A stretch of 64,000 nt of DNA, taken from contig NC_065537.1 of the NCBI RefSeq assembly GCF_932294415.1, positions 51,752,302 through 51,816,301 on the forward strand, given 5' to 3'. Below the pieces are notes generated by a model. The model searched no databases and was not told the DNA's origin. It saw nothing but the letters and a program-made list of their open reading frames with translations. Shown here one piece after another: positions 1 through 64,000 of the stretch. A program made the position numbers and the translations under genes. Within the stretch, counting starts at the first letter, position 1, and every line of letters starts with the position of its first letter. Source of the DNA: Quercus robur (lineage: Eukaryota; Streptophyta; Magnoliopsida; Fagales; Fagaceae).

Positions 1-1017
1 TTTAATTTACATGACTTTTCAAAGAATTTACCTAATTCTATATATTCAAAATACACAAATTTTCAACTGTGTAAATTCAATGTACAAAATATCTCAAGAA
101 CGTACAGAATTCTTTACATTCTCTTTACATTCAATGTATACAATTTTTCAATGAATGTACAAAAGTTTGTACATTCAACGTACACAATTTTTCAAAAAAT
201 CTACACAATTATGTATATATAATGTATATAACTTTTTAATTGACAACTTTTAAAAGAATTTACAAATTTTTGTACATTAAATGTACACATTTTTTTCAAA
301 GAATGTATGATATATATATACATTTAATATACACAATTTTTAATGAATTAAGACAATTTTGTATATTCAAGATACATAATTTTTCAAAAAGTGTATACAA
401 TTTTGTACATTCAACGTAATCAATTCGTATAAGACTAGACACAATTTTATACACTCAATGCAGACAATTTCTCAAAGAATGTTCATAATTCTAAATTTTT
501 AATATACAAAATATTTCAAAGAAGGTACACAATTATGTATATTTAATTACATATTTTTTTCAATTCTATACATTCCATATACACAATACTTCAAAGAATG
601 AACACAATTTTACATAATCAATGTGCACAATTTTTCAAAGAATGTACCCAATTTTGTATCGAAGTATATAATTATTCCAAAAAAAATTCATAATTTTGTT
701 TATATAATGTACACAATTTTTCAACAAATAAAAACAAATTTACATTCAACGTAGGCAATTTTTCATAAAATGTATAAAATTATGTACAATCAACGTATGA
801 AAATTTTGAAAGAATGTATACAATTCTATATATTCAATTTATAAATTTTTTTGATTATGTACATTCAATACACCAAATTGTTCCAAGAATCTATACAATT
901 CTATATATTCAAAATACACAGTTTCTAAGAGAATCTAAAAAAAAATGTATGTTCAATGTATACAAATTTTAAAGAATTTACACAATTCTATATATTCAAA
1001 GGACATAATGTTTTAAA
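1..1017. repeat. AT-rich tandem satellite, unit about 44 bp
   Basis: Diverged tandem array running off the left edge. The unit combines a part like TACATTCAATGTACACAA, a part like TTTTTCAAAGAATG and a short TACACAATTTTG segment, about 44 bp in all. I see more than 20 recognisable but mutated units. ACATT and AATGT form small palindromes within the unit. No open reading frame or gene was seen. The full array length is unknown because it starts outside the window. Confidence 0.8.
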
Positions 1018-1027
1018 CATAGAACAC

Positions 1028-2323
1028 AAAAGGTAGTACATATAATTTGTATCCAAAAAACCCCCGATTCTAGGCATTATTACATCATTGATTAAGTAAC
1101 CATCTAAAGGAATCAATTGCTCTATCATTCTTAGGTCACGGTTCTCATAATTATAATGTCATTAATTGAGAGTTGAGGTAGGGTTTTCAACATGTGAAAA
1201 TGATTAAATTTTCTATTAATAAATAAGGTTATAAGATAAGAATTAGAACAAAAAAAAAAAAACATGAATTTCTTGGACGGGGTTTTCAAAATGATAGCAT
1301 CTCATTTCTTTGAACAATTCCCCGTTTGTTGTAATATTAATATTTGTCATAGATTCGATCCACCAAGTATTTGTTGATGATTCAACACCCATTCCTTTTG
1401 TCAATTACGTCTCTATTTGATTCGTTGGTTTGATCCTTCTTGGACACTTTCTCTTCTATGTCCCACTCCTCCTCCGCCTACTCTTTTTATGCAACCATCT
1501 ACAACTTTTTCGATTGTGTTATGATATAAATTGTGATATCTTTAGCGGACAAGATTGAACCATAATTAATTTGTTGGAATCGTTTTCCTTCTTTCTCTTC
1601 TTCCCCAAAATGACATTTATGGAAAGTGATGTTATCATGATTTATTTACTCAAATGTTTTAGGAATGCCAAAATATAGTTCCAAGACATTGGCATATAAT
1701 TATTAAGCGCCATGGGGAGTTAAGTTGCACTTCAACCTCCGATAGGTGTTTGAAATGAGCAAATTCTTTAGTAATAAATCGACCTTCCATAATTATCACA
1801 AAATTTTCAATTAACAGTGTGATTCCCAAGATATTATTTTTGTGGAAGATCCCTAACAACCTAGGATTTGATTGAGTTGATTTATCCTAATTGTATTTTG
1901 GAATGTTAATTATTGTAAATAGATAGCCAAGTCAAAATTTTGATAAAGTTTGAATTGGTTTAACCAAAATTCAATTGAAAACCCAACAATTTGATCAAAG
2001 TAAATATATTCCACAACAAAGACCACATAATTTCTTCAATTTTACAATTCAAAAGCCAAAATTGTTCTTGAGTCAAGTGAGATATTGCCAAAATAAAAAT
2101 TACTTAATTGAAAATTTATTTTGTGGAAAATTCCATGGATTTCTTGGGGAAAATGTTGAAAATTTTATAGGAAAGCATGTTGTAATTCCCTTGGAAGACA
2201 GCTCTTAAAGCTTTGAAAGTAACGATGCATTTTCGATTTTTGGTTAATCTTTTTCAAAATATGCGTGTGATTTTCTTGAGAAATTCAATTCATTCATAAA
2301 TATTTTGATTAGGATATGTGTTC
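1028..2323. repeat. Dispersed repeat, copy 1 of 3
   Basis: Matches copy 2 (4327-5295) and copy 3 (5314-6035 plus 11812-11860) over most of its length. Shared landmarks are CCCCCGATTCTAGGC, CACCAAGTATTTGTTGATGA and GGAATCGTTTTCCTTC. Copy 1 holds an extra segment of about 460 bp (1725-2186) that copy 2 lacks. The three copies also share a tail with the motif TTTGGTTAATCTTT in copies 1 and 2. No TIR, LTR or coding domain was recognised. The ORF-like stretch at 1975-2208 does not resemble a known protein. Confidence 0.75.
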
Positions 2324-3350
2324 GAGCTTGTTTATGTATTTACCGCACCAAAAAATCAAAGTAAAGATTACTGCAAATTTCATAAAATTCATACTTGTTA
2401 ACACAAAATGCATGAACTTTAGGAAGGCAAGGTCAGAAAAACCCCTTCCTCTCCTCTACCAACTCCCACATTAGGAAAAAGTGAAAAAAAATTTACAAAA
2501 ACTCGACAAAATGCTACATACTCATAAACACTCACCCATAAAAACTTGTCACCATATCCATTGATAGCAATTGCCTAACAATAATAGCGACCAAAAAACA
2601 ACTTTCAAACCCACAAATCAATGCAATAGATTGGCTTGTCTGCTCTAAGATACAATATCCCAACTAAATTATAACATGATTTACGTTGATTCTACAATAA
2701 TAGCATTCCATTAAGCTTCACTAGAAAAAACTACATTTATTTTCCCAAGCATTATAAACTATATATATTATGGTTTATTGATGTAAGTCACTTTCTATAT
2801 CTACATATAATTGGTTTTTTGTATGGGCAAATGGTGTGAATGGGCCTATTAATAGGCATATAGGTCTTACTTTAAATCAATGGTAATTATACCTTATTTA
2901 TACACACAAATATTAAGTCCATAAAGTGTGAAGGTATGAGTTCCTGTAAACAAGAAAAAGATCGTCGCAATCATTATTCAGAGAAATTTTTAGACCTTAT
3001 TATCACCCTCCTTCAATTGGACTCCTTCACTTTGAATCATGAATATGTCTTCTTTTAATTTTAACAAGAAAAGTTGTCTTAATATCTTCGTGGTGCAATA
3101 CCTAGTCTGGCCTAGAAACACACAATTTCATCTACCAAACCAATTTAAAATTAAAGAAAATGAATAATAATAAGAAGAAATTTATCCATTTTTTTACTAA
3201 TTAATATTGAAGAGCACCAACAAATTACATGTTTTTTACTCTTTAGATAGAAGGACAACATGAGAAGTACAAGTTTTATGTATCTATAGATTTATTCTCC
3301 ACCTCCTCTTCTTATTTCATCGTAGGCTGATATAGGAAATGATTATATTA
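2324..3350. other. AT-rich intergenic stretch
   Basis: No gene, repeat boundary or RNA was recognised. It is the 3' flank of the cysteine-rich peptide gene on the minus strand. Confidence 0.5.
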
Positions 3351-3779
3351 TTACATTAAAGGGATATCCTTTTGCTTCTCAACGTTACTGCTTAAAGTTT
3401 TTGCCAGAAACTTGAGATCTTTAGGAGGGCAAACACATAAGTTGCTTGTACACTTGCATCTAGAAGGGTCGCCACAATCGTTAACAGTCTGACATGGATG
3501 ACTTACATTTCTCCCTTGAACTTCTACTTGTAAACCTGCCGAGAAAGTTTTATAATATTAAACATTCAATTTAAATCATATTTTGATATAATTAATGAAA
3601 TTTGAGAAAAGACACAATTTTGCACGTGTTTGTGTGAATTAAGCATCACTGGCATAGATTATGCAGTAACAATATATATAGGAAATAAACAACAGGAGTC
3701 ACTTACATGTCCCAATAATCAAGGATAAAACCAAGAAGGCCAACTTGAGTGAAGATTTCTCCCTAACTTTGGACTTAAT
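3351..3779 (-). pseudogene. Two-exon secreted cysteine-rich peptide gene, start codon apparently lost
   Basis: Exon 1 is 3707-3779 and exon 2 is 3351-3535 (minus strand), about 85 codons. The intron has a clear donor (ACAT then GTAAGTG) and acceptor (CTTTCTCGGCAG), and the phase is kept across the join. Exon 1 encodes a short basic stretch, then a hydrophobic signal-peptide core (LAFLVLSLIIGTC completed by exon 2). Exon 2 encodes a small mature peptide with six cysteines in the pattern C-x5-C-x5-C-x-C-x4-C-x-C, followed by a lysine-rich tail and a TAA stop. This architecture (signal-peptide exon, one intron, Cys-rich exon) is typical of plant defensin-like and nodule-type CRPs, but I cannot name the family. 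The codon where MK would be expected reads ATT (3779-3777), an in-frame TAA lies upstream at 3806-3804, and no ATG is available in exon 1. So it is either a start-loss pseudogene or uses an unrecognised first exon. Confidence 0.62.
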
Positions 3780-3844
3780 ATCTACAAATGTTCTCCGTAA
3801 TGATTATATTTTATTGCAGTGATAAACTTTGCTCCAAGATTGGG

Positions 3845-3856
3845 TATATATATAGG
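3845..3856 (-). promoter_or_regulatory. TATA box of the cysteine-rich peptide gene
   Basis: On the minus strand it reads CCTATATATATACCC, about 66 bp upstream of the expected start position at 3779. Transcription would begin near 3815-3825. Its placement supports this being a real gene that later lost its start codon. Confidence 0.5.
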
Positions 3857-4326
3857 TGAAATCCACATAAGGGATTAGTTTTCCTAATAATGGATATTGC
3901 TAAAATATAATAATCCAAATGATCCAAAATTAAAATAGAATGCATTAATTTCTAGGATTTTTTCAGATTTTGGGGTACACATAATCTTTCCTTACTGTAT
4001 TTAGTATTTGTAAAAGTAAAACCACATCAATTATCATTTTGAAGATTATTTTATTTTTCATTAGAGGCTTTAATTCAAACCATAACGATGTAGATTATAT
4101 TTTGATGCATTAAGGATACAGTTCATGAGGTTTTCTTAAATTTCCTCCTCCAATTAAATTAATTTGCAACTCCATTTGTAATGTATACAAATCATTTGAA
4201 CCACTTTTTGTGTTCCACTAATTGTGGTATGCTGTATGTTTTTTTTTTTACTAAATTAAGCTATAGCCCATATGTATGTGTAATTATATTGATGATTTTA
4301 TTCTTAACCCTTGTTTGCTTCCCTTA
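3857..4326. other. AT-rich intergenic stretch
   Basis: Nothing recognised. A short open frame at 4181-4378 has no family resemblance and runs into the start of repeat copy 2. Confidence 0.45.
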
Positions 4327-5295
4327 CCATTTCAAAATTTGTTTATTTTATAAGGAAAGTCAAACAAATACATGGTAAGTTGTAGTTGGTGAAACATAAC
4401 GTAAAACATAAAAAGTAGTACATATAATTTGTATCCAAAAAACCCCCGATTCTAGGCGTTATGACATCATTGATTAAGTAATTAACCACATTCATCAATT
4501 GCTCTATCATTCTTAGGTCGTAGTTCTCACAATTATGACGTCATTAATTGAGAGTTGAGGTAGGGTTTTCAACATGTGAAAATGATTAATTTTTCTATAA
4601 ATAGATAAGGTTATAAGGTAAGAATTAGAACAATAAAAAATAAATAAATAAATAAACTTGCATTTCTTGGACGCGGTTTTCAAAATGATAATCTCATTTC
4701 TTTGAACAAATCTCCTTATGTTGTAATATTAATATTTGTCGTAGATTTGCTCCACCAAGTATTTGTTGATGATTTGAGCAGTGATGAGGAATAGAAATAA
4801 AGGAATTTCTCAAAAAAAAAAAAAAAAGTATTTGTTGATGATTCAACACCCATTCATTTTGAGGTTGTCAATTATATCTCTATTCGATTCGTTGGTTTGA
4901 TCCTTCTTGGACTCTTTCTCTTGTTATGATTTAAATAGTGATATCTTTAATAGACAAGATTGAACCATAATTAATTTGTTGGAATCGTTTTCCTTCTTTC
5001 TCCTCTTCCCCAAAATGACATTTATGGAAAGTGTTGTTATCATGATTTCTTTACATGTATGTTTTAGGAATGTCAAAATATAGTTCTTAGACATTGACAT
5101 ATAATTATTAGGCGCCATGGGGTGTTAAGTTGCATTGATTTTACAATAGATTAACAATTCCCTTGGAAGATAGCTCTTAAAGCTTTGAAATTAATGATGC
5201 ATTTTCAATTTTTGGTTAATCTTTATCAAAATATGCGTGTGATTTTCTTGAAAAATTCAATTCATTCTTAACTCTTTTGATTAGGATATGTGTTT
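4327..5295. repeat. Dispersed repeat, copy 2 of 3
   Basis: Homologous to copies 1 and 3. It shares with copy 3 an upstream part (TTTGTTTATTTTATAAG and CAAACAAATACAT) that copy 1 lacks, so copies 2 and 3 are the closer pair and lie head-to-tail with only about 20 bp between them. Copy 2 lacks the internal 460 bp of copy 1. It carries a small poly(A) insertion at 4775-4827. Confidence 0.75.
4759..4843 (+). mobile_element. Very short poly(A)-tailed retro-insertion with 16-bp TSD
   Basis: The 16-bp sequence GTATTTGTTGATGATT occurs at 4759-4774 and again at 4828-4843. Between them is a 53-bp insert ending in TTTCTC followed by 16 A residues. Copies 1 and 3 of the host repeat have no insert here, so they show the empty site. 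This is the signature of LINE-machinery retroposition of a strongly 5'-truncated LINE or SINE 3' end. Confidence 0.8.
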
Positions 5296-5313
5296 TATTA
5301 TTTTTTTTTTTTT

Positions 5314-5794
5314 TCCATTTTAAACTTTGTTTATTTTATAAGAAAAGTCAAACAAATACATAACAAGTTGTAATTGGTGAAATATAAAATCAAACATAAA
5401 AAGTGGTATAGATGATTTGTATTCGATATACCCCAATTCTGGGCACTATGGCGTCATTGATTGAGTAACCATGTCGTGGAATCAATTGCTCCGTCATTCT
5501 TAGGATGTGGTTCTCACAGTTACGAAGTCATTAATTGAGTGTTTAGGAGGGGTTTTCAATATCTAGAATTGTCATAAGGGGATAATTTTTCTATTAATAA
5601 GTACATAAGATAAGAATTAGATTTAAAAAAACAAAACAAACATGCATTTCTGAGATGTGGTTCTCACAATGATGTCATTGATAGCACCTCATTTCTTTGA
5701 AAAATTTCCCTTGTCTCATAATACTACTAATTGTCATGGATTCGGTTCACCAAGTGTTTGTTTAATGGTTCAACAATTATTCCGTTAGAAATGG

Positions 5795-5828
<34 letters not shown>

Positions 5829-6035
5829 GTTCGATTCGTTGGTTTAATCATTCTTGGACACTTTTTCTTCCATATTCCATTCTTCCTCTCCTTGTTTTGT
5901 GTAACCATCTATAATTTTTTTTTGATTATGTTATTATTTAAATTGTAATAACTTTAATGGACAACATTGAACCATCATTAATTTGTTGGAATCGTTTTCC
6001 TTCTTTCTCTTCTTTTGAAAATGAGAATTATGGAA
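5314..6035. repeat. Dispersed repeat, copy 3 of 3 (left part)
   Basis: Third copy, directly following copy 2. It contains an (AT)n tract near 5796-5826. It is cut at 6035 by the Ty3/gypsy element and resumes at 11812, where the text (ATGGAAAGTGATATTATCATG) continues as in copies 1 and 2. Confidence 0.75.
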
Positions 6036-6708
6036 TGATGTAGAACAGACAACACATGCCTTCCTGAAGTAGCAAGGGCGTAGGAAGTCATAACGCAATA
6101 TCAAATGGGGGTGCCAGTAGGGGCCATCGGGGTAACAGTGTCAGAATTGCATGAAATTTGGCAGGTTGAAGAGAAATGGCGTTCTGATCCAGATTCATGA
6201 CTGCCATAAACGTCGCCAAAATTTAGGCGAATTCCTTCATTAAGGCCCCGATAACAATGTTTTTGCTATTTATAGTAATATTTATTTTTCCTTAATAACT
6301 TTTAGTTTAAAAGTCAAAATAAGGTCCTGTCTATTTTGGGACGACCTTTAAAGTCAATAGTTTATGATTCTGCATTTAACTCAATTTTGTCATTTTTTGT
6401 AAATTTCAGTATTTTGTCACCTAATCGCGTAATTAGTGCGAATTAGGGTTTTTAGACGTTTATCTCAGTATTTATATGTTTTGTAGCCGTCAGAAAGCAA
6501 ATTAGACTATTATCAATAAACACAAACGTTTTGTCAAATTTTCTTCTGGTGGATTCCAGTTTTATCTCCTTGTAGATTCAAGAAAATCCCTCATGGATTC
6601 AGGGAAACCCCTCATGAATTCGAGATTTACTACCAAAAACTAACAGTTTAGTTTTTATTCCATCAAGAGAGTATCGTGTGTGCTTTTCTTCAGGCTCTCG
6701 CGACATCA
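6036..6708 (+). repeat. 5' LTR of the CRM-like element
   Basis: 673 bp, TGATGT to ACATCA. It aligns to 11168-11811 over its whole length with many transitions (roughly 90% identity by eye). It is 29 bp longer because CCCTCATGGATTC is followed by a near-repeat (CCCCTCATGAATTCGAG) that the 3' LTR lacks. Confidence 0.9.
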
Positions 6709-6710
6709 GT

Positions 6711-6723
6711 TGGTATCAGAGCC
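6711..6723 (+). other. Primer-binding site, initiator tRNA-Met
   Basis: TGGTATCAGAGCC starts two bases after the 5' LTR and is complementary to the 3' end of plant initiator tRNA-Met, the usual primer of plant Ty3/gypsy chromoviruses. Confidence 0.9.
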
Positions 6724-6741
6724 TTGACTTACCCTGGTCTG

Positions 6742-9700
6742 ATGGCTAACCAGCGAGACAGTGACCACCACAACAATGACAGTAATGACAACGTCAACAA
6801 CCCAGTCCTCACTAGAGCTGAGTTTCTTGATTTTCGTGATGAAAATCAACAATTTCGTGATTCAACCCAGCAAACTCTGGACCAGATTCAAGAAGCGCTT
6901 GCCACCGTGCTTAACCGAAACCCTTATTGCGATGACGAAGAGCGACGTGATAACCGAGTGCATGGCCCTCCCCATCATGGTCTAAACCGGAACAAACAGC
7001 AAGACTACAACGAAGAAGACAGTGAAGATGAAGAGTATGCAAAGAAAGTCCTTGGAAATCATTGTGGTCCCGCAAGGGATAATTGTCGAGATTATCAAGA
7101 GCAAAGGGACTATCGGATGAAAGTAGAGTTACCATCCTTTAATGGTAATGTCTCCATTGAAAAGTATCTGGATTGGGTCAGTGAGGTGGAAAATTTTTTC
7201 GATTATATGGGTATAGCAGATGACAAACAGGTGTGTTTGATGGCCTACAAATTGAAGGAAGGAGCATCTGCCTGGTAGGATCACATTCAATTAAACCGTA
7301 CCTGTGAACGAAAGCTTCCAATACGAATATGGAGGAGAATGAAAAGATTAATGGCAGATCGATTCTTACCACCAAATTACCAGCAGGAGTTGTTCAGACA
7401 ATACCAGGATTGCAAGCAAGGTACTCGGACAATTAATGAGTACATGGAGAAGTTTGACAAGTTGGCGAATTGCAATGATTTGGAGGAAACTGAAGATCAA
7501 CGAATATCCAGATTTGTACACGGGTTGCGAGTTTCCATCCGAGATCAGGTATCCTTACAAACCTTATATACTTTGAAGGAGGTTGTAACCCTTTCCAAGA
7601 AAATAGAATATCAGCATCTTAGGGCAGGTTCGAAGTTTTCCAACTGCAGTTCAGAGTCCTCTAGTTCCACTGCCAACAAAGGTAAACAGCCCATGTTTAC
7701 ACCACGATCACAACCCGTGGTTAGGGAGAATAGTGGTATTAATCAATCCACAGTGGCAGTAGCAGGTTCCGCAGCCCAGCCGATAGCGAACGCCAACCCC
7801 TATGCTAGGCTAACTGGGAATAAGTGCTATAGGTGCGGAGAACCAGGACATCGATCTAGTACTTGCCTTAAGCGAGCCGCAGTGAATCTAGTGGTAGCAG
7901 AAGAGAGCGAGGTAAAAGGTGAACAGGACAGTGAAGAGGTGTATAATGATGTTGATCCGTATGCCTATGATCCCAATGAGGTCCAAGAGGACGAGGAAGG
8001 CATGCCATTAAGGCGGTCTTTAGTGATTCAGAGGTTGTTGCTCACACCAAGGGTGGAATACGGTGATCAGCAAAATGAGATCTTCCAAGCACGATGCACC
8101 ATCAATAAGAGGGTCTGTGATTTGATCATTGACAGTGGCAGTGTAGAGAACATGGCGTCGAAAAGTTTGGTTACCAAGTTGGGACTGAAAACAGAAAAGC
8201 ATCCTTCTCCGTACAAGATAGGTTTGTAATGTTGTTGAAATGGATGCATGTCATTTAATACTGGGTAGACCTTGGCAGTATGATGTAGATGCTACTCATA
8301 GGTGTAAGGATAATGTGTATGTGTTTTTTAAGAATGGTAGAAAAATTGTCCTTGGTCCTATTAAGGAAAGCAGTTTACCCAAAGCTTCTAAAGTGGAAGG
8401 GAAGCCAACACTTCTCATAGTGAACAATGAAGATGAGTTTGACAGGGAGTGTAAGGAGTTGAAACAAGTATATGCTGTAGTGGTGACGGATGGTGAGCCA
8501 AAGAAGGTTACTGAGATACCTGAGGCAATTCAACCATTGATCAAGGAGTTTGAAGAGTTTTTTCTAGAAGAGCTGCTTGCAGGTTTACCACCAATGCGCG
8601 ACACCCAGCATTGCATTGATTTAGCTCCTAGAGCTAGTCTACCAAATCTGCCACATTACAAGATGAATCCTCAAGAGGGTCAGATTCTACAAGGGTAGGT
8701 GGATGAGCTTCTGAGCAAGGGGCAGATCAGGGAGAGTATGAGTCCATATGCAGTACCAGCATTGTTAACACCGAAGAAGGATGGGAGCTAGCGTATGTGT
8801 GTGGATAGTCGAGCCATCAACAAGATCACAGTTAGGTATCGATTTCCTATTCCTTGACTAGATGACATGTTTGATATGCTGAGTGGGTCCAAGTGTTATA
8901 CCAAGCTGGATCTCAAGAGTGGGTATCACCAGATTCAGATCCGACCTAGAGATAAGTGGAAAACAACTTTTAAGACAAAGGAAGGGTTGTATGAGTGGAT
9001 GGTAATGTCTTTCGGATTGTCCAATGCTCCTAGCACTTTCATGAGACTTATGAATCAGGTATTAAAACCATTTATTGGAAAGTTTGTGGTAGTTTATTTT
9101 GACGATATCCTGATTTACAGTAAGACAGAAACAGCCCACTATAATCATGTGCGAGAAGTATTGGCGGTGTTATAGGCCAATGATTTGTATATCAACTTGA
9201 AGAAGTGCAGCTTCTTAATTGATAAGTTGTTGTTCTTAAGGTATATGGTTAGTGCGGATGGGATTTATGTTGATGAGGACAAGGTTTGTGCAATCAGAGA
9301 ATGGCCAACCCCAAAGACAGTGAGTGATGTGCCAAGCTTCCATAGGCTAGCAACCTTCTATTGGAGGTTTGTTCGAGATTTCAGTAGCATAGTAGCCCCT
9401 ATCACTAAGTGTCTGAAGAAAGGGAGGTTCTCATGGGGAAATGAGGCAGAACGAAGCTTTGCCTTGATCAAGGAAAAGTTGAGCACAGCCCTGGTTTTGG
9501 CATTGCCCAACTTCGATAAGGTGTTTCAGGTGGAGTGTGACGCATCTGTGGTCAGGATAGGCACTGTTCTTTCATAAGACAACAAACCAGTAGCATTCTT
9601 TAGTGAGAAAGTTTGTGAAGCTCAAAGTAAATGGTCAGCCTATGAGCTGGAGTTCTTTGCTGTAGTATAGACTCTTAAGCATTGAGAGCACTACCTAATT

Positions 9701-11327
9701 CAGATGGAGTTTGTATTATATACGGATCATCAGGCATTGAAGCACATCAACAGTCAAGTTAGCATTAACAGGATGCATGCTAGGTGGGTAGCTTATATAC
9801 AGTGCTTCCATTTCACATTGAAGCACAAGTTTGGTGTCACTAATAAGGTGGCTGACGCACTCAACAGGTGAGCATCTTTGTTAACCACCCTACGTACTGA
9901 AGTTGTCGAGTTTGATTGCCTCAAGGAGCTATACGAGAATGATGAGGATTTTGGTGATATTTGGGGTAAGTGTCAACAAACTCATACTGCTATCAATAGT
10001 ATGTACATCCAAGATAGTTTCCTCTTTCGGGGTAACCAATTATGCATCCCTAAAAGTTCATTGAGAGAGCAGATTAGGGAGTTGCATGATGAAGGTTTGG
10101 GTGGACATATAGGCAAAGATAAGACTATAGCACTGGTGGAAGAGAGGTATTATTGGCCACAACTCTAGAGGGATGTTGGCAATCATGTGAGGAAGTGTCC
10201 AATCTACCAAACTGCTAAGGGTTAATCTCATAATACTGGTTTATACATGCCTTTGTCAGTTCCACAAGCACCATGGAAGGATTTGTCTATGAACTTTATA
10301 TTGAGTCTTCCTCAAACCCAGCGAGGTATGGATTCTATTTTTGTTGTGGTTGACAGGTACTCGAAGATGTCTCATTTCATAGCATGCAAGAAGACTTCAG
10401 ATGCTACTCGAGTGGCCAATCTGTTCTTTAAAAAAGTTGTGCATTTGCATGGAGTGCCAAAATCCATCACCTCTGACTGGGATACCAAGTTTATTAGTCA
10501 CTTTTGGCGAACTTTGTGGAAACGTTTTAACACTTCCTTGAATTACAGCAGCACTAGTCATCCACAGACTGATGGCCAGACAAAAGTGGTTAATCGCAAT
10601 TTGGGGAATCTGATCCGATGTATCTTAGGCAAGAAGCCCAAGCGGTGGGATCTTGCATTGTCCCAAGCAGAGTTTGCATACAACAGCTCAGTCAATAGGC
10701 ACTGGTTAGTCTCCATTTGCCATCGTCTACTGTGTGCCCCCAAAACACTCTTTGGACTCGGTACCTTTACCTGAGCTTTCAGGAGTGAGTCAAGCAGCAA
10801 AGAATATGGCTAACCATATTCAGGCCATGCAAGAGGAGGTGAGGTAGAAACTTGAAACTACAAATGCCAAGTACAAGGAAGCTGCTAATAAGAAGAGACG
10901 TGAGAAGATCTTCAATGCTGGGGATTTAGTACTGGTCTATCTTAGAAAGGAGATATTTCCTGTTGGTACCTACAACAAATTGAAGGACAAGAAATATGGG
11001 TCATTTCAGATTACTAAGAAGATCAACAACAATGCTTATGTGGTTGCTCTTCCTCCAAACATGAGTATTTCTTCTACCTTCAATGTTGCTGACTTGTATA
11101 ATTATCATCCTCCTGATGAACCAGATAGTGGGAACTTGGGATCGAGTTCCTTTCAAGTGGGGGGGACTGATGTAGAACAAACATGCCTTCCTGGAGCAGC
11201 AGGGGCGCAGGAAGTCACAATGCAAGATCAAAAGAGGGTGCCAATAAGGGCCATCGGGATAACAATGTCGGAATTGCATGAAATTTGGCAAGTTGAAGGG
11301 AAACGACGTTCTAATCCAAATTCATAA
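6742..11327 (+). pseudogene. Broken gag-pol polyprotein of the CRM-like element
   Basis: The start is the ATG at 6742 (MANQRDSD), shortly after the primer site. Gag covers about 6742-7900 with a CCHC knuckle (CYRCGEPGHRSSTC) near 7830-7866. The protease active site (IIDSGS) is near 8125-8142. RT follows with [10 protein letters not shown] and YFDDIL (about 9097), then RNase H (about 9590-9870) and integrase (about 10080-10770). Breaks: stops at 7276, 8696, 8789, 8855, 9173, 9575, 9668, 9683, 9869, 10166 and 10223; an apparent internal deletion of roughly 100 bp at about 8226 that changes frame; a further frame change near 10697; and a stop near 10845. Two integrase catalytic positions are substituted (the first acidic residue reads N, the last reads K). 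The last segment (10980-11327) runs 160 bp into the 3' LTR before its stop. Nonfunctional. Confidence 0.88.
11156..11166 (+). other. Polypurine tract of the CRM-like element
   Basis: AGTGGGGGGGA lies immediately before the 3' LTR (then C, then TGATGT). It overlaps coding sequence, consistent with pol continuing into the LTR. Confidence 0.75.
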
Positions 11328-11811
11328 CTATGAAAGTTGCCAAAATTTAGGCGAATTCCTTCATTAAGGCCTCGATAACAGTGTTTTTGCTATTTATAGT
11401 AATATTTGTTTTTCCTTAATAATTTTTAGTTTAAAAGTCAGAATACAGTCTCGTCTGTTTTAGGACGACCCTTAAGGTCAGTAGTTTATGATTCTGCATT
11501 TAACTCAATTTTGCCATTTTTGGTAAATTTCAGTATTTTGTCACCTAATCGCGTAATTAGTGCGAATTAGGGTTTTTATACGTTTATCTCAGTATTTATA
11601 TGTTTTGTAACCGTCAGAAAGCAAATTAGACTATTATGAATAAACACAGACGTTTTGTCAAATTTTCTTCTGGTGGATTCCAGTTTTATCTCCTTGTAGA
11701 TTCAAGGAAATCCCTCGTGGATTTGAGGTTTACTACCAGAAACTAACAGTTTAGTTTCTATTCCATCAAGAGAGCATCGTATGTGCTTTTCTTCAGGCTT
11801 CCGCGACATCA
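11168..11811 (+). repeat. 3' LTR of the CRM-like element
   Basis: 644 bp, TGATGT to ACATCA, matching 6036-6708. Its first 160 bp also form the end of the polyprotein frame (stop at 11325-11327). It is followed directly by the TSD TGGAA and the remainder of repeat copy 3. Confidence 0.9.
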
Positions 11812-11860
11812 TGGAAAGTGATATTATCATGATTTCTTTACATGTATGTTTTATTATGGT
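11812..11860. repeat. Dispersed repeat, copy 3 (right part)
   Basis: Continues copy 3 after the retrotransposon, with the same text as copies 1 and 2 (GTGATATTATCATGATTTC). Homology is lost after about 11855. Confidence 0.65.
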
Positions 11861-12826
11861 CAAAGATAGAACATTTTGAAGAAAAAAAAATCAATTTTTT
11901 TTTTAATAAATGATAGAAAATAGTAAATTATTTTAAGAGATTGAAAAATTCATTCTTGTCTTATATTTTTCTCCATTTTCTCTTGAACCAAACAAGATTT
12001 AGCTTATATTTTCCTCCATTTTCTCATGAAATAACCAAGATATTAAGCAAAGTTAGAAAGAAAATGGGTAGGGTTTGGGGTGGACCGTCCCTCCTATTTG
12101 ATCTAAACCTCTTGGCCACCAAGATAATATCTCAAAGATTATTAAGGGTTGAAAATGGCTGTATAGGTGAACAACCTCTTGGCCACCAAGTTTATTCCAG
12201 CGCCAGATTCAAAGTCAAAGTCAAGGGATTCACCAAAGGAGGCAACGTAGGAGATGAAGTCGACAATGAATTGACTGAAAAATATGTCGGTGTCCATAGC
12301 CATAGACTTATTCACAGTTCTTTCGATTTGAAATCGAGAAAAAAAATCCATAGATTGATCCAAACATATAGATCAAGAGCAAAGGATGAAGAAAATGAAC
12401 TACAAATTGAGATCTAGATCAGAATACCCATAAGCAGATCTCAGCGTTTGGAAGGTGTGAAAATGAGATGAAAACCTAAGGAAATCAACAAGAAAAAGAG
12501 AAAGGAGAAAGGAGAAAGGGAGAGAGGTTCTTGGCGTTTCGAAGGTGGGAAAATGAGAGGAAAACCTAAGAAAATCAACAAGAAAAAGAAAGAGGAGGTC
12601 AGGCAGCTAGGTTTTTGATTTTGTTATATTTTTGTTTTTAAGTGTAAGTGGGTAGCCCACACAATGAGTACCCGGTGGGTTTATCTATTAAGATTCATTT
12701 AACTAAATTAAACAATCATTCTTTACTCGTTTAATCCAAAAGTTTAATTGGGTTGGGTCACAACTTACTCAAATTAGATAAGTCATGGGTGGATTAATGG
12801 GTTTAGGTCAAAATTGTCACCCCTAG
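11861..12826. other. Unassigned stretch with a possible hAT-like right end
   Basis: Contains an open frame on plus (ATG at 12064 to 12417) and one on minus (12142-12363). Neither resembles a known family, so neither is called as a gene. The phrase CTTGGCCACCAAG occurs twice, near 12110 and 12180. The stretch ends in AAATTGTCACCCCTAG (12811-12826), which resembles the terminal inverted repeat of Ac-like hAT elements, but no matching left end or 8-bp TSD was found. Confidence 0.35.
12439..12600. repeat. Short tandem duplication, unit about 90 bp
   Basis: Two adjacent copies share GCGTTT-GAAGGTG and AAAATGAGA-GAAAACCTAAG followed by AAATCAACAAGAAAAAG. They are separated by an AG-rich linker (GAGAAAGGAGAAAGG). 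Confidence 0.7.
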
Positions 12827-13652
12827 TTATCACATATGACATATGAGAGTTAACACGTGATGAATATTGAAACCATGACTTCATGCTAACTACGACAATC
12901 CACCTACATCACGGTGTGCTCAAGTGGGAGATGCAAGTATATAAGGGTCATCACACCATAACACTGACTCTCCCTCAAATAATTTATTCCAGCCACACGA
13001 AAATATGTTTTGTTCCGCAATACCGTTATATTGTTTTGGTGAAGGATTGTAACCATTGAGAGAGACATAACTCTTCCTAGGGTTTTGGCTCTCGATGAGA
13101 GTGTGCATATTCATCTATATATAAGGGGTGTTGAATCATTTAGGTCATTCTAATATATCTATTTTTAAACTTTCCACCGTATGTAATCACCATTCTCCTA
13201 AGATCACTATCCTTCCTCCGTATGTTACCACTCTCATAGGATCACTATCTTCTTTTTAGAACCAAAACTAAAATAAAATTTCCCTTAGAATTTTCAGGAA
13301 TTTGAGAACTTGTCAACAATAAGTTTAAAATTGATTCAAAGAAGAATGAAATCTTGTTCAAACTTTGGAGCAACTTTCAATTTGCGGATTTTCAATTTTG
13401 AAGATTAGATGCACGTTCTTTTGGTTTCAAACTTCCAAACCTTATATATATACTATCAAATTAAATAAATAAATAATATTTCAATGGAGCCATGGCCCCC
13501 TTGTCCATCTCTAATCTTGATTCTATTGGTCAATGAAAGTTTCATATATATATATATATATATATAATTGAGAGAGAGAGACCGAACTGAATGAATTTTA
13601 TCATTGTTGGGATTAAAATTTCTTCAGGGTATAATATAATTTTAAAAATTTT
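12827..13652. other. AT-rich intergenic stretch
   Basis: No gene recognised. Contains a (TA)n tract near 13543-13566 followed by a short GA run. Confidence 0.45.
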
Positions 13653-13841
13653 AATTTATATATAATCAAAAGACTTGGTCTTGGGTTTTAACGTGGGCAT
13701 CTTCAGCTCATTATATTTTTGGGCCTCATGTTGACAATTGAAAACCCACAAGGCCTTATTTGAGGAATTTGGACTATCCTGAACTCGGCCCATAAGCTTG
13801 GGCAGTGGCTTCTGCTGGCATGTTAAGTTAGAGAATATTTT

Positions 13842-13892
13842 AGCCATAACTGGTCCTTTTTTTTTTTTGAGAAAGAGCCATAACTGGTCCTT
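13842..13892 (-). mobile_element. Micro retro-insertion (17 nt) with 17-bp TSD
   Basis: AGCCATAACTGGTCCTT is present at 13842-13858 and 13876-13892. The insert is ten T residues plus GAGAAAG, that is CTTTCTC plus poly(A) on the minus strand. Copy B of the segmental duplication has this site once (AGCCGCAACTGGTTCTC), so it shows the empty state. The tail CTTTCTC-A(n) resembles the insert at 4775-4827. Confidence 0.75.
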
Positions 13893-14482
13893 AAGGATTA
13901 AAACCCTTCCTATCGAGATATAAACATTGATTGCTGGTGCTGTTTCCTATTGTTTACCATACGCAATTAGTAAAGGAATGGTAAAGGTAAAAAAAATTTA
14001 ATCCCTCTCTTATTCTCTTTGCACCATTTGAATTTTGATGCCCTTCCTTTGTCTCATATAATCTTTACTTTTTAAAGGGTATATATATAATAGTAATCAG
14101 ATCTATCTCTCTCAGAGATTTTTGCTGTTATTCATTCTAAATCTATTGCATTCTTAATTTTTTATAAGTCATCTATGAGAGAAATGTATATCTTCCCACT
14201 CCATAACATTTAGACGTCAATATAAACTTTCTAACAATGAGTTTTGTTCTTTCATTTGTTTAAGCATTGGGTAATGCATGACAAAATCTTAGTAAATTCA
14301 GTAATATGTTTTCACTATAACTTTACTTGTGTTTGCAAGAGAAATTTGTGATGACTTTGGTTCTGTAGAGCACACTTTATTGTCTAAACTCGAAAACCAT
14401 TGATTAAGAAATGAATCATTATATACTTATGGCTGCTGTAGTGTTCCATTTTTTAGATTTTTACATATATTATATGAGAAAT

Positions 14483-15318
14483 GTTAACAAGCACCGTGCA
14501 ATGCTTGTTAACATTTTCCTTTTTGTGTCTCACTTAAAGAAAAGGCAAAAAATTGTCAAAAAAATTACCAAAATAGATAATAAAAAAAATTTGTCAAAAG
14601 TTGTCCAAAAAACTAAAAAGTTGCCAATAACCAGGAACGGAGCCAGAACCTTGGGTTAGGGGGGCGGTTTTACTGTTGACTATGTGCAGTGATTTCAATC
14701 TCTGATTCTGCTATTTAGCTACTGAGATTTTTTTTTTTTTTTTGGATAGGTAAAAACAAAATTATTTTTGTTTAGAATTTTTTTTTTAAAGGGCAGGGTT
14801 ATTTATTTTGGATAAAATTAATTAATTGAGCTTAATTTTGTTTTTAGTTTTACTCGTAATTTTTGTTGTTGAGCTTTTTTTTTTTTTTTTTTTTTTTTTG
14901 GGCTTGTATATTTTGTTTTAGATTTTAGATCTATAAATTTTTTTTATGGTCACTAAAATGAGGAAAATGCTAGAAGTTCTTTATAAATTACTTATGTAAT
15001 AAATGATTATTGGTAAGTAAAAAAATGATGTGAGTGGTGTATCCATATGCAAACCAATAAGAATTTGCTGCCAAAAAGGTTTGTAAAAATGTTATAAAAA
15101 AGTTTGTGAGTATAGCATTAGTCTTAAAAGAATCAATAATATAGTTAAAGGGAAATAAAATATAATTTTATAAAACAAATTGCTAAAATTAATACACACA
15201 TATAATAATATTTTTTTAAAAAAAAAATTTAGGGGGGAGCCATTGCCCCCGGTCCAAGGGTAATTCCGCCCCTACCAATAACTATGTTGTTAATGGGCAC
15301 CTTATGGTGCCCGTTAAC
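14483..15318. mobile_element. Non-autonomous DNA element with palindromic ends
   Basis: Present in copy A and absent from copy B. Each end is a 30-bp palindrome: 14483-14512 (arms GTTAACAAGCA) and 15289-15318 (arms GTTAATGGGCACC and its inverse). The two ends are inverted copies of each other (GTTAAC-xx-GCACC). The same kind of end, ATTAATGGGTGC, terminates the Mutator-like element at 49721-51158, so this is probably a related MULE derivative. Its TSD is obscured by TA-rich flanks. Most of its interior is the nested hAT MITE at 14632-15274. Confidence 0.6.
14632..15274. mobile_element. hAT-type MITE with 8-bp TSD
   Basis: 643 bp, flanked by CCAATAAC at 14624-14631 and 15275-15282. The left end CAGGAACGGAGCCA and the inverted right end TAGGGGCGGAATTA are imperfect TIRs. 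The subterminal regions are G-rich (TTAGGGGGGCGG and TTAGGGGGGAGCC) and the interior is AT-rich. There is no coding capacity. It is nested in the palindromic element. Confidence 0.85.
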
Positions 15319-15907
15319 ACAACCCTATATATATTGATGAGTGAGTTTTGACTCCAAGGGGCAATTTTTACCTATGTAGCTGTGAGCACATCGCACACAC
15401 GCATAAAGTTAACCCACAGTTCGAGAACCTCCAAACAAGATGGCAAGTACTATATGTGGAACCCTATTTGAAAGAAAGAAAGAGACCAACCTGGCTGCAA
15501 GACAGGTTGAATCGAGTACATATATTGGGAAAAAAGGGAAACAACGAGTTTTGTCTGTGGCATAACGACTAAGATGTATGTATTGCCTCTCCATTTGAAC
15601 AAAATAGAAATCTTTATAACCTTTTTCTTGAGAGAGAGAGAGAGAGGGATTGAAAGAAATTTATTCTCTAAATCAAACATGAGATAGTATCTATTTTCTG
15701 GACTTGAGGGCTTGAGGCTATGACACTGCCAGTGAAGTAAAAACCGCATCCTGTTGCTGATAGACAATATTTCCAATTATAGTTTATGATTGATGATCAG
15801 GATGAATGAGTGGTTGATATGATCTATTAAACGAATTATACTTTTTCTTTCTTTCTTTCTTACAACAAGTGGGAGGAGGGGTGCGGACCCAAGTTCTTCA
15901 CATGTTA

Positions 15908-16400
15908 GAACATTTTGAGATAATGTTTAGGATTAGGATTTTGTAAGAAAGGAGAAAGTATTTGATTTAGAGTTGACAAGAAGTGAGAGAAAAATATCTT
16001 CAATTTGTCCATAATTTGTGAACAGTACTCATGAATAGTATCGTGAATAGTGACAAAATATCAAGTTCTTTCTTAAAGATAGATTTAGGTAGCTTTATCA
16101 ATCCAAAACCAAGATTGACCTACATAATCATGGTTAAGATTGGGACAGGGTTTTTGAAAGCAATAATGACTAGGGACAAAATGGAGAATTTGTCTACATG
16201 TGTTTGTAATGTGTTAAGATTTAAGGGAATAGATTTGGCGTTTGGAAAATTTTAAAAGAATGGTCAAGATTAGGATTTTGTAGTAAAAAGAAAAGATTTG
16301 ATTTAAAAAAATATGAAAATAAAAAATAAATTGAATTTGTCCGCAATCTGTGAACAGCACCTGTGAATAGTATCGTGAACAATGACAAAATATCAAGGGG
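15908..16400. repeat. GTGAACAG-type tandem repeat, copy A (two units)
   Basis: Two units of roughly 270-330 bp. Each ends in a short internal repeat of the type GTGAACAG, GTGAATAGTATCGTGAA, then GTGACAAAATATCAAG. The unit also has GGAGAATTTGTCTACATGTG. The first unit is partial because of the deletion at about 15908. Confidence 0.7.
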
Positions 16401-17462
16401 AAGTAAAAAATAAGAAGAGAAAAATGAAAGAATGACAATAAGATCAATGTTTCTATATACTCAAAACACTCAATATTTTATTATCCAACCTCTTCTTGTT
16501 TAAGGACAATAGCACACTTACATAAATTCTAAATCTTAACTTTTCCTATTGGAATTAATTATCTTACTTTTACTAGTAAATCAAATCCTAACTAAACAAG
16601 CCAAAATCCACATATAAACACTCATAAACTAATTAAGATTGACTTATCAATTAATAAAATTAAACCCAATACCCACAGTTATGACTCATACCCAACAATA
16701 CAAAATTACTTCATAACTTAAACTCTAGAATAACCAAATAAAATATAAAAACCTAACTATCTATTATATACTCTTATTCTTATTAGCTTTTCCTTAATCT
16801 TAGACTTACAAGAAGATATTATATTTCTCAAACGGCATTATGGTTGTGGCATCAAATAAATATTGAATACTTGGAACACACTTAATCTTAAGACTTACAA
16901 AGAAGATATTATATCTCATTGATAGGCTTCCATTTCATAATGGAAAATGTTAAATTTACTACAAAAAAACATACAAGCTAATGTAACAATGAATGTAATT
17001 AGTACCACTATAATAAGATTGTAAATGACAGCTTAAATTTCTATTTGTGATTAGTGACACATCTAATCGTAAGACATATATGGTAAAATTTGTATATATT
17101 CCTAGCATGACTCTTTCATAATATCTGAAACCCCAACAACCTCAAGTTGCCCTTGTATTCATGAAGATAAAAGAAAACCTCCTTAATATTATAATCATGT
17201 TTTTATAGTTCGTACTCTCTTAGCCTATTTATAATCAGGCTTCCTTAGAAAATTTACCCACTTAATATAACAGTACATAGTATAAAGAGTTTAAGGTTTC
17301 AATTTCAGTCCGGGAAAAAATTTGAAGGTTTTAACGCCAATTGAAATCATAGAAAAGTTAATAAATGTGTATAAGAAATGAACTTTAATGGACAAAAAGG
17401 AAGAGTTTTGAATTGCTCAAATACTGCATCTTAAGAATGAGAAAAAAAAAATGCATTGCAGA

Positions 17463-19283
17463 CTATTAGGTCCGAAAGACCATGAACAATTGTAACACTT
17501 AGAATCCTAGTTAGTCTTGGTTTTATATTGGAAATATATTCAAGTGCAAAACAAGTTAAAATTCAAACCGTAAAAGATTCCAAAAACTCAAAAACGAGAT
17601 TGCTAGTCTGCCACTATGCTACACAAGCTCAATCTACCGAGTTTTACTTAACTCAACTAGTTGAACCATATATCTTGACCAGTCGAAATCCATACAGAAT
17701 AAATACTAAAGTGGTTCTGTAAGCCATTTAATCTAGGGTTTCGTGGCTTTCAAGACAAGTATAAAAGCAACCTTAGGGCATGTTTTTCAAAACTTTTTGA
17801 GAGTCGTGTTACTGTATACAGATTTAGGAATTTTCCAGCTCTCTTGAAGCATCAATTGGAGATCTACTTCCATACTGAAGATTCGATAATTAAGTGAAAT
17901 TGCTACATCCAGTTTACATGACTATATCAAAGTTGTTGGTCTAAACCTTCGAGTGGCTTATTTGAGTCATGAATGGACATTCATGTGCAACAAGTTCTAG
18001 AATATATGTGTATGTGAATTCAGAGTTACATTCAACAAGGTTTAGAATATGTGTCTGGTAATATAAGTGTTTATAACAATAGATTTAAGATTAAGTCTTT
18101 GTACAAACTTCAACTCAATTCTAGTGAATTTTGTTACCTTGGGGTTGTTATAGATTAACTCCCTCCAGAAATGTAATATGGAATGGTTTATTTCATTGGT
18201 TTTTCCCCTAGTCATCATATTATTGTCTATGTGTGATCCATTATTTGTGTAATATACCAATTAAGAACTAAAACATTACTATTTTCGTGTGTGTTCTAAT
18301 AAGTATTATTATTTGTAGTACTTAATTTATAATTATTTTTATTATTGTTTTAAAATGTGTTAACTTATAAAATAAAGTTTTTTATTTTAATTATTTTTCT
18401 ATATATATATATATATATATATATTAGTTTCCTATTTTGCACATGGTGGTTGTTAATTTCATTTGCAATGTTTTGAATCTACGTGTCAGAACTAAAAAAT
18501 CAACTAAAATCCATCAAAGTATTTACTATTCCATGTTAATGTGTTACTTCTAAATTAACACCAATATTTTAATTTTATGAATCATGACTACAAGTATTCT
18601 CTACTTGATACAGAATATATATGAAGAGATCCTTGTGATAAACATGTGGCAACTACAAACAACAACGATTCTTAACCTTCAAAGCCCTTACTAAACCTAA
18701 TGTTTGATTGACATCGTATTTATAGTTCTTTTTTTTTTTTGGCTTATTTCCAGTATTATGCATATAATTGTGTTAATTAACAATGTAGAATGAAGGCTTT
18801 TTTTCACTTTGACACTTTGAACCTCAAAGTGTAACTTTTTATTGTTTAGTAATAGCTATAAATATATAAATGTAATGCATTTCAACTAATAAGTCATATG
18901 CGTTTATTAGGATAGTTCAATTATGATTAAATATGGATTCTATAGGTTCTTAAATTTAAATTATATAGTTTGCATGAGTTGCGAGAATAACTAAGGGTAA
19001 ATTATAAAGGGAACAATTTTTTTTTTTTTTTTTTTTTTTGTAAATAAAATTTTTTTACATTTGGAATAATGATTAGATTTTTCTATTTTTCTCAACTACT
19101 ATTATACAAACATATGAATTCTCTTGAAGCTAACATTTTATCACTTTTCATGCTTAATTTATCTATTGATGCAAATAGTGAAGATCAGAAGCCTATAAAA
19201 ACCAAGTTTATTATTTCAATTTAAAAGCAATATAATAATTTAATTATACTTCTATACAAAGCTATGCACAGATTTCCGACTAG
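17463..19283. other. Spacer between duplication copies, possible LTR remnant
   Basis: No gene recognised. The stretch from about 17490 to 18216 has features of a decayed LTR (TGTAACAC start, AAGTATAAAAGCAACC as a TATA region, a GGTTTTTCCCC near the end) but no TSD or primer site, so the call is weak. A (TA)n tract lies at 18402-18424 and poly(T) tracts near 18728 and 19018. Confidence 0.3.
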
Positions 19284-20524
19284 TTTATATATAATCAAAA
19301 GATTTGGTCGTGAGTTTTAAAGCCTTAATCGTATGGGCATCTTCCTCTAATGAAATAAGCAAATTGTTGTTGATAAAACCTTTTGGACCCAATGTTGACA
19401 ATTCAAAACCCATAGGCCTTATTATTGGAATTTGGACTGTCCTGAACTCGGCCCATAAGTTTGGGCAGTGGCTTTTTGCTTTCAGGTTAAAGTTTTAGAT
19501 TATTTTAGTTTAGCCGCAACTGGTTCTCAAGCCCTAAACCCTTCATATCAGGATCTAAACTCGATTGCAGGTGCTGTTTCAAACACCTAAACACACTTCC
19601 TCTTCTTTACTATCCTGGTTTTAGTAAAGGAATGGTAAAAGGTAAAAAATTACATCCTTTCTTTTTCTCTTTGCAATATTTGATGCCTTCCTTTAGCTCA
19701 TATAATCTTACTTGTTAAAGGGTATATAACAGTGATCAGATCTATCTCTTTCTCTCTCTCGGACATTTTCGCTGCTTTTTTTATTATAAATTGATTGCAT
19801 GCTGAATTTTTTTTTTTAGTTCATCTATGGTAGAAATGTATATCTTCCCATCCCATAACATTTAGACGTCAATATATACTTCCTGGCATTGAGTTTTTTC
19901 TTCTTTCATTTGTTTAAGCATTGAGTAATACGTTTAAGAAAATCTCAGTAAAGAGAAGTCAGTAATATGTTTTCCATATAATTCCACTTGTGTTTGAATG
20001 AGAAATTTGTGATGACTTTGGTTCTGTAGAGCAAATTTTTAAACTCTGAAAAAAAAAAAATATATATATATATATATATGTATTGATGAGTGAATTATGG
20101 CCTCAAGGGGCAGTTTCTGATCTACTAGTAGTCTGGTACAAGTACCAGCTGCACACAAATAAAATTAACCCATCGTTCCAGAACCCACCCCACAACACAA
20201 GATGGCAAGTACTATATGTCCAACCCTATTTGAAAGAAAGAAAGAGACCAACCTGGCTGCAATACAGGTTGAATCCAGTACATGATGTACATCACTATAT
20301 TGTTTATCACCTATAGGAAAAAAGGGAAGCAACTAGCTTTGTCTGTGGCATACTGACTGAGATGTATGCTTTCATTGCATTGCCTCTCCATTTTGCACAA
20401 AATTAGAATCTTGATAACCTTTTTCTTGAGAGAGAGAGAGGGTGTGGGGTTGAAAACTTTTATTCACTAAATCAAACCGCTTCCTGTTGCTAATGAATGA
20501 GTGGTTGGTGTTAGTTAACCAAAT

Positions 20525-20640
20525 TATTGTTTTTTTTTTTATTCTTTCTTTCTTACAACAAAGGGGGGAAGAGGGGTGCGGACTCAAGTTCTCCACGTGT
20601 TAGACCATTGAGCCACAAGCTCTTTCTAAACAAATCATAG
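20525..20640 (-). mobile_element. tRNA-derived SINE
   Basis: On the minus strand the head reads GAGCTTGTGGCTCAATGGTC, which fits a Pol III A box (TGGCTCAATGG). About 25 bp on is a degenerate B box (AACTTGAGTCC), then a pyrimidine-rich body, GTTGTAAGAAAGAAT and a poly(A) tail. Flanks TAACCAAATTAT and TAAACAAATCAT look like a 12-bp TSD with two changes. Copy A has the 3' part only, because its deletion starts inside this SINE. Confidence 0.6.
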
Positions 20641-21074
20641 ATTAGCTTGATTTTGAAGTTGCATTGTTCAATAGACACCATAAAGATTTGTCCATACTTA
20701 CACTACTACTTCTAGTTGGGCATTAAGTTAGTCTACTAGAGCATTTAAAATGAGCTCAACAAACCCCTTCTCTCCAAATTTTGGTGAGAAAAACTCACTT
20801 TTTCGGCTCCTATGAGCTCGCAACTACCTCAACAGATTTTTTTCATTGCTACAACACTAAACAACATTGTGGTGGCAGCTTTGATGTTGTTTGGGAGATT
20901 GACTATTCAATCTAGGCAGGTAGTGGGGGTTCATTGAGTGGGTTCACTCAGGTCAGATGGGTTTATTAATGGGCTCCGGTTTAGGCTTCTAGCAAGCTTG
21001 GCCGTGGGTGGTTGCTGTGGGTTGAAGAAGGTGTTGTGGTTGGGGGTGGTGGGGGAATAGACTTACTCATATTT

Positions 21075-21975
21075 TAGGATTGTGGCATGGTTTTTGAAAA
21101 CTAATAATGACGTAGGACAAATTGGAGAATTTGTCTACATGTGTTTTGTTGTGGGTCAAGGTTTAGGGGAATTTATAGATTTATGGGGTTTAGAAAATTT
21201 TAACAAAATGGTTAGTGTTAGGAATTTGTAAGGAAAAAAATTGATTTAAAGTTGAAAAGAGGTGTGAGAAACAAAATTGAATTTGTCCACAATATGTTAA
21301 TAGTATCTTGAACAATGACAAAATATCAAGTTCTTCTCCAATTTCTTCAAAAACTAAGACAAAAAGTTTATGATTGTGACATGGTTTTTTAAAAGTAATA
21401 ATTATGTAGGACATATTGTATAATTTGTCCACGTGTTTGTGAGGAATTAAGGTTTAGGGGAATTTATAGATTTAGGGTTTAGAACATTTTAAGATAATGG
21501 TTAGGGTTAGGATTTTGTTGGGAAGAGAAAATATTTGGTTTAGAGTTGAACATATAGGTGAAGAAAAAAAATTTAATTAGCCATAATTTATGAACAGTAC
21601 CCGTGAATAGTACTGTAAATAGTGACAAAATATCAAATTATTTCTTAAAGATAAATTTAAGTAGCTTTATCAATCCAAAACCAAGAGTACTGACCTACTT
21701 AATCATGTTTAGGATTGTGACAAGGTTTTTAAAAGCAATAATAACATAGGACGAATTGGAGAATTTGTCTACATATGTTTGTAATGTGTTAAAATTTAGG
21801 GAAATAGATTTAGTGTTTGAAACGTAAAGAATGGTCAAGATTAAGATTTTATAGTAAAAATAAAAGATTTGATTTGAAAAGAGATGAAAGGAACTAAAAA
21901 TGTTAATTTATCTGCAATCTGTGAACAGCACTTGTGAATAGTATCGTAAACAGTAACAAAATATCAAAGAGAAGC
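21075..21975. repeat. GTGAACAG-type tandem repeat, copy B (three units)
   Basis: Units at about 21075-21345, 21370-21660 and 21710-21975. Each contains GGAGAATTTGTC-type text (or a decayed form), a run GGTTTAGGGGAATTTATAGATTT, and a terminal block with AACAGTACCCGTGAATAGTAC or a variant and GACAAAATATCAA. There is one more unit than in copy A. Confidence 0.7.
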
Positions 21976-22899
21976 AAAAAGCATAACAAAAAAGGAAGAA
22001 AGAACAATAAGATCAATATTCCTATATGCATAGAACACTCAATACTTTATTATCAAACATCTTCTTGTTTAAGAACAATAGCAAATCATAAATCCTAAAT
22101 CTTAACTTCTCCTAATGGAGTTAAGAATCTTAATTTGACTAGTTAATCAAACCCTAGCTTAACCAAGCCAAAGTCCACATATAAACACTCATAAACTAAT
22201 TAAGATTGCCTTATCAATTAATAAAATAAAACCTAAGGTCAACATCTATGGCTCATGCCCAACAATACAAAATTACTTAATAACCTAATTTCTAGAATAA
22301 TCAAATAAAATATAAAAAATTTATTATAGTCTTATTCTTTAACTTTGCCTCATCTTAGACTTACAAGGAAGATATTATTTCTCTAACCACACTCTGGTTA
22401 TGCCATCAAATAAATTTTTTACTGGGGAACACAGTTAATGAGGATTGTATTATAACACTAATATCCCACTAATAGGCTTTTATTTTGGATAAAACTTATA
22501 TACAGTACCTTAAATGTTGTTCCTTAAATTCTCCTCTTAAGATTCTGTCATGTGACTACCTAACTAAAAAATACACTTCCATCTCATATGAAAAAAAGTC
22601 ACATAGCAAAATCTTAAGTATAGAACTTAAAGAATAACACTTAAGTACTGTACCTAAATCTTGTCTTTTTCATTTTATAATGAAAAATATTAAAACTACT
22701 ATAAATTATACTATAAAAAACTACAAGCTAATGTGAGATTGAATGTGATTTGTGTCATTGCAATAAGATTGTAAATGATTGTTTAACTTCTTTTTGTCAT
22801 TAGTGACACATTTGTAAGACATATATATATAGTAAAATTTGCATGTATGCTTAGCATCTCTCTTTCATAATATTTGAAACCCTAACAACCTCAAGCTTC

Positions 22900-22947
22900 C
22901 CTTGTATTCATTTTTTTTTTTTTTGGGTTAAAATCCTTGTATTCATT
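22900..22947 (-). mobile_element. Micro retro-insertion (22 nt) with 13-bp TSD
   Basis: CCTTGTATTCATT at 22900-22912 and 22935-22947 flanks an insert that reads ATTTTAACCC plus poly(A) on the minus strand. Copy A has the uninterrupted site (CCCTTGTATTCATGAAG), so this insertion followed the duplication. Confidence 0.78.
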
Positions 22948-23206
22948 AAGATAAAGAAAAATATTATATTCGTATTATAATAGTTCGTACTCTCTTAGCA
23001 TACTTTTATAATCAGTCTTTCTCAGAAAATCTACCCACTTAGTATAATAGTACAAAGAGTTTAAGGTTTTGAGTACGCCAGCTGAAATCATAGAAAAACT
23101 AATAAATGTGTATAAGCAATGAACTCTGATGGAACAAAAAAGGAAAGGGTTTTGAATTGCTCAAATACTACATCTTAAGCATGAGAAATAAAATTGATTG
23201 CAGACT

Positions 23207-24313
23207 GCAAAGAGAGATCTATTCTATGGGCAGGCCATAGAAATAATTTCGATGAGAAATTTTTTCACTTGGGGAGCCCCTATGTTGGTAAAAACACACA
23301 GAGCAACATTTAAGCCCCATGAAGAAGACTGAAAGTCATTCATGAACAGGTTTCATATCTTATTGATATAGCAGTATGACTTACTGAGTTAAATCTCCTT
23401 GTTTGTGAGGTCATCACGTTTGTGAGGTCATCACGTTTTTATATAAAGGATTCCCAGTAAATGAAATATTTTCCTCGTATCAAGAAAATATAAAAATTTC
23501 CATTTCCCTTTTGGCTTTATAATATAGAAAAAATTTAGGATTGCAAACCCATAAGCTAAGAAAATTTTTGCCATTGGGGTTGCTATAAAAACTTTAGAGA
23601 AAAGATTTATGCAGAACCCCCTAAAAATTGGTGAGAAAAGGTGAAATATTGAGGGAAATTTATTAGGTATGCATGGTATCTATAGTACATTGACTAGTGC
23701 TCCAAATTAACTTTTTCACGTGAAATTTTGAGTTTATTTCATATTTTTTATATTTAGTAGTATGTTTTTATTAAAATGAAATATCATATTATTGAATTCT
23801 AAGATTGCTTAATAATTACTAAAAATTGATGTCAAGAGTTTTATAACTCACTGGTCTTCTCTTATAAAAAGAGGACTCTGTTTCAAATCTTTCCTCCCCA
23901 CTTATTGTAACAAATATGTTTCTTTTTTTTTTTAAAGAAATACATGAGATTGATATACATACTATGAAGTATTAATTAACCCAAATCCAATGGTTTGGAT
24001 TAAGGTGGTGTCTAGAGCAAACCAAAGTCCACGCATTTCTTACCACCAATTTTTTTTTTCTTTTTTTTGGGGGGGGGGGGGGGGGAGAGAGAGATTGAAA
24101 AACCCTCAACCATGATCATCAAGAAACCCTTAGAAATTTTGGTTTCATGTGAACCCAAACTTTCCAATTAAGCATTAATCTCCACATATAGTTCGCTAGT
24201 CATTGCTTTGTTACACAAACAAAACCAGTCCCCAAGTCATAAATTACTTAATCTAATTCTAAACATCTCATACAAGTTACATATATACAAAATAAAACTA
24301 CTTAGATTACTCC
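23207..24313. other. Intergenic stretch with promoter-like motif and SINE-like remnant
   Basis: At 23401-23434 the 17-mer GTTTGTGAGGTCATCAC is repeated twice in tandem, followed by a TATA-like TATATAAAG at 23440-23448. No gene follows. At about 23841-23935 a SINE-like piece on plus has AACTCACTGGTC (A-box-like) and TTTCAAATC (B-box-like), then a T-rich end. At 24068-24085 there is a run of about 17 G residues followed by GAGAGA. Confidence 0.4.
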
Positions 24314-24420
24314 TTACTTGAGCAAAACTTGGGGTTTCTTTCCCTTGCTGAGCTTCACACCATATCTCTCCTCCATGTTTTTCCCCTCATCCATCAGAAT
24401 GTGAAAGCATCTATGATGCA
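24314..24420 (-). pseudogene. Duplicated 3' coding end of the trihelix gene
   Basis: The minus strand reads a frame ending EERYGVKLSKGKKPQVLLK and a TAA stop (24314-24316). It parallels the end of the intact gene (WEKYGVKLNKGKNQQV), and a preceding RCF resembles that gene's RSCF. It lies about 690 bp downstream of the intact stop. This is probably the remnant of a tandem copy or of a duplicated terminal exon. Nothing else of a second gene was seen between the two. Confidence 0.6.
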
Positions 24421-25099
24421 TTTGGGTGTTCGCAATAGATTTAGAGGATGGAATGGTATTTGATGTCATTTGAAATGCTCAAAGGTTTTAGGGGTAGAAA
24501 ACTTTTTTAAGAAGACCTGCACTGACATAAATATTAGGAACTTCATTAGAAACCAATAATGTTGTTATTATATACATCATGTGCAATGTCTATTTCACAC
24601 ACCCAATTATACATACTGGAACACACAAATGCCATATGATAGATAAATTGTAAAAAATAGACATAAGTGAAATTAGTAAAGAGTAAGTGCACGCCACATT
24701 GGCGCATGTACTTTATGCGTCCTAGGATGTCTGTTATAGTCATTCTCCTATACACCATATCTAAACAAGAAAGACTTAAGGACATTAAAAACAGTACAAA
24801 AATCTGAGAAGTACAAACAATTATTTGAACAAGGGTGCACAGCCCCTTTTCAAATTTCTATTAGCATATTAGCTAAACCCCTCAGGCCTCAATCAATATG
24901 ATTCTATGAAGAAATTAAGACATTTCATATTTTCAAATAAAGAATCTCTAAGGTTCACTTAAGCATTGATGACTAGCATAAACACGTCCCAAGTCAGAAA
25001 ACTTCTACAAAAGACCACAAAATGCCACAAATCTTACCTGCTGAAAAAGTTGCATCCATCTGTACTTTTTTGAAGAGCTGAAGCTCTTGCTTGCTTGAG

Positions 25100-27509
25100 C
25101 TAAACTTGTTGGTTCTTTCCCTTATTGAGCTTCACACCATATTTCTCCCACAATTTCTCCTCTTCATTTTGAAAGCAGCTACGGTGGACCTCATTAGTGC
25201 CTACATTGGAACTTGAAGGTGGAAGGCCCTCATCCATTAGCTGAAGTCCCATGCTCTCAGGCCTATGTTTGGGAATTTCCTGACCTTGATAGGAATTAAG
25301 TAGCTGAAAATAACTACTGCTTGTTGTCAAATCCAAATCCTCTTTGCTCTTCTTGTTACACTCCATTGTCTTGTTATAATAGATGCTGATACTTTCCCAT
25401 TTTTCTTTACAAGCAACCATACTTCTATCATACCCCAAAGACCCCATTTTTGCAGCTATCTCCTCCCAAAGACCTTCCTCCAAATACCCACTTTCTTGGA
25501 ATCGAAGTTCCAAGCTAGTTCTTAGTTGTATTAAACTTGAAACCTCCATTTCAGTCCACCTGTTATTGTTAATAGTTTCAACCTGGTTTTCTTCATGGCT
25601 TTGTGTTTCTACAGCCATTGGTGATACAGCTAATCCTTTCCCTATGAATTTCTTTAAAGCCTCCATTAATGCTGCATCTCTAGCTTCAACCCATGCTCTC
25701 TCTTTAGCCCAAAGTTCATGTACTTCTTGATCAAACCGAGCTGCCTCTTGTTTCCTCCACTGTTCCTCTTTAGACACCCTCTCTTCCTCTCTATTTTCAA
25801 TAGTCTTCAACATCCTATCCATCCAAGCCTCTTGTGTGTCCATTATCTTTCTCATTTGTGAGTCCACAAACTCCTCAACCTTTGCTTTCCAGCTCTTCTT
25901 AGCCCTTTGGTAACTTTGTCTCTCATTCATCACTTTCTGCTTCTCCATTGATTGATTCATCATGAATGCAATGGCGGAAAGATCATCATCATTATTGTTT
26001 TCCGAGGAGGAAGTCTCAAATTCAGATGAGTTAGAGAAAGTACTAAGGCTCTCAGTACATAGCCTTTGGTTCTGAACAACTTCTTGATTTTCTTGTTGAA
26101 TTACATTGTTTCGAGTGCTCTGATGATAAGGAAGGCTGCTTGAAACTGAGGCATGATTATTGCTTGCTTCTCCATAGATTGCTTCCAGCTGCCGAAAGAA
26201 CCTATAGTGCTTCCCATCTTGTCTTCCAGCTTTACCTTCTTTAGTTTTCTTGTAGTACTTGTACAAGTTCTCAAATTTCTCTTTACATTTCTTCCCACTC
26301 CTCTGGTATCCATGTTCCTCAGCCATTATCCTGAATCAAACTAATTTAGATCAAAACAAATAGGGGGTAATTTTCAACATATGATGGTGTACGTAATATA
26401 TTAAATAAATAATAATTTAACCTAGTACTAGTTATTTCCTAGAGATTTCTAACAATAAGGCCATGTAATATTTATTAAAGAAGATTCCAAGTAATATTTC
26501 TTGGTTGAGCATTTTTTATTAATATTTGAGTTGTATAAAATAATAAGAACATTCCTCCTAATTAAAAATCTGTATAATAAATACTTTTATTCGATATTAA
26601 CTAGATTCGATTGCCCTAATTGAGCAAGGAGAGGTTACTGAACTATAATACAAAGATTGGGTTTCGGAGAGAGAGATTCTTGGACTGGTCACATGTACAC
26701 TATCACACAAAACCAGTATATGGGTACTTAAACATCAAGGAGTCAGGCCAAATTTCTTAGACATAACCAGAAAAAAATCAGGGGGAAAAAAGAAACAACC
26801 TGGGTCTCTCAGTTAACTTCAATGGCTTGTCATTCTCAAGCACTAAACTCAAGCAAAAACACATAATTTTTTCTTTAAAGCTTGTCACTTTTTTTACAAA
26901 AATAGCAGAAGAACAGAAAGATATCAAGAAAACGCTATAGGGTTTCTTAATCAAGCATCACCCAGTTTGAAAAAAGAAAAACAAAATACTGAAAAGAAAA
27001 ACAAAACCGAAAAAAAAAAAGGAAAGAAAAGAATGGTGCAGTTAGTACTTAGTAGAGAGATGGATATACCTAGAGACTTCATCCCACAAAGGTCCTTTCT
27101 GATTAGTCTCTTTGAACTTGGAATCAAGACGAGATCTGATCTCAAGAAGAGTAAGAGTTTCTTGCCTTGGCCATCTAGTATTTCCAATAGCATCATATCC
27201 CATCCATCCACTCTCTATTTGCGAACCACAAAGTGTAGTAGTAGCAGCTGAACTTGTTGTAGTAGTAATAGTGGCTGTGTTGTTGGGAGTGGCAGCACCA
27301 GTAGTACTTGAATCATGACCAAACCCAACTTGAAGTCCACGAGGCAAAACCTCATGACCAACCATTATAGGCTCGTAGTGAAGCTGAGGAGGTGCTGCCA
27401 CTATATTCCTTTGCAGAAAGAAAGGCTCAGTGGATTGTGTCATGCCCGGGAAATGAGTTCTTCCGGCCATGAATTGCCGGAGATCAGGCAGTCCGTACTG
27501 GTCTCCCAT
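25100..27509 (-). CDS. PTL: PETAL LOSS-like trihelix (GT-2 type) transcription factor
   Basis: Exon 1 is 27070-27509 and exon 2 is 25100-26330, giving 556 residues. The intron (739 bp) has the donor TCTAG-GTATAT and acceptor GATTCAG, and interrupts the first DNA-binding domain between SR and IM. The start is MGDQYGLPDLRQFM, a PTL-type N-terminus. Residues 60-110 are S/T-rich. The N-terminal trihelix is about 112-200 (RWPRQETLTLLEIRSRLD to RFFRQLEAIYGE). An acidic linker follows, then a long charged coiled coil with many W residues (about 290-378) and the C-terminal trihelix (about 403-490, NRWTEMEVSSLI to WESISIYYNK). Family members are nuclear GT-element binders; Arabidopsis PTL limits growth between sepals and shapes petals. 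Ortholog status is inferred from the N-terminus and domain identity; a close GT-2-like paralog is the alternative. Confidence 0.92.
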
Positions 27510-27531
27510 GTCAATTAATTACTACTGTTTC

Positions 27532-27563
<32 letters not shown>
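27532..27563. repeat. GA microsatellite in the 5' leader of the PTL-like gene
   Basis: An uninterrupted GA run with one C, beginning 23 bp upstream of the ATG; as CT on the transcript strand. Such tracts can be bound by plant BPC/GAGA factors, but function here is untested. Confidence 0.75.
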
Positions 27564-27566
27564 GTC

Positions 27567-29889
27567 TAGTACTTGTCTCTGCAGAAATATGAGCTTTTAC
27601 TTAGGAGACAGGATCCGAGTCTACCGCATCATTCATCACTCTTTCATCACCTTTCATCACTTAAAAGTCTTTAAAACACACACATTCACACATTAGCATA
27701 AGCCTCTTACTATGTTGGTGGCCAATAAAAAATGATTTCTCTTTTTTGTTACACACTATGTTATATACACTATTACAAACTCTTTTTTTTTTATCTATAA
27801 TCGTGAGTTGAAGACCCGATTTTAACATTTATTCTTTAAAAAAAAAAAAATACATACCCCATATACGCATAAACGTAGAGTTAAGAAGACTTGAAAGAGA
27901 CTTGCTTTCGTTCTCTGCAGTCTGCATAGAGTGAAAGCATATACGTAAATACCTCACCTAATAAGGTAGTGACAAATGGCAAGATATTGGAAGATCATGA
28001 TGATCCAATGTCAGTACTGATTAGCTGACGCGTGTACAGTTTATTGGTCTGAACTTTTTTGACCCACCATCTGCTTCCATAGTAGCGGCTAAAAGCCATG
28101 GCTCACTTGGTTATTATTGGTTGCTGTTGATCTTTCATTCACTTTTTGGTTTTGAAAAATAAGTATTGAGTCAGAAAGTTTATACAATTTAGTTTACTAC
28201 TGTGTGACATAATTTATCTTGAGTATAACAAGATTGGTGTACGTGATAGAGCCATGAAAGTTATATGAAAGAGATATTACCCAACAATAAGTTTACATAG
28301 ATCAGTTTTCTTTCATATATATATATATATATATATAATTGTTGAGTTGGTAAGTTCTCATGATAGACAATAAATAAATATTGTCAAGTGATAAGACTAC
28401 CTAAAACCGAAAAGAACTTGCCATATCACCTATTGTGAGAGAAAAATCGTGTTTTATGTCATTATTCTTAAGTTAATTACAATTTTCCATCTGACCAAGT
28501 GGTGAAAATATTGTGTCCTTAAGATTGTAGTTTTAAATAGAGTGCAATCCAAAGTCACATTCCAAGAAGCCATTTCAATTTTCTTAGATTCCAATATTGA
28601 GCTTTTAGAGTGAGCAAAATTTAAAACTTAACTTATTTAGGATTATAGATTCTCCATTAATCTCTAGATTTTGAATGCTTTTTTTTTTTTTGAAATATTT
28701 ATATCTATATATGATAATTACTTCATTTTTTTTTTTAATAATTTGATAGTTACGATGGGAGAAAGTTCATATCTAAATACCATTTGATTGAAAGATTTAA
28801 ATATTAAAATTTATAAGCTAATTATAAGATCGATATATAAACTATGTAAGGCAATTGATATTCTTCAATGTTTATAGAAATTTTTTTATTAAATATATTA
28901 GAGATTTCATAATTAGAATAATATTAAGATTTAAAAAATTAAATGAAGTAATTTCAAATTATATAAATTATAATCACTTTACACAATTAGAAAATAGCCA
29001 CTTTATTTGTAAAATTAAAAATTGAGAAATATAACAACAACAAAAATAGATATAGCAAGAAACTACAAACAACATGAAAACAAACTTACGTGGAAAATAT
29101 TCCTCTTATGAAATTTATAAAATTAAAAAAAAAAAAGCTTATAAAATATATAATAAAATTGAAAACAAAACTTAATGGTTAGAAAATAAAAACATATAAG
29201 AAGCAAAATATAAAGGAAAACAATTTTGCGTTCATGAAACGGTGAGGGAAGCAAAGGTCCTACTATATACAAAAACTCCAGCTTGCTCCTCCTCATTCAA
29301 ATGAAAACAAATTAAATATAAAAGCTTAAGTTTCATCTTTACATGGGTAATTGTTTCACACTTTCACTACCTTTTAAGAAACCTTTCTTTTGAATGCTCC
29401 CTGTTTTCATGATGTGTAACTGAAAAAGAAAATAATTTTAAAAATAAAAACAGAGCTGGTGTGATAAATGTGACATATTTACTCTTGAGTGGTACGTAGT
29501 TCAGATTTTAAGAAAATTTATATATATATTAATAGGGTAAGTGGTGAATTTTTTTTACCCCTCAGCCACTAACTTTTAACCCAATTATTATATTAATAAT
29601 TTAATATTTTTTTTACCCAAAAAAAAAAAAAAAAAAAAAAAAAAAGACCCTCTTATATTAATAGGAGGAGTTGTCATCAATTGGCGCTCTATCAAAGTTG
29701 ATAAGGTCATACCATATTCTTGTGTATAGATAATTCGTTTTATTATAAATTAAACAAATCAATAGGTTAAAAACGTGCTCTAATACATAAGGTAACTTAA
29801 TAAAAATTATAAATTCAATACATCTTTAACTAGAAAATAAATGTTATATCATTACATATTCACAATACAAATTAATTATATGTCTACCC
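27567..29889. other. PTL upstream region and AT-rich intergenic DNA
   Basis: The first few hundred bases are the putative promoter of the PTL-like gene; a minus-strand TATATAA lies near 27762-27768 but is far from the ATG. The rest is AT-rich, with a (TA)n tract at 28314-28336 and a poly(A) tract at 29618-29645. No other gene was recognised. Confidence 0.45.
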
Positions 29890-29897
29890 TCATACTT

Positions 29898-30512
29898 AGG
29901 GATGTCAATTTTGCCCTGTCCCGCTTAATCCGCCCCTCCCCACTTCGTCCTGCACAAGTTTTTCCCGCCTCGCAAAGGTGGTGGGGTGGGGATGGGGCAA
30001 GATTTTAGCCCCGCTCCTCCCCAACCCCATCCCGCCCCGTGTTGCTAAAGGTTAATTGTAAATTTTTCATACCCTAAAACCCTACTATTTAAACAAACAT
30101 ATCAATATTAACTTATTTTATTCTATCTAATGTGATTCTCTGCATTTATTTTGTTATGTGTTATACTATGATTTTTTTTTTTTTTTTTTTTTTTGTGATT
30201 GTCTTGTTAAACACTTGGATATATTATTCAATTTTTTCTAAAAATTGATTTGATTTTATTGGATAAATTTAGTTGTAATTTTAAGTATATTTTTATTAAT
30301 AAAATAGGTTTCATTTAAAAAATTGTACTAGTTATAAGGCAAATTAACAAAAAGTAAAGTTTTATGAAGTGGGACAGGGCTTCACGGGGCCCCAAGGGGT
30401 GAGGATGGGGTAGGAAAGTTTTCCCCGTCATGCAGGGTGGGGCAAGACAAAACCATGCAGGGCGGGGACAAAGACCCCATTCTTCGACCCCACCTCGCCC
30501 CATCGCCATCAG
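29898..30512. mobile_element. hAT-type MITE with 8-bp TSD and GC-rich subterminal regions
   Basis: 615 bp flanked by TCATACTT (29890-29897 and 30513-30520). The ends AGGGATGTCAAT and, inverted, CTGATGGCGAT form short imperfect TIRs. Both subterminal regions are C/G-rich (CCCGCCCCG and GGGGCGGGG types) around an AT-rich core. These are classic hAT features. There is no transposase. Confidence 0.85.
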
Positions 30513-30520
30513 TCATACTT

Positions 30521-32711
30521 TATAGATTTGTTTGAAAGGTTTAAAATTAAATATATAAATAATATGGTTATTAATTTATTATACATTAAACAACAACAAA
30601 AAATGCCCCATATAGATTGTCATCATTTTTTTTTTTTTACAATAATATAGACTGTCATCATTTATGGCCACTACAAAAATGAAAATATTCCAAGTCTTTA
30701 AACTATGTTTGGTCGCAAGAATGGAAAAGGAAAGGATAAAGAAAAGAAAGGGAAAGGCAATCGTTTTATATAAATTCTTTCATATATTTCGATGAAGGAA
30801 AGGAAGGATAGAGAAAAGAAGATGAAAAGTTTATTCGTTCCTTATTTGTTTTGCATGCCAAACTAAAGGAATATTAGTCATAGCTAGGAATTGGAGAATA
30901 ATTAATTAAGAATTTTCCTCAACAATTATTAAATCAAAGGGTAAAATATAGTTTAACCAATGAATTTACTTTTCTCCCCTCCCTTTAAGCCCAAATTTTG
31001 TACAAACGAAGAAAGGAAAGTGCTAAAATTGTAAGCTATAAGCCAAAAGAAATGTCATCACCTGACTTTCTCTTCTCTCCTCACCTTCTACATGGCAAAC
31101 AAGAAAATTACTTTCCTTTCTTTTCACTCTGCTTTCCTCTTTCCTCTTGTTACTTCCTTCATCCTATTACTTTCCTCTACCCCAAATAAAAGGGTAGTCT
31201 TACCTTATTCACAATTTAAACTCCTCAAACTACCACTTAGATTGATCGGCTTAGCAATAAAGGATTAATCCCATGTGATTTGGGGCGGCAGGCTAGGGAT
31301 GAAACCATTAAGATACCAAGGGGCTATGTAGAAGCCAAAAATTTTCTCAAGGGGGACCAAACCAAAAAATGTATTATAATATTATGATAGTTTTAACTCT
31401 CTATATAAATGCGTATGACTTTATTTTTGAAAAATAACAAAAAAAAAAAATTGCTAAAGAGATTTACTTATATATTTTCAGGGAAATGTTAATGGATGTC
31501 CCAAGGACATTGGTTTATGAGCTATTTTTAGAAACATTTTATGAGAAAATGATAAAACAATTAATTTTTTTGATAACATTTTTTATTTCCTATGAAAATA
31601 ATATCAAAAAATTTCTAATTTAGTTTATTAACAATAGAGGGGGAGGGGCATTTTTGGAAAATTCAGGGGGGCCATGCCTCCCCCCAGCCCCCCTCCCTCT
31701 GCCTATGGGGCCATTGGCTCCAATACTTCCCATTTTAAATTTTTATATAAAATGTTAAAAGCTTGGGTCTCTCCCAAGCAAGGACAAAGCAACTCTTGGA
31801 AAATGGGGGGCAATGACCCACCCCTAATTTAAAAATAAAAATAATTATTAGTATATATATGTAGTTTATAAATTTAGCATTAGTAGTGTTTTTGTGTGTG
31901 TAAAAATGTAATAATGTCTCTCGAACTATGATCCATTTTCTTATTATGCTATTTGGTTTTCAATTGTTTTGATCATGTGTCTATAATTTATTGATTTTCT
32001 CAAAATCTTGGTCCACTATATTGTAAGCAAATTATTGATAAAAATGTCATAAAATATCCACGTGGCTTATAAATCACAAAATACATGATCATGTGATTTA
32101 AGCTTGTAAAATGTAAAAGCATAAAATTTAAAAAGAGAAGTCTTCAAATTATTCTACATATAAATGACAATAATAATAACATAAACTTGATATAAATTAG
32201 ATTTTTTAAGTTACAAAAATATTGGACATATAATAAGAGAATTCTTAAATACTCCGGGAGCATGTAGAATGATATTTTCTCTTTCTCATTTATTAAATTC
32301 ATAATAAAATTTACCATGAATATGAGATAAGTAAATATTATTTCTCCATATTTTAAAAATACTTAAAAATTTTATACGGGTCATTTTAACGAGTGTCTTT
32401 AAAGTAATGGTTAATAGTCTATTTTTAAAAAAAAATTAATATTATTTTTATAAGAAATGAAATTATTAATCATTATCGCATTCGTTTAACATTTTTTATT
32501 TTATATGGTGCAAAAAAAAATGAATAAATAATTGGTGGAATCTTTTATACGGCTTGTGACTACGTAGATTGAGTGGACGATAGTAATTAGTGAAAGTAGG
32601 TACTAAAAATCTACATTCGGAATCATGGGACAAGGGACAACTACAGCTTGTGCCCCAAGCGAGTAAGCAGGAGAAAGTATAGGGTAGAGAGAGTAGAGAT
32701 CTAAAAGAGCT
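30521..32711. other. Intergenic stretch with decayed transposon pieces
   Basis: No gene recognised. At 31280-31380 and 31625-31830 there are G/C-rich pieces (CAGGGGGGCCATGCCTCCC, AAATGGGGGGCAATGACCC) like the ends of hAT MITEs, without clear TSDs. At 30706-30867 opposite ends with TTTGG and CCAAA hint at another small element. Confidence 0.35.
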
Positions 32712-32773
32712 AGCTAGTTGCTAGTTTTTTTTTTTTTCTTTCTTTTTTTTTGAGAAAAAGCTAGTTGCTAGTT
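32712..32773 (-). mobile_element. Micro retro-insertion (32 nt) with 15-bp TSD
   Basis: AGCTAGTTGCTAGTT at 32712-32726 and 32759-32773 flanks an insert that on the minus strand reads TTTTCTC followed by an A-rich tail broken by GAAAG. The tail start (TTTCTC-A) matches the inserts at 4775 and 13859. Confidence 0.7.
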
Positions 32774-35700
32774 GCTACTCTTGTAGAGGTGAAAGCGCGT
32801 GGTCCCCCATCTACCACATTCCTTTAATTAATTTTTGATAGATTTTTTTAAATTATAATTATTTACTTTTCTGTTCAAATGGTGAAACAGTGGTCTGTCT
32901 GTCCCGGGATCTGAACCGTCCATTCTTACGTAAGAATTCAAAACAAAAATCAAAGAATCTCAGTTGGTCTGAGTCTGAGACACTGTCAAAAATCTCTGAT
33001 TACTTACATCAGACGTTGTTGATTGCTGACCTCTTTGCCTTTGCCTTTGCCTTTGCCTTTGCCTTCCCTCCTGTCTCCACTCACGGGTCAGCTCAGCTCA
33101 CTAACATCAAAGCTTTAGTCTTAGCCTTAGCCTTAGACCCCACCTACAGAACTTACCATGCATTCCCACGTGGCAAAATCCAAATGAGAAATTAATGTTT
33201 GAAAAAAAAAACACAGTATATTATTTAGAAAATATTTTTATAGACTTTTTATTATTAAAATAGAAAAAAAATTAATTAAATTTTTTTTATAGCTCTTATA
33301 TTTTCACAAAAATGATATCTAAAAATTTCTTAAATTACATATTAACAAATACCTTAAAGGGATGTTAACTTTACCCTTAAAGTATTAAACAAAACAAGAT
33401 TAGATTTGAATTCGATGCTCTATGAAAAAAAAAATTTGAAGCTTTTAACTTTTTTTACTTCTTTACACTATTAACTTTTACAACTCACATGGAAGTAATA
33501 ATCATATGATACACCGGATCTCAGTCCCAACAAGATCCACCCAATTTAGGACGTTTTTTTCTCAATAATGCAATTTGAACTTGGCCAAATAGAGTTCTTC
33601 CAAACTCATATCGAAAAATACCCTCTTTTTAGAGCTCTAGTCTTATTGAGTTTCACATCAACTATAGCCACCTTAGCAGATTTGACAGAAAATTCGCCTC
33701 TCGAAGAGTTGAGTTCCATCTGTGGTTTCATAAAGATACTATTTTTCGAGATAAGTTTCAAACTACTTGGCCAAAATATTCAAAACATGTATTATGGAGA
33801 AAAAATCGCACAACTTAATGAGGTGGTAGGCTCTAATTAGTAATTAGTGCAACATCATGTTAATTAGGACCACAATTAACAAGGCTTTTATTATTTTTTT
33901 TATAAAAAATTTATTTTAATTGTATATTAATCATAATATGTCACTTCAGTAATTATAAAATCATTATGTCTTTAAACCTATTATTCAAATAAAAAATAAG
34001 TCTAAATAAACACTAATTTTACAAAAAAAAAAAAAAAAAAAAATTCGAAACTATACATTATGATTGTGATTGATGTACAAAAAAATCGATATCAACAAGA
34101 ACCTTTCATGAAAGAAATATTACACTACTCACACACTATCTTCTTTTAATGTAAAATATTACCAAATTTGTAGTTTTGATAACTAATAAGTGAATTGATG
34201 TAATTTTAAATAATGAAAAACAGGAAAAAGGAAACAGAGTCTAGGTATGATTAAAGTTCGGAATATTTAAAACAAACTGATGGTTGGAGACCCCTATGGG
34301 AGGGAAGGTGGGTTTGTCTATGCCTAAAAAGGAAAGGGTACGTGGGTCCTAATCACACACCAGCTGTACATCATTAGCCTTTCCTATCAATCTTTTGTAC
34401 GGAAAAATTGATGGGTGTGGGACCCTGATGGGAAATGGGTACACAACTGTTGTTGTAGTTGAAGTTGTGATGGATAGGGAGGAACAGGAAGATGATTTTC
34501 TGTGAGAGAGAGAGAGAGATTTGAAGAAAAAAGGGAAGGTTCTTTTTGAAGCTATCATTGCATAATCTCGTATTCAAAAAGATGGTGACCCTTTTTGTTC
34601 CCTTCTTCTTTCTTTCCCATGTGTGTGTAGTGTTTAGTGTGTACTGTAACCCTGTTTTCAGTTTTCAATTCAATTTTTTTCAACATTGGACAGTTCACTT
34701 CGGCTCGGTTGGTCGGTTTCTTTGTACAATATTGTCTTCTTGTTCTCTATTTTTTCCGAATGAATCTATACAATGTTGTCACAGTAAATCATCACCACCC
34801 TTTGAATTTGGACGTATTTGTCTATATGTACATTCACTTTGCCGACAGTAATGAGGGAGTACTGTACTGTGAAGAATCTGTAGACTGTTTAATTGATTGT
34901 AGCTCCTTTGCTCTCTCTCTCTCTCTCTCTTTTGTAGCTATTTAAAATGGGGATGGGCCACTGACTTTATGTGATATCTGCAGGAAATGAGGCCCATAAA
35001 ACTGGGCCAGATAGAAATCTTGGTAAAGGGAAACTAAAAAGCTACTATACAACTAAAAATATTTGAACTTTTTCTCTATCTGGGGTTGTTTTGTGTGCTC
35101 TTATATAACCTTTTCGTTGAGAAAAAGATTCCCTTTTAATCAAGTTCAATTATGTAAACCACAGAGACTTTAATCATCACTTTTTATTGATCTTATAATG
35201 GTGGATTCAGCTGGAGTTTTCTTACAAGAATTTTCTATAAATGTTCTACATGTCGATGGGACATCACTGGATTTTCATGCCCAAACCTTTCCAATTAATT
35301 AGAGAGCTTTTAGTTATAAGATTCATGACAGATGTCTCATGCTAGCTAAGCGATTGTCAAACAAGAGAAGTGCTTTTTCTTCACCAATAATCGCATCCAA
35401 GATATACATCTACTCTTTCACAACATGTGAGTCTCCTAATTGTGTATAATCCACATATTGTATGAGAGTTTATCTATATGTCGAATGCACTAAATACATT
35501 CCCCTATTTCACACTATGTTCTTTTGTATGAAACTTTATATATATTCTACCAAAAAAAACTTTATATATATATATATATATATAAATAAAATACACAACT
35601 CCCTTATGGTTTCTCCCATAAAGCACAAAACCCTCTTGAGATTTTTGGATATAACACTTGACCAATTTATGGTATTATTTCACATGCAAATCACTAAAAA

Positions 35701-36018
35701 TCTGAGAAAATAAACAGTAAATTGAAACATGTGATGACACATTTTCATATTTAGTGATGCTCATGTGATGACACATGATCAACTCATTGTTTATTTTCAT
35801 ATATGTTTAACAATTTACACATTAAACAATATCACATACTTTAAATGTTACATGCAAAACCTCAAATGGGTTCTGTGTTTTATGGGAAACCACACGAGGT
35901 TTTTAGTTTTTTAATTTAATTTAATTTTTATCCATTTCTACCTCAAGTAGAAAAAATGTTTGGTTAGAATTTATATAACATCAATTGTGAGTTTATTATT
36001 AGTAATTTTTTCCCCTTA
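32774..36018. other. AT-rich intergenic stretch
   Basis: Contains a (TTTGCC)n hexamer tract at about 33033-33064 followed by (TTAGCC)3, a (TA)n tract at 35563-35584, a CT run at 34912-34930 and poly(A) at 34021-34043. An open frame of 90 codons at 33568-33840 starts with ATG but resembles no family I know. No other gene recognised. Confidence 0.4.
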
Positions 36019-36023
36019 ACTTT

Positions 36024-37248
36024 TGTTGAGGTCTAAAAAATCACAGTAAAATAAGCCCAAGAAAGAATAAGCTAAGCCCAAGAAAGAGTGAGTTAAGCCC
36101 AGAAGAAAAAAAAAAAGACCAAGTCCAAAGGGATTATACAAAAGGCCCTGAGGATCCCGAAGCCCAGAAAAGGAAAAGCAACCAAAGAAGAAAAAGAAAG
36201 AACATCATAGCAAAGTATAGGACGCAAGGATCCTCGGGCACCATCAATGAGCGCGAAGAAAAAAGAAGACCAGGACAGATCGATAGAAAGAAAAACAAGA
36301 AAAAAACAAAAGGACGCAAGCAACCCTTCATGGCACAGACAGAAAAAGGCGTCGGGGAACCAAAACAAGGAAAAAGAATGTTAACAAAATGATTTCAAAA
36401 GAGCAGAACAGGATTCCGCCCAAATAGGAAAGAAACGGAGAAGTAAAAGACACCAGAAGTGAGGATGCCGAGAAGGGCATACCTCAGCACGTCCCAAAGA
36501 GGATGGCCAACCAGAAGCTTTCGAAGGAATCAGAACCAAGAGAAGGAAAGAATGAGAGAAAACGGAAAAGGGGACTTACCGAGATGATGAGGACAGAACA
36601 TACTCTGTTTGCAAAAGACCCAAACAGGGGAACCAACGGTTCCCCAAGACACCCAGAAAACTCCACTATAAAAGGAGAGGATGGGTTGTGAAGAAAGGCA
36701 GCGAGAAAAAGGGAAAAGAAACACAATAGAAAGAAGAGATTCTCTAGAAAATTATCAGAAAGTTTAGGCAGAAATAAAATATCAGGGGAAAACAAATACT
36801 GCTTCTCGATATCCTGTAAAAGCAACTATGGCACATACTCGGATCCAACGAGAATCAAACTTCGCAAGTTTTGAAGGCTGAAATAGCCATTCAAGGCTGC
36901 AATTTTTGAGCTTGATTGGACCTTGTATCACGTCCTAGTAAGCTTGTTGTGATCGAATAGATAATGCTTTAATTAAATATTGTTCCCGGGATCCCCACAA
37001 TACTTCTCTTTTATTGTCTTGCTAATCCTGCTTTTTCTTTTTTTTGAGCTTACGTTGTTAATTTCTGGCACTCCTCGATATCCCTGTTTGTCATCTTTTT
37101 TGTCAGGAGCATTTCTCTGTATTCACTTGATTCTTAAACAGCCATTTAGCTGCGGTGAGTCAAGGCCCAGTCCACCAAATCCCCTCTTTCTTTTTCATTC
37201 AGGCTCGGGATCCTTGGGCCTGAGTATCCCGAAAAAGACACTCTCACA
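36024..37248 (+). repeat. 5' LTR of the Tat-group element
   Basis: 1,225 bp starting TGTTGAGGTC and ending CTCTCACA. U3 is purine-rich. A TATA box sits at 36667-36674. It is nearly identical to 48476-49699. Confidence 0.95.
36667..36674 (+). promoter_or_regulatory. TATA box of the 5' LTR
   Basis: TATAAAAG, in a CCAC-TATAAAAGGAG context, about 640 bp into the LTR. The genomic RNA would start near 36697-36705. The same box is at 49118-49125 in the 3' LTR. Confidence 0.65.
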
Positions 37249-37251
37249 TTT

Positions 37252-37270
37252 TGGCGACTCCGCTGGGGAC
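37252..37270 (+). other. Primer-binding site, tRNA-Arg type
   Basis: TGGCGACTCCGCTGGGGAC begins three bases after the LTR. It is complementary, with about one mismatch from memory, to the 3' end of a plant tRNA-Arg, a primer reported for Tat/Ogre elements. Confidence 0.7.
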
Positions 37271-37309
37271 TGGGCAAAGAAGAAGGAAGAAACAATCCCT
37301 TCACAGAGA

Positions 37310-39535
37310 ATGCCTCCAAGACAAAGAAACAGCAAAGGAACCAATGTGCCACCTACGGCCTCTGAGCCTGTAGGAGAAAACGAGGAAGTCTCCAGGCAAG
37401 GAGGTGGGATACCCTTGGTGGAACAGGAGGTTGTGTCGGAACAAAGACACGCAAGACAAGAACCAAACCTAATGGCCAGGATGACAGCAATGCTAAAGGA
37501 TTTGGAGCAAGAAGTTCGTCTTCTCAAAGAAGGCAGGACACAGGAAGTCAGAGACAACATTCCCCCTACTGGCCACCAAGATGGGACCCAGCCAGAAGGA
37601 GGGTCAGCAGTAGGAGGAAGAGCCAACCCTCAGTATTTGACACTGGCAGACGTCAATGCCCTCTTGGAGCAAGAAAGGGAAAAACTCTCAGGGATCCCCA
37701 AGCAATTCTCTCGGGATCCCCCGTTCCCTCCAGAACTCCTTGGCAAACCATATCCTAAGGGATACGAACCCCCAAAGTTCCATCCTTTCGATGGGAGGAA
37801 TGGAAGTGCCGTGGAACATGTGAGCAGGTTTGTCCACACTATGGGCCCCTATGCAGGAGACAAAGAATTATGTCTAAGGGAATTTGCCAAATCTTTGGTA
37901 GATAGGGCATACACCTGGTACACCACGCTGAGACCCGGGTCCATCAAGACCTGGGATGAGATGATGGAAAAATTCTGCGCCAAATATTACCCTGGTGAAG
38001 ACAAAATCACTTTCCAGAACCTGCAGATGGTGAGGCAGAGACCTGGAGAAGATCCTGTTCAGTTTATTAAAAGATTTGAAGATGTGTCTCTAGACTGCTA
38101 TGGAGACCATGAAGAAAAGGAGCTCGTGGAAACCTGTATAGCCAACATGCTTTTTGATTACAGGCTCAACCTTGAAAATTTATGTATCACACAGTTTGCT
38201 GACCTGCTACAGAGAACCAGAAGGACAGCGCAAACTATGAGAACAAAAAGGCTGCCCGCATCCCAAGCTATGACAGCATCAACAGGAGAAAAAAGGAAAA
38301 GACCAGACGGAAAGGTGTTTGAAGAACCACCAGTGATCCCATGCACAGCTGAGGAGTTAAGCCATGTCCTAGACAAATGGATTGGAGATGGGGTTGTTAG
38401 GCCATTCACTGTGTCCAGGCCGCCAACCGAAGAAGAAAGGAAGAATCCTTTATTTTGCAGAATCCATAACTATGTGAAGCACTCCACTAAGGACTGCTGG
38501 ACCCTTCGCAGATTATTCCACAAAAAGTTGAGAGAAGGAACCCTGGAACTCACCCAGAAGGAATCGGAAGTGCAGAGGAACCCCTTACCTAACCACAAAG
38601 GAAAAGGGGTGGTAGCAGTAGTAATACATGGGAACCCAGCAGAGGCAGGAGAATCTGAAGGATCCTTCCACCCGAGTACAGTCAAGACCCTCCAAAAGAA
38701 TCCTAAGTTCAGGTCACTATTCAATCAATTAGGATTCGGACCAGAAGCAAGAAGAGTGGCCACAGAGTCTCTCATGAGTATAGCAGCAGATTCAGGGATG
38801 GAATGTTTTACAGCTGAGTCACATGCTAGTCGAGCTTTCCTGGAGACAACCAATGCAATAACTTTCACTGATGAGGACATGGAGATTGAGCACCCAGACC
38901 ACCGTAGACCCCTTTATTTAATGGCCACCATAAACGGCGTTCAAGTCAGGAGAGCACTGGTGGATACAGGGGCATCACTCAACCTCATAGCCTTCAGTAC
39001 CTTGGAAGCTGTTGGCTTAGCTGACAGAAGGATCCTGGGGACCCCCATGGAGATAACAGGATTTGGAGGATCGGTGGAAGCAACAGAAGGATACGTACAG
39101 CTAGCCTTAAGGGTAGGGCCAATAGTAGCTTTGACAAGGTTTCATGTGATTAATGCAGAAGTTTCTTATCACGTGCTGCTGGGACGCCCGTGGCTTCACA
39201 AACATCGCCTTATTCCATCCACGTTCCATCAATGCATTAAAGGGAGACTGAATAGGAGGCCCATAAGGATCCCTGCCAATCATAATCCTTTCAGCCAGGG
39301 AGAAGTAAACTTTGCAGAAACGATGTTTTATGATGAGTTGGAGCCAGATGATGAGAACCCCACCCCAGGGACCCCGGGGGCACCTATCCTAGAAGAAGAA
39401 GAAGGAGGAAGGGGCACCCGTGACCTGAGAAACCTTTTAGAAAGAAAAAGACAAAAGAGGGAGCCCAGCTCTTCAGGATCCCGAGAATGTGTGGTGGTGC
39501 GGGAACCTGGGGGAAGGCTAATTTATCGTTTGTGA
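37310..39535 (+). CDS. gag-pro: Gag-protease polyprotein of the Tat-group element
   Basis: 741 residues from ATG 37310 (MPPRQRNS), the first in-frame ATG after the primer site; the frame is also open into the LTR but without ATG there. The N-terminal 100 residues are charged with a short coiled-coil-like stretch (AMLKDLEQEVRLLKEG). The retrotransposon gag domain lies at about 170-320 (YTWYTTLRPGSIKTWDEM, MVRQRPGEDPVQFIKRFED). A C-x2-H-x4-H-x4-C metal-binding-like motif begins at Cys383. The aspartic protease has LVDTGAS with Asp552 and a downstream LLGRPWLH. It forms the particle core and processes the polyprotein. The ORF ends in TGA (39533-39535), with pol following in the same reading frame. 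Confidence 0.93.
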   Translation: MPPRQRNSKGTNVPPTASEPVGENEEVSRQGGGIPLVEQEVVSEQRHARQEPNLMARMTAMLKDLEQEVRLLKEGRTQEVRDNIPPTGHQDGTQPEGGSAVGGRANPQYLTLADVNALLEQEREKLSGIPKQFSRDPPFPPELLGKPYPKGYEPPKFHPFDGRNGSAVEHVSRFVHTMGPYAGDKELCLREFAKSLVDRAYTWYTTLRPGSIKTWDEMMEKFCAKYYPGEDKITFQNLQMVRQRPGEDPVQFIKRFEDVSLDCYGDHEEKELVETCIANMLFDYRLNLENLCITQFADLLQRTRRTAQTMRTKRLPASQAMTASTGEKRKRPDGKVFEEPPVIPCTAEELSHVLDKWIGDGVVRPFTVSRPPTEEERKNPLFCRIHNYVKHSTKDCWTLRRLFHKKLREGTLELTQKESEVQRNPLPNHKGKGVVAVVIHGNPAEAGESEGSFHPSTVKTLQKNPKFRSLFNQLGFGPEARRVATESLMSIAADSGMECFTAESHASRAFLETTNAITFTDEDMEIEHPDHRRPLYLMATINGVQVRRALVDTGASLNLIAFSTLEAVGLADRRILGTPMEITGFGGSVEATEGYVQLALRVGPIVALTRFHVINAEVSYHVLLGRPWLHKHRLIPSTFHQCIKGRLNRRPIRIPANHNPFSQGEVNFAETMFYDELEPDDENPTPGTPGAPILEEEEGGRGTRDLRNLLERKRQKREPSSSGSRECVVVREPGGRLIYRL

Positions 39536-39589
39536 AGGTGCGCGGGACCCGAATGCATTGTGCAGGAAGGTCCCGGACCACCAAGCTGC

Positions 39590-42500
39590 ATGATGGCCCA
39601 AGAAGAAATCCCAGAAGAACCAGTTAAGGAGGCCCAGATTCAGCCCGAGGAAGAACTGAAGGAAGTAGACCTGGGAACAGAACCAGGATCCCGGAAACCT
39701 GTTTTCATTAGCAGTCAATTGGTGGCTCAAGAAAGAGAACAATTGGTAGCCTTACTTCAAAAATACAGAGATGTGTTTGCATGGACTTATGATGAGATGC
39801 CTAGTCTAGACCCGGAGTTAGTGGTCCATTCTCTTAATGTGGAACCAGGGGTGAGGCCAGTAGTCCAACCAGCCAGGGTCTTCCACACTGAGGTAGAAGC
39901 TCAAATAGTCCAAGAAGTCAAGAAATTACTAACAGCTGGTTTTATCAAACTCATCCAACACCCAAAATGGCTGTCCAACATTGTACCTGTGAAGAAGAAG
40001 AATGGTCAAATCCGCTGCTGTGTAGACTTTCGCAACTTGAACAAGGCATGTCCTAAAGATGAGTTCCCCTTGCCCAATATCGATCTCCTTGTAGATTCAG
40101 CTGCTGGAAACTCAATGTTCTCGTTTATGGATGGGTACAGTGGGTACAATCAAATTCGCATGGCAGCCAAAGATGCAGAAAAGACGGCATTCAGAACTCC
40201 GATTGGGAACTTTTACTACACTGTAATGCCCTTTGGCCTCAAGAATGCGGGGGCTACGTATCAACGAACCATGACAGCCATTTTCCATGACATGATGCAT
40301 GAGGAGATGGAGGATTATGTAGATGATATTGTGGTCAAGTCAAAAACCAGAACAGGACATTTCCAAGTACTTGAGCAAGTCTTTGAAAGATGCAGGAAAT
40401 ACAAGTTACGTATGAACCCCATGAAGTGCGCCTTTGGAGTGTCTGCTGGAAAGTTCCTTGGGTTCCTGGTACATCACAAAGGCATAAGCGTGGATCCAGC
40501 CAAGGCCACAGCTATTGCCACGATGAGAAGACCAACTACTATTAGAGAACTCAAAAGCTTCCTGGGAAGGGTCTCCTATATCAGGAGGTTTGTGCCTGGT
40601 TTAGCCTCAGCTACGGCAGGCTTGTCAAAATTACTGAAAAAGGGAAATGAATTCACCTGGGGAACAGAGCAGCAGGAAGCTTTTCAAAGAATTCAGAGCA
40701 TTATGAACCATCTGCCCACCCTCCAGGCACCAGTACGTGGGCGACCTCTGTTACTATACTTAGCATCGAACTCTCAGGCAATAGGAGCCTTGCTGGCACA
40801 AGAAGATGACCAAGGAAATGAGCAGCCCATATACTATGTAAGCAGAACACTCAAGGATACTGAAACCAGGTACCCCAGAATAGAGAAAGTCTGCCTAGTA
40901 ATCGTTTATGCATCCCAAAGATTGAAGAGGTACTTCTCAGCTCACCAAATCCTCTTGGTAACCAAGTCACACCCCATAAAAGCACTACTGCACCAGCCCC
41001 TCCTCACGGGAAGGATGGCACAATGGCTAGTATTGCTCTCACAATATGATATAGGCACAAGAACTCCCAAGGCTGTAAAGAGCCAGGCCATAGCAGATTT
41101 GCTAGCTCAATTCCCAGGGAAGGAAGAAGGCCCACTGAGCGAAGAAATCCCTGGTGAGGTAGCAGTGATGGAGATCCCAGGAAAGAAATGGACCATGAGG
41201 TTCGACGGATCGGCTACAGCAACTTCAAATGGGGTAGGAATTGTGCTAAGCTGTGAAAATGGGGATGTCATGCCCCTGTCTTTTAAGCTTGGTTTCTCGT
41301 GTTCTAATAATGCAGCTGAGTATGAGGCATACTTGACTGGGTTGGCTATAGCACTCAGCATAGGAGTAAAACACATGAGAGTGCTGGGGGATTCTAATCT
41401 TGTAGTCTCCCAAGTGAAAGGTGACTTTGCATTACGGGAACAAAACTTAGCAGCCTACAGAACTTGGGCACAAAGACTGGAAATGGAGTTTCAAACCTTC
41501 AGCATAGAATACACTCAAAGCAGCGAAAACAAGTTCGCAGATGCTCTCGCCACCCTGGGATCCCAAATACCATTTGATGGGAGAGATACACTGATAAAAA
41601 TAGGAAGGCAGGAACATTCTATTGTGAGGATCCTCCAAGGAATGTACCCAGGGGAATCCAAACAGTGGGACTGGAGGGACGAAGTCAAAGAAAGGATGAA
41701 AGAAGTAAATCCTAGAGGGAACATCAAAGAGCTAATGGATTACACTCAGATAGAAGGAGAATTGTACAGAAGACTGCCAAGAGGAATACTGTCCAGATGT
41801 ATCACCGAGAAGGAAGGAAAGTTGAAATTAGAAGAATTACACGCCCAAACATGTGGAGTTGCAGAAAAAATCAGCCTATACAGGAGGATGCAACGCATGG
41901 GGTACTACTGGCCAGACATGGACAAGGAAGCAGCAGTCATACAGGGGAAATGTAAAGAATGTCGCTTGGCAATCGATAAAGAAGAAAGCTACGCTGTGTT
42001 TGTTATAGAAGATTGGCGGGTTCCTTTCATAGGATACCTAGCTCAAGGTATCCTGCCAACCGACAAGGAGCTGGCTCATAAGCTCAAGAAACTGGCGTGC
42101 AGGTATTTCTTGCAGAATGATATTTTGTTCAAAAAAGGATACCACGGGGATCCCCTCAGGTGCCTGGGACCAAAGGAAGCCAGAGAAGTGGTCAGAGAAG
42201 TGCACTCTGGAGATTGCGGAAGTCACCCAGGAAAGAGAAGGCTGCACAAGCAGTTACTGTTGTTGGGGTATTACTGGCCAACGATGAAAAGAGACTCTGA
42301 GGAGCTGGTCAGAACATGTCATGCTTGCCAAGTCCTAGGAGATGCGATTCACACTCACCCAAATGTCCTACAGGATATGACAACACCATGGCCTTTCCAT
42401 ACTTGGGGGCTCGATCTCATAGGGCCCATAAATCCTCCATCCAATGGTTATATATGGATCCTGGCAGCCACGGAGTACTTTACAAAATGGGTAGAGGCCA

Positions 42501-43267
42501 TCCCTTTGAAAAAAGCTACTGGAGCAACTGTAGCAAATTTCATTCGAGACCACATCATCACAAGGTTCGGGATCCCCAGAAGACTTATCAGCGACAATGG
42601 AACCCCATTCATAAACAAAGATGTGAAGGGATTAGCTGAAGCATACCACATCAAGCATAGAAGATCTACCCCATACTACCCACAAGGAAACGGCCAAGCT
42701 GAAGCTACTAACAGGGTAATATTAAAAATCCTTAAGAAAATGAAGCATGAGTATGGAGGAAAATGGAGTGACCATCTGGCAGATGTGCTTTGGGCATGTA
42801 GGAGTTCTGTAAAGACAGCCACAGGATTTTCCCCATTCTCCCTGGTTTATGGAACAGAAGCCATCAGCCCTGTGGAGTTAATCATTCCTACACCAAGGGT
42901 AGTTCTTGAGGAAAATCAGGGAGAAAGTGAAGATGCAAGCAACAAAAAGAGATTAGTAGATCTGGAAGGAGTAGAAGAAGAAAGAGAACTGGCCAAGAAA
43001 AGGAGTCAAAGATACCAGCAAAGAATGACCAGAGCATATGCACAAGCAGTACGCCCAAGAGTGTTCACCAAAGGGCAACTAGTGCTAAGGATGGCGGAGC
43101 ACGTAAGGAGGAACCTGCCAGGACCTTCCAAGTTCACCCCAAAATGGGAAGGACCCTACATCATCAATACAGCTCATGAAAGTGGATATTATTACCTTGC
43201 CAAAGAAGATGGGACAGTCCTGACAGAACCCATAAACGGGAAATGGCTGAAGCAATATTATGCATGA
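39590..43267 (+). CDS. pol: Pol polyprotein (RT, RNase H, aRNase H, integrase)
   Basis: 1,225 residues from ATG 39590; the frame is open from 39536, directly after the gag-pro TGA. RT is about 110-290 with YVDD at 243-246. The RNase H associated with RT is about 380-490. A second, archaeal-type RNase H (RVT_3) begins at MRFDGS with Asp539 and has NNAAEYEA and LGDSNLVVSQV. Two zinc-finger-like modules follow: a degenerate one (LHAQTCG to CKECR) and a regular HHCC (His872; CHACQ). The integrase core has Asp942, Asp1002 and Glu1038, keeping the D-D-35-E spacing. All catalytic residues I can check are present. It copies the element RNA into DNA and inserts it. Translation must involve read-through or re-initiation past the TGA, or RNA processing. 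Confidence 0.94.
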   Translation: MMAQEEIPEEPVKEAQIQPEEELKEVDLGTEPGSRKPVFISSQLVAQEREQLVALLQKYRDVFAWTYDEMPSLDPELVVHSLNVEPGVRPVVQPARVFHTEVEAQIVQEVKKLLTAGFIKLIQHPKWLSNIVPVKKKNGQIRCCVDFRNLNKACPKDEFPLPNIDLLVDSAAGNSMFSFMDGYSGYNQIRMAAKDAEKTAFRTPIGNFYYTVMPFGLKNAGATYQRTMTAIFHDMMHEEMEDYVDDIVVKSKTRTGHFQVLEQVFERCRKYKLRMNPMKCAFGVSAGKFLGFLVHHKGISVDPAKATAIATMRRPTTIRELKSFLGRVSYIRRFVPGLASATAGLSKLLKKGNEFTWGTEQQEAFQRIQSIMNHLPTLQAPVRGRPLLLYLASNSQAIGALLAQEDDQGNEQPIYYVSRTLKDTETRYPRIEKVCLVIVYASQRLKRYFSAHQILLVTKSHPIKALLHQPLLTGRMAQWLVLLSQYDIGTRTPKAVKSQAIADLLAQFPGKEEGPLSEEIPGEVAVMEIPGKKWTMRFDGSATATSNGVGIVLSCENGDVMPLSFKLGFSCSNNAAEYEAYLTGLAIALSIGVKHMRVLGDSNLVVSQVKGDFALREQNLAAYRTWAQRLEMEFQTFSIEYTQSSENKFADALATLGSQIPFDGRDTLIKIGRQEHSIVRILQGMYPGESKQWDWRDEVKERMKEVNPRGNIKELMDYTQIEGELYRRLPRGILSRCITEKEGKLKLEELHAQTCGVAEKISLYRRMQRMGYYWPDMDKEAAVIQGKCKECRLAIDKEESYAVFVIEDWRVPFIGYLAQGILPTDKELAHKLKKLACRYFLQNDILFKKGYHGDPLRCLGPKEAREVVREVHSGDCGSHPGKRRLHKQLLLLGYYWPTMKRDSEELVRTCHACQVLGDAIHTHPNVLQDMTTPWPFHTWGLDLIGPINPPSNGYIWILAATEYFTKWVEAIPLKKATGATVANFIRDHIITRFGIPRRLISDNGTPFINKDVKGLAEAYHIKHRRSTPYYPQGNGQAEATNRVILKILKKMKHEYGGKWSDHLADVLWACRSSVKTATGFSPFSLVYGTEAISPVELIIPTPRVVLEENQGESEDASNKKRLVDLEGVEEERELAKKRSQRYQQRMTRAYAQAVRPRVFTKGQLVLRMAEHVRRNLPGPSKFTPKWEGPYIINTAHESGYYYLAKEDGTVLTEPINGKWLKQYYA

Positions 43268-44074
43268 GGACAAGGGGATCCCCAGTACCTCGGAGTCCTT
43301 TCACCAACTTCACTATCTGCTAAGTTCCTTTTTATTTTGTCTTTTATTTTTCAGCTTTTATCAAGAATTCTGGCCTAAGATAATTTTGTTCAGGAACATG
43401 TGATAGATTGACACTTTGTGGTCAATGCTGCACCAAAAGACTTTTTGCTTTGTTCCAAAAAAAAAAGATGATTATGTTTTAACGAAATTCCTGTTTCTTC
43501 AAAGTTTAAGTTTTTCTTATTGCAAAGACCAAATGTGGAAAAATTTAAGGGAGGATACCTGAGTAAAAAAAAAAAAAAAGAGAATATGTAATACCCCTTT
43601 TACATATGGCCCAGGATCCACCTCACCAATAATTTCAGATATCCCGCAAACAGTTCCAAGTGCATAGGTTTAGGATCACAGAATAAAAAAAAAAAATATC
43701 TAGGATACCTAGCCTAGCACTTGGCAAAAAGGGGAACCTGTCAAAAGTTCATGAACTGGGACCGTATCTCAAAAAAAAATAAATAATGCATAGAGAAGGA
43801 TACTAGTGTACCCAGTTCAGTACTTGCACAATAAATCACCAGGTACCTGGACCAGAACTTACAGTGAAGCCTGTGGGAACCATGGTCCAGGACTCAGGAA
43901 AGAAAAGAATCACAAGAAAGTAAAGACAATATATATACATCCAAGGAAAAAGGCAGATTCACATACCAAGAAATAAGAAGCAGTTTTGAAGCACAAAAAG
44001 AAAGAGCAGAGCAATGTTTAAAAAAAAAAATTATACAACCCCAAATTGTTCATATGAATAAAAAAAAAAAAAAG
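43268..44074. other. Spacer between pol and the antisense gene
   Basis: Non-coding, with repeated GGATAC/GGTACC motifs and poly(A) runs. On the minus strand it holds AATAAA-like signals near 43332-43350, which could end the antisense transcript close to the pol stop. Confidence 0.5.
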
Positions 44075-47000
44075 CTAAGGAATGAGGCCGGCCAGCAGAG
44101 AAGCATCTGGAGAAATAGCAGGAACAGCCAAAGAAGAAAGGATCCTCTGCCGCTTGACTTTCAAATCTTGTAGAACTTTATGAGCATGAGCCAAAGCTTC
44201 CTCAGCAACAGCTATCTCAGTGTCTATGCTCTTGAATGATTGCCTTTGAAACAGCATATGAGCCAGCAGACGCAAGTGATCCAGCAGGAAAGACAAATTA
44301 AACTTGGCCTCTAGAAGGTCCTGCACCACACCTCTCCATTCCAGAAGCTTTTCTTCAGACAACGAATCAACAGAGGAATTCTTTAGAGAAATCAACACAG
44401 CACACAACAACTCCATCAGAATATTGCCTAGAAAAATGCCTCCCCTAAAGCCACCGGTAAAATCCCCGTGACTCTTGAGCAGGCTCTCTAGCAGCGGCAA
44501 GCCCTCCACAGGAACAGAGAAGCGCAGGAAGCTGCCATAAGAAGACCCAAAGACATGAAAGTGGCTGGCAGGAAGACTGTTGAATTCCAAAAGATCGAAG
44601 CGAGCCAGGAAAGAGGAAAGCCTTGAATCAAGATCTGAGGCAGCCACCTTCGAGACATCCCCCATCACCGCGTCACCACTTGCAGAAACCTGAGGACTTG
44701 CAGCCTTTTGTTCTGGATGAGGGTCAGCAACTTCAACAGGTCTCACAATTCCTTCAGGGATAACAGGCTCAGAACCTGCAAAGCCTGCATCAATATTCAA
44801 AAAAAAAACAGAAGAAGAAAAAAAAAAAGGAAGAACAAATTTAGAAGAAGCAAACCGGTTCCAGTTTCTTGAGGCAGAACCTCTTCTTCCTGATCTCCTG
44901 ACATCCCCGAAGATTCTGGGAAAGAACATAAGGCAAGTTGAAGAAAGGGTGAAGGACCGATGGCAAATTGGCTAAAGGAAGGGATAGATGCAGGGGGTTT
45001 CGCCATATAAAAAAAAAAAAGAAAAGGGGGAAAGAAAAAGGAAAACACAATGGAACAGCTTGCACTCACCTTCTGAGCTCTCTGATTCTAAAGAAGAGGC
45101 AACACTGGGAGCGGGTTTCTCACTGGTTTGACCTAAAAGGAAAAGAAGGAACTCAAGAGAAACTGGGAAAGAGAGTGAAACATAACGTTATTTCAAAAGA
45201 AACAAGGTTTACCTGTTTGTTTGGATAAAGGAGTGTCTCCCAAAGCACCTTTATCTGACAAGGACTGAGGAAACACAGTCTTGATAGGACTGGGAGTGCG
45301 TTCGAGATGGGGACTTTGAGATGATGGGATCCTAGAAGCTTTGGGATCCTGAGAGTCCTGGGAACCTTGCATCGGCTGCCCAATTTCCTCAGCAGGGTCA
45401 TCAGTAGGGAGCTCCTCCCCCATAACAGGAAAAACGACAGAAAGAGCTGTGATAGTTTCCTCCCCCAAAACCTTGCCAGTCACAGGAGGGGATACCTCCA
45501 CCTAAAGAAAGGAGAAGCAGAGAAGACAATACTAAAAAAAAAAAGAAAGGAAAACGGCAAGAATACTAGCAACACAGAAAGAACAGAAGAAGGGGGAACA
45601 CACGTACCACGTCGTCTCCAGAAGATTGACTTTTACCCTTCTTATAATCAGACTTGCGCTTAGACTGCAAAGAAAATCACCACTCGTCAGCAAAGATAGA
45701 AAAATGAATGCAACAAAAAAAAAAAAAGAGAGAAGAAGGAAAGAAGTCTTGCCCTTCTCTCTCTCTCTACAGATTCTCTGGAAGTCTTTTGCTTACTACG
45801 AGTACGCCCAGAGGGTCCTAAAGGAGGCTGGGATACCAAACCAGAGGATCCTAAAGAACCATGGACTGAAGCAGTCACAAGAACCTGGGGAAAAGAAGAC
45901 TCTACCTTGGTCTTCTTCCGGGTCCTTGAAACTAAAGGTTCCTTGACATCCTTGCCTTCGTGAGATGCCAAGTGTGCTTGAGATTTCCCCGTTTTCCTTC
46001 TTTTTGCTTCAGAGCCTATCTCCACACCCCCTGCACTTTCGCCAACATCAGCAGCTTTCATTTTCTTCAACTTAACATCCTTACCTTTAGCAGTAGCAGC
46101 ACTAATTGTCTCTGTTGCACCCTTTTTGATGGGTACCCCAGAGGAGGTACCAATGATAAGACTATCACCCAGCCAGGCCTCAGGAAGATCCTGTCCATAA
46201 GTCACCCAACCTCCCCTGGAGGAATGCCACTCTGCGAACCCAGTCTTGCTGCTTGCAGCAGCAGAAACAATCCCAGCAGTAGGAAGGGATAAACGTCTAT
46301 TAGCTGTCGGAGCAGAAACAATGCTAGAGTTCGGGACTTCCCGAATTGTACCGGTGCCAACATAGTCAACAAAAGATTTCTGTACTCTTCTCCAATAACC
46401 GGTATAGCCACTGGAAGCAAAGACTCCTCTCTGGGAGTTAGGCACCACGAACTGGGGGCTCCTCCGAAACCAATAAGAAAAGGCCTGCAGCCTCAAGAAA
46501 GGATCCAAGGAAGGAAGAGATGGCACCACATCCTTGAAAACTGGCGGGATATCTTGATCAAAACCAAACTGTCGAAGCACCCGGTGTGCTGAATAATGAG
46601 TGTACTTTGGGCCACTTGAAGAAGGCACGGGAAGCCAGGAAGGGCTAATGCAGGCAAGATAAGCCAGACTGCCCTCATCACCACGGCGCAAGTCGAAGGT
46701 ATTACCTGTTGAAGATAAAAAAGAAGACAACACAGAATCACACGCGAAGCCAGGACCAAACTCACGAGGGGATCTCCAACACAAGCTCCCTGCTTCGTCA
46801 AACAACTCCACAAGGTTGAGGCCACCACCTTTTAAGCTAATCCAACGGAAAATAATGGGAAAGGCATCAGTAGAATTGCCACAAAGACCCTTCACTATGT
46901 CGGGGGATCCTTGGAACTTGTCCTTCACAAACTTCAAATTTCTACACTTAGCCAAGGTAGCTGCAAAACGATCCCACATGAAAATCTGAAGAATGGCACA

Positions 47001-47963
47001 GTGAAGGGATGAAGTAATCACATAGCAAGAGTCACCCTCAGCCTCATCTCCGTGAAGCTGGTCCAGTTGAGAATAAACGTGACCCAAAAACAGAGGGGCC
47101 AAAGGATATTGGGTACCTCGAGCCAATTTGATTGCCAACGGAAAAAGTGAAGACTTGACTCCGTACCCAGGGAACTCACTAAACAAAAATTTACTAAGCC
47201 AGAAGGCTAGGAAACCGGCCCACCTCACTTCTTTATCCTTTTCACGAGAAAGGGTCATCACCCATCTCCCCATCCTAGCCGGCTTACCACCAGGAGAGGC
47301 GGAGCGACCACCAAAATGACCAAATAATTTCTCTTCTACCACAAGATCCTCACTAGAAAGATCAATATCAAAGGGATTCTCTTCACCAAACACCGGGAGG
47401 AGGAAGTTATTAACCACGTCCTCCAAGGTGATTGTCAATTCACCAGTAGAAAAGAAAAAAGTATGAAGGGAAGGACACCAACGACGTACCAGATGCCTGA
47501 GCCCTTTGGCGTCTCTGAAACCCTCAAGGTTTCTGGAAATAGCCACTGCCTTTAGGATGCCGGCGCGCTCCAAACGACCCACAAACTCAGCATCAGACAG
47601 TTCCTTGTCTACCCATATGGGCCAACCCTGAATCTTCCCCGCCACAAAATCAAAGAAAATAGGAACCGCCTCTCGGATTCCTTGTCTGATCTGGAGATCG
47701 AAAACCTCTCTAGGGTCAGGAACCTGGGCGGAACCAGCGAAACCCGCTTGGCCAGAAAATAGCCAAACGTGAGGGGATGGAGGAGCCTCACCATGAGAAA
47801 TATGAGGAAAAAATAAACTGGGAGAGTACCAAGGATCCCGTAGAGGGAAGGCTGGACGCTCAACAACCTCATGAGAATCGCTCGGAGCAGAACCAGAAGA
47901 ACCTTCACCCTCAGAAGGACCAGGAGTATGCTCTCTCCTCTTTCGAGAAGAAGAAGAAGCCAT
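44075..47963 (-). CDS. Six-exon antisense gene with plant mobile domain, inside the retrotransposon
   Basis: Inferred exons: 45771-47963, 45608-45664, 45213-45501, 45070-45132, 44856-44915, 44075-44784, about 1,123 residues. Acceptors are pyrimidine-rich ending CAG or TAG; donors include GTACGTG, GTAAACC, GTGAGTG and GTTTGC. The first donor is uncertain (GTAGAG, or a GC donor 18 bp on), and both keep frame. All joins stay in frame. The start is MASSSSRKRREH; an upstream in-frame ATG (48164) exists but gives an unlikely hydrophobic leader. The plant mobile domain spans roughly residues 100-460 with RRWCPSLHTFFFSTGE and TITLEDVVNNFLLPVFG. Basic NLS-like clusters (EAKRRKTGK, RTRKKTK) follow. The last exon is helical with a probable coiled coil. 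PMD proteins such as MAIN/MAIL1 are nuclear silencing factors, and related domains occur in plant transposons. Its role in this element is unknown. Confidence 0.78.
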
Positions 47964-48475
47964 GGAAACACACACTATGAAGAAGAAAAGAGATTGAAGG
48001 TGCGCAAAAGGAAGACCAGAGTAACGGAGAAGAAGAGGAAAAGAAAGAGAAACACAGAGAGCGAAATAACCCAGAGAAGCAAAGTGATAAGATGAAACGG
48101 CTACAATAAAGGCGCAAATAGCAGTTGGGGAAAACAGTTTATGAAAAGACGCGCCAGTTGCCAAAGAATTTAATTTGAAGTAGGAGTTACAGCAGTTATT
48201 AATGAGAAATAACGGGAAACGAGGAAAGTGGGTAGAGGAGTTTCACCTCAAATATCCAACTGCCACGTCCTGTATAAAGAGGAAGCTGCGAAAGAATAAG
48301 GGAATACAACACGCAAAAAAGAGGTGACTAGAAGCAGCAGAAAAAGAGCCGGGATCCCAAGTAAATAGGAAGGGAACCCAGTAAAAGTTGAAAAAGGGGG
48401 ATACCACAAAAACCTAAGGAAACCTAAATCACTCACGCGTGGGCTTCAGGCAACCCACGAGCTCGGGGGGCTAAA
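47964..48475. other. Putative promoter/leader of the antisense gene
   Basis: 512 bp between the antisense ATG and the 3' LTR. No convincing minus-strand TATA box; a plus-strand TATAAAG lies at about 48277. It ends in GAGCTCGGGGGGCTAAA, whose G run (48465-48470) is the likely polypurine tract. Confidence 0.45.
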
Positions 48476-49699
48476 TGTTGAGGTCTAAAAAATCACAGTA
48501 AAATAAGCCCAAGAAAGAATAAGCTAAGCCCAAGAAAGAGTGAGTTAAGCCCAGAAGAAAAAAAAAAGACCAAGTCCAAAGGGATTATACAAAAGGCCCT
48601 GAGGATCCCAAAGCCCAGAAAAGGAAAAGCAACCAAAGAAGAAAAAGAAAGAACATCATAGCAAAGTATAGGACGCAAGGATCCTCGGGCACCATCAATG
48701 AGCGCGAAGAAAAAAGAAGACCAGGACAGATCGATAGAAAGAAAAACAAGAAAAAAACAAAAGGACGCAAGCGACCCTTCATGGCACAGACAGAAAAAGG
48801 CGTCGGGGAACCAAAACAAGGAAAAAGAATGTTAACAAAACGATTTCAAAAGAGCAGAACAGGATTCCGCCCAAATAGGAAAGAAACGGAGAAGTAAAAG
48901 ACACCAGAAGTGAGGATGCCGAGAAGGGCATACCTCAGCACGTCCCAAAGAGGATGGCCAACCAGAAGCTTTCGAAGGAATCAGAACCAAGAGAAGGAAA
49001 GAATGAGAGAAAACGGAAAAGGGGACTTACCGAGATGATGAGGACAGAACATACTCTGTTTGCAAAAGACCCAAACAGGGGAACCAACGGTTCCCCAAGA
49101 AACCCAGAAAACTCCACTATAAAAGGAGAGGATGGGTTGTGAAGAAAGGCAGCGAGAAAAAGGGAAAAAAAACACAATAGAAAGAAGAGATTCTTTAGAA
49201 AATTATCAGAAAGTTTAGGCAGAAATAAAATATCAGGGGAAAACAAATACTGCTTCCCGATATCCTGTAAAAGCAACTATGGCACATACTCGGATCCAAC
49301 GAGAATCAAACTTCGCAAGTTTTGAAGGCTGAAATAGCCATTCAAGGCTGCAATTTTTGAGCTTGATTGGACCTTGTATCACGTTCTAGTAAGCTTGTTG
49401 TGATCGAATAGATAATGCTTTAATTAAATATTGTTCCCGGGATCCCCACAGTACTTCTCTTTTATTGTCTTGCTAATCCTGCTTTTTTTTTTTTTTTAGC
49501 TTACGTTGTTAATTTCTGGCACTCCTCGATATCCCTGTTTGTCATCTTTTTTGTCAGGAGCATTTCTCTGTATTCACTTGATTCTTAAACAGCCATTTAG
49601 CTGCGGTGAGTCAAGGCCCAGTCCACCAAATCCCCTCTTTCTTTTTCATTCAGGCTCGGGATCCTTGGGCCTGAGTATCCCGAAAAAGACACTCTCACA
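48476..49699 (+). repeat. 3' LTR of the Tat-group element
   Basis: 1,224 bp, TGTTGAGG to CTCTCACA, followed by the TSD ACTTT. Differences from the 5' LTR include single-base changes such as CCCGAAG to CCCAAAG and AAGACACCC to AAGAAACCC. Confidence 0.95.
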
Positions 49700-49720
49700 A
49701 CTTTCTTCTTATTAAAAGAA

Positions 49721-49961
49721 GGGTTTTATTAATGGGTGCCTTAGGCGTGCATTGCATTAAGGATGCTTTAAAGGATTGCCACTTAAGAGCATTCGCATTC
49801 AGATTTCTAAAAAATTTCTCATTTTACATTCTAAAAAGCTACCTTATCTATTTTAACATACAATTTTACAACTCATCCAATAACTCATTTCTTATTTATC
49901 ACAAATAGCCAAATACTATTCATTATTTTATAATTTTTATTCATAAAAAAAAATAAAAAAA

Positions 49962-50010
<49 letters not shown>

Positions 50011-50448
50011 AAGCAACCTCTTTCCCTAGCCATCAACCACCAAATCCACCATTGCAACACCACCAAACTCACACCCACTGCCACTTAGCAAATCCACTCA
50101 TCCACATCAACCACAGCCACCACTACCTGGCAAATCCACAACCACACCCACCGCCATTGGAAAATCCACATATCACCCACACCAATTGCCCAAAAAACCC
50201 ATATTAGCCACAACCAAAACCCAAACCCACAAATTGCAACCCCCAAACACCACAATCGCAACCCACCACCACCGTTGATCAAAACCCACAACGACTACCA
50301 ATCTACCACCACCCCAACCATGGATTCAGCCATCAATTCAAGTTTCAAACCCACAACCACCCAAAATCAATCACAAAATCACAACAACCACTGCCACAGT
50401 TGCTAATCTACACATCGAAGGACGCAGTGGCAAGGTCTCAGATAGAAG

Positions 50449-50490
<42 letters not shown>

Positions 50491-51158
50491 AATGGTGAGC
50501 AAAATGGGTTGAGAAATTGGCGGCATGGGGAGAGGAAGAGGAGCAACTAGTTTGAGAGAGAGAGAGAGAGTGTGTGTGTGTGTGTGGAGAGAGATGAGAC
50601 TGAAGAGAAAGGAGATATTTTTAATTTATTTGGGGAGAGCGAGAATAAAATAACATATATAAGTTTACAAAAAAAAAAATAGTTCTTATATTTAACAACT
50701 TACTATTCATTGTTGCTAAAAAATTTTAACAATAGCAACCTGGTAAATCAAGTTTTGGGTGTGTGTGGATCTAAAATGGCAATAAACCCCCCAGTTTAAT
50801 ACTCTGATATTAGGAAAAAAGTAAATAAAAAATTGGACTTTTAAGAGTGGGTTTGGATAGCAATGCGTTTGCGTTGCTATCCACGTTTGCGTTTCCATGG
50901 GTGGGTCCCGTGCATTGTTTACGGGACCCACAAGTTCCTCTTTCAGCAAATATAACTTCTAACCTAAGTCCCACAGTACTATTCACACATTTAAAAATTA
51001 TTTTACTACATTGTTTTCAATTTTCAGTTTTCAGTTTTCAATTTTTAGCAGTATCCAAACATACCCTAATATGAAAAGAGTTTAACTTCCTATAAAAAGG
51101 ATTGCATTATAAATTTTTATCTTACCATGATGCACTTAAGCACCCATTAATGGAACCC
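49721..51158. mobile_element. Non-autonomous Mutator-like element
   Basis: 1,438 bp. TIRs: the left end GGGTTTTATTAATGGGTGCC pairs with the inverted right end GGGTTCCATTAATGGGTGC. The 9-bp flanks TTAAAAGAA (49712-49720) and TTAAAAAAA (51159-51167) match at 8 of 9. The interior has an inverted pair of microsatellites, (CT)n at 49964-50006 and (GA)n at about 50450-50488, around a CCA-rich stretch with no supported ORF. A Tourist-like MITE is nested at 50845-51066. It lies only 17 bp from the retrotransposon's TSD. Confidence 0.8.
50845..51066. mobile_element. Tourist-like (PIF/Harbinger) MITE with TAA duplication
   Basis: 222 bp, flanked by TAA on both sides (50842-50844 and 51067-51069). Left end GAGTGGGTTTGGATAGC pairs with the inverted right end GGGTATGTTTGGATACT. 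The GTTTGGATA core is common in plant MITEs. Non-coding. Confidence 0.7.
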
Positions 51159-51167
51159 TTAAAAAAA

Positions 51168-52294
51168 TAAGAGAGTATTGCTAAATCATAGTAGAAACAG
51201 CATTAGCCTTAATCATCATTACTACTACCATTAGTATCATTATTACTATCATCAATAAATTCTTTTGTGAATATTCCCACCACCATCATCATAATAGTGA
51301 ATAATTCAATGTTTTCATGATGCGCTTAACATGATGTCTCATACTATTGGAGACCGGTATGACAATACCATGGCCATAGGGTTTTTTTTTTTTTTTGGTA
51401 AAAAAAGCTAACTTATTTCTACACAACCATTATTAATTGGTTAATCACCATTTCAACTGATCCCAAATCACTTATGGTTTTTGCTGTTATCATAACCTCA
51501 GCATTAATAAATTTTGCCACTGCCAAGAAGGCCTTATTAAATTCTCGAATCATTTTCAGCGACAAAATCAAGATTTAAGTTTAGGAAGTATAAAATTTAT
51601 AACTAATATACATATGTCTCTATACATTCACGTATGTACATAAATTTATACATATTATGGACGAATATATATATATATATATATATATAATTAAGACCAA
51701 TCTATACAATAAAAATATCATTCATATGAATATTAAACAGTATTTTAATATTAGAAAACTCATAAAAAGATAGCATATCTATATTGTATTAATTATTTGC
51801 TAAGTTTTTTATATTTGAATAATTTTTTTTTCATAGTCAAAATTCCACTTATAATTCTCATGTAATAGTTTTAAGTAATTAATTAGATAAACCTTAAGTA
51901 ATATCAGCTTTTGTTAAACTCATAAAATGATTAAACTATAATAATTTTAAATCATATAGCAACAATTTGTGCACGTAAATCTTTGGAATTTAACTTGACA
52001 TCAATATCAATTTATGAAGATTCTTAGATAATTATTAATAAATTTACTACTTATACAAATTGTATCAAAAATAATAATAATAAGTTACTACATAAAATAC
52101 TTAAACTCACAACACTTTTGAAAGGTAAAAATATATTTTTGTACTTTTTTTTCTTGAATTAAAACTTTTGCTTCTTTATTTTCTCTTTTTTTATTTATTT
52201 AATCCTCATTTTAATTTTATGACTTTTAAACCTTAATTTATTTATTTCTTTTTTCCAATAGAACTTAGACAAATAGAAGAAATACACCAGGAAA

Positions 52295-52335
<41 letters not shown>

Positions 52336-53696
52336 GAAGGGGAAATTTGGTAAGGCCAAGGGGGTAATTGTCCCTCTAGCTCCACCCTTGTTTTAAGTCA
52401 AAACAATTCAGCAATTAGGGTTATAAAGAAATTGAATTGTTTATAAATAAAAAATATAAATTATTTATTATTTATTATTCATTTAAAATATAAATTATTT
52501 ACTATTCATTTATTTACTAAACGAGTAAAATTTAAGTCCCAGTTTAGATTCGACTAGTGTATTAATTTGTAAATAAACTCATGAGGATGAGATTTGATTT
52601 GAGTGATAATAATAATAATAACATACTACTATTTTATATGTGTGTGTGTTGGATTTTATAAGATTCTAAATAAGTTTATTAGATATCAAATTATTACTTG
52701 TAATTTATTGCTAATATCAATAGACTTTTTCATAGTAAAAATTATATATAATTTCTAATAATATAGAGTCTGTGAATCAAATTTTAGATAAAATCATTCA
52801 ATCTGATTAACTCATATAATATAATTTCAACTATATTTTAGTTATTAATTATTAGCATAGATTTAATAAGGGGTGACAAATTTTTGTTGTGTTGTGTATC
52901 ATATATGGGGAAATAACAAGTTAATTAAGTAGCTTGTGAACAAGCTCAAGTAGTTAAGCTTGTTAGACAAGAAAAATTAACCAAGATTGGACATGTAGCT
53001 AGCTTGGTGATGAATTTGAGGTCTACTTGTAGTCAAAATAAAATAAAATTAACCAAACCAACTGCCAAATTCATCGATGGATTTATAAAGAAAAAATAAT
53101 TAAAAAAAATAGCCCCTAAATAAACACAACAAAACAATCAAACCAAACCCTATTATCAAAAAACCCATTTGTGTTCTTGATTCATACACAAAACACAAAA
53201 ATCCGAAGTGACCAACACATCAACAACACAATTTCTAAAGTTTCCGTATTTTGACTCCCTGTCCTCTTTTCTCCATGTGTCACGTCATCATAGATCGATT
53301 GAGTTCATCACAAGACCCACAACAAGAAACAAAGAGATGATCATATTTGTCTCGTACATCCATCATCAATTTGTGGCTTGGCTTCAAGATCACACCCCCA
53401 TCACACAAAGATAAATAAAAATAATTATTATTATATAGCATAATGAAGAAAAATGACAAAGAAAACAAGAAAATAGGGGGCGAAAGGCAATGGGTGTGAC
53501 AAGATTCAAATGCTCATTAACTTTTATTTACAATTATGCCATTATGATTTTGTTAAAAACAAAGTGAAATATAAAAACATCTAAAAGATTATATGTATTG
53601 GGATAATTGAAAGATAATTTAGTTAATTCAGGGGGACTAACCTCCTAAACTTGAGAGAGAATATATTTTTTTGGTTAATTTTCTATTTTAGTACTC
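51168..53696. other. AT-rich intergenic stretch with decayed element
   Basis: No gene. From about 51556 (TTCAGCGACAAAATCAAG) to about 52390 (AATTGTCCCTCTAGCTCCACCCTTG) the ends look like the hAT MITE family of 14632-15274, without a clear TSD. (TA)n tracts are at 51668-51689 and 52303-52331. The piece at 52869 (GGGGTGACAAATTT) is another hAT-like end. Confidence 0.35.
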
Positions 53697-54030
53697 TTTT
53701 TTTTTTTTTTTTTTTTTTTTTGAGCAGAAACGATAGTAAAATTTATTGATGTATATCACTTTGTACAATGAGGAAGAGAAAAGATGAGCATTCTTCTAAC
53801 CAAACAATGACCTCCTCTTTCTCTTTTGCAGCATTAGCTAAAGCTAGTGTAGCTTGATTACATCTTAGAGGAATACTAGAAAAAGAAATAAAATTAAAAC
53901 TATCCTTAATAATAGCAATATCTTCCAAAATCCACGCCACCTCTAGAGAGCATATTCGGTTAGAGTTTAGCAAGTCCACCAATTCTGTACTATTAGAAAA
54001 ATGTAAATGCATAACAGAAATAAACATATA
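53697..54030 (-). mobile_element. 5'-truncated LINE with RNase H C-terminus
   Basis: On the minus strand a frame of about 94 codons (54027 to 53743) reads text typical of the C-terminal RNase H (RVT_3) of plant L1-type LINEs: LEVAWILEDIAIIKDSF, FSSIPLRCNQATLALANAAK and VIVWLEECSSFL. A short 3' UTR ends GTTTCTGCTC followed by a poly(A) tail (the T run at 53698-53722). Only about 330 bp remain. A clear TSD was not found. Confidence 0.7.
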
Positions 54031-54307
54031 CTTTAAATTAAGATGATTTCATGAATTCAAAATTTTAATTTATAAAATTAGAAATATAAGACCTAATATG
54101 AAATAAGATGTCAAGAACTTTATAGTTCAATTGAAAATTTGACACCTCTAATATTTCCAACAAGAACATCTAAAATCTAAATTCTCCCTCCCATTTTAAT
54201 TATTAAAATATTCACACACAAAAAAATTGAAATAAGATATAAATTTTGAGCCTTTTTATGTAATTTTATCCTTAAAAAATATTCACATATTTAAAGAGAG
54301 AAGATTC

Positions 54308-54356
54308 TCATTGTTTAGTTTTTTTTTTTTTTTTTTGGCTGAATTCATTGTTTAGT
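54308..54356 (-). mobile_element. Micro retro-insertion (25 nt) with 12-bp TSD
   Basis: TCATTGTTTAGT at 54308-54319 and 54345-54356 flanks an insert that reads AATTCAGCC plus poly(A) on the minus strand. Same pattern as the inserts at 4775, 13859, 22913 and 32727. Confidence 0.65.
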
Positions 54357-54605
54357 AATTTAGTGCTATTTGGTTAATTTATTATTATTATTTGTTGCTA
54401 ACTATTACATATTTACATACCATATTTTAGTTTAAACTTTTACCAAAGAGAACTCTCAAAAAATGTTTTCCAAATGTTTTAAGTTTTAACACTAGCAATT
54501 TCATCTCACCTCCAATAGAAAGAGGTTCAAGTTCGACTGTTCCAGTACTAACCCCTTTGGACACCCCATACCCATTTCCATTGAGCCATTTGGATAGGCA
54601 AAGAC

Positions 54606-55115
54606 ATGTTAGGGATCACCTGTTTCTCACACCCACCAAACCCATTTCCAATTCGTTCAGCTCCACTAGTTTCTCCACACAACAATCTCAGCTACCCTTC
54701 TTTGCTTCCCAAGTCCCAACCTCAAATCCCAAGAAAATCCACAAGATTATTAGTAGTATTTGCAGAGAACAACAACAACAACAACAACAACAATGGGTTG
54801 AGCAAAGATCCCAAGGAGAGCAACGAAGAAGAAGAAAAAGAAGGAATTGGGTCTAAATCTAATGGTGGTGGTGGTGGTGGTGGTGATGATGATTTGGGGA
54901 AAAATGGACGGCCCATATTTAATATAAGATGGGGTGATCTGCTGGACCCAGATCCAGACAACATATTAGCCTTAGCATTGACTGGTCTGCTGACATGGGC
55001 AAGTGTTCAGGTGCTGTGGCAGCTCTTCTTTATCTCATTGGCTATTCTTTTGGCTGCTCTTAAGTACTCTTTTGTTGCTGCTCTTCTCCTTTTTATTCTC
55101 ATTACCCTTCTATGA
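54606..55115 (+). CDS. Plastid-targeted membrane protein of unknown function
   Basis: 169 residues, one exon, start MLGITCFSHPPNPFPIRSAP. The first 50-55 residues are rich in S, P and R with few acidic residues, a likely chloroplast transit peptide ending near LLVVFAEN. Next comes a low-complexity linker: an N run, an E/K stretch and a G run, encoded by (AAC)n at 54768-54793 and (GGT)n near 54863-54883. The conserved C-terminal half has RPIFNIRWGDLLDPDPDNILA, then two hydrophobic membrane spans (ALTGLLTWASVQVLWQLFF and LAILLAALKYSFVAALLLF) ending ILITLL. The C-terminus resembles Arabidopsis AT4G13500/AT2G05310, recalled rather than searched. The stop overlaps the start of a tandem duplication. 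Confidence 0.85.
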   Translation: MLGITCFSHPPNPFPIRSAPLVSPHNNLSYPSLLPKSQPQIPRKSTRLLVVFAENNNNNNNNNGLSKDPKESNEEEEKEGIGSKSNGGGGGGGDDDLGKNGRPIFNIRWGDLLDPDPDNILALALTGLLTWASVQVLWQLFFISLAILLAALKYSFVAALLLFILITLL

Positions 55116-56122
55116 CTGGGTGCTCTGCTTTGCATTGATTTTTTGGTTAGGAAATTATTATTATGGTATACTTTTTTTTTTTAGACATTGTAGTTGTGTC
55201 CATTTAAATTTCATATGTCTCACTTGGATGTATTTCCCAATAGTAACGTAATTTTTGAGCTTGTGTATATGAAATTCAAAGTTTTTCAGACATAGACTAT
55301 AGGGTCTTTTTTTTTGTTAATGTTAATTTCCTATTTGTGCAAGTATGTGTATGCATATAATATTGTAATGTAACTAATGACAATTTGGGGAATTCCTATG
55401 TCTGGCAAAACTTAGATACATTTCCTTAGTTACAGACTGAAGTACATTAGATTCTCCAATTAAATTCAAATACTTGTCTTCAGTGATCAATACAGTACAA
55501 AGTAAAAACAGTACTATTTTTCCTAGGAAGAATCAATGCAATCCGGTTATGTGTTTGGATTTAATTAACGAACCTAATGTACTGAGTTTTGTCCTTCCTA
55601 TGTGTATGTGACCAATGTGAGAGATTCTGGTCTTTGTACTCTTGGGTGTGGTATTAGAGTAGAGTGGTGTTGTTACTGTTGTATGCTAAGAGCTAAAACT
55701 TGAAAGATGGTATGTATTACATGGACAGAACAGAATCGTCGCTCCTTTGAGGATACTGAGAAATCGTTGGTTTAGTTAAAAGATTTGTGCCAGCGAACTC
55801 TTTTTGATTGGTCTCAGTGTTGAGGTTCAATGGATTGTTCTTCTATTATAGAGTTCCTTTTTTCTCTTAGAATAGTCTTTTTGGTTGTGTTCCAAGCTTC
55901 GACTCTGCATATGGGGATGTAAATCAATTATACCCTTGTGAAGTTTTCTGCTTCCTAATGGAAAGTAGACTTGCATTAGGTGCTTCCTACCAGTGTTTGT
56001 AGCAAGATTGATAGATTGAATAGGAACTTCTTTTTGGGGTTCTTGTAAGGACCCTTGTAAAATGCATCTTGTGGAATGAAACAAATTTAGTAAACCAACA
56101 AGTCTAGAGCCACAAATTTACA
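55108..56122. repeat. Tandem duplication of the gene's 3' flank, unit 1
   Basis: Starts within the last codons of the plastid protein gene (TTCTATGACTGGGTGCTCT includes its TGA). It runs to GCCACAAATTTAC, after which the same text begins again. Shared landmarks: TTGTAGTTGTGT, ATAGACTATAGGG or ATAGACTGTAGGG, TTTGGGGAATTCCTA, GACCAATGTGAGAGATTCTGG. Confidence 0.8.
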
Positions 56123-56123
56123 C

Positions 56124-57240
56124 TTCTATGACTGGGTGCTCTACTCTGTTTTGATTTGTTGGTTAGGCAATTATTGTTGTATACTTTCTTTTGAGACACT
56201 GTAGTTGTGTAAATTTAAAATGCCACTCACTTTGAAGTATTTTCCAATATTAATGTAATTCTTGACCTTGTGTATGTGAAATTTGAAGTTGTTCATACAT
56301 AGACTGTAGGGGGGTTTTCTTTTTCTTTTTAGTTATTGTTAATTTTCTATTTGTGCAAGGGTGTGTATGCATATAGGGTTGTAATGAGACTAATGACAAT
56401 TTGGGGAATTCCTACGTCAGGCCAAACTTAGTTATAGTTCCTTAGTTACAAACTGCAGTACATTAGATTCTCCAATTAAATTCAAATACTTGTTTTAGTT
56501 GATCAATACAGAACAATCAATATTATCTTTCCTGCGAAGAATTAAATGCAATCTAGTTATGTGTTTGAATTTAATTGGAGAACCTAATGTATTAAGTTTT
56601 TTCCTCCCTTTGTCTATGTGACCAATGTGAGAGATTCTGGTCTTTCTACTCTTGGGTGTGGTATTAGAGTAGAGTGGTGTCGTGTGCAAAGAGCTGAACC
56701 TTGAAAGATGGTAGGTATTACATGCGGACGAACTTTGATAAAGAATTCCTTTGCATACAGAAGGCAAAACTGCCCACACCGATGAAAATGGCTGAAGATA
56801 AGCCTTCAGTTTTCTTTATGGATTGGAAAATGAAGATTAAGTCAGCTATTTAAAAGAGATACTATTTATAACTTGTTCACAAAATTACAAATTTGTATGT
56901 GTTCCAAACTGAAGATAAGCCTTAAGTTTTCTTTATGGATTGTAAACTGAAGATTTTGTCAGCTGTTTAAAAGAAATGATATTTATAACTTGTTCCTAAA
57001 TTGCAATTTTGTATGTTTGGCGCTTGGACTGCGCATATGGGGATGTAATTCACTTATGCCCACTAATAGTTTTCTGTTTCTGGACAGAAACTAGACTTGC
57101 ATTAGGTGCTTCCTACCGGTGTTGCAGCAAGATTGATAGATTGAATAGGGACTCCATTTTGGGGTTCTTGTGAGGAGCCTTATAAAATGCATCATGTGGA
57201 ATGAAACAAATAATAAAACTAGTAAGTATAGACCCACAAA
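56124..57240. repeat. Tandem duplication of the gene's 3' flank, unit 2
   Basis: Second unit, diverged from the first. It holds an internal tandem of about 113 bp (56795-56908 and 56909-57020, sharing GAAGATAAGCCTT-AGTTTTCTTTATGGATTG and ATTTATAACTTGTTC) that unit 1 lacks. No gene body was copied. Confidence 0.75.
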
Positions 57241-58666
57241 TGTTTTAACAATCATGGTAGATAATTAAGTGGGGTGTTACTGTGTTAGTGGTGGTCGAGA
57301 TTAGAATCAATAACAACTTGATGATTCAATTGACAAGGACAAAGAACTTGGTTGACAAAGCTTGACAGGCCTAGGCTTGTGTTGGGTTATAAGGAGTGGT
57401 TATACTGTAAGGGTTTGGTCTGACAGAAGCCCCAGAAGTGGGATCCTAAGAAGCTTTGTGAAAGGACCCTTAAAACAGAGGAGAGTTTATTGGTCTCCTG
57501 CTGGGTGTAATCTTGTCTTGCTTTCCTTTGCCTTGTGTCTTGAATTATTTGTACTCTTAAACGAACATATTAACAACCCTTTTAAATATAAACACACGGC
57601 ACATTTCCAAGGCAAGAAAACACAAAACCAAACCAAGATTCAAACTCTTTTGTAAAGCTCAGGTCCATGCTTAAAAAATCTAAAAAATTGAATCACTTTA
57701 AGCTCTTCCAGTTGTTTTTGGGTCTTGATGGTTATTTATTTTAGCATCAATCACCAGTAGTAGTATCATTTTGGCTTCAGGCATAACAGTAACTTTCCTT
57801 CGGAGGACATACTAAACTCTTCCTCACATCTGTGGCAGCTAAATAAACATCATTTTCTCCTATGCTAGAGTTAAGGGACATTATTAATGGACTGCCAAAA
57901 AAGACCATTTTGTTTGTTTAGTATCTTCTCGAATGTACAATGAAGATTTTACATTGTTGCACGACAGGCTTTTTTATTCCCATGCTCTCCATGAAATTTT
58001 GTGAACCTATGCGGCTCAGCTTTTTGAACCATGAGCAGACGTGACGCCTCTAGCTAGCTAGGGACTACTGCTAGTACTCAGTCCAGCACTAGACGTTTTG
58101 TATATAAGTGCACCAGTGGTCTCAGAGTTAGTGTCCATCCTATATTTCCGTAGAGACTCTGTCAAGTATGTTGAGCAAAACATTGAATCTGACGCACGAA
58201 TGCGTCTATAGGCACAAAATTTTACATTTGACAAATTTTTAATAGTTTTTATTTAGATTTACCATTAACAATATTTTTTTATTTACTATTAACAACTTAA
58301 CACTTCTACAGTAACAACCTGACTTTTAGTGATATTTTTTGTCTATAGAATTATTGATGTTCAGTCTCTCTATTCTCAATTCTTATATAACATGTACAAA
58401 ATCTATACATTATTATTACTATTATTGCTATTCAGAAAAATTGAAAATTTTTTTGAAGGCCAAACAAGCTTCATTAGAAAGACAAAACTATTACCAAGTA
58501 CGGTTCTGAGCATCCTTCCTGATCACATTCACTAGTTGATAAGGTAAGGATGATTCATTAACAAACCCCTGCCACCTATTATTAAGACCCTATTTGGCCA
58601 GAAAAATTGAAAAAAAAAAATATGATAAGAATCAATGTGATCTTTGTAAGATTGCTTAACAGAAAA

Positions 58667-58698
<32 letters not shown>

Positions 58699-59400
58699 AT
58701 ATATTAATTGTAGTGGAGAAAATTGGCCCTCAAATGCAAAAGTAGAAGGGAGCTTTGATTGCAAGACCCACCAATTATTATGCACGTGTAAACACGATAT
58801 ATGCAAGACCCACCATTTTGATGGGCTTATGTGACAAGATGGGAATTTTGATTCAAGGAGTGCTTGTAAAAGCTTTGCAAATGGCAAAGGCAATTTCCAT
58901 GGTGCATGGTTGCGGAAAATTTAAGCTATACCTCGAGACACTGTTTTTTATTGGCTTTGCTTGCACAACAGTGTGCCAGTAAAAGAATAGTTTTCCAAGA
59001 GAGGTCTAAAACTTTTAACCCTCTGCGCGGTGCGTGTTAGAAACACTCAAAAACTCTGAGGTACTGCTAGAATAAATTGGGTAGCAAGGTTAAAAGTGAA
59101 CAGTTTTCGAACGAAAGGTTCAATAAATTTGATATGTTCTGTAGAGCTGTATTTTTGACTGCCCATTTGGACTCTATGGTTGCATCCTAATTGTGTCATA
59201 TCATCTTTGTGCGGAGTCACTGGCCAACCAAAGATGCCAGCAGCAGGAGGATTTCATTTTGTTCATTGAGCCTCCTTTTGATATTCAGTTATTGCTTAAT
59301 TTAGATCTTTCTAATTTGTATTTTAATTGTTGTTGTTGTTCCTTATTAAGATATTTTAATGAAGTCTTTATTTACCAGGGGAAAAAAAAACTAATGATTA
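57241..59400. other. Intergenic stretch
   Basis: No gene recognised. Contains a (TA)n tract at 58674-58697. The open frame at 57362-57655 starts with a non-ATG codon and resembles nothing known. Confidence 0.4.
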
Positions 59401-59775
59401 CATTTTCTAGAGATCCCTTGCAATGGTACTCTCATTGTCAAAGATGATTGCATTTGCTGTTCCTTTACAAAAGAATTACATTTATATGTAGAAATGAAAA
59501 GCAAGAAGAAAAACTAGAAAGAACCATGAAAAAATATTGTATGAGACAGTCTCATGAGACCAATGTCTCAATGACATGTGGGTCCCACGCATTGCATTTT
59601 CTAAAGATCCATGTCAATGGTACCCCATTGTCAAAGTTGTTGAGAGAGAGATGATTGCATTTGTTGTTCCTTTACAAAAGAATTACATTTATATATAGAA
59701 ATGAAAAACAAGAAGAAAAATCACGACAAAAATCTTGTATGAGACAGTCTCATGAGATACTTTCTCAAGAATCAC
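59401..59775. repeat. Tandem duplication, unit about 195 bp, with GAGACAGTCTC palindrome
   Basis: Units 59401-59595 and 59596-about 59775 share CATTTTCTA-AGATCC, GTTCCTTTACAAAAGAATTA and TGTATGAGACAGTCTCATGA. The last contains a perfect 11-bp palindrome (GAGACAGTCTC, allowing the central base). Non-coding. Confidence 0.75.
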
Positions 59776-59935
59776 ATGGTACATACATAGGTGTCTTGGT
59801 ATCAAGAAAAATAGAATAAAAAGAAAATAAATATATTAGATGTCTTGACAATTTACATAAAGTAACTTATATTTTTACGTCTGTTCCATAAGCACCTGAA
59901 ATAAGTTGTCCCTTGTATTAAAAGCATTAGGATCT

Positions 59936-60193
59936 ACAAATTTCCAAAACTTCCAACAAATTTCTAAAACTTCCAACAAATTTCTAAAACTTGTGTGTAT
60001 GCTCCCATGTATACCGCATATCTAAAACTCTCTATATGTAAGTCACATATATTCATCTCCTTCAATAGACAACAACCAAACCTTCATGCCAAAATGTTCA
60101 TCTCCTTGTTCACCAGGCAACAACAAACCCTTAATCCCAAAATGTTCATCTCCTTGCTCGCTAGACAACAACAAACCCTTATTACCAAAATGT
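59936..60193. repeat. Two short minisatellites (about 21 bp and 48 bp)
   Basis: At 59936-59995, three units like AATTTCTAAAACTTCCAACA. At about 60053-60193, three 48-bp units beginning TTCATCTCCTT and ending CCAAAATG, with CAACAACAAACCCTT inside. The unit length is a multiple of three and a frame stays open through it, but there is no sign that it is coding. Confidence 0.7.
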
Positions 60194-61349
60194 AAACTAG
60201 AGTATATCTTTAAAGCATGATGTAGCAGTCCTAGCTTTCTAACCGGGGAAGGCAATATGTATCTAGAGAGTTTGTTTTCACACAAATTAAGTCATGAAGC
60301 TTTTAATCCTACCAATGACACGAAGAGTACTTAAGATAATTGATCAGATTTGCCACCCCACTAGGATTGCCTGATGCTACCAAATATCTGATTACTCATC
60401 CATCGCTATTTGTAGGAGCTAACCTTATTAGGATACTGCCTAGTATTTGATTCATCATCTTTTGGGAAGAATAAGGCCTAACCACAGGCGAGTCTGGTAG
60501 AAATTTTGCTTCCACACTCAATGAGAGCAACATACAAGAGAAACTTTAAATTATGGAGGAGAACCAGACAACATATTTGCTGCCAAGTCCAAAATTTGCC
60601 AAGCTTTTCAATTGGCTTAGGCGCTTAGGCAATCAATAAATAATACCCTATGGACTGTCTACTGTCAACAAGTACCATTAGACATTAAGGTTCCCTTAAA
60701 ACGTTGGGATGTTTCGTTTTATGTTGTTCTATTCAACAGATTATCTATTAGCTTTGGTAAAAAGGCAAGCAAGGAAGTTCCTCTTCAGTCTGTTACATCC
60801 AAGACAGTTTTATAAGGTTTAAAGAAGAGGGTACTTTCTAGGTAATCTTTATGATCTCAACAATAGACCAATTTCTTGGAGTAATGCAATGCTGAAGGTG
60901 TTGTTTCGAAGCCTTAAAAACACCTTAAGAATGAAAGAGATGTAGCAGTAAGCCTCCTGTAAATCAACAGACCAGAAAATTCCCTGTTCTTTCTTTCAGC
61001 AGTAACATATCCTACACTCAAGTCTCCTTTTAAGTAATATATTTAGCCAACAGCCAAAATAGGATTACATGAACAAATGTCAAAAACATTAACTTCCTAA
61101 GATTTATCGAGGAGCCAAAGGCTTAGGAACTCCATGTGCTTGTGCCTCTTCAATAAGAGAGAAACTCCACTTCCGCACGTCTTCTCCGAGTCAAAATCAA
61201 CCTAGCATAAGAGAGGAGAAGAAAACTCAGCCATCTCATATTATATTATTCATCATAATATTGATAATTTCATCATGTGTAGTTTTTATAAATAAAAACA
61301 TATAGAAACTACACATGATACGATACCAAGGTAACATACCTATTCATCA
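60194..61349. other. Intergenic stretch and 3' flank of the RRM protein gene
   Basis: No gene recognised. An A/T-rich inverted pair at 61262-61320 (TCATGTGTAGTTT and AAACTACACATGA) could fold in the 3' UTR of the minus-strand gene. Confidence 0.4.
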
Positions 61350-63059
61350 TCAAACTTTTATCTTCTTTGCAGCAGGCTGGTCGCCACCCACCTGCAAAAA
61401 TAAAACCAACCACCAATCAGCACTGGATAATACCTAATTATTGCATTCTATTTATTTTTATTTGCAAAGCGAAAATACTGGTGCAACAGGAAATGATAAA
61501 CATAAACAAGGTGTAGCTTCTTACAAATTCTGGGCATTCATAATCAATGCCAGCTGCCGCTATTTTCTTTTTCCGTTTAAGATCTCGCATCCTAATCTTT
61601 TCCAAAAACTTCTTGTGCTCTTTCAAACTCTTTTCCTGAATAATCATTATGGAATAGTAAAAAATTTAATAGCTTTTTTTCTTTTTTTTTTTAAAGAAAT
61701 AGTTTCCAGAGGTTATCTCTTTCATATACACATTGGATACCTTGTCCTGCCGATCACGTTCAAGTTGAACCCAGTTGACTGGCTTGTATCGGTAATTAAA
61801 ACCTCTCCATCTAAATATATATATATATATATATATATTTATAAAAAAGAAAGAAAATAATATGATCAAAGATATATTGATCAAAAGGCAATTGTGTTTA
61901 CTAGCATAGGACGAAATGTAATTTCCATTATTATCAACATGAACATATTTGTATCAAGGTAAGCAAATCTGACCCTTCTTATGTTCAGATTTTATTAAAC
62001 ATACAAAACTATAATACGTTAATACTAATGACACCAAATACAAACCTTTTTTTTCCTGATAGGTGCTTCACAACAAATATAACAGTATTTTTTTTTCTTT
62101 TGTTCAGGTTTTATAATATATATAAAAAAAAACTACAAATTTGACCCAAAGGTACTTGTATTAAAACTTTAATAATAGATTAAGAATCAATCTCATTTCA
62201 TTTAATGTTTTTATTGGATTTATACGTGCACTCCAATTGGCTTGGGGGATGTGAACGTAAAAGAAGGCATAACTTCAACCTCCACTTTCCTAGATTGTTA
62301 CATGGGTATATAGCAAAGGACACATGGATATAAACAAGCATATATACAGAGAACCATATTATGAGACCACAAAAATTCTTTTCCCAAAATAGATCAGCTA
62401 TGAAGAATAGAGTTATTAGGGCAAGTAAGGAACAGCACTTCTGCAAAGGGTACAAACATCTTAGTAGAAGTATTAAAATTTCCTTCAACTTTCCTAGCAT
62501 AAATAAGAAGAAAGTTGAGGAAGTTTCTTATCCCTTCTTTTACTTCACTTATATTTTCCCCTCCTTTCCACTTTCAAGTAAATTGATTCCATTCTGACAC
62601 CTTGACTGATGTGGGTAGCTTTCCTTATCAAGGCTTAATTTTATTTCTATAAATTTGAAGAGAAAGATGCAAAACAACTTAACCAAAGAAACAAAATAAA
62701 GCAATGTTGTATAGTACTACTTTAAACAAGATCATTTGATGTTACCCTCACTCCATATTTAGGTGGATATAGAAAAGATAATAGCACTGTAGTATATACT
62801 AATTAACTGCTTACAATTTTGGGTGAACATGCTCGGTAGGAATAAGATGGACTTGCAAAAGGTGCTCAAACAACAGTTGATTATGCATACAATCAGCTAC
62901 AATTTTTGCTACCTGCACAAGAAAAGGTAATCTTAAGACCAACAAGTTAAACAGAACTTTTGTTGTGCAATAATAATGATATTGATGGTGGTGGTTAAAA
63001 GGTAATGATTATAACCTCAGGAGACTCAAATTCGATGAAGCCAAAATGTTTTGATTTTC
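61350..63059 (-). CDS. Nucleolar RRM protein, NIFK-like (3' exons only)
   Basis: Five exons on the minus strand: 63016-63059, 62815-62912, 61741-61810, 61525-61635 and 61350-61391, all with GT-AG borders and matching phases. The first encodes the end of an RRM (GKSKHFGFIEFESPE, the RNP1 region; its first codon is completed by an upstream exon). Then come a conserved segment (VAKIVADCMHNQLLFEHLLQ, VHPKLWRGFNYRYKPVNW), a basic helix (EHKKFLEKIRMRDLKRKKK), GIDYECPEF and a lysine-rich tail ending KKIKV. This matches plant homologs of the MKI67-FHA-interacting nucleolar phosphoprotein NIFK (yeast Nop15 family), which act in large-subunit pre-rRNA processing. The 5' exons lie beyond 64000, so the intron upstream is at least 940 bp. 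The gene is partial here. Confidence 0.87.
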
Positions 63060-63389
63060 CTGTCTATGAAACATAAAATCACGGGAAAAAAAATAAAAAT
63101 TAATATCAACTAAGCGTAAAATAAAATCAGCAACTAAATCAAAAAATTAATTCTGCATAAAACATATGAAATACCATTATTTTAGTCTACAAATGTTCAA
63201 TGTGCCTATGTTCAAGGCATTACATTCAAGCTGTATTTGCATTCAAGGAAAAATTAAGGACATTTCAAATGGTATCTTAGCTTAAACGACAAGGCTCTTG
63301 TGTTAACTTGCCTCCCCAAGGATGGCACACACAGGAGAAAGTAAACTGTAGTGATCCACCAAGTTACGATCATGAAGCCATTCTTATTT

Positions 63390-63776
63390 TGATAAAGTTT
63401 AGCTACAAAATTGATTGTAGCCTAAAGCTACAACCTTAATCAATAAAATAAATATTACAACATATTTTGAAAATCTAACCGTTGAATTGTATGTTCTTTA
63501 TATTCTTAATACACATGTCAAATTTAGTGTTAATCGGATATCATTTACTATATCATCTATAAGCTTAAATTTTATGTATAATTTAAATTACAAAAACTTA
63601 CAATTAAACAATTAATTGATGACATAACTATTGATCTTTAGTTTTCTAGAAATTTTGCAAGCATGGAGGATATAAGAAGAAGGTATAATCCAATGGTAGA
63701 TTTGTCAAAATTTACCTCCAATAAAAAGATATTGAGTAAGGTTGGTTATAACCAATTTTGTAGCTAAACTTTGTCC
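63390..63776. mobile_element. Mutator-type MITE in an intron of the NIFK-like gene
   Basis: 387 bp with long TIRs: left TGATAAAGTTTAGCTACAAA and, inverted, right GGACAAAGTTTAGCTACAAA, each continuing ATTG(A/G)TT(G/A)TA. The flanks TTCTTATTT (63381-63389) and TTCTTATTA (63777-63785) are a 9-bp TSD with one change. Non-coding, AT-rich interior. Confidence 0.82.
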
Positions 63777-64000
63777 TTCTTATTATTACAAAAAGATCTT
63801 AGTTATTTGGTCCAAATACTGAAATACCAGGGAAGGTTCACCTGTGCTATCATTGTGTCTAAGAAGCAGAAAAAACAAGCAGACCTCACTAGACAATCGA
63901 GAAACAGTTGATTGATAGCTATTTACTTTTACCAACTGAAATATTTCTAGGAACAGCTTATCAGAGCTGTAACATATGGAAATGCTGAAATTGACAATTC

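Follow-up and report, generated by a model that had tools for sequence, protein, structure and literature searches.

A predicted multi-exon antisense plant mobile domain gene in a young LTR retrotransposon of Quercus robur

Does the strand opposite gag-pol in a young plant LTR retrotransposon hold a genuine spliced gene, where would such a gene have come from, and what might its product do? These questions are raised by a 64,000-nucleotide stretch of Quercus robur DNA (NC_065537.1, positions 51,752,302 to 51,816,301; hereafter the window), in which an earlier note, made from the letters alone, had read an antisense gene with a plant mobile domain (PMD) that might be either a captured host gene or an element factor opposing host silencing. 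We analysed the locus together with its relatives in the window's own assembly (785.7 Mb). The element and its sense-strand genes are laid out as follows:

36024..49699, plus strand (gag-pol direction): whole LTR retrotransposon, with TG...CA ends and the 5-bp target site duplication ACTTT at 36019-36023 and 49700-49704
36024..37248, plus strand: 5′ LTR, 1,225 bp
36977..39535, plus strand: gag and aspartic protease, stop-to-stop open frame, its first part inside the LTR
39533..39535, plus strand: in-frame TGA between gag-pro and pol, present in 17/17 copies
39536..43267, plus strand: pol (RT, RNase H, second RNase H-like domain RVT_3, integrase), from the ORF and a Pfam scan
48476..49699, plus strand: 3′ LTR, 1,224 bp

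The two LTRs are 99.0% identical (11 mismatches and one gap over 1,225 columns) and, at plant substitution rates that we take to be 1.3e-8 to 2e-9 per site per year, the element is roughly 0.35-2.3 million years old. Directly after the 5′ LTR the sequence starts TTTTGGCGACTCCGCTGGGGAC, presumably a match to tRNA-Arg, which we take to be a primer-binding-site trait of the Ogre lineage. In the pol ORF, RT_RNaseH (403-504) is followed by RVT_3 (556-673) and then by the integrase core at 953. Two traits of the Tat group are thus present: a second RNase H between RNase H and integrase, such as excerpts of PMC9289625 report across Tat, and a long region between pol and the 3′ LTR that holds an extra ORF (43268-48475, 5.2 kb).

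In Ogre, gag-pro is separated from the RT-RH-INT ORFs by an intron, whereas here gag-pro and pol form one frame, parted by a single TGA without spacer in all 17 copies compared. Variable sites at codon positions 1, 2 and 3 number 5, 1 and 9 before the TGA and 8, 2 and 23 after it, with 18 gap cells in total around it (17 copies), and the pol frame runs for 1,243 codons in 40 of 149 scored copies and is longer in none of them, a lower bound because only best candidates are scored. One TGA, the same frame and third-position variation on both sides fit stop-codon read-through and not Ogre's intron, which we reject for this element. Membership of Retand, whose antisense ORFs carry Transposase_28, was also rejected, as Transposase_28 (PF04195) was absent from the Pfam matches of the antisense frames scanned and the element carries a PMD instead.

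Between pol and the 3′ LTR, opposite the direction of gag-pol, six minus-strand exons (47963-44075) join in frame across five GT-AG introns into 3,372 nt, that is 1,123 codons and a stop, which bears out the six exons, five introns and about 1,123 residues read earlier. With exon borders set by the GT-AG rule and reading-frame bookkeeping, the predicted gene and its surroundings are:

48262..48279, minus strand: TATA-like CTTTATAC (48279-48272) and ACGTGGC (48268-48262), identical in the window and 9/9 other copies; candidate antisense promoter
45771..47963, minus strand: exon 1, with ATG, PMD (about 46533-47558) and a basic/NLS-like stretch
45665..45770, minus strand: intron 1, with an alternative in-frame donor at 45905
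45608..45664, minus strand: exon 2, basic (SKRKSDYKKGK, read by eye from the sequence)
45502..45607, minus strand: intron 2
45213..45501, minus strand: exon 3, linker
45133..45212, minus strand: intron 3
45070..45132, minus strand: exon 4
44916..45069, minus strand: intron 4
44856..44915, minus strand: exon 5
44785..44855, minus strand: intron 5
44075..44784, minus strand: exon 6, ending in a TAG stop, its C-terminal half conserved and predicted to be helical

The introns are 71-154 nt long, have T contents of 45-63% and lie in phases 0,0,1,1,1. The donor of intron 1 is the least certain border: an upstream in-frame GTAGAG at 45905 would yield 1,078 codons. Between the two donors lie 135 nt whose length stays in frame in 27/27 copies and which contain a stop in two of them; nonsynonymous and synonymous variants (N:S) there are 1N:2S shared and 14N:7S singletons, with too few shared ones to weigh. 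Within 43268-48475 the antisense strand stays free of stops for up to 851 codons, against a mean of 130 and a maximum of 249 in 500 dinucleotide shuffles. Since one open frame (45687-48242) holds both the PMD and the basic region, these parts need no splicing; the splice dependence proposed earlier therefore stands for the C-terminal exons and falls for the PMD part.

The PMD itself is clear. Exon 1 matches PF10536 with 118.4 bits against a curated cut-off of 34.9 (E 5.3e-34, positions 2-296 of 347), which confirms the domain named in the earlier note; with the gypsy-borne subclass PMD-A, only the context, an LTR element, agrees. No other domain rose above its Pfam cut-off in the antisense frames scanned. 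Exon 6 has a PEARLI-4 match below threshold (24.8 bits versus 29.9), perhaps only a coiled-coil similarity, and basic stretches lie at the end of exon 1 and in exon 2. A single-sequence AlphaFold model of exon 6 (mean pLDDT 49.8) contains two long helices, 143-179 and 183-217, at pLDDT about 70; that of the PMD was unusable (mean pLDDT 36.5). A PDB sequence search gave 0 matches with the PMD frame and four with exon 6, the best of which (phosphatase 5, E 0.24) was not significant; the best NCBIfam match had an E of only 0.11, and a search of viral_contigs returned two pattern stretches and no relative.

A 1.7-kb probe covering exons 2-6 found at least 40 scored places at 94-100% identity. As with all our genome searches other than pattern searches, only best candidates were scored and copy counts are lower bounds. 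Thirty copies were excised (L009-L038, L009 being the window). Two were left out of the 28-copy counts: L010, diverged on its exon-1 side, and L037, initially dropped for a partial best BLAST piece, which is not diverged and is a twin of L035 (4,687/4,689); L024, a twin of L023 (4,697/4,697), is also out of the 27-copy counts. The alignment continues into the end of pol in 30/30 copies, so the antisense arrangement is common to all.

The frame and the splice sites are kept across the family. The 353-residue PMD stretch lacks a stop in 94 of 115 scored copies and exon 6 in 139 of 150, and the start codon is kept in the window and in 9/9 further copies of the 5′ part. Seventeen of 27 copies carry no frameshift, stop or lost splice site in the part compared, with GT or GC donors accepted; by lesion class, 26 have no frameshift, 18 no stop (eight copies have one in exon 1) and 25 all splice sites. 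The 20 splice nucleotides per copy differ from those of the window in 3 of 540 cells, compared with 631 of 10,860 (5.8%) in the intron interior. Indel runs (27 copies) number 2 in 2,669 nt of exons and 1 in 668 nt of the pol end, versus 362 in 807 nt of the 3′ flank and 196 in 517 nt of introns, the last figure being inflated by slip-prone T runs, which are found in the bins richest in indels. The conserved GT-AG sites and consistent phase are as expected of a spliced gene.

The introns also persist. The unspliced exon 3|intron 3 border has 239 matches (118 + 121) in the genome at up to 3 mismatches, whereas the spliced junctions 3|4 and 4|5 have none in the whole genome at the same tolerance; at these two junctions there is no sign of antisense mRNA re-entering the genome. 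This is the outcome predicted by the explanation given in the earlier note, namely that introns survive in a gene antisense to the packaged RNA. Upstream of the ATG, the stretch 48299-48050, between it and the 3′ LTR, is indel-free in nine copies. Together with the TATA-like box, this suggests a putative antisense promoter of the gene's own, as excerpts of PMC7264820 report for Grande.

Selection on the reading frame was assessed with shared variants, defined as sites variable in at least three copies unless stated otherwise, and with omega corrected by the mutation spectrum of the introns and 3′ flank. In exon 1 (segment compared 47260-45771, 28 copies), shared variable sites at codon positions 1, 2 and 3 number 3, 5 and 52, giving 8N:52S, omega 0.07 and p 4e-19; in its PMD portion (47260-46501) the ratio is 2N:38S, with omega 0.024 and p 2e-17. 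This strong purifying selection answers the dN/dS comparison that the earlier note had proposed. Omega is 2.9 and 3.5 in the remaining two antisense frames of exon 1 and 0.45-2.35 in noncoding stretches. For the end of pol, the ratio is 8N:23S and omega 0.14 (27 copies). Constraint on the PMD is therefore no weaker (Fisher p 0.017) than on this stretch of pol, which is only the last 0.66 kb and may be less conserved than the pol core. One sense frame has the same third positions as the antisense frame and hence an identical 8N:52S, and for this reason the coding strand was assigned by the open frame and the PMD match. An artefact of sense-strand coding was rejected, since over 45771-47260 each of the three sense frames contains 14-26 stops and the antisense frame none.

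Constraint varies along the protein. Exon 2 has 0N:4S shared; exons 3-5 have 20N:14S, for which neutrality is not rejected (p 0.19), with exon 5 alone at 5N:0S (28 copies) or 3N:0S (27 copies). The N-terminal half of exon 6 looks neutral (13N:6S) and its C-terminal half is constrained (2N:9S, omega 0.11, sites in at least two copies). In nine further copies of the 5′ part, sites variable in at least two copies number 4, 1 and 11 at codon positions 1, 2 and 3. We read the protein as a constrained PMD and a basic stretch, joined by a loose linker to a helical tail that is again constrained.

This pattern bears on two explanations that would deny the element a selected protein. The open frame could be a decaying relic carried along by recent amplification, as might be thought from the youth of the copies found (94-100% identical to the probe) and from the at least one lesion in 10 of 27 of them, but omega in the PMD is about 0.45-0.5 among singletons (0.45-0.48 in the comparison that bears on decay) and 0.024 among shared variants. 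Such a difference is what one expects of a gene selected during replication and released after insertion, and we give the relic explanation next to no credence. Because shared variants are constrained, the replicating lineages had a working gene, and its product probably benefits its own copy. Alternatively, the antisense RNA itself could be the product, pairing with the sense RNA and either feeding small-RNA silencing or limiting the element; the gene does lie opposite the genomic RNA, and excerpts of PMC7264820 propose antisense transcripts and double-stranded RNA as regulators. The third-position pattern, the omega of 0.02-0.07 in exon 1 and the conserved splice sites would be unexpected of mere antisense RNA, which makes this explanation extremely improbable.

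A recent capture of a host gene was the first of the two origins suggested earlier, and PMD genes do exist outside the element family in this genome; the host-like exon-intron form and the sub-threshold PEARLI-4 match of exon 6 also speak for it. However, the PMD genes compared from outside the family are only distantly similar. In a set of 27 ORFs, phmmer E values against exon 1 are 1.8e-18 to 1.3e-26 for the C37/C5 genes (L001-L008) and 8.8e-6 to 5.2e-8 for another repeated PMD class (L039-L042), and exon 6 and the exon 1 tail match none of the 27, in a genome search of best candidates that a moderately diverged host copy could escape. Moreover, excerpts of PMC5418596 place the PMDs of gypsy elements in separate clades across angiosperms. 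We therefore reject recent capture, which we consider very unlikely.

Extra ORFs that encode PMDs in Ogre/Tat Ty3/gypsy elements were reportedly described by Steinbauerova et al. in 2011. The element resembles these in being of Tat type and carrying PF10536 in an extra ORF, and differs from them in its six exons with conserved splice sites. In the excerpted literature, PMD is found in 57% of Ogre elements (PMC6317226, REXdb) and is the commonest non-canonical gypsy domain (PMC9289625), and introns are generally missing from plant LTR elements except Ogre and EVADE (PMC12786077). Antisense additional ORFs were reviewed in 2020, with antisense and spliced transcripts named as worth looking for (PMC7264820). 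The gene shares with those ORFs its position, its orientation, a possible promoter of its own and a presumed nuclear role (PMC7264820, PMC11963269), but excerpts of the same two papers do not describe multi-exon antisense genes. PMD genes in Ogre/Tat, antisense extra ORFs and the idea that transposon PMDs counter silencing (PMC8616336, in excerpt) are thus already in print. A spliced multi-exon antisense PMD gene was not found described in the open PMC literature, as far as its excerpts go, and within that scope the multi-exon, splice-conserved antisense form with measured codon-level selection is apparently new. The observation of such a gene in a young element with open pol holds at the level of sequence.

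The HBZ antisense gene of HTLV-1 is spliced. HBZ is likewise an antisense protein gene of an LTR-bearing element (PMC11963269, in excerpt), but it belongs to a retrovirus, has no PMD and is driven by an antisense promoter inside the 3′ LTR (PMC7264820, in excerpt).

Taken as a whole, we consider it probable, if well short of assured, that this is a real, selected antisense PMD gene that is spliced and whose nuclear product acts on the host PMD pathway. Transcription would run against gag-pol from the promoter just upstream (TATA-like box 48279-48272) and the transcript would be spliced five times. The product would be a nuclear protein that starts with a PMD, continues with a basic NLS-like linker and a loosely constrained one (exons 3-5 and the N-terminal half of exon 6), and ends in a helical hairpin, which may serve self- or partner binding. 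Packaging and reverse transcription of the sense RNA alone would explain why the introns survive. Even an unspliced transcript could encode the PMD part, as the frame is open to 45687, and splicing might, speculatively, decide whether the helical tail is made.

In excerpts of PMC5418596 and PMC7156037, the host PMD proteins MAIN and MAIL1 take part in transposon silencing. The antisense protein shares its domain with these PMD-C proteins, but they are host genes needed for silencing, whereas here the gene is element-borne and has a helical C-terminal exon. By analogy, the most likely of the protein's possible roles is that of a decoy or substitute partner affecting the host PMD pathway (MAIN/MAIL1/PP7L type) inside the nucleus, with the element escaping or tuning silencing, a suggestion we make tentatively and would put at somewhat less than even. 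The antisense protein could instead be an accessory factor in the element's cycle, that is a nuclear regulator of transcription, RNA export, import of the pre-integration complex or target choice; excerpts of PMC7264820 suggest such roles for antisense additional ORFs in general and report a nuclear location for the antisense protein of Grande and a separate promoter for its gene. The basic stretches of exons 1 and 2 are in keeping with this, and selection no laxer than that on the end of pol fits a factor on which its own copy depends, but no domain beyond the PMD exceeded the cut-off and PMDs are tied to silencing and transcription, not integration, in excerpts of PMC5418596 and PMC7156037. 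This alternative is possible, though we find it doubtful.

To return to action on the host pathway, the element could be maintaining an intron-rich eukaryotic-style gene opposite its packaged RNA, and the protein made from this gene could be a multidomain mimic of the host's PMD silencing complex. We regard this as a possible but rather unlikely elaboration; if true, it would amount to an intron-bearing anti-silencing gene regulated via host splicing, with unspliced RNA giving the PMD only and spliced RNA the PMD plus helical tail.

The function of retrotransposon PMD genes is called unknown in excerpts of the literature despite years of reports. Here, a family of about 240 marked copies in one genome combines a strong PMD selection signal with preserved splice sites, and it brings within direct experimental reach the question whether PMD proteins encoded by elements work against the host's PMD silencing pathway. 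The family also suggests that an LTR element can retain a multi-exon gene if this is antisense to the packaged RNA, and that the element may need its antisense PMD protein, perhaps to cope with the plant silencing machinery.

The gag-pro and pol frames of the retrotransposon are separated by a single in-frame TGA (window 39533-39535, + strand), which is present in 17 of 17 copies of the element, and among these copies the variation flanking this codon, on both sides, falls mostly at third positions. Judged from the sequence, stop read-through is the probable means by which the TGA is passed. Whereas Ogre is known to carry an intron at the gag-pro/pol junction, this element has the in-frame TGA instead. 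The sense strand is A-rich throughout the element region (window 36001-50000), with an AT skew of 0.195-0.288 in every 2-kb bin, and this holds for gag-pol as well as for the antisense gene.

For exon 6 of the antisense plant mobile domain (PMD) gene (window 44078-44782, - strand), the match to serine/threonine phosphatase 5 fell short of significance (E 0.24). The match is curious because host PMD proteins have a PPP phosphatase as partner; the resemblance is most likely due to chance.

Elsewhere in the window lie the following:

6652-10771, + strand, fragments of a further gypsy-type element (a zinc-knuckle gag; integrase match sub-threshold)
25103-26335, - strand, 411-codon open frame with a Myb/SANT-like domain (PF13837), presumably a trihelix-type host gene

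PMD genes also cluster on contig C37 of the same assembly, at about 13.17-13.42 Mb (L001-L005 and L007). Several contain the complete profile within a single open frame, scoring up to 396 bits, and the cluster perhaps represents tandem host genes. Loci L039-L042 form a second repeated PMD class, with different exons and a proline-rich tail, and many further places resembling it are among the matches listed by a genome search. Inspection by eye of open reading frames of at least 150 codons in the 6.5-7.5 kb read at L039-L042 revealed no recognisable reverse transcriptase or transposase.

Some element copies occur as near-identical pairs in the same orientation, ~12.47 kb apart: L024 and L023 (C35:15181999 and 15194478), and L037 and L035 (C4:28997753 and 29010227). 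In both pairs this spacing equals one LTR plus the internal region; from this arrangement, each pair probably constitutes tandem elements with an LTR common to both members.
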